IMG/VR virus record: IMGVR_UViG_3300012000_000151
Span: 1-20,528 of that record
Reading direction: 5' to 3' (one strand)
Origin: a virus
DNA: 20,528 bases
Part shown: positions 1 to 20,528 of the stretch, in pieces
How positions within the stretch are numbered: position 1 is the stretch's first letter
How the letters are laid out: each line of letters opens with the position of its first letter
Translations under genes and position numbers: made by a program
The notes under the pieces: model-generated
What the model was told of the DNA's origin: nothing
Seen by the model: the letters and a program-made list of their open reading frames with translations, nothing else
Database searches by the model: none

Positions 1-249
1 AACTTGACTCAGGTCTGATCCGTCAAACTCAAGAACTGCCCCGCCAAAAAAGTTGATGGTGATGTCCGACGCCGCGTGTCCGTGCGACGCGAGCGCGTAG
101 GACTGAAACGTAAACGACGTGATGACGTTCGAGGCATTCTTCCAGAACACCTTGCCATCGGCGTAGTTGATCGCGATCTCGCCGTGCTCAAGCGCCGACG
201 GCGTTGCCGACGCGGTGCCGCTGCGGCGAATCTTGACTGTTGTGGGCAT
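1..249 (-). CDS. Partial tail-fibre-like protein, N-terminal 83 residues
   Basis: An open frame starts at the ATG at 249 and runs without a stop through the left edge, so only the N-terminus is present. It begins MPTTVKIRRSG and contains a segment ALEHGEIAINYADGKVFW. That segment parallels the start of the next gene upstream (MPSVIRIKRR, then NAELAFNENSSILYY), so the two share an N-terminal module, probably the part that attaches to the virion. Short segments of the form 'GE-A-N--DGK-F' are familiar from the attachment ends of phage tail-fibre and structural proteins. The start lies 3 bases after the stop of that upstream gene. Probable virion receptor-binding or fibre protein; the substrate cannot be told from the fragment. 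Confidence 0.7.
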   Translation of the reverse strand, partial: MPTTVKIRRSGTASATPSALEHGEIAINYADGKVFWKNASNVITSFTFQSYALASHGHAASDITINFFGGAVLEFDGSDLSQV

Positions 250-252
250 GCG

Positions 253-1329
253 TCAGAACGTCCCGCCGTCAATGCTCGTCGCCCAGGCGATCGTGTCGCT
301 CGATGCCGTGTAGGCGAGGAGTCCATCGTTCGTACCGCCGCCGTCAAGCGCGGTGTAAGTGTTCGCCGTGTTCGCCACGAGCACTGAGCCCTGCGGTGCA
401 GACGTGAGCCCGGTTCCGCCGTACGCGACGCCGACCGCCGTGCCTTGCCAGACGCCCGTGGCGATCGTGCCGACGCTCGTGAGCGAAGACGACACGACCG
501 TGGAACCCAAAGTCGTCTTGCTCAGCACTGACACGGCGTCGATGCGGTAGGCGTAGGTGGCAGTGAGCTCGATGTTCTGGTTGTAGGTCCACGAGTCGGT
601 GCTGTTGGCCCAGAGGATCGTCTTGTCGGTCGAGCCCTTGAGTGTGATGCCGCCGCCATCAGCGGTCGTGTCCGTCGGCGAGTAGACCGACCCGAGCTCG
701 ATGTTTTTGTCGTCCACCGTGACGGTCGTGCTGTTCACGGTCGTGACCGTGCCGTTGACCGCGAGGTTGCCGGTCACCGTGAGGTCGCCGCCGACAGTCG
801 CGTTGCCGCTGGTCGTGACCGTCGTCGCCGCGATCTGCCCGGCCGAGCCGTAGATCACAGCCTTCGAGTTCACGACCGTGTTCGCGATTGAGCCATCGAC
901 GAGGTTCAACTCAGCGGCCGACGACGTAACGGTTGTCGAGCCGACCTGGAACGCGCCCGTGACGTTGACCGTCCCAGAGAACGTGTACGTTCCGGTCGGC
1001 GTCGCCGTGCCCGACATCGGGATATAGACGCCCGACAGTGACGGGATGTCGCCAGCGACAAGAGCACGGAACGTCGGTGCCGCTGCGGCACCGCTCGTCG
1101 GGCCAGCGAGGACCGTGTTCGCCGTGCGAACCTCGGTGATCGACACGAACGCGCCCGACCCACCGATCGCGATCACGCTGGTAGCCGAGCCGCCAGCGCC
1201 GCCGGTGCCCGTGCCATAGTAAAGTATCGAACTGTTTTCATTAAACGCGAGCTCTGCGTTCGCGAGTGACGACGGCGCTCCGGCGCCATTGGACGACGCG
1301 CGCCGCTTGATTCTGATGACGCTCGGCAT
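253..1329 (-). CDS. Tail-fibre / virion structural protein, 358 aa
   Basis: Low-complexity protein rich in Ser, Thr, Gly and Val. It has an N-terminal module (MPSVIRIKRR, AELAFNENSSILYYGTG) shared with the adjacent partial gene, and a central region with GDLTVTGNLAVNGT, VDDKNIELG and GGGITLKGSTDKTILW. These phrases recur in tail-fibre and structural proteins of many marine and soil phages. The C-terminal part carries the common GVAYGGTG phrase. No enzyme motif is visible. The start is supported by a strong ribosome-binding site, GGAGGTAA, about 9 bases upstream. It follows the collagen-like gene after 2 bases. Probably a trimeric beta-rich fibre on the virion that contacts the host surface. 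The family assignment rests on remembered sequence style rather than on an alignment. Confidence 0.8.
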   Translation of the reverse strand: MPSVIRIKRRASSNGAGAPSSLANAELAFNENSSILYYGTGTGGAGGSATSVIAIGGSGAFVSITEVRTANTVLAGPTSGAAAAPTFRALVAGDIPSLSGVYIPMSGTATPTGTYTFSGTVNVTGAFQVGSTTVTSSAAELNLVDGSIANTVVNSKAVIYGSAGQIAATTVTTSGNATVGGDLTVTGNLAVNGTVTTVNSTTVTVDDKNIELGSVYSPTDTTADGGGITLKGSTDKTILWANSTDSWTYNQNIELTATYAYRIDAVSVLSKTTLGSTVVSSSLTSVGTIATGVWQGTAVGVAYGGTGLTSAPQGSVLVANTANTYTALDGGGTNDGLLAYTASSDTIAWATSIDGGTF

Positions 1330-1331
1330 GG

Positions 1332-1616
1332 CTAGAAATTACCTCCATCGGTCAAGTTCACTTCGGCGTAGTCGGCCCACTTCGAGCCGTTGTATCGAAG
1401 CACGTCGCCATCGGCGGCAGCGGTGATCTCCACGTCGGACAGCGTCGCGAGGCTCGTCGCACCGCCGCCTTCGCCGGTCGCGCCCGCCGGTCCCTGCGGC
1501 CCGATGCCCGCCAGCACGGTCGCGGAGATCGCCACGGGCGATACCGCGACGCTCGCGCCGCTTTCGGTCACGCTCGCTGTGATCGGTGATCCCGAGACGC
1601 TCGCCGTGATGCTCAC
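1332..1616 (-). CDS. Short collagen-like tail protein, 94 aa
   Basis: GTG start at 1616, overlapping the stop of the preceding gene as GTGA, with a strong ribosome-binding site (GGAGGTGA) 4 to 5 bases upstream. This start is preferred over the upstream in-frame ATG, which would read a basic tract inside the neighbour. The protein has a beta-like N-terminus, a short collagen-type stretch GPQGPAGATGEGG near residues 38 to 50, then LSDVEITAAADGDVLRYNGS. This last is the 'DV----DGDVLRYNG--W' phrase found in many phage fibre and adhesin proteins. It ends NLTDGGNF, much like the end of the 358-aa fibre (SIDGGTF). It belongs to the fibre module and is probably a small trimeric virion component. Confidence 0.7.
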   Translation of the reverse strand: MSITASVSGSPITASVTESGASVAVSPVAISATVLAGIGPQGPAGATGEGGGATSLATLSDVEITAAADGDVLRYNGSKWADYAEVNLTDGGNF

Positions 1617-1948
1617 CGCGTCACCTCCAGCACGCCGGATAGTGCGGTGCGAGTGACCGCGCCGGGCGCGATCCACCGCAACGACCAAGCATACGAACCC
1701 GATGCAAGCGCCGAGGTCTCGTTCTCTTGCAGGGAGATCGACACCGTGCCCGCAGTCGCCGAGACGACCGAGCAGGTGAAGTCATCTACGCTCGTGCCGT
1801 CCACGAGCGACGTGATGCCCGCCGTGACGGTGTAGCCCGTGAGCGAGAACGCAGCCGTGCCCTGCGAGAGCGTGACGGTGGCGCTGAACTCGTCGCCCTG
1901 GCGTGTTTTCAGGGCAAGCTGCCCTGGTAACAGGCTGAACTCTGCCAT
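1613..1948 (-). CDS. Baseplate/tail accessory protein, BppU-like beta domain, 111 aa
   Basis: The start MAEFSLLPGQLALKTRQGD at 1948 follows the stop of the holin-like gene by one base; the longer upstream extension is arginine-rich shadow sequence. The pattern is a beta-sandwich: an early 'QGDEFSATVTL', a central 'YTVTAGITS', then GTVSISLQENETSAL followed by GSYAWSLRW and a final GVLEVTR. This layout matches the N-terminal domain of BppU-type baseplate proteins and similar small tail proteins in many siphophages and prophages. No catalytic residues are seen. Its place between the lysis genes and the fibres fits a tail-tip or fibre-anchoring role. The family call is by pattern only. Confidence 0.6.
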   Translation of the reverse strand: MAEFSLLPGQLALKTRQGDEFSATVTLSQGTAAFSLTGYTVTAGITSLVDGTSVDDFTCSVVSATAGTVSISLQENETSALASGSYAWSLRWIAPGAVTRTALSGVLEVTR

Positions 1949-1949
1949 G

Positions 1950-2219
1950 TCACTTCTCCTGCACCGGGGCGCTGACCTTGTACTGCGTCTCTCGGCTCGA
2001 TGGCTGGAGCGCGTAGAGCAGGCGGGTCTGCTCCTGTACCGCCGAGGCGATCTCCCGCTGCGTCTCACCGAGTTGCGTGAGGAACTGCCGATGAGCCTCG
2101 ACGAGCGGAAGCAGCACGTCCTGTCGCATGACGTAGCCCACCGCCACGGCCACGAGCACGGGGAAGCCCCATCGCTCCATGATCGAGTGCAGGCTCGTCG
2201 TGACTTCCTCTCGCGTCAT
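1950..2219 (-). CDS. Small membrane protein, holin-like (BhlA/UviB-type layout), 89 aa
   Basis: ATG at 2219 overlaps the upstream stop as ATGA. One hydrophobic segment (about residues 18 to 40, GFPVLVAVAVGYVM) follows a short amphipathic N-terminus. After it comes a long charged helix (EAHRQFLTQLGETQREIASA) likely to form a coiled coil. A single N-terminal membrane span plus a cytoplasmic coiled coil is the layout of BhlA/UviB-type holins. It lies directly downstream of another small membrane protein, a lipoprotein and a cysteine protease, which together look like a lysis region. A holin role is inference from topology and context; it could also be a membrane accessory protein. Confidence 0.55.
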   Translation of the reverse strand: MTREEVTTSLHSIMERWGFPVLVAVAVGYVMRQDVLLPLVEAHRQFLTQLGETQREIASAVQEQTRLLYALQPSSRETQYKVSAPVQEK

Positions 2220-2575
2220 CGAGTCAACTCCTGTTGCCACGCCGCCATGAGAACGCGATTGACCTGACGTTCGAGCCACCACTTGACGATGATTTGCACG
2301 ATCGCATTGACGATCGCACCGAGCATCAGCGTCCAGAAGAACCCGTACTCCTGCGGTTCGCGACCGCTCTGCCACTGGTGGGCTCGCTTCACCTTCCCGG
2401 CGATCGACATCGCCACGATGTCGCGGCCCTCCTCGCTCTCGGCGTGGCCCAGGTACTCGCCCTCCCAGTTCTCGATCGCCAGCGTCGTCAGGTCATGGAC
2501 GGTCTCTCTCCCCACCATGTATTTCCGCATGGGGAGTCGTCGCCAGACGTGTTCGTACAGCTCGTCGCGGGTCAT
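2216..2575 (-). CDS. Membrane protein with C-terminal span, 119 aa
   Basis: ATG at 2575 overlaps the stop of the lipoprotein gene (ATGA), and its own stop overlaps the start of the holin-like gene in the same way. The first 75 residues are charged and soluble (MTRDELYEHVWRRLP). A hydrophobic segment, FFWTLMLGAIVNAIVQIIV, spans about residues 79 to 100, followed by a basic amphipathic tail. I do not recognise the family. Its position between the lipoprotein and the holin-like gene suggests the lysis module, for example a holin partner or an inner-membrane spanin-like component. Its topology would be N-terminus and C-terminus on opposite sides of the membrane. Confidence 0.6.
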   Translation of the reverse strand: MTRDELYEHVWRRLPMRKYMVGRETVHDLTTLAIENWEGEYLGHAESEEGRDIVAMSIAGKVKRAHQWQSGREPQEYGFFWTLMLGAIVNAIVQIIVKWWLERQVNRVLMAAWQQELTR

Positions 2576-2826
2576 AGGACTCCATCTCCACCGCACGGCT
2601 GACAAGGGACACGAACTCTCCCGTCACCGACGTACCCGCGCCCGTCGCAGTTCGAGCACTTGCCGCCCGGCGCTGGCGGCACCGGCGTCGGTGCGACCTC
2701 GTGACGAAGGCGAATCACCTCGCGTGCCGTCTCGGCTGCGAGGTCCGCAGTGATCGCGGCATCGTCACGCGGAAGTGACGCCACGCAACCCACGAGCACG
2801 ACAGCGAAGACGACGAGCCATCTCAT
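2572..2826 (-). CDS. Small lipoprotein with DnaJ-type zinc finger, 84 aa
   Basis: Starts MRWLVVFAVVLVGC at the ATGA overlap at 2826. The hydrophobic N-terminus ends in a clear lipobox (LVGC, Cys14), predicting processing by signal peptidase II and membrane anchoring. A helical stretch follows, then a proline-rich hinge (APTPVPPAPGG). The C-terminus has two CxxCxGxG motifs (Cys57/Cys60 and Cys75/Cys78), CSNCDGRG and CQPCGGDG, 14 residues apart, which is the zinc-binding half-site arrangement of DnaJ. No J domain is present. Position downstream of the protease and upstream of two membrane proteins makes an outer-membrane spanin-like role possible, but the zinc finger is not typical of spanins. 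Confidence 0.7.
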   Translation of the reverse strand: MRWLVVFAVVLVGCVASLPRDDAAITADLAAETAREVIRLRHEVAPTPVPPAPGGKCSNCDGRGYVGDGRVRVPCQPCGGDGVL

Positions 2827-3755
2827 CCGAGAATGTCTCCGGTCCAGTTGGGGATCTGCGTTCGCTTGAACCCGCTGTATCCGGCATAGACATAGGAGTC
2901 GCGGCCCGAAAGCATTCGGGTGCATACTTCGGCATCGACCCAGAATGAGCAGTTGCGCACCGCTGTCGGCATCGTCTCGGGGTAGTGCTTGCCGGTCGTG
3001 TTCGAGTCGCCCCACGAGTTCATGCAGAGCAGGCCGGGACGCTTGCCCCAGCGCACAGCCGCGAAGGCCATGCAATGCCACCACGTGCCACCCGGCTTGC
3101 AGAACCCGTCGGCGTCACGGCTCATCGAGAACCCTTGGCCGCTGCACACGACGACGGGGTAGCCGTTCTGGATCGCCGCAGCCGCCTGCTCGAAGTCAAC
3201 GGCGAGCGTCACCTCGCTGCACCGCCGCTCGCGGGCGTACGGTTCGAGCTCATTCGGCACGCCGTTGCGGCCCCACGCTCGATCGCGTTCTGCCTTGCCG
3301 CTCTCGGCGATGACGACCGACCCGTACTCGACGCCGTAGTGCAGGCACCCGAGCTCGCGGATCGCCTTCGCAGCGTGGAAGCCCGTGGACCCGTCGCCGC
3401 CGTTGTTCACGGTCTTGCCGCGAGCCTCGACACGAGAGAACCCGTACAGAGAACTTTCGATCGTGCGACCACGCCAGACCTCCGGCTCGCGACGGTAGAC
3501 GATGTCGCACGCACTCGTGAGATCCACCGCGAGGCTCGCGCCCCAGCCGACGCACGAGCCCACCATTCCCTGCGAGCCACGCCGCCAGTTCGGCGAGCAC
3601 TGGAGCAGGGCGGGCCAGAGGTGCGCCTCGGTCTTGCCGTCAGCGACGAGGTCCGGCCCCGCCTGGGCGAGCGTCGGACGCGGAAGCGTCGAGGCGAACG
3701 CCTCGGCACCGGCCGGATCGGGGTCATACCCGAATGCGTGAGCGTCGAGTGCCAC
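2823..3755 (-). CDS. Papain-like (C1-fold) cysteine protease, candidate endolysin or virion protease, 310 aa
   Basis: GTG start at 3755 with a good ribosome-binding site (GAGGTGA) 3 bases upstream. The catalytic layout of papain-type peptidases is visible: Gln62 and Cys68 in SQGMVGSCVGWGAS, His227 in GTWWHCMAFAAV, and Asn246 in LLCMNSWGD, in the right order and spacing. No signal peptide is seen. The N-terminal 50 residues look like a linker or propeptide. C1-fold enzymes cut peptide bonds. In this position, between a two-span membrane protein and a lipoprotein, it could cleave peptidoglycan stem peptides as an endolysin or act in virion entry or maturation. The protease fold is well supported; the biological substrate is inferred. 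Confidence 0.8.
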   Translation of the reverse strand: MALDAHAFGYDPDPAGAEAFASTLPRPTLAQAGPDLVADGKTEAHLWPALLQCSPNWRRGSQGMVGSCVGWGASLAVDLTSACDIVYRREPEVWRGRTIESSLYGFSRVEARGKTVNNGGDGSTGFHAAKAIRELGCLHYGVEYGSVVIAESGKAERDRAWGRNGVPNELEPYARERRCSEVTLAVDFEQAAAAIQNGYPVVVCSGQGFSMSRDADGFCKPGGTWWHCMAFAAVRWGKRPGLLCMNSWGDSNTTGKHYPETMPTAVRNCSFWVDAEVCTRMLSGRDSYVYAGYSGFKRTQIPNWTGDILG

Positions 3756-3758
3756 GGG

Positions 3759-4361
3759 TCACCTCGCAGCCCACGCCAGAGCACGCACGAGAGCCACGTA
3801 CCGCTCACGCAGCGACGCATCGACGGTCACGTCATCGAGCCCGAGCACCTCGGCGAACGCCGCCTCGACGCCGTCCTTCAGTCCGGGGTACTTGCCGGGT
3901 GCGACTCCAGCGATGCGACGCCACGCAACGTCGAGAGCGACGACCTGAAACGCACGCAGAGCCCGCACGTCCGCGAGTACGGGCGTCGAGTGGACGTTAT
4001 CGGCCGCGACGACGACGCCCGACTTCATCCACGTCTCAGCCCACACGGCACGGTCACGCATCGACGCCGACGCGAGGGCGGCCCTGACGGGTGCGACGAG
4101 CCGCCGTAGTTCCGGCGTGGGCTCCTCGACCTCGATCACGACCTGGGCCTCGGGCGTCGGCAGCGTCGGCATCGGCACCTTGCCCCACGCGGCGGCGATC
4201 AGCAGGCTCGCGGCGATCAGACGCCCGATGATCCCGCTGCGCTGCCTGACGGTTTTGGCGGCTGCGGTGGCCGCAGCGCGGATTTGCCCTGCGTACGGCG
4301 CAGCGAGGAGAGCAACCGCAGCAGCGACGGCGAGGATGCGTAGGAGTGCATCGGTCCCCAT
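3759..4361 (-). CDS. Two-span membrane protein of unknown function, 200 aa
   Basis: Two hydrophobic alanine-rich segments lie near residues 6 to 25 (LLRILAVAAAVALLAAPYAG) and 43 to 60 (GIIGRLIAASLLIAAAWG). A proline linker (PMPTLPTPEAQ) and a roughly 125-residue soluble helical domain follow. The soluble part has no motif I recognise. The start lies one base after the stop of the 101-aa gene, and the stop lies 3 bases before the protease start, so the three are cotranscribed. Given the following protease, lipoprotein and holin-like genes, this may be part of the lysis or envelope-crossing module, but no function can be read from sequence. Confidence 0.6.
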   Translation of the reverse strand: MGTDALLRILAVAAAVALLAAPYAGQIRAAATAAAKTVRQRSGIIGRLIAASLLIAAAWGKVPMPTLPTPEAQVVIEVEEPTPELRRLVAPVRAALASASMRDRAVWAETWMKSGVVVAADNVHSTPVLADVRALRAFQVVALDVAWRRIAGVAPGKYPGLKDGVEAAFAEVLGLDDVTVDASLRERYVALVRALAWAAR

Positions 4362-4362
4362 C

Positions 4363-4668
4363 TCACTTCACCCCGACTTGGTACAGGCAGAACCGGACCA
4401 GCGCCTCGCCCTCGGCGGTCTTGAGCACCGCCGCGACGTGCCGCACGAGCTCGTCGTCGAGCTTCGCGTCGGTATGCTGGGCGATCCACTCGCACGCATC
4501 GGCGACGACCAGCCCCTTCTTGTACGGGTCGATCTCGCCCACGAACGCACGGGCGTAGTTCACGACCGGCGAATACTTCTGGAGCAGTCGCAGCGCGTCC
4601 CAGAAAGACAGCGTCGCGCCGTACTGCGTGATCTCGTCGGGCGTAGCACCGAGCTCGCGGGCGTCCAT
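4363..4668 (-). CDS. Hypothetical phage protein, 101 aa
   Basis: ATG at 4668 (MDARELGATPDEI) with a GGAG ribosome-binding site about 9 bases upstream; the longer frame upstream is shadow. It is a soluble, mostly helical protein with balanced charge (FWDALRLLQKYSPVVNYARAF near residues 22 to 42, and DDELVRHVAAVLKTAEGEAL). I do not recognise it. A 44-base gap separates it from the upstream helix-turn-helix gene, one of the few real gaps in this gene train. Its neighbours are a possible small-terminase-like DNA-binding protein upstream and a membrane protein downstream. Confidence 0.6.
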   Translation of the reverse strand: MDARELGATPDEITQYGATLSFWDALRLLQKYSPVVNYARAFVGEIDPYKKGLVVADACEWIAQHTDAKLDDELVRHVAAVLKTAEGEALVRFCLYQVGVK

Positions 4669-4712
4669 AGCACGTACTCCGGGGGATTCCCCGAGTCTGC
4701 CACCGCGCCCCC

Positions 4713-5108
4713 CTAGCCTTGCAGTTCGTCGTTGGCGAACCGCTGGACGATCTCCTTGGCGTTGATCCACCGCAGCATCCCTCCGCTCGGCGTGGTCGCC
4801 ATCGTGCGATCGCGGCGTTGCTGCTCGGTCCAGAGCGCCTGCACGCACGTCGCACGGGCGGCGATCTGCGGAGCCAGCGACAGGCTCTCGCGGCTTGCCC
4901 GTTCCTCCTCGTCATCGGGGCCGGGATCGCGTGGCGGCTTGTAGCGGAGCGAGCGGTCGTGACGGGGAGGCAGGTCATATACGAACTTCAGCCGCGTGAC
5001 TTGGTCGCGAGTGATGGTGAAGTTCGTGCAAATCTGCGAGATGGGGATGTGCGATGCCCATTGCTCACGCAGGAATGCAACGTCAATGGTCGCCGTTTCG
5101 CCCGCCAC
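4713..5108 (-). CDS. GcrA-like helix-turn-helix protein, paralogue of the one at 13397-13741, 131 aa
   Basis: The N-terminal 45 residues contain a helix-turn-helix of the GcrA/small-terminase type (DVAFLREQW, ISQICTNFTITRDQVTRLK, DLPPRHD). A long charged linker and a C-terminal peptide with ALWTEQQRRDR follow. The same plan (LFRLWHDE, DIALRLGVASKTV, then DAWTEERARP) is found in the protein at 13397 to 13741. I chose the GTG at 5108 because it gives the same distance from the start to the helix-turn-helix as that paralogue. An ATG at 5189 is possible but would read deep into the HNH gene. The chosen start overlaps the end of the HNH gene by 26 bases. Likely DNA-binding: a transcription factor or a small terminase subunit. 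Confidence 0.6.
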   Translation of the reverse strand: MAGETATIDVAFLREQWASHIPISQICTNFTITRDQVTRLKFVYDLPPRHDRSLRYKPPRDPGPDDEEERASRESLSLAPQIAARATCVQALWTEQQRRDRTMATTPSGGMLRWINAKEIVQRFANDELQG

Positions 5109-5844
5109 GCTTGCGTCGTCTCTTGGGTTTCGCCGATGCGGCCTCGGCGATCCTATCGGCGTAAGCAAATCCGAAGCATTGCTGGCCAAAGATCCGATCG
5201 CTCTTTCTCAAGTTCTCTATATCCCACATTGGCCGAAGGTTTGTGAAGTGAAAGGCAACCGCCTGCTGCTCTGGATCGGAGAGATCAAACGCAGACAGAG
5301 GAATCAAGTGGTCTACGTGTATCTCTCCAATTCTCGCCCAGCACATGCCATCAGTGAACTTGGATTCGATCCACTCAGCAAGCTCTTTCGCGGTGCACCC
5401 CACCAGCTCCAACGTTCGCGCGCTCTTGCGAGCATTTGCTGTTTTTATCGCACCCCACGTACGGCAGCGGACTCTGTTGATCAGTGCTAAATGCGGGTTT
5501 TCCTGACGGCGTCGCTTCTTGTACGCCCTGAGATGCTCACGATTGCCTTGCCTCCACTCGCGATGCCTGTCCCTGAGCTTTTCCTTGTTGTTTTCGCGAT
5601 ACCTTTTTTGAATGATGCGCCCTTCTGGCGATTTACTCCATTGCGAGAACGCAGCCTTATTCGACTCGTAGTACCGTTTGTTCCTGACTAGGTACTCTTG
5701 CCTGTGTCGATCGCGGTACTCCTTGCACTTGCGAAGAATTGCGTCGCGGTTTGCGAGGTAGTACTTCCTGTCTGACTCTCGCCTTTTTGCCTTAGCGTTC
5801 TGAATGTCCTTTCCTTCTTCGCTCGGCTGTGTAGAGTCAGCCAT
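5083..5844 (-). CDS. HNH homing-type endonuclease with basic N-terminal repeats, 253 aa
   Basis: The C-terminal half has an HNH core: HVDHLIPLSAF (residues 176 to 186), FTNLRPMWDIENLRKSD (200 to 216), preceded by GCTAKELAEWIESKF. This arrangement is typical of free-standing phage HNH endonucleases. The N-terminal 120 residues are highly basic, with repeats of the form YY--N-----LRK-KEYR and KRYRENNKEKLRDR, a likely DNA-binding helical array. The ATG at 5844 fits the AGGAG ribosome-binding site (8 bases) better than the ATG at 5850, which abuts it. The gene overlaps the following helix-turn-helix gene, looks richer in A and T than its neighbours by eye, and is probably a mobile insertion. Confidence 0.8.
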   Translation of the reverse strand: MADSTQPSEEGKDIQNAKAKRRESDRKYYLANRDAILRKCKEYRDRHRQEYLVRNKRYYESNKAAFSQWSKSPEGRIIQKRYRENNKEKLRDRHREWRQGNREHLRAYKKRRRQENPHLALINRVRCRTWGAIKTANARKSARTLELVGCTAKELAEWIESKFTDGMCWARIGEIHVDHLIPLSAFDLSDPEQQAVAFHFTNLRPMWDIENLRKSDRIFGQQCFGFAYADRIAEAASAKPKRRRKRGGRNGDH

Positions 5845-5884
5845 AGCCATCTCTCCTATGTCAGTAGGGGACGTTGGTTAGAGG

Positions 5885-5910
5885 CGGCGACGGGGTGCAA
5901 CCCGTCGCCG
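5885..5910 (-). terminator. Strong hairpin between glycosyltransferase and HNH gene
   Basis: Ten-base-pair inverted repeat (5885-5894 with 5901-5910, core GGCGACGGG / CCCGTCGCC) with a six-base loop, in the 97-base gap between two genes. No clear U-run follows on either strand, so intrinsic termination is possible but not established. It could instead protect the mRNA end or mark the edge of the HNH insertion. Confidence 0.45.
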
Positions 5911-5941
5911 TTTCGCTTAGTGTACCCCCTCGCCCGTCGGA

Positions 5942-6787
5942 TCACAAGCGTTCACGTGGCGTCCAGTAGGAGACGCACCGGCTCGACGAATTGAGATACA
6001 ACCGCCCCGGCATCGTGCGATGAGCACACACGTGCTCGCAGTCCTCGCCGCTGTACCGCATGGCGAGGTAGGCGTCCCTTCGGTAGAGCGCCAGTTGTCC
6101 GAAGGCGCTGTTGAATCGCAGAGGCAGCGAGCCGACAGGCGGGTGCCAGTGGTGGAACCACGTTTGATCGCGACGCCGCCAGTGATTCTGGCGTGCCGCG
6201 AATGCGTCGTAGTGGATCGCGTGGCCGCCGTGCTCTGCCCATGAATAGCTCGCCATGCACGACGCCTCGCGAGCAGCCTCGATATGTGCCACGCTCGTCG
6301 TTACGCCGTCCACGCTCCAGCCGCCCCAGGCATCGGAGTCAAACACGATCACGTAGTCCACTGGCTCGCCTTGCCTCACCCACCACTGACACTGCGTGCG
6401 GTACTCCGCGAGCGCGATCGTCCGCTCGGTGGCGATCGTGTGCGAGAGGTGCGGCCGATGGTTGACGTTGAGCGACACTTGCCGCTGCGTGCCGTCGGCC
6501 CACGCCGCGAGCACGTCCTTCGTCTCGTCTTCCGAGTCGTTCTCGAAGATGTACGCCGACCACGAGCGGAACGTCGCTCCCGTCTCCTCGACCAGCGAGA
6601 GCGTCTGCGGGAGCCAGGGCATGGCATTGCGACAGATGGCGACCAGCGAGACCGTGCGATCGGCTGCGACCTCTCGCCCGACACGCACGGCTTCGGCGTA
6701 CTGCTCCGCGAACTCCTCGTCGGGCGGGAGCAGAACGTCGGGGCGGTGAGCCTCGATGTCGGCGGCGGTGATGGTGAAGGTGGTCAC
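5942..6787 (-). CDS. GT-A glycosyltransferase, CAP59/CMT1-like, 281 aa
   Basis: GTG start at 6787 overlaps the upstream stop as GTGA; the upstream extension lies inside the 88-aa gene and is rejected. Core features are VSLVAICRN (near 46), YIFENDSEDETKDVLAAW (79 to 96), a paired basic/acidic helix ATERTIALAEYR (119 to 130), and a DxD motif in VIVFDSDAWGG (Asp150/Asp152). These resemble the CAP59/CMT1 (GT69-type) mannosyltransferase pattern and predict transfer of a nucleotide-sugar donor with a divalent metal. The first 15 residues (VTTFTITAADIEAHR) are repeated at the start of the mini-ORF at 7054-7119. It probably decorates a phage or host surface structure; the acceptor is unknown. Confidence 0.75.
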   Translation of the reverse strand: MTTFTITAADIEAHRPDVLLPPDEEFAEQYAEAVRVGREVAADRTVSLVAICRNAMPWLPQTLSLVEETGATFRSWSAYIFENDSEDETKDVLAAWADGTQRQVSLNVNHRPHLSHTIATERTIALAEYRTQCQWWVRQGEPVDYVIVFDSDAWGGWSVDGVTTSVAHIEAAREASCMASYSWAEHGGHAIHYDAFAARQNHWRRRDQTWFHHWHPPVGSLPLRFNSAFGQLALYRRDAYLAMRYSGEDCEHVCAHRTMPGRLYLNSSSRCVSYWTPRERL

Positions 6788-7050
6788 GAGTTGAGCCTGT
6801 CCGCAATTCCTATCCATGCCTCCAGCCACACCAACACCCTCGCAAGCTCTTCTTTGGTCAGCCCGTCTTGAATCTCCAGCAGTCCCTTGATTACTCCGGC
6901 GATACCCTGCATCGCCTGCCATTCCTCAAGACTCAGGGTTGCTTTTGCCATGAGTGCTTCGTAGTCCTCTCGCTGCACCCACTGCCGACCATCTGGCGTG
7001 GCATAGACGTTTGCGGCGTGTCGCCGAGTGTCAATCGCTTGGGCAACCAT
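6784..7050 (-). CDS. Hypothetical small protein, 88 aa
   Basis: ATG at 7050, three bases after the stop of the mini-ORF; its stop overlaps the glycosyltransferase start. The sequence is soluble and helical (RRHAANVYATPDGRQWVQRE, then LSLEEWQAMQGIAGVIKGLLE and a C-terminal helix ELARVLVWLEAWIGIA). I do not recognise it. It lies with the small gene at 7116-7445 between glycosyltransferase genes and looks lower in GC than them, suggesting separate arrival. Confidence 0.55.
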   Translation of the reverse strand: MVAQAIDTRRHAANVYATPDGRQWVQREDYEALMAKATLSLEEWQAMQGIAGVIKGLLEIQDGLTKEELARVLVWLEAWIGIADRLNS

Positions 7051-7052
7051 GC

Positions 7053-7074
7053 GTCATATCCCCACGTCATCCGC
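7053..7074. repeat. 22-bp direct repeat, copy 1 (copy 2 at 7441-7462)
   Basis: Exact match over 22 bases to 7441-7462, beginning gtcatatccccacgtc on the plus strand. In both copies it encodes the C-terminal DDVGI of a glycosyltransferase frame, its TGA and the following overlapping ATG. It marks a recombination junction inside the glycosyltransferase cluster. Confidence 0.85.
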
Positions 7075-7119
7075 GCGGTGAGCCTCGATGTCGGCGGCGG
7101 TGATGATGTAGGTCGTCAT
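7054..7119 (-). pseudogene. Chimeric 21-codon remnant of a deleted glycosyltransferase gene
   Basis: ATG at 7119 overlaps the upstream stop as ATGA; the product would be MTTYIITAADIEAHRADDVGI. The first 15 residues match the start of the glycosyltransferase at 5942-6787 (VTTFTITAADIEAHR), and the last six match the end of the one at 7442-8215 (ADDVGI). At DNA level the whole mini-ORF is two abutting repeats: 7053-7074 is identical to 7441-7462, and 7075-7105 is identical to 6743-6773. The simplest reading is a glycosyltransferase gene that lost its middle by recombination. Translation as a short peptide is possible because the coupling signal is intact. Confidence 0.65.
7075..7119. repeat. 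45-bp imperfect direct repeat of glycosyltransferase start (other copy 6743-6787)
   Basis: 31 identical bases (7075-7105 and 6743-6773, containing gcctcgatgtcggcggcgg), then 14 bases with four differences. Both copies encode the N-terminal TITAADIEAHR-type segment of a glycosyltransferase frame. Confidence 0.85.
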
Positions 7120-7445
7120 TGCGCCTTGCCCGCAATCGCTTCGGCGAGCAACTGGACCACAGTCGTGAGCCTGTCGATCTTGCCGTGAATCTCTTGCGAC
7201 GATTCGTGTGCGTCTGATTTCGGCCCATGTTCCGCCAGGTACGCTTCCGCCTGCTCTTTCCGAACGTAGTACCTGAATGGTCGGCCGAGAGACATATAGT
7301 CGATGAGCCGCTTGTTTATTGCCGTGAGCAGCGCGTCGTACTTCCCCTTCGCGCCGCCCTTGCCGCGATGCTCATTCCACTCAGCGACGGCAACCCATCC
7401 TTCAGGAACTTCGCACTCAATCTTGAAAGGATTCATTTGAGTCAT
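7116..7445 (-). CDS. Small protein with possible excisionase-like winged helix, 109 aa
   Basis: ATG at 7445 overlaps the stop of the glycosyltransferase gene (ATGA). Residues 15 to 75 (GWVAVAEWNEHRGK, then SLGRPFRYYVRKEQAEAYLAEHG) recall the MerR/excisionase-type fold, in which a short wing ends with 'V-KEDAE-YL'. The C-terminal 35 residues form a predicted helix (EIHGKIDRLTTVVQLLAEAI), possibly for dimerisation. Function is not established; it may be a small DNA-binding regulator. It sits between two repeat scars in the glycosyltransferase cluster and appears less GC-rich than the enzymes around it. Confidence 0.5.
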   Translation of the reverse strand: MTQMNPFKIECEVPEGWVAVAEWNEHRGKGGAKGKYDALLTAINKRLIDYMSLGRPFRYYVRKEQAEAYLAEHGPKSDAHESSQEIHGKIDRLTTVVQLLAEAIAGKAQ

Positions 7446-8215
7446 ATCCCCACGTCATCCGCCGTCGCACCGATGGCGAACGGGAAGTATTCCTGAAGGT
7501 TCACCGGCCCGCTCGTCGCTTGGAGCCGATGCCACGCATCGGTCAGCCCCGTGTACCCGTAGTAGTCCTGCTTCATCGCAATCTGCTGCTCGGTCGTGTA
7601 GGCGTAGTGATCGAACACGAGCCCCGCCGCCTCGGTGCTTTCGATACTGACGCACCGGTCAAACCCGGTCACGATCGGCGGTTCGTGTCGGAGGAACCGC
7701 ATGCCCGGCCCCCAACGCCACGCTCGCAGCCACTCAAGGTCGCCGCGTGCCCAGCCCGCCGTGCTCGTCAGGAGCTTCGACGGCCCGACCCAGTAGCGGC
7801 ACGCGAACCGCGCGGCCGTCGCCACGGGCTGCTGAAGCATCAGCCAGTAGATCCGCTCCAACTGCCACGCCTGCCAGAGCTCGTCGCTGTCAACCTGCAT
7901 GACGACGCCACCCTCTACGCCTTCGAGGGCGCGGGCGATCATCGCGATCTTGCCGTCCCACGGTGAGTGCCGCCACGAGCAGGTCACGTTCGGCGTGTTG
8001 TTGACCGCTCGCACGTACTCGTGCGTACCGTCCACGCTGACGAAGTCCCGGTGCCACTTGTCCGGCATCGTCTGACACCACGCCGTGCAGTGAGTCGGTG
8101 CCGCGACGCCCTCGACGATCCGCCACTGCCACGGGATCGTGAGCTGGCGAAACGTCGCGAGGTGCTGCTCGATGTACGGCTGCCCGTTGAGTACGAGCGT
8201 GAAGAGCGTCAGCAT
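7442..8215 (-). CDS. GT-A-fold glycosyltransferase, 257 aa
   Basis: Start MLTLFTLVLNGQPYI at 8215, overlapping the end of the upstream glycosyltransferase by 7 bases; the longer open frame is shadow. It opens with the typical first strand (LFTLVLN) of GT-A enzymes, continues with WRIVEGVA, and has a metal-binding DxD in VVMQVDSDELW (Asp109/Asp111). Aromatic residues in the C-terminal half (RYWVGPSK, LRAWRWGPG) could line the acceptor site. It ends ADDVGI, a tail copied in the mini-ORF at 7054-7119. It is likely to use a nucleotide-sugar donor on an unknown acceptor. It lies in a run of three glycosyltransferases and one methyltransferase. Confidence 0.7.
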   Translation of the reverse strand: MLTLFTLVLNGQPYIEQHLATFRQLTIPWQWRIVEGVAAPTHCTAWCQTMPDKWHRDFVSVDGTHEYVRAVNNTPNVTCSWRHSPWDGKIAMIARALEGVEGGVVMQVDSDELWQAWQLERIYWLMLQQPVATAARFACRYWVGPSKLLTSTAGWARGDLEWLRAWRWGPGMRFLRHEPPIVTGFDRCVSIESTEAAGLVFDHYAYTTEQQIAMKQDYYGYTGLTDAWHRLQATSGPVNLQEYFPFAIGATADDVGI

Positions 8216-8814
8216 TTCCAGAGCGGCGATCGCCGCCCCTCCCAGTTCACCGCCTCTTGCCCGCAGTGTCCGACGGTCATCGGCAGCACGACGCACGATG
8301 AGAACTGCTTCGCGAACGTCAGGTCGCAGAGCTCGGCCGTGCGTGACCACTCGGGGTAGAGCACGTGCCGCCGGTACAACTGAAAAAACCCGGCGAACAT
8401 CGAGGCATACGCCTTGTTCGGCTTGCCGTCTGCGAGCCGCTCGGGCGTGTGGAAATCGACCCGCCTCGCACCGTAGAGCGTCTCGGGATTGGTCGCGTCC
8501 TGCTCGATGATCTCGCGTGCGTTGGTCGGCACCATCACGTCGGCGTCGATCAGCAGATACCACGCCTCCGGGTACGCGGCGTGCAAATGCTCTTGTGCAA
8601 ACCGTACAGCGCCCGCCTTGTTGAACGCAGCGCCGTCAGCGTGCCACCCGTCATAGATCAGCGGCGTCGCCTCGAATCGCTGCGCCACGTCCACGCTGGC
8701 GTCGTTCGCCTCCGTGACAACGCAGACGCCGGATACCTGCCCCGCGAGGCAGTGCAGGCAGTGCGGCAGATAGTCCGCGTAGTTGACGCTCGTCGTGATC
8801 GCGTAGATGTCCAT
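8209..8814 (-). CDS. GT2-like glycosyltransferase, 201 aa
   Basis: ATG at 8814 shares its A with the upstream stop (TGATG). The N-terminal strand and loop (IYAITTSVNYADYLPHCL) and VCVVTEANDASVDVAQRF match the nucleotide-binding half of family 2 enzymes. LLIDADVMVP supplies the DxD motif (Asp90/Asp92). At 201 residues it is short for GT2 and contains little beyond the catalytic core, with no membrane span. A C-terminal Cys/His-containing stretch (FSSCVVLPMTVGHCG) follows. It lies between the methyltransferase and the 257-aa glycosyltransferase, suggesting a shared glycan-building role. Confidence 0.7.
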   Translation of the reverse strand: MDIYAITTSVNYADYLPHCLHCLAGQVSGVCVVTEANDASVDVAQRFEATPLIYDGWHADGAAFNKAGAVRFAQEHLHAAYPEAWYLLIDADVMVPTNAREIIEQDATNPETLYGARRVDFHTPERLADGKPNKAYASMFAGFFQLYRRHVLYPEWSRTAELCDLTFAKQFSSCVVLPMTVGHCGQEAVNWEGRRSPLWKC

Positions 8815-9383
8815 CAGTTGCCCCGCTTCACGGCGATGACTTGCCACTCACGATGCACGACCTCGACGCACCCGACGTAGAGTGCAAGGAACGCATCGAT
8901 CGCGGGCTTCGGCGTCGGCAGATGCTGCCGGTGCGGGTGCGGGTCGCGCCATTCGTAGTCGTCCCAGACGATGACAGCGCCGACCGTGAGCAGCCGCCAC
9001 GCGAGGACTGTGTCTTCGAGCACCGTGCGGCCCTCGTGACCGCCGTCGATGTAGATGCCATCGAAGAGCCGATGCTCGGCGAGAGCGCGGGCGAGGAACA
9101 CGTGCGAGCGACCGCAAAACTTCTCGGCACGCCCGGCGAGGTTCGCGTCGAACCTCGCCTCGGGATTCTCTGCCGAGTAGCCGTCGAACGGCCCGCCCCA
9201 CGTATCAACGCACGTGATCGTGTCGCCTGGTTGCAGTGCCTCATCGAGCATCCAGCACGCCGAGCGACCCTCGTGCGAGCCGATCTCCAGCCAGCGGCAC
9301 GGGTGCGGCAGACGAGGCAGCACGTGCTCGCGCCATGCGTTCGTTCGCATCGAGAACCAATCGTGCGTGAACTCGTAGGTCAT
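8814..9383 (-). CDS. Class I SAM-dependent methyltransferase, 189 aa
   Basis: ATG at 9383 overlaps the RusA stop (ATGA). Motif I is WLEIGSHEGRSACWML (residues 31 to 46), followed by DTITCVDTWGG, with the acidic residue at the end of strand 2 expected to bind the ribose of S-adenosylmethionine. FDGIYIDGGHEG and GAVIVWDDYEW follow. This matches the Methyltransf_24 type, often linked to sugar or small-molecule O-methylation. Position directly upstream of two glycosyltransferases supports a role in capping or modifying a glycan rather than DNA. The substrate is inferred. Confidence 0.8.
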   Translation of the reverse strand: MTYEFTHDWFSMRTNAWREHVLPRLPHPCRWLEIGSHEGRSACWMLDEALQPGDTITCVDTWGGPFDGYSAENPEARFDANLAGRAEKFCGRSHVFLARALAEHRLFDGIYIDGGHEGRTVLEDTVLAWRLLTVGAVIVWDDYEWRDPHPHRQHLPTPKPAIDAFLALYVGCVEVVHREWQVIAVKRGN

Positions 9384-9778
9384 GTGATCCGCACCGTCGT
9401 GCGACTTTCTGTTCCCCACGATTTCTCGACGACGAGCCGCGACACGTGCGTGTCGTCGCCCATCACGTCCTGCAATGCGTCGAGGACAGCCTTGCCCAGG
9501 TTGTCCACGTCGGGACGCGGCAGTGCCGGTGCCGTCGCCTTGACGCCCGACTTCGTGAGGTGCGACTTCGGCCGTGCAAACACGGCGTCGATGACGACGC
9601 TGACGGGGCGCGACTGCTCGCGGAGCCCGGCGACGCTCGCCGCCATCGCGATCGCCTGTCGGTAGGCGTGGACCGGATGGCTCTTCGGCACGTACGCACG
9701 TGCGAACCCGCCAGCGGTTGACACTCGCGGGCGCGGTTGCGGCACCGGGTCGCCAGGAATGGAGAGAGTGATCGTCAC
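9380..9778 (-). CDS. rusA: RusA-type Holliday junction resolvase, 132 aa
   Basis: GTG start at 9778 overlaps the upstream stop (GTGA). It begins with the family's ITLSIPGDPVPQPRPRV, then has the conserved acidic core PRPDVDNLGKAVLDALQDVM (Asp90, Asp92, Lys96, Asp100) and GDD near 107 to 109. These correspond to the metal-binding and catalytic residues of RusA. RusA resolves four-way junctions during phage recombination and replication and helps prepare DNA for packaging. The length is normal for the family (about 120 to 140 residues). Among glycan genes it looks out of place by function but is normal within a phage middle region. Confidence 0.88.
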   Translation of the reverse strand: MTITLSIPGDPVPQPRPRVSTAGGFARAYVPKSHPVHAYRQAIAMAASVAGLREQSRPVSVVIDAVFARPKSHLTKSGVKATAPALPRPDVDNLGKAVLDALQDVMGDDTHVSRLVVEKSWGTESRTTVRIT

Positions 9779-9996
9779 AGCAGATCGAGTCCGTGATCCG
9801 CACACTGGCTCCGCAGCCACTCGCGAAGCTCCTGGTACGCCGTCTCCACGTCGTGGCCGAGCTCGCCGCCCTTGATCTCGGTGGCGAGGTGATCGTCGAT
9901 GAGCATGACGATGCCCTTCGCCCGCGCTCCCTCGACGGCGTCGCGGAACTCGCCCTCGTCATCCGGCAGGCGAAATCTCAGCGTTGCGGTAGGCAT
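9775..9996 (-). CDS. Small phage protein, tandem paralogue A, 73 aa
   Basis: ATG at 9996 overlaps the upstream stop (TGATG). It begins MPTATLRFRLPDDEGEFRDA and aligns along its length with the preceding gene (MPQATLTFTLPEEESEYRAA). Both belong to a common small phage family of the form 'LPEE--E---A--G-----L-EID--LR---K', encoded near replication genes. The fold is predicted to be one beta hairpin plus helices. The function is unknown to me. Its neighbour copy shows a tandem duplication followed by strong divergence. Confidence 0.65.
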   Translation of the reverse strand: MPTATLRFRLPDDEGEFRDAVEGARAKGIVMLIDDHLATEIKGGELGHDVETAYQELREWLRSQCADHGLDLL

Positions 9997-10208
9997 CAGT
10001 CGAGTGTGACTCCGTCGGTCTCACGAATCATGCGGCGGATCTCCTCGGCGAGCGTCCGCGTCTCTTCGCTTGGCGAGCCATGCTTCACCAGCGATCGGCA
10101 GCGCTGGTCGATCTCCCAGAGGAGCAGGCGAGCGGCGCTGCCTTCGAGGGCGGCACGGTACTCGGACTCTTCTTCGGGCAACGTGAATGTCAGCGTGGCT
10201 TGCGGCAT
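9996..10208 (-). CDS. Small phage protein, tandem paralogue B, 70 aa
   Basis: I start it at MPQATLTF (10208) because this aligns exactly with the start of its paralogue; an ATG five codons upstream (10223) is also in frame. It overlaps the end of the protease gene by 19 bases. LPEEESEYRAALEG and LLLWEIDQRCRSLVKHG are the family's conserved parts. The charged C-terminus (EETRTLAEEIRRMIRET) is helical. It is closer to the usual family pattern than copy A, so A is likely the diverged duplicate. Confidence 0.65.
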   Translation of the reverse strand: MPQATLTFTLPEEESEYRAALEGSAARLLLWEIDQRCRSLVKHGSPSEETRTLAEEIRRMIRETDGVTLD

Positions 10209-10981
10209 CCCGGCATCGTGCATGGCGAGTCAAGTTCGCCGACCACGCTGCGAATCCAGTCGAGGTAGAGCACCACGCGGGTGTGCCCGCTCTCCTCGCC
10301 GAGGACGTACCGCGTCTTTCCGCCGATGCAGGCGACGTAGGAGTTCACGCCGACGAGCCGCGTGCTGCCGTCGATCGCCGTTGCCCAGAGCGGGCCGCCC
10401 GAGTCGCCCGGCGCGATGCACGCCGGGAGCGGGCCAGCGTCGGGCGTCCTGCGAATCGGGCAGACGTAGACGCCGTGTTCGATCGACCCGAGGACGACCG
10501 TCCCAGCCCGCAGCCGCTGGTCGCCTCCTGTGAGCCCGCGAGTCAGGCTCCCGGTCATGCCGTACCCTGCGGCGGCGGCGACGCTGCCGAGACGCTCGGT
10601 GCCGTCGGCGAGCATCGGGTACACGTCGGCGTGCCGGTGCTGTCCGAGTCGCACGAGCGCGATGTCGTGCCACCCGTGAACGCCGGTCCATTCGGGATGC
10701 CGCACGACGCGGTCGCACGCGAGACGCTCGCCGCCGAGCACGACAGTCACCGCCGTCATCTCGTGCGGGACGTGAGCCGCAGTGAGCACCCAGTGAGGCG
10801 ATATGAGCGTGCCAGAACCGGCGAGCGGCACTCCTTCGGCGTTGTTGCCGACGACACGCACGACGTAGCCCGCGAACGTCGCACCGTAGTCGAGGTAGCG
10901 GGCGTCGCCTTTCGACTCGTCAATCGTGGCGGCCGATGCCGCGAGCGCCGACACGGCGATGAGAGTCGCCAGGAGTCGCAT
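10190..10981 (-). CDS. Secreted trypsin-like (S1) serine protease, 263 aa
   Basis: Starts MRLLATLIAVSALAASA, a signal peptide with a likely AxA cleavage site near residue 18. The chymotrypsin-fold triad is complete: His70 in VLTAAHV, Asp106 in HDIALVRL, Ser194 in APGDSGGPLW. SGTLISPHWVLTAAH is the canonical strand before the histidine. The residue six before the catalytic serine is Cys, not Asp, so classical trypsin specificity is not expected. A signal peptide on a phage-encoded S1 protease predicts export to the periplasm or surface of the infected cell or lysogen. No good ribosome-binding site is seen. It is the first gene after the cassette array. Role unknown: envelope remodelling, superinfection defence or a lysogenic trait are all possible. 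Confidence 0.8.
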   Translation of the reverse strand: MRLLATLIAVSALAASAATIDESKGDARYLDYGATFAGYVVRVVGNNAEGVPLAGSGTLISPHWVLTAAHVPHEMTAVTVVLGGERLACDRVVRHPEWTGVHGWHDIALVRLGQHRHADVYPMLADGTERLGSVAAAAGYGMTGSLTRGLTGGDQRLRAGTVVLGSIEHGVYVCPIRRTPDAGPLPACIAPGDSGGPLWATAIDGSTRLVGVNSYVACIGGKTRYVLGEESGHTRVVLYLDWIRSVVGELDSPCTMPGCRKPR

Positions 10982-11023
10982 GCCCGATCATGGCACGCGA
11001 GGCTAGCGCCCTTGCAGTTATGG

Positions 11024-11055
11024 GCGGCGTGATACACGGAAGCGGCGTGATACAC
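11024..11055. repeat. Two 14-bp direct repeats beside the array boundary
   Basis: gcggcgtgatacac occurs at 11024-11037 and again at 11042-11055, separated by 4 bases. The pair lies 17 bases before the GTT at 11073 that starts the cassette array. Direct repeats next to the recombination point also occur in attI sites, where the integrase binds. Alternatively they are operators for the protease gene. Confidence 0.7.
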
Positions 11056-11075
11056 AGACCGTAGAAATACAAGTT
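11056..11075 (+). other. Candidate attI-like or secondary insertion site for the cassette array
   Basis: The first cassette begins at the GTT at 11073-11075, preceded by aaatacaa and with no attC-like hairpin to its left. The sequence around it (acaaGTT) recalls attI ends. The array's right end is the GTT at 13247-13249. Removing the cassettes would join the G at 11073 to the TT at 13248, restoring a short intergenic region between the 47-aa membrane gene and the protease gene. No integrase gene is present, so attI identity is only a suggestion. Confidence 0.4.
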
Positions 11076-11079
11076 CTGG

Positions 11080-11331
11080 CTACTCGTCGTTCTTCACTAC
11101 AGCGTGCCGATCCGGCGACTCCAGCAAGACAATCGCATGAGCAGGAAGCCCCAGCACACCCGGCATCGACCGCTCGGAGTGCCACTCCGCAGCGTGTTCG
11201 ATTGTTGTAAACGGCCCGATAAACGTGAACCCTCCAAGAACCGACCCAGTGACGATCACGGCCGGGCCGCGAGTGTCTGGCTCGCCAGAACCACGCGATG
11301 CAGCGGACATCTCATTCACCTCGTCTGTCAT
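11080..11331 (-). CDS. Cassette 1 cargo: hypothetical protein, 83 aa
   Basis: ATG at 11331 with AGGAGC 5 bases upstream; the TAG stop lies 5 bases from the GTT that starts the cassette. Residues 22 to 52 (PAVIVTGSVLGGFTFIGPFT, then TIEHAAEWHSE) and the end (AHAIVLLESPD) recall a small alpha-beta phage protein family of the form 'V-TG----GF-F-GPF-----A--W'. Function unknown. The start codon and ribosome-binding site lie in the loop of the first attC hairpin, and the first 15 or so residues are encoded by its left arm. The gene fills the cassette almost entirely. Confidence 0.65.
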   Translation of the reverse strand: MTDEVNEMSAASRGSGEPDTRGPAVIVTGSVLGGFTFIGPFTTIEHAAEWHSERSMPGVLGLPAHAIVLLESPDRHAVVKNDE

Positions 11332-11373
11332 GGTTGCTCCTGTGTTCGATGCCGCTGATCGCTGGCGTTCTAC
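11284..11373 (+). repeat. attC-like site 1 (end of cassette 1)
   Basis: Left arm: GCCAGAAC (11284-11291), spacer CAC, GCGAT, extrahelical G11300, CAGCGG, extrahelical A11307, CATC. Right arm: GATG, CCGCTG, ATCGC, spacer TGGC, GTTCTAC (11367-11373). All 15 inner pairs are Watson-Crick. The 36-base loop (11312-11347) carries a ribosome-binding site and ATG on the minus strand. TGCAGCGGAC on the left and CCGCTGA on the right are standard attC phrases. Confidence 0.88.
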
Positions 11374-11894
11374 GGCTCCAGGATGAAGGCTGCGATGTGC
11401 CGCCCCGTCCCTTTGCCCTTGGATCCGTCCTCCGTTGCGTTCCACCTAACGTCGCCAAGGTTTCGCACCTTCGCTGCCCCGCAGGCCGCTAGCATCATCA
11501 GAACCCACTTGTCCACCGGGTACACCACCACCGACAGTTTGCCCTTCCGCTGCTCATCAATCGCCTTTCGCATCCATGCCGTCGGCCCTTTCTTGCGGCC
11601 GTTGTGGATGATGGATCCGAATGGCGGGTTGACGTAGTTACTGCTCCCCCACTCGCAAGTGAGACCGTCGAATCCAGGCGGCACCGGGTACGGGCATGGG
11701 TCGAAGTCAAAGTGAAACTCGGCGTCCAGTTCTGCGTATAGGTCTGGCGGCGTCAGCCAGTAGTGCTTGCCATCGTCTCCGTTGCCGGCGTGAAACTTGT
11801 TCCGGTGTGGCGGGAGTGTGCTCTGATGCGCCGCCGTAGAACCAAGCGATGGAGCAGACGGCGGTGGCGGCGTCCAAAGTAATAGTTGCGTCAT
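11370..11894 (-). CDS. Cassette 2 cargo: phage-type DNA N-6-adenine methyltransferase (Dam family), 174 aa
   Basis: Contains YWLTPPDLYAELDAEF (near 45 to 60), DFDPCPYPVPPG (63 to 74) and NYVNPPFGSII (87 to 97). The NPPF tetrapeptide is the catalytic motif IV of adenine-N6 methyltransferases, and the W-TP, FDPCP and NPPFG order matches the phage Dam family (Dam/DUF3310-neighbour type). Such enzymes protect phage DNA from restriction or set regulatory marks. I start at MTQLLLW (11894); an ATG at 11918 is also in frame. The start and the first 25 or so residues lie within the second attC site. The TAG stop overlaps the GTTCTAC box of the first attC. The recognition site is unknown. Confidence 0.85.
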   Translation of the reverse strand: MTQLLLWTPPPPSAPSLGSTAAHQSTLPPHRNKFHAGNGDDGKHYWLTPPDLYAELDAEFHFDFDPCPYPVPPGFDGLTCEWGSSNYVNPPFGSIIHNGRKKGPTAWMRKAIDEQRKGKLSVVVYPVDKWVLMMLAACGAAKVRNLGDVRWNATEDGSKGKGTGRHIAAFILEP

Positions 11895-11926
11895 GTGTCC
11901 GCCGCTGCTCATCGCCATCGTTCTGT
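11833..11926 (+). repeat. attC-like site 2 (end of cassette 2)
   Basis: Left arm: GCCGTAGAAC (11833-11842), spacer CAA, GCGAT, extrahelical G11851, GAGCAG, extrahelical A11858, CGGCGG. Right arm: CCGCCG, CTGCTC, ATCGC, spacer CATC, GTTCTGT (11920-11926). Seventeen inner pairs, all Watson-Crick, with a 34-base loop. The left box is the exact complement of the start of this cassette (11367-11376), not of the adjacent right box. Confidence 0.88.
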
Positions 11927-11928
11927 GG

Positions 11929-12153
11929 CTATCCGATCCGCTCCAGCAGGCTCTCCAGCGTGGATGCCGCCGCCCTACTGCGGACCTTGTCCTTTGGCTT
12001 TAGGTCGTCCCAGCCGACGCACAACGTATTCGCTGCCCATGCAATCGCGTCCCGTTCGGCCTCTGTGATCCGCAGCCTGTCAGCGTCTTTTTGGAGAGCG
12101 GCAATCGTCTCCATGTGGTCAAAAAGCATCCTGTCAAAGACAACGTCGCTCAT
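11929..12153 (-). CDS. Cassette 3 cargo: small helical protein, 74 aa
   Basis: ATG at 12153 overlaps the DUF551 stop (ATGA), with AAGGAG 5 bases upstream. The TAG stop lies 9 bases after the cassette's GTT boundary. The sequence is helical and charged (ETIAALQKDADRLRITEAER, then AAASTLESLLERIG), suggesting a coiled coil. Not recognised. It is translationally coupled to DUF551, so the two are likely expressed together. Confidence 0.6.
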   Translation of the reverse strand: MSDVVFDRMLFDHMETIAALQKDADRLRITEAERDAIAWAANTLCVGWDDLKPKDKVRSRAAASTLESLLERIG

Positions 12154-12356
12154 GGCTTCTCCTTGGCTTCTTCTGGAGGCGGCGGAAACGGCATCCAGTG
12201 CGTCACCTGGAACTCAGGGTCGCCGAAAATATGCCACTCGCCGTCTTCAAAAAAGCCGCGATCTGGCAAATATTCCCCAGTCACTAAGTCGCAAACGAGG
12301 TATGACTCGTTGTCGTCAGGCAGCCTGTCTTTTACGGAAATCCACTGGTTGCTCAT
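12150..12356 (-). CDS. Cassette 3 cargo: DUF551 family protein, 68 aa
   Basis: WISVKDRLPDDNESYLVCDL (residues 5 to 24) followed by WHIFGDPEFQVTHWMPFPPPP is the diagnostic DUF551 pattern: an opening 'W--V-DRLP' and a closing 'VTHWMPLP-PP'. DUF551 proteins are small phage-encoded proteins of unknown role, frequently found in early or middle operons. The start has GGAGAGG upstream. A 14-base-pair stem and a structured RNA precede it (12378-12473), so its expression may be regulated by that structure. Confidence 0.85.
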   Translation of the reverse strand: MSNQWISVKDRLPDDNESYLVCDLVTGEYLPDRGFFEDGEWHIFGDPEFQVTHWMPFPPPPEEAKEKP

Positions 12357-12377
12357 GCGCCCTCTCCATTGTGAAAA

Positions 12378-12473
12378 CTCCCCGTCGCCAGCCCTACACG
12401 GAACGCGATGCCGTTCCGCACACCTTGGTGCCTGCCTTACTCATGAGGCTCTTCGGAACTGGCTGACGGGGAG
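12378..12473 (-). ncRNA. Candidate structured RNA or leader upstream of the DUF551 gene
   Basis: On the minus strand, CTCCCCGTCAGCCAG pairs with CTGGCGACGGGGAG as a 14-base-pair stem with one bulged A, closing a 67-base interior. Inside are possible smaller hairpins: GCCT/AGGC, CACC/GGTG, and a perfect CGGAACG/CGTTCCG stem with a six-base loop. The closing stem is followed by TTTTCAC, then the ribosome-binding site of DUF551. It lacks tRNA features and the twin extrahelical bases of attC. It may be a riboregulator, an attenuator or a large terminator hairpin. Confidence 0.5.
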
Positions 12474-12520
12474 CCGACCGCATTCGCGGTCCACCTCCGG
12501 TCGCCCGGATTGTGTGTCAT
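12437..12520 (-). CDS. Possible 27-codon leader peptide in cassette 3
   Basis: ATG at 12520 with GAGGAG 9 bases upstream encodes MTHNPGDRRWTANAVGSPSA and seven more residues, ending in TAA. A 16-codon frame overlaps its end. It runs into the first arm of the structured RNA, so its translation could influence folding, as in a leader peptide. The ribosome-binding site is the only strong support; composition is uninformative. Confidence 0.3.
   Translation of the reverse strand: MTHNPGDRRWTANAVGSPSASSEEPHE
12476..12491. repeat. Perfect small hairpin GACCGC-ATTC-GCGGTC
   Basis: Six-base-pair inverted repeat with a four-base loop, inside the possible leader peptide and directly 5' of the large structured stem on the minus strand. 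It may be part of the same RNA element. Confidence 0.5.
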
Positions 12521-12541
12521 TGTAATCGTCTCCTCTACGCT

Positions 12542-12598
12542 CACAGAACCAGCGGATGAAGCGGACGGCGGAGCCGCCGCTTATCCTGCGTGTTCGCC
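12542..12598 (+). repeat. attC-like site 3 (end of cassette 3)
   Basis: Left arm: CACAGAAC (12542-12549), spacer CAGC, GGAT, extrahelical G12558, AAGCGG, extrahelical A12565, CGGC. Loop GGA. Right arm: GCCG, CCGCTT, ATCC, spacer TGCGT, GTTCGCC (12592-12598). Fourteen inner pairs, all Watson-Crick. The left box is complementary to 11920-11927, the start of its own cassette. This is a compact attC with a three-base end loop. Confidence 0.9.
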
Positions 12599-12600
12599 GA

Positions 12601-12819
12601 CTACTTGCGTCCCCTTCGTTTCTTCCACCGTGCCTTCGCGCCAGCCTCTGCTTGCTCGCCGATGTCCGGGTTGCCCGGCGCCATCTCCGGTGCCTCCACC
12701 CGCAGGAGCCGCGACAACGCCAGCCGGATGGCATCGCTCGGCGTGGTGCCGTGCTTCTCGCAGTAAGCCGCCAGCGGCCCCGCGAGTGGTCCGAGGCGGA
12801 AGGTGAGGCGGTCGTTCAC
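12601..12819 (-). CDS. Cassette 4 cargo: ribbon-helix-helix (CopG/Arc-like) protein, 72 aa
   Basis: GTG start at 12819 overlaps the upstream stop (GTGA). RLTFRLGPLAGPLAAYCEKH forms the N-terminal beta strand and first helix; GTTPSDAIRLALSRLLR (24 to 40) is the second helix of a ribbon-helix-helix DNA-binding domain. A basic, flexible tail ends KARWKKRRGRK. Such proteins are usually dimeric repressors or antitoxins. It shares a promoter with the coupled 78-aa gene. Its TAG stop lies 6 bases after the cassette boundary box. Confidence 0.7.
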   Translation of the reverse strand: MNDRLTFRLGPLAGPLAAYCEKHGTTPSDAIRLALSRLLRVEAPEMAPGNPDIGEQAEAGAKARWKKRRGRK

Positions 12820-13052
12820 GCGATCTCCGCTTCGATTGCCTTCATGCGAGCCTCGATCCACTCGGCCGGGTGCCGCGTGCCGCCCACGTTGCAGAACCGC
12901 ACGTCGTCAAAACCGTGCGTCCGGCAGATCAGGTAGACCGTTCCGTTGTCGAACTGCACCTCGGCACCGCAGATGTCCAGCGTGTCGGCGAACTTGGTCA
13001 GCCGGTCGAGCAGCTTGATTTCGGCCTTGGTCAGCTTCTTGGTGGCGTTCAT
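12816..13052 (-). CDS. Cassette 4 cargo: small protein coupled to the ribbon-helix-helix gene, 78 aa
   Basis: Start at MNATKKLTKAEIKLLDRL (13052) is preferred because AAGGGA lies 5 bases upstream; the in-frame ATG at 13088 sits at the predicted transcription start and would give a leaderless mRNA. Two basic helices (KKLTKAEIKLLDRLTKFADTL), a beta-rich middle (AEVQFDNGTVYLICRTHG) and a C-terminal helix (WIEARMKAIEAEIA). Three cysteines are present, without a clear zinc pattern. Not recognised. Coupling to a ribbon-helix-helix protein could indicate a toxin-antitoxin-like pair, but I see no toxin motif. Confidence 0.6.
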   Translation of the reverse strand: MNATKKLTKAEIKLLDRLTKFADTLDICGAEVQFDNGTVYLICRTHGFDDVRFCNVGGTRHPAEWIEARMKAIEAEIA

Positions 13053-13094
13053 TTGATTCCCTTTCGTGTTGTTGTCGTTGCCCGTCATGCCCTA

Positions 13095-13122
13095 AGTATA
13101 CCTAACGTCGGACGGAAGGCAA
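13095..13122 (-). promoter_or_regulatory. Sigma70-type promoter of cassette 4
   Basis: On the minus strand TTGCCT (13122-13117), a 16-base spacer, then TATACT (13100-13095). A run of seven A bases lies about 15 bases upstream of the -35, like an UP element. Transcription would begin near 13088. This is the best promoter-like sequence I see in the window and lies wholly inside the cassette. Confidence 0.65.
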
Positions 13123-13192
13123 ACCCGGCTCCAAGATTTTTTTCGACCCCCGTATTCCCCGAGGAAAAGCGGGGTTCCGGCCCCGGCCGGGC

Positions 13193-13253
13193 GTCGGCGA
13201 ACCAGGCGCTGGAGCGGACGGCCGGGGGCCGCCGCTCAGCTTCAGCGTTCTGT
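13193..13253 (+). repeat. attC-like site 4 (end of cassette 4, last of the array)
   Basis: Left arm: GTCGGCGAAC (13193-13202), spacer CAGGC, GCT, extrahelical G13211, GAGCGG, extrahelical A13218, CGGCC. Loop GGG. Right arm: GGCCG, CCGCTC, AGC, spacer TTCAGC, GTTCTGT (13247-13253). The left box is complementary to 12592-12601. No box matching GTTCTGTGC is found further right, so this is the array's end. Confidence 0.88.
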
Positions 13254-13256
13254 GCA

Positions 13257-13400
13257 TCACCTCGTCATCCACATCAGTCCCCAGTTCGCCGCGCCGTAGC
13301 TCGCCCACACGACGAACCCGGCGGGCGACCCCTTCCACCACTGCTCGATCGCGACGGCCCAGTAGATCAGCGAGACGAGGAAGAGGAGCGGTGCGCTCAC
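13257..13400 (-). CDS. Small membrane protein flanking the array, 47 aa
   Basis: GTG at 13400 overlaps the stop of the helix-turn-helix gene (GTGA). The product starts VSAPLLFLVSLIYWAVAIEQ, a membrane span, then WWKGSPAGFVVWASYGAANW, a second hydrophobic stretch, and ends LMWMTR. It is too short for standard ORF cut-offs. It ends 8 bases before the array's last GTT box, so the array was inserted just behind it without damage. Function unknown; small two-span proteins in this position can be holins or membrane modulators. Confidence 0.6.
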   Translation of the reverse strand: MSAPLLFLVSLIYWAVAIEQWWKGSPAGFVVWASYGAANWGLMWMTR

Positions 13401-13741
13401 GAGTACACCCCGCCGTAGCAGATGGGCTGCACTTTCTGGGCTCGCCGCTCGTACCGCACCTCCTCGCTCCAGCCCTCGCGGATCGGCCGCGCCCGCTCCT
13501 CGGTCCAGGCGTCGAGGCGCAGATCGACGACCGTCGAGTCGTCCTCGGCGTCCTCGATCGCCTTGCGCTCGCGGACCTCGCTCACGACGCGGCTGCGGTT
13601 CGCGAGCCCGAAACGACGTGCCGTAGCCGTGACGGTCTTCGACGCGACGCCGAGGCGTAACGCGATGTCCTCGACCCGTAGCGTCTCGTCATGCCACAAC
13701 CGAAACAACAGAGCAGCGTCCGTGATTCTGCGATGTCCCAT
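13397..13741 (-). CDS. GcrA-like helix-turn-helix protein, 114 aa
   Basis: ATG at 13741 with GAGGAGGT upstream; the longer frame is shadow. Residues 1 to 50 (RRITDAALLFRLWHDETLRV, then EDIALRLGVASKTVTATARR and FGLANRSR) form a GcrA-type helix-turn-helix: 'W-----V-DIA--LG-----V---A---GL--R'. The C-terminal part has two copies of a W-[ST]-E-E motif (DAWTEERARP, EGWSEEVRYERRAQ), also seen once in the paralogue at 4713-5108. GcrA-like proteins bind DNA and regulate transcription, in some hosts depending on adenine methylation. Located next to the sliding clamp, it is a plausible regulator of the middle or late genes. Confidence 0.65.
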   Translation of the reverse strand: MGHRRITDAALLFRLWHDETLRVEDIALRLGVASKTVTATARRFGLANRSRVVSEVRERKAIEDAEDDSTVVDLRLDAWTEERARPIREGWSEEVRYERRAQKVQPICYGGVYS

Positions 13742-13752
13742 CTCGCACCTCC

Positions 13753-14874
13753 TCAGTCGTTCGACAGTGGCATGATCACGCCGGTGTAGACGCCGCCGTT
13801 GCGTAGCACGCACGCGGACTGCGCGTCCACAAGCTCGACCGTGATGTGCGGACCCTCATCAGTCGCGATGCCACGCAGCCACTCGACCACGAACGTCGGG
13901 TCGAGCTTCACCTTCACCGGGTCGCCGCCGCTGACGACCTCGATCGTCACGTCGCTCTGCCCGTACTCCGCGCTCTGCCCGTGAAGCGTCACGCCGTCGC
14001 CGCTGAAAGTGAACTCAACGCCCTTCGACTGCTCGCTGGTCACGATCGCCGCCGCCCTGGTCGCCGCGAGCAGATCGTCCCGAGCAACGACAGTCTCGAT
14101 CGCACCGGCCCGGTCCTTCGGCAGCACGTCACGCCAGCGCGGGAACCGACCGGCGATCTGCCGTGCCGTCACGACGCACCCCGGCAGCGTGGCGACGAGC
14201 TCGTGCTCGCTCGCCTCCAGTTGCACGGCGTCGTCGCCTCGGGCCGCCACGCTCGCGAGCGACGCAAGCACCCTCGCCGGGACGAGGGCGGTGCCGTCGT
14301 CCACCGCCTGGTCGTGCTCCACCGCCACGTGCGAGAGACGACGCCCGTCGGTCGCCACGAACGAGCAGTCGCCGCCGAGCACCTCGATGAGCACCGCGCC
14401 GAGCGCGTAGCGGCTGCTGTCGTTATCCGTCGCGTAGACGCAGCCCTTCACGGCACGGGCGAATTGATCGCACGGGACTCGCACGAGCGTCCTGAGCGGC
14501 TCGTGGTTCCACGTCGGCCACTCGGCGGCGCTCTCGACCGGGAGCCGCCACGTGCCACGCCCGGCGGTCACGACGCACGACGTGCCGTCAGGAGTGATCG
14601 TCACCTCTTCGGAGCGAGCCTCGGCGAGGATCGCCCGCAGGCGAGCATGCGGCAGGAGGATCGGATCGCCGTCATACGGCACATCGACCGCGATCTGGAG
14701 TTCGAGGTCAGTGGCTGTCAATGTGCCGCCTCCAAGCAGCACGTATGCGAGCGTCGGCTTCGCCGGTCGAGTCGGCACCGCTGCCGCCACGTCCGCGAGA
14801 GCCTGCTTGAGTGTCGCCGTTGCCAGCACGATGCCAGTACTCCTTCGCCGCTTCGTAGCCGTTGCCGTCGTCAT
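13753..14874 (-). CDS. dnaN: DNA polymerase III beta subunit-like sliding clamp, 373 aa
   Basis: ATG at 14874 (MTTATATKRRR) with AGGAGGAGAGG upstream. It has the three-domain plan of bacterial beta clamps and the usual length of about 370 residues. Domain 1 has LAYVLLGGGTLTATDLELQI and AILAEARSEEVTI. Domain 2 starts near PCDQFARAVKGCVYATDNDSS and has SFVATDGRRLSHVAVEH, the 'TDGHRLA' motif. Domain 3 has DLLAATRAAAIVTSEQSKGV. The C-terminus GVIMPLSND matches the conserved 'YVIMPM' end that forms the binding pocket for polymerases. It clamps DNA polymerase to the template. A full phage-encoded bacterial-type clamp implies partial replisome independence. Confidence 0.9.
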   Translation of the reverse strand: MTTATATKRRRSTGIVLATATLKQALADVAAAVPTRPAKPTLAYVLLGGGTLTATDLELQIAVDVPYDGDPILLPHARLRAILAEARSEEVTITPDGTSCVVTAGRGTWRLPVESAAEWPTWNHEPLRTLVRVPCDQFARAVKGCVYATDNDSSRYALGAVLIEVLGGDCSFVATDGRRLSHVAVEHDQAVDDGTALVPARVLASLASVAARGDDAVQLEASEHELVATLPGCVVTARQIAGRFPRWRDVLPKDRAGAIETVVARDDLLAATRAAAIVTSEQSKGVEFTFSGDGVTLHGQSAEYGQSDVTIEVVSGGDPVKVKLDPTFVVEWLRGIATDEGPHITVELVDAQSACVLRNGGVYTGVIMPLSND

Positions 14875-14971
14875 GTCCTCTCCTCCTGAGTGACGCACCT
14901 ACCAGGATGCCGAAGGCGAACGTCGCCGACTGCATCACGATCCCGATTGCGATGAGAGCGAGCTCGCTCAT
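14708..14971 (-). CDS. Small membrane protein overlapping the clamp start, 87 aa
   Basis: ATG at 14971 overlaps the upstream stop (ATGA). The first 27 residues (ELALIAIGIVMQSATFAFGI then LVGASLRRR) form a membrane span followed by a basic anchor. The rest is hydrophilic and overlaps the clamp gene by 167 bases in another frame, which is unusual. The N-terminal part fills what would otherwise be a 93-base gap. It may be real with a shortened functional part, or a chance extension. Confidence 0.45.
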   Translation of the reverse strand: MSELALIAIGIVMQSATFAFGILVGASLRRRGHDDGNGYEAAKEYWHRAGNGDTQAGSRGRGGSGADSTGEADARIRAAWRRHIDSH

Positions 14972-15213
14972 GCCGCGCCGCCTTTCTGCCCGCCCAACGC
15001 CGCGCGACGCATGATCTCGGCGTCGAGCTCGGCCCGCTCAAGGTGCAGCGCCTGACGGGCGAGACGGTGACGCAGGTCACGCACGCGACGACGCAACTCG
15101 CCGATCGCGTCGCCCGCACGTTCGAGCACGAGCCGCGAAGCGTCGTCGGTAGAGTCATCCCATGAGCGGCGACGACACGCGGCGTGAGCGGCTGTGATCT
15201 CGCGGTCAGTCAT
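14968..15213 (-). CDS. Small arginine-rich helical protein, 81 aa
   Basis: ATG at 15213 (MTDREITAAHAACRRRSW) with GGAGG 6 bases upstream, overlapping the LexA-like gene by 8 bases. Most of it is one long predicted helix (LVLERAGDAIGELRRRVRDL, then RHRLARQALHLERAELDAEI), typical of small phage coiled-coil proteins. It ends GGQKGGAA. Function unknown. Confidence 0.55.
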   Translation of the reverse strand: MTDREITAAHAACRRRSWDDSTDDASRLVLERAGDAIGELRRRVRDLRHRLARQALHLERAELDAEIMRRAALGGQKGGAA

Positions 15214-15457
15214 CGGATGCCTCCAGCGATTCAAGGGTCGGGATGATCGTGTTCGCCCTGCCGTCGCGCCACTCGACCCAGCCGCGCTTCCGCAGCGGTC
15301 GCAGGTGGCACAGAGCGCCCTCGGGCGATGCGAAGCCAAACGCCACGCAGATGTCGCGGACACCGCAGCCGATACGCTCGCGGGCGTGGTGGTCGCGTAT
15401 CCATCGCCAGACGGCACGCTGGCGCTCGGTGATCGGCGGGAGCGTTGTGGTGGTCAT
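15206..15457 (-). CDS. LexA-type DNA-binding domain protein, 83 aa
   Basis: ATG at 15457 overlaps the replication gene's stop (ATGA). ITERQRAVWRWIRDHH, then GVRDICVAFGFASPEGALCH and LRPLRKRGWVEW match the LexA N-terminal winged helix: 'T-RQ--VL-FI', 'S-REI---LG--S---V---L--L--KG'. The self-cleaving LexA protease domain is absent, so this is a stand-alone DNA binder. It may bind operator sites in the phage or mimic the host SOS repressor. It lies between the replication initiator and the clamp. Confidence 0.7.
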   Translation of the reverse strand: MTTTTLPPITERQRAVWRWIRDHHARERIGCGVRDICVAFGFASPEGALCHLRPLRKRGWVEWRDGRANTIIPTLESLEASDD

Positions 15458-16302
15458 GTGCGAGCCTCCTCCTTGAGTCTCCTCGTCTTGTCCAGCATCG
15501 CCCGGCGTGCAATCTCGGCCGGTCCTGACCAGACGGCAGGCGGTCGCGGTGCGTCGGCGAAGTCGCCTCGGCCAGCCGACGCCGTCTTGTCGTCAAACTC
15601 GCCGCCGAGCAGGCGGTCGAGGAAGCGACCCTTCGTCGCGTCCATCGAGCAGAATTGCCGCAGCGATACGGGCGTGCGGAAGTAGCCGACGGTCGCGAGC
15701 TTCGCGATCCCGGCTTGATACGCCTCGACCCAGTCAGGCTCCGAAAGCCGATCGACGGCCGGAGGCGGCGGGTTCGTCATCTTCCACGTCTTGCCCGGCC
15801 CGGCGTTCCACGCCTTGCGCAGTGCACGCCACGCATCGACTGCGAAGCCCTCGCGCGGAAGAGGAGGAAGTTCTTCTCTCGTCTCGTCTCGTCTGGTCCG
15901 GCGCGGTGCCGGACACTGGTCTGGAGGTCTGTCCGGCACGATGCCGGACACGACCGTTTCGTCGCGGGCCGCAGCCTTGCGGGACGCATCGAGCGCCCGC
16001 TGTTTTGCGGTCTCGGAGTTGTGCCGATCCCAGTTCGGAATAACGATTCCGCCCTGGTCTTCGGCAAGCCACCCGACACTCACAAGTGCCTGGGCGAACC
16101 CCGAGAGTCCCACGATTTCGTCCACGAGCTCGCCGGTCTCGTCGGCCACGTGGCCGTTCCGCGAGTGCCGGTCGAACCAACTCCATAGCCTGAAGAGCTT
16201 GCCGTAGATGTCGTCCTTCGTGACTCCGCACGCCCGCGCGAGCCGCCGGATTTCCGGGGCGTCGATGAGGTCGTGTCGCATCTTGAGCCACGAACCGGCC
16301 AT
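15454..16302 (-). CDS. Phage replication initiator / helicase-loader-like protein, 282 aa
   Basis: ATG at 16302 (MAGSWLKMRHDLIDAPEIRR) with AAAGGAGG 6 bases upstream. The N-terminal 120 residues resemble the winged-helix initiator domain of phage replication proteins: 'W-K--H-L---P-V--LA---G', GKLFRLWSWFDRH, a beta wing, and IVIPNWDRHNSETAKQRA. A disordered Pro/Arg-rich linker (GIVPDRPPDQCPAPRRTRRD) follows. The C-terminal part (AWRALRKAWNAGPGK, AKLATVGYFRTPVSLRQFC, FLDRLLGGEFDD) matches the conserved region of phage O-type proteins. Inverted repeats lie inside the linker region of the gene, as with the lambda origin inside O. Confidence 0.7.
   Translation of the reverse strand: MAGSWLKMRHDLIDAPEIRRLARACGVTKDDIYGKLFRLWSWFDRHSRNGHVADETGELVDEIVGLSGFAQALVSVGWLAEDQGGIVIPNWDRHNSETAKQRALDASRKAAARDETVVSGIVPDRPPDQCPAPRRTRRDETREELPPLPREGFAVDAWRALRKAWNAGPGKTWKMTNPPPPAVDRLSEPDWVEAYQAGIAKLATVGYFRTPVSLRQFCSMDATKGRFLDRLLGGEFDDKTASAGRGDFADAPRPPAVWSGPAEIARRAMLDKTRRLKEEART
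15877..15949. repeat. Clustered inverted and tandem repeats in the replication gene; candidate origin
   Basis: Three tandem TCTCG units (15877-15891), then GTCCGGC-GCGGT-GCCGGAC (15896-15914), then GTCCGGCA-CGA-TGCCGGAC (15931-15949). The 7-base half-site GTCCGGC therefore occurs four times in 54 bases, twice in each direction. Iterons inside the initiator gene are how lambda-like origins are built. Coding bias for the Arg/Pro linker could explain part of it. Confidence 0.5.
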
Positions 16303-16315
16303 CCTTGGCCTCCTT

Positions 16316-17749
16316 TCAGACCGAAGCCTCTTCACGGCTGGCTACCTGCCGAGCCATGTTTCCAAGCGTCAACTGAAACTTCTGGTCAGCGCACTCGTGC
16401 GGCATCACTGCAGCCATAATCGGCTGATTGCTGTCTTCCGTCGTGATGGCGTGGCCTGTTAGCAGGGCCATCGCTCCCATCTTGACGAGATCACGATTGC
16501 GAGCGTGAACGTGCCAGTACTCGTGCAGACGCCCAAGGTAGACCTTATTCGACTTGCGATTTCCTTCTACCCATCCAAAGCGATCGTCGTCATCAACCAT
16601 GATGATGGAGAAACGCTTGCCGGAAAAATCGTCAACGATAGTGATGCTTCCATCACCCTCTTGCGTTGATCGCGATCGACGGCGGCGCTTCCCAGTATTC
16701 CTCGCGACAACAGTGCCAGGCTGATGCTCTTCGGTGGCTGCCCTCCTGCGCTCCTTCCGCATGCGAGACTCGGACAATGCCTCGGTCAGCTCACGGCCTA
16801 CGTCGTCTGCGATCTCTGATTCCAGCGTGATAGCGTGCTCTTCGGCGGCTCTCTCGAGCAGGTCGCGCACAGCCGGAAAGATCTGCTCACACAAGTCTTC
16901 AAGCTCTTCCGCAGAGGTCTTGTGCTTATTGACGGACCACCGCTCATCGTCATCTGCGTCTTCCGGCTCGATGAGTGTGATGACGCCGTAGAACTTGTGT
17001 GTGTCCATGTCACCAGTGCCATACGACCGGTTAGACGGAGTGCTGTCGAGCACGCGATTCTTGAACTCGTATCTCCAGCCGCCATCAACCTTCTGGCCGT
17101 CAGCCTTGATTCCGGCCCACCAGCGATACTGCTTCGCACCAAACAACCCTCCGCCTTCCAGTCGATCGACCACTTCGACTTCCGACGGCGCATCCACAGC
17201 GATGCCGTTGACCGCAATCCGCTTTCCTCGGCGAATGGCAGGGGCAAACGTTGCAGACAGCTTCTCGGCAATGGATTGCGGGTAGATCTTCCGGTTGACG
17301 TTGCAGATCCTGACGACGGTTCCTGTGTGCGTGCCTGTTGGCACCTCGTCCTGATCTTCCCGCGCAACCCATCGACCGGTTGAAAGAATCTCCTCAAAGT
17401 CTGCTCGGACTGTGCGACGCAGCCCGTTGCGAATGGTCGCGATTTCGACAGCGGTTCCGAGCGCCATGATTGCATCCTTAGCGCCGATGCCGTAACGCCC
17501 AGAGGTATCTCGCCCTTCGGAGTCATGCTCACCCATCGTCACAATGGCGGACGGGTCAGGTGCCCCAACGCCGTTGTCGCTGATGGTGATGACGTGTGCG
17601 GCCACGTCATAATCGACGCGGTTGTCATCTCCTCGAGCGTCCAGCGAGTTGTCGATCAGTTCAACAATCGCCAGCGATGGTGCCATGTCCTGGCGAGCCA
17701 TCGAGGTCAGAATGTGCGTCTTCGGCGTAATGTCTATTTCTTTGGTCAT
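16316..17749 (-). CDS. GHKL (Hsp90/MutL/MORC-like) ATPase, 477 aa
   Basis: The ATP-binding Bergerat fold is clear: N box AIVELIDNSLDA (Glu30, Asn34), G1 box DNGVGA (Asp58, Gly60, Gly62), and G2 box TSGRYGIGAKDAIMALG (about 82 to 98). The catalytic glutamate Glu30 and magnesium-binding Asn34 are present. A transducer-like domain with NVNRKIYPQSIAEKLSATF follows, then an acidic hinge (EPEDADDDERW), a helical part, and a basic segment (GKRRRRSRS) before a C-terminal beta-containing domain. No MutL endonuclease motif is visible. The start lies 3 bases after the ParB-like gene, suggesting a working pair. Possible roles are mismatch repair, DNA looping or counter-defence. Confidence 0.78.
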   Translation of the reverse strand: MTKEIDITPKTHILTSMARQDMAPSLAIVELIDNSLDARGDDNRVDYDVAAHVITISDNGVGAPDPSAIVTMGEHDSEGRDTSGRYGIGAKDAIMALGTAVEIATIRNGLRRTVRADFEEILSTGRWVAREDQDEVPTGTHTGTVVRICNVNRKIYPQSIAEKLSATFAPAIRRGKRIAVNGIAVDAPSEVEVVDRLEGGGLFGAKQYRWWAGIKADGQKVDGGWRYEFKNRVLDSTPSNRSYGTGDMDTHKFYGVITLIEPEDADDDERWSVNKHKTSAEELEDLCEQIFPAVRDLLERAAEEHAITLESEIADDVGRELTEALSESRMRKERRRAATEEHQPGTVVARNTGKRRRRSRSTQEGDGSITIVDDFSGKRFSIIMVDDDDRFGWVEGNRKSNKVYLGRLHEYWHVHARNRDLVKMGAMALLTGHAITTEDSNQPIMAAVMPHECADQKFQLTLGNMARQVASREEASV

Positions 17750-17752
17750 TGC

Positions 17753-18535
17753 TCAAATCCTTTCAAGCTGGGTTGTCAGTTCATCTCGCAAAACTTCGGC
17801 GTTGTGATCGGCGTTCTTCCATTCGGCGAGCAAGTCGCGCAAGTCAGACAAGATCGCCGCCATGGTTCGATGCTTCGGCTCGCGCTTTTTTCGCTCTGGC
17901 TTTGGTGCCACGTCGCGGAGTTTCTTCTTGCCAGCCATGACTTCCTTGGCCGTCTCGGCGGGTAGCTGTCCAGCCTCGATTGCCTTCTGCACGGCGACGG
18001 CCTGGCGGGCCTTGTGCATCGAGGTGCCGGCCTTCGCGGCCACCTGGCCGACGGTGGAGCGGGCGTTCATCGATTTCGTGTCGCGCTTGTGCGGTGAATC
18101 CGTTTTCGTATTCACCGCATGACGAGCCTTCGCGGCCTTGCTCGCCTTCTCGCTGTCGAACTTCGTCGCAGCCTTACGCGCCGCGTTCTCCTTTGCGATC
18201 AGCGGCCAGATAACAGACGAGGCCATTGCGATTCCGTCGTCGTCCATGTGGCGACGGATCGCGTTCGTGTCCCAAATCCACTCGGCCACATTGCGGCCGT
18301 CGTCCTCCCATTCGACGGTAGGGCAAGATCCCGCCCAGCCTTCAGACTTCAGCCGCTCGCAGGCTCTCATCCTGTTGCGTCCATCAAGTAGTTCGGTTCC
18401 GCGAACTACTGCAGGATGCTGGACGCCGTGGCTGCGAATTGAGTCGCACAGGTCGTCAAAGTCGTCGCCGTCAATTAGCGGAAAAACCGCTGCCGCAGGG
18501 TGAACAGTGAGTCCACCGATCATCTCTTCGCTCAT
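17753..18535 (-). CDS. ParB/Spo0J-type nuclease-fold protein, 260 aa
   Basis: ATG at 18535 overlaps the upstream stop (ATGA). Residues 9 to 65 hold a ParB N-terminal domain: VHPAAAVFPLIDGDDFDDLC, IRSHGVQHPAVV, ELLDGRNRMRACERL. DGRNR takes the place of the 'GHRR' motif, as in phage ParB-like nucleases. A lysine-rich middle (KFDSEKASKAAKARHAV) and a helix-turn-helix-like region (STVGQVAAKAGTSMHKARQ) follow, with a coiled-coil end (ILSDLRDLLAEWKNADHNAE). The protein probably binds DNA and may hydrolyse nucleic acid or CTP. It can serve in partition, regulation or DNA processing. It is paired with the GHKL ATPase. Confidence 0.78.
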   Translation of the reverse strand: MSEEMIGGLTVHPAAAVFPLIDGDDFDDLCDSIRSHGVQHPAVVRGTELLDGRNRMRACERLKSEGWAGSCPTVEWEDDGRNVAEWIWDTNAIRRHMDDDGIAMASSVIWPLIAKENAARKAATKFDSEKASKAAKARHAVNTKTDSPHKRDTKSMNARSTVGQVAAKAGTSMHKARQAVAVQKAIEAGQLPAETAKEVMAGKKKLRDVAPKPERKKREPKHRTMAAILSDLRDLLAEWKNADHNAEVLRDELTTQLERI

Positions 18536-18873
18536 TTCACCACCCTCCACACCGTCGCCCACCGTCCACTGCTCGTCTTCCTCGTCCCATCCGCCACGAC
18601 AATCCCGCGCCTCGCAAGCTCGATCCGCCGTGGCCGCTGCGTCGATGGGTTCATGCCGAGCCGCGTCTGCATCTCCTCGTCAGTCAGCCCTCCGGGCGTC
18701 GCCTGGAGCAGGGCCAGCACGCGACGCTGCATCGCGTTGAGCGTCTCGCCGTCGAGCGAGTCGGCCGCCGCCGCCGATGTCACGCTGCCGCGAGCCGATG
18801 GCGGTCGCGGGGCGAACAGCGGCAGGTCGGCGCACCGCGAGATCGTGTCGAGGTGGTAGAAGTCGTTGCTCAT
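18532..18873 (-). CDS. Winged-helix DNA-binding protein, 113 aa
   Basis: ATG at 18873 overlaps the HNH stop (ATGA), with GGAGGAGG upstream. The N-terminal 50 residues are unstructured (LPLFAPRPPSARGSV). Residues 50 to 110 form a winged helix: LNAMQRRVLALLQATPGGLT, DEEMQTRLGMNPSTQRPRRI, ELARRGIVVADGTRKTSSGR, ending with ATVWRVV. This pattern ('R---L---G-V---G--R-T-SGR-A-VW') is common in small phage regulators. Its target is unknown. Confidence 0.7.
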   Translation of the reverse strand: MSNDFYHLDTISRCADLPLFAPRPPSARGSVTSAAAADSLDGETLNAMQRRVLALLQATPGGLTDEEMQTRLGMNPSTQRPRRIELARRGIVVADGTRKTSSGRWATVWRVVK

Positions 18874-19385
18874 CGCCTCCTCCTTGCCCGTATCCAAAAA
18901 ACCCCGGAGTAGTCGCGAGGCAATGACTCCTGCTCCCGCTCGTCTCGCCTGCGCCTCCACGCTTGCTTTCTTGCACCAGCATCGACACGCTTCTTTGACT
19001 TGAACCGACCTCTGTCCTTGTAGAAACGCTGTAACCAAGGCTGCTTGGCGTCTTTTCTCCTCGCCATCTCAAGCATCAGCGTGTTCGCCCTTGCCAGCGA
19101 ACACTTCTCGCCTTGCTCGTCGATCTCCATGAGCTCGTGACACGCGTTGCAGAGCGGTGCCAAGTTCAGGCGGTGAACGCCTAGCAGAGTTGCGGAGTCG
19201 TAGCGGACGTGATGGACGACCTGCGCCTTAGAGGGACAGCAAATACACTCCGTGTATTCAGCGAACACCGCAGCGCGTATCTCTGCCCACTCGCTGGACT
19301 TCAGGTACTGCTTGTAAGACTTGAAACCAAACGACAGCAGAAGTTCGTTCCTGACTGAGTAGATAAATGCGTGCCGCTCCTTCAC
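18870..19385 (-). CDS. HNH endonuclease, 171 aa
   Basis: GTG start at 19385 with GGAGGTG 5 bases upstream. The HNH core is CICCPSKAQVVHHVRYDSA (residues 47 to 65) and HRLNLAPLCNACHELMEIDE (71 to 90), with Cys47/Cys50 and Cys79/Cys82 as a likely zinc site and His58/His59, Asn74 and His83 as catalytic-type residues. The C-terminus is very basic (RGRFKSKKRVDAGARKQAWRRRRDE). The domain order resembles free-standing homing endonucleases. A 164-base non-coding gap upstream, rare in this gene train, may mark the insertion edge. Confidence 0.78.
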   Translation of the reverse strand: MKERHAFIYSVRNELLLSFGFKSYKQYLKSSEWAEIRAAVFAEYTECICCPSKAQVVHHVRYDSATLLGVHRLNLAPLCNACHELMEIDEQGEKCSLARANTLMLEMARRKDAKQPWLQRFYKDRGRFKSKKRVDAGARKQAWRRRRDEREQESLPRDYSGVFWIRARRRR

Positions 19386-19549
19386 TGAAGCACCTCCGTG
19401 TATTTGCCCCGTGACGTGGGGCGACCGTCCGAGTTTCCGCCGGAAGCAGGCGGCCTCGGCTGCACTGATACAACGCCTCTGGAGTGCTCAACTGGCGACC
19501 CATGCAGCCGATGGAAGGCAGCCGCTGCGGCCAGGGCGGGCCGGTGTGA
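19386..19549. other. Non-coding gap upstream of the HNH gene
   Basis: No supportable gene on either strand. It contains a small inverted repeat at 19406-19422 (GCCCC/GGGGC with a seven-base interior) next to the HNH ribosome-binding site. No promoter I would defend. Confidence 0.4.
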
Positions 19550-19804
19550 TCAACCGTCGCTCATCTCCGTTGGTTTGCCGTTCCTGTGGTCCGTCCTCGG
19601 CTTCTGTGGCGGCTCGTGCACGTGCAGCCGCTCAAGAGCCTTTGCCAAGTCGTCCTCGGCCCACTGCCGCCGCCGGTTGGCGTTGGCAACGCCGTTGCCC
19701 AGGTCGCGGACGTACGCCGCCATCCGCTCGCAGCCGTGGTACTCCAGCTCTGCGACGACGACATCGAGCGTGATCGTCAGCGGTTCATGACCACGCCGGG
19801 GCAT
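19550..19804 (-). CDS. Small phage protein, 84 aa
   Basis: ATG at 19804 with GAGGAGGT upstream, overlapping the preceding gene by 20 bases. The first 60 residues are helical (LDVVVAELEYHGCERMAAYV, then RDLGNGVANANRRRQWAEDD and LAKALERL), followed by a polar tail with HVHEPPQKPRTDHRNGKP. Not recognised. Part of the early gene train. Confidence 0.6.
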   Translation of the reverse strand: MPRRGHEPLTITLDVVVAELEYHGCERMAAYVRDLGNGVANANRRRQWAEDDLAKALERLHVHEPPQKPRTDHRNGKPTEMSDG

Positions 19805-20069
19805 CTGCCACCTCCTCGCTCACCGCGAACCGCAGCCGCCATGCCTGCCGGTTGCACGCCAGCGCGATCGCCTCGATCCGGTCGGCAAGCGCCGCGAGCG
19901 CCGCCGCCTCCGACTCAAACCACGTGTCGTCGCGACGCCACCGGGTCTGACCCTGCTCGACCCACTCGCCGCACTCGGTGACGGTGCCGTACCACGCCAG
20001 CGTCGAGTGGCCGGTCTTCGCGTCCACCCTGCTCCCGAGCTCGGCTCGGTAGAGACGTTGTCCTTCCAT
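19785..20069 (-). CDS. Hypothetical protein, 94 aa
   Basis: ATG at 20069 with AAAGGAG 6 bases upstream. It begins MEGQRLYRAELGSRVDAKTG, then HSTLAWYGTVTECGEWVEQG and QTRWRRDDTWFESEAAALAA, suggesting a beta-sheet part followed by helices. The repeated Trp residues and short beta strands could indicate a small OB or SH3-like fold, but I do not recognise it. It directly follows the DUF669-like gene and is likely cotranscribed. Confidence 0.6.
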   Translation of the reverse strand: MEGQRLYRAELGSRVDAKTGHSTLAWYGTVTECGEWVEQGQTRWRRDDTWFESEAAALAALADRIEAIALACNRQAWRLRFAVSEEVADAPAWS

Positions 20070-20081
20070 CGGAGACTCCTT

Positions 20082-20528
20082 TCAGAAAGGGACGACATCG
20101 TCGTCCAGGCTCGCCGTGACCTTCGCCGCCTGCGTCCTCGGCTTCGCCGCAGCCTTCGGCCGGGCGTCGCTGGTCCGCTCGATGTACCGCTTCACGGTCG
20201 CCGAGAGCTTCCCCGCCTTCGACGTGTAGTGGCTGAGCTCCACCTCGATCGTCTGACCGATCACGTCGTCGGGCGTGAGCGACAGCGTCTCGCCGTGCGG
20301 GACGATGCCGATCGCCGCAGCGAGTTGCTTCGCCCGCCACGCGAGCGATCGCGACTGCGGGAGGTCGTCGAAGACGAACTTGAACCGCCCTTCGAGGTCA
20401 GACAGCCGCAGCTTGAGGCAGAACCCATCGGGGTTGTCGTCTGACCGCTTGTACTCGTTCGGCCCTTCCTCGGCGTGCTTCACGATCATCGTGTGCTTTC
20501 CGATAGGCATGATCTGCCGCTCGGTGGG
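20082..20528 (-). CDS. DUF669-like ssDNA-binding protein with SSB-type C-terminal tail, possibly cut by the window edge
   Basis: From the ATG at 20510 the protein is 142 residues, but the frame stays open to the right edge (six more codons without a stop), so the true start may lie outside. The middle part (FCLKLRLSDLEGRFKFVFDD, then WRAKQLAAAIGIVPHGETLS and IGQTIEVELSHY) resembles DUF669 phage proteins, which adopt an OB-type fold. It ends in an acidic tail SLDDDVVPF, close to the DDDIPF tip by which SSB recruits partner proteins. It is likely to bind single-stranded DNA during replication or recombination. It heads the DNA-metabolism block. Confidence 0.65.
   Translation of the reverse strand, partial: PTERQIMPIGKHTMIVKHAEEGPNEYKRSDDNPDGFCLKLRLSDLEGRFKFVFDDLPQSRSLAWRAKQLAAAIGIVPHGETLSLTPDDVIGQTIEVELSHYTSKAGKLSATVKRYIERTSDARPKAAAKPRTQAAKVTASLDDDVVPF

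Follow-up and report, generated by a model that had tools for sequence, protein, structure and literature searches.

Positions 11073-13250 of a viral DNA of 20,528 nt (IMG/VR record IMGVR_UViG_3300012000_000151, analysed over its whole length and referred to here as the window) are best explained as an integron-type gene cassette array of the CALIN class in a tailed phage. This joint reading, which includes cassette movement and start signals in attC loops, has in our estimate a probability of about 0.86. As in CALINs, defined by two or more close attC sites with no intI nearby, four sites lie within 2 kb and no TIGR02249 match was found in the record; the arrangement of a complete integron, with intI adjoining the array, is absent from it. 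The array occupies a fixed insertion point in the tailed phage, a relative of which (G006) carries terminase, portal, head-tail adaptors and an integrase. A megablast search with the window gave no match among isolated phages.

Architecture of the four hairpins

All four attC-like hairpins of the original prediction were present, within a few bases of where it had placed them, and a structural scan confirmed the common plan that it had described. On the + strand this plan is identical at the four sites and consists of AAC, 5 nt, three pairs, an extrahelical G, six pairs, an extrahelical A, a stem-loop, 6 nt and GTT. Two sites are of a long type, attC1 (11288-11370, +, 83 nt) and attC2 (11839-11923, +, 85 nt), and two of a short type, attC3 (12546-12595, +, 50 nt) and attC4 (13199-13250, +, 52 nt), the last forming the right end of the array. 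Each was recovered both by the scan and by R1, a covariance model trained on phage sites alone (84.6 bits for attC1, a member of the training set). No other direct-repeat family in the region is as large as the one they form.

The scan pattern (AAC, spacer, three pairs, G, six pairs, A, at least three pairs, spacer, GTT) matched the 20.5-kb window exactly four times, with zero mismatched pairs and identical spacers of 5 and 6 nt. No site was found on the − strand, nor in 60 dinucleotide shuffles of the window, in which allowing one mismatch gave 0.22 sites per window. The plan was derived from the four window sites themselves; on 2.09 Mb of viral loci the same scan returned 255 sites, and none once the sequence was reversed, with 118 of 209 loci positive. 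Spacers of 5 and 6 nt occurred in 151 of the 153 perfect viral sites. The twin extrahelical bases, which had been named beforehand as a check, were found, the G in 248 of 255 viral sites and the A as a requirement of the scan.

The features by which attC sites are recognised are thus present: AAC/GTT outer boxes end an inverted repeat at all four sites, an unpaired central spacer and an L-box stem carry two extrahelical bases on one arm, and covariation shows the fold to be kept despite variable sequence. Inner-stem pairs varied on both sides in 9 of 12 cases, with a covariation of 0.465 compared with 0.113 in shuffles and at most 0.09 on sliding. This covariation is stronger evidence for the hairpins than folding energy, which was weak on its own at attC1 (z −1.45) and clear at attC2 to attC4 (z −3.0 to −4.3). 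An Rfam search of the whole window gave no relevant match. The placement of the extrahelical bases suggests the attC bottom strand as the recombining one, and the G^TT joints are consistent with its recombination, in folded form, by an integron integrase.

Cassettes and their exchange between phages

The left end of the array had been placed correctly at 11073, the GTT at 11073-11075 being the start of cassette 1. It belongs to an attI-like boundary (11024-11075, +) with 17-bp direct repeats at 11024-11040 and 11042-11058, followed by ATACAAG^TT. As an alternative to part of an attI, the repeats (11024-11058) could be operators of the trypsin-like protease gene of the left flank (10190-10981, −; PF00089, E 3.3e-14). 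The boundary is kept up to G^TT in L008, L009/L010, L012 and L104, where a different cassette or other content follows, and in L007 it runs straight into the right flank.

Cassette 1 (11074-11367, +) extends from TT through its own attC to G, with G^TT edges at 11073 and 11367, and is missing from L007 and L008. Its gene (11080-11331, −; 83 aa, N-terminus MTDEVNEMSAASRGS), for which a Pfam search gave no match, has a Shine-Dalgarno AGGAG and an ATG in the attC1 loop. Cassette 2 (11368-11920, +), with the GTT of attC1 and that of attC2 as edges, encodes a Dam-like N6-adenine methyltransferase (11370-11894, −; PF05869, E 1.6e-4, below Pfam's cut-off). The ATG of this gene lies in the attC2 loop behind a weak Shine-Dalgarno, its N-terminus MTQLLLWTPPPPSAPSLGS is in the same frame as the other leaders, and its body is 74% identical in nucleotides to a Bradyrhizobium phage methyltransferase, a match that leaves the attC outside. 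Cassette 3 (11921-12592, +) comprises two genes and a structured non-coding stretch. Its gene a (11929-12153, −; 74 aa) has the RITEAERDAIAWAA...TLESLLERIG pattern, as in the commonest cargo family, and gene b (12150-12356, −) encodes a DUF551 protein (PF04448, E 1e-11); the stretch upstream of the latter (12356-12515, −; −79.7 kcal/mol, z −4.9) is conserved in L044 and L338. Cassette 4 (12593-13247, +) is common to many other phages, with homology from GTT and usually to attC. It contains two hypothetical frames, one of 86 aa (12601-12861, −) with no Pfam match above the cut-off and one of 90 aa (12816-13088, −), and a promoter-like TTGCCT-16-TATACT (13095-13122, −), a consensus match only, with 0.6 expected by chance, in a stretch also present in L008. 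The right flank holds a gene for a 47-aa membrane-protein-like product (13257-13400, −), whose stop codon lies 8 bp past the attC4 GTT and which also borders the empty site of L007, and the DNA polymerase III beta clamp gene (13753-14898, −; PF02767/PF00712/PF02768), through which 33 related viral loci were found.

The cassette-wise gain and loss that the original prediction had made a test of its validity was seen at the array position of relatives: an empty site in L007, cassette 4 as the sole content in L008, and other content in L009/L010, L011, L012 and L026. L059 and L064, whose backbones are 69% identical, have in common a block of 790 bp of 100% identity; both of its edges lie at G^TT, and the immediate flanks are unrelated. 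The identity ends at the G after an entirely shared attC. Between L064 and L093, too, the TT of GTT is the point from which the sequences are identical, and the homology of cassette 4 starts at the first cassette base in 15 of the 16 loci listed. Cassettes are gained, lost and swapped between phages as whole units with G^TT edges, the behaviour by which mobile gene cassettes are recognised.

Integrase, host and alternative explanations

IntI was absent from this fragment and from the 31 other viral records searched, and the acting enzyme can therefore only be inferred. A tyrosine recombinase would move the cassettes, most likely an IntI of the host that acts in trans on the attC bottom strand in its folded form. 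Model R1 matched attC sites adjoining intI in chromosomal integrons of Planctomycetota; since a model built from phage sites alone finds these, the phage sites are of the planctomycete type, in agreement with the integron identity proposed for them at the outset. In most of the chromosomal sites matched, the spacers, G and A are as in the phage sites; the arrays share spacers of mostly 5 and 6 nt, G^TT joints and the core TGCAGCGGAC...CCGCTGA. They differ in that the sampled chromosomal arrays adjoin intI and that their genes more often follow the attC top strand (14 versus 9 when scored by the longest frame; the sample was small). The host is probably a planctomycete. IntI scored above the cut-off in 50 of 294 Planctomycetota genomes; a clamp search of such genomes, meant to find the host, was dominated by the bacterial clamp, the best and not decisive match (42%) being in a MAG with one attC and IntI. 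Against a planctomycete host, only one of 392 Planctomycetota genomes had the viral site class, a further match looking like chance, and a narrower pattern had 1 match among about 85,000 species genomes. The same site type occurs in more than 100 viral contigs and almost never in sampled bacterial genomes.

A relic, taken up a single time from a bacterial integron and inert by now, with phages swapping parts by homologous recombination at similar attC sites, would be compatible with the missing intI in the phage records searched, with an attC similarity sufficient for recombination and with the mosaicism of these phages elsewhere. Such exchange should, however, leave chimeric attC sites and scattered edges, whereas identity starts at the TT of GTT in both L059/L064 and L064/L093, stops in the former pair at the G past a wholly shared attC, and is exact at the first base of cassette 4 in all but one of the loci listed; an empty site is also known (L007). 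We consider a relic improbable. Movement by a tyrosine recombinase of the phages' own, instead of IntI, appears unlikely to us. Tyrosine recombinase matches were present in 26 of 50 viral records, 21 of the loci fetched fall into a single family akin to the 397-aa protein of L155 and none resembles IntI, and the near restriction of the site class to viruses would suit such an enzyme. Yet these proteins score as generic XerC/D-like, far under the cut-offs and with no convincing TIGR02249 match, they are encoded far from the array in close relatives, where a lysogeny integrase is the simplest reading, and the site architecture fits sites used by IntI; a PDB search with the phage recombinase as query returned nothing useful. 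The idea that the hairpins are translation-controlling mRNA elements or REP-like palindromes with no role in recombination draws on the long sites, most of which hold a Shine-Dalgarno and an ATG in a loop somewhat more exposed than in shuffles. It has very little to commend it, as it leaves unexplained the AAC/GTT ends with fixed 5- and 6-nt spacers, the twin extrahelical bases, the matching sites next to intI, the short sites that lack start signals and the G^TT cassette edges.

Putative start signals in the attC loops

The cassette genes of the window all lie on the − strand, so that the typical orientation of cassette genes, along the attC top strand, is not seen; this had gone unremarked in the original prediction. 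Across viral cassettes the longest frame was on the bottom strand in 97 and on the top strand in 23 (58 versus 6 by a strict count). Relative to the attC top strand, flanking genes were opposite in 54 contigs, mixed in 42 and the same in 10. That cassette genes merely follow phage transcription holds for most contigs, not for all, and since their orientation does not always match the flanks, it seems tied to attC instead.

Among distinct long attC sites, 120 of 164 have a Shine-Dalgarno and an ATG in the hairpin loop, compared with 0 of 32 chromosomal Planctomycetota sites. The ATG is in the SxASxGS frame in 114 of the 120 (95%), a count that overstates independence because related sites share ancestry, and in 107 the frame stays open into the cassette gene. 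The predicted leader is acidic, ends in ...SxASxGS and is joined to unrelated cargo proteins. Its frame is kept across at least nine loop geometries with differing distances from ATG to arm. The Shine-Dalgarno and ATG are more exposed in the loop than in shuffles (0.54 versus 0.45, p 2e-4). Selection is weakly visible, with a pN/pS of 0.55 in the leader frame, the other two having 1.36 and 0.63, which is suggestive only. Neither these start signals nor the near confinement of the cassette pool to viruses had been noted beforehand.

These patterns strongly suggest that in the long sites (attC1 and attC2 here) the loop provides a ribosome-binding site, weak in attC2, and a start codon, and that the attC arm encodes the SxASxGS leader. 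A cassette with its own translation start would work anywhere in the array under phage transcription. The leader might instead be accidental, with true starts downstream and the likeness of the loops owed only to common descent of attC; the sites do form few families and pN/pS is just modestly below 1. We give this a minor though real chance, given the concentration of loop ATGs in one frame that mostly opens into the cassette gene, the preservation of that frame by several loop geometries and the fusion of the leader to unrelated cargo.

Clusters of attC without intI and with methyltransferase cargo have been published for tailed phages such as Tetrasphaera phage TJE1, and IntI1 recombined five of six phage attC sites tested (Qi et al. 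2023, PMC9892861). The multi-cassette phage array is real, although less exceptional than the original prediction had put it. TJE1 shares with the window the attC cluster lacking intI, the tailed phage and the methyltransferase cargo. In our own scan an attC of TJE1 has extrahelical C and A and follows a methyltransferase gene at its 3' end, in the same orientation, which is the classical arrangement, whereas here the genes run antisense, many of them with their start within attC; R1 did not match this TJE1 attC. ORF-11, in the attI1 of class 1 integrons, likewise provides a Shine-Dalgarno and start codon within a recombination site and aids cassette translation (PMC8876359). It differs in lying in attI, once per integron, and in acting by coupling, while here the start belongs to the cassette's own attC, and the predicted leader would form one protein with the cargo. 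In a literature search of incomplete coverage, no earlier description of an antisense attC loop holding a start codon came up. What looks new is the antisense placement of the genes, the presence of start signals within attC and a nearly virus-only cassette pool. We consider it fairly likely that these features mark a virus-specialised branch of integrons, whose cassettes pass from phage to phage and are nearly missing from the bacterial genomes sampled, and in which attC doubles as translation start and N-terminal leader.

Integrons are a bacterial platform for gene capture, best studied in the context of antibiotic resistance, and a known weakness of their cassettes is that the platform must provide the expression signal. 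In phages the same hairpins serve as a plug-in site for accessory genes, which are exchanged with single-base precision. Viral cassette cargo includes DNA methyltransferases, HNH nucleases and many unknown small proteins; defence systems were considered as cargo, but the PADLOC matches are to methyltransferase models and show none. A dual-function attC, if true, would make one hairpin both recombination site and expression module, solving the expression need of cassettes, and attC sites offer a simple handle for collecting hundreds of unstudied phage accessory genes.

Planctomycete-type attC sites in phage contigs

The four attC-like hairpins that the original prediction had placed inside a phage gene train (array, window 11073-13250) were borne out as sequence features: no direct-repeat family of this region is larger, and they were recovered by a structural scan requiring, in order, AAC, a spacer, 3 pairs, G, 6 pairs, A, an inner stem, a second spacer and GTT. 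The scan returned exactly four + strand sites, all free of mismatches and all with the same two spacer lengths (5 and 6 nt), two of the long type (attC1, 11288-11370; attC2, 11839-11923) and two of the short type (attC3, 12546-12595; attC4, 13199-13250), and none on the - strand of the window or in 60 shuffles. The + strand was taken as the attC top strand because the extrahelical bases lie in its 5' half. Folding as single-stranded DNA clearly supported sites 2 to 4 and weakly site 1.

The same site class was found across viral contigs. The clamp protein adjoining the array recruited 33 viral loci, a DNA pattern made from the sites matched 104 stretches, and a looser pattern at least 120. Perfect sites numbered 255, in 118 of 209 viral loci (2.09 Mb), with none in the reversed sequence of the same loci, and their first extrahelical base was G in 248. 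An alignment of 23 diverse sites had pairing in 99.5% of cells, both-side changes in 9 of 12 inner-stem pairs and a covariation score of 0.465 vs 0.113 in shuffles.

A covariance model trained on phage sites only was then applied to 20 chromosomal loci of Planctomycetota, 19 of them around intI genes, and matched attC sites in most of these, often in arrays. The matched chromosomal sites mostly had identical spacers, and G and A as in the phage sites. This match is the strongest single test, since the chromosomal sites were outside the training set, and it supported the proposal that the hairpins are integron attC sites. Because a phage-trained model finds attC sites around intI genes of Planctomycetota, we assign the phage sites, from sequence, to attC sites of planctomycete type; the array is a CALIN (attC cluster without intI) with such sites.

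Mobilizing enzyme and host

When the whole collection of bacterial genomes was scanned with a pattern, the one match was in a Planctomycetia MAG that also encodes an integron integrase (429.8 bits vs the TIGR02249 cut-off of 265 bits), and IntI scored above this cut-off in 50 of 294 Planctomycetota genomes. No viral record tested held a credible IntI. The tyrosine recombinases of the relatives belong to a single widespread family, distinct from IntI; its members (L155 843-2033 (+) and relatives in viral loci L143-L165, 29-95% identical to L155) occur in about 21 of the phage loci analysed. The simplest reading is that a host IntI would move the cassettes in trans, because IntI is common in Planctomycetota and uses matching sites. 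The phage site class was present in only 1 of 392 Planctomycetota genomes, so the lineage that normally serves as host may be missing from the genomes sampled, or the cassette pool may really be viral.

Gain, loss and exchange of cassettes

Cassette-wise gain and loss, as predicted, was evident among close relatives (clamp 84-96% identical), in which the flanks are alike at about 83-92% and the array region differs. Contig L007 has an empty site, where only some 13 bp separate the left boundary from the right flank, L008 carries cassette 4 alone, with the joint at GTT, and L009/L010, L011, L012 and L026 have different content at this position. No recognisable attC was detected at the array position of L012, whose content may have been replaced by means other than cassette exchange; at the same insertion point (about 6700-9230) L012 holds a phosphoadenosine phosphosulfate reductase-like gene and a ParB-like gene. 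Cassette 4 is present in many phages of little backbone similarity, and homology begins at the cassette's first base in 15 of the 16 loci listed. Viral loci L059 and L064 (backbone 69% identical) have in common a 100% identical 790-bp block with edges exactly at G^TT, beyond which the two sequences are unrelated at either end, and a nearly identical 357-bp cassette, common to L064 and L093, also begins at TT. These apparent exchange edges match what site-specific cassette exchange predicts.

Cargo genes encode, among others, C5 and N6/N4 DNA methyltransferases, HNH endonucleases, DUF551 proteins and members of a large family sharing the motif LTDEEREAIE. Genes seem to enter the cassette pool from other phages, because the cassette 2 methyltransferase body has 74% DNA identity to a Bradyrhizobium phage gene, with the attC outside the match.

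Elsewhere, L007, L008, L011 and L012 lack window 5103-5951, which contains an HNH-like frame of 255 aa; their alignments skip from about 5102-5107 to 5952, and the stretch looks like a mobile endonuclease gene. Window about 16320-18530, where an HATPase_c_3 gene and an adjoining gene (17753-18562) fall in the L007/L008 alignment gap, is a putative second variable region, without attC sites. The adjacent small genes 9775-9996 and 9996-10223 (-) encode similar proteins (MPTATLRFRLPDDEGEFRDAVEG... and MPQATLTFTLPEEESEYRAALEG...), an apparent tandem duplication, and relatives' alignments break between them.

Antisense cassettes and start signals

All plausible array genes in the window lie on the - strand, opposite the attC top strand. 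The longest frame was on the bottom strand in 97 of 120 distinct viral cassettes (58 bottom vs 6 top under a strict rule), and in a small chromosomal set 14 were top and 9 bottom. In the published Tetrasphaera phage TJE1, used as control, the attC is of the classical type (extrahelical bases C and A) and lies at the 3' end of a methyltransferase gene with the same orientation, whereas the window genes are antisense.

Among distinct sites of 70-90 nt, 120 of 164 carry a Shine-Dalgarno sequence and ATG in the bottom-strand hairpin loop, 114 of these 120 in the frame that gives SxASxGS in the attC arm; 107 frames are open through into the cassette gene. Unrelated proteins follow each of the leaders MTDEVDEMSAASRGS, MSDDNTQDGAEPSPASAGS and MTQDDAGSAPMLGS. 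The loop signal was absent from all 32 attC sites of chromosomal integrons, of which half are long. In the window, cassette 1 shows the signal clearly and cassette 2 shows it with a weak Shine-Dalgarno; the attC sites of cassettes 3 and 4 are short, and other signals are present there, a structured stretch in cassette 3 and a promoter-like site in cassette 4. The former (12356-12515, - strand; z -4.9), directly upstream of the DUF551 gene of cassette 3, is conserved in two more viral contigs (L044 12720-12885, L338 955-1125), and its stems appear, in the only three copies known, to vary on both sides. An Rfam search gave no match, even with the short stretch alone; it is possibly an undescribed structured RNA.

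The view of the array as exceptional is tempered by published work, in which phage CALINs and IntI1 recombination of phage attC sites are already known (PMC9892861). What looks new is the antisense start-bearing attC sites: our literature search, of incomplete coverage, found no report of antisense cassettes with an attC-supplied start codon and fused leader. attI1 carries the small translated ORF-11, which aids translation (reviewed in PMC8876359). We infer that the leaders are translated, for which pN/pS gave weak support, and the antisense layout seems to be explained by the start signals in long attC sites.
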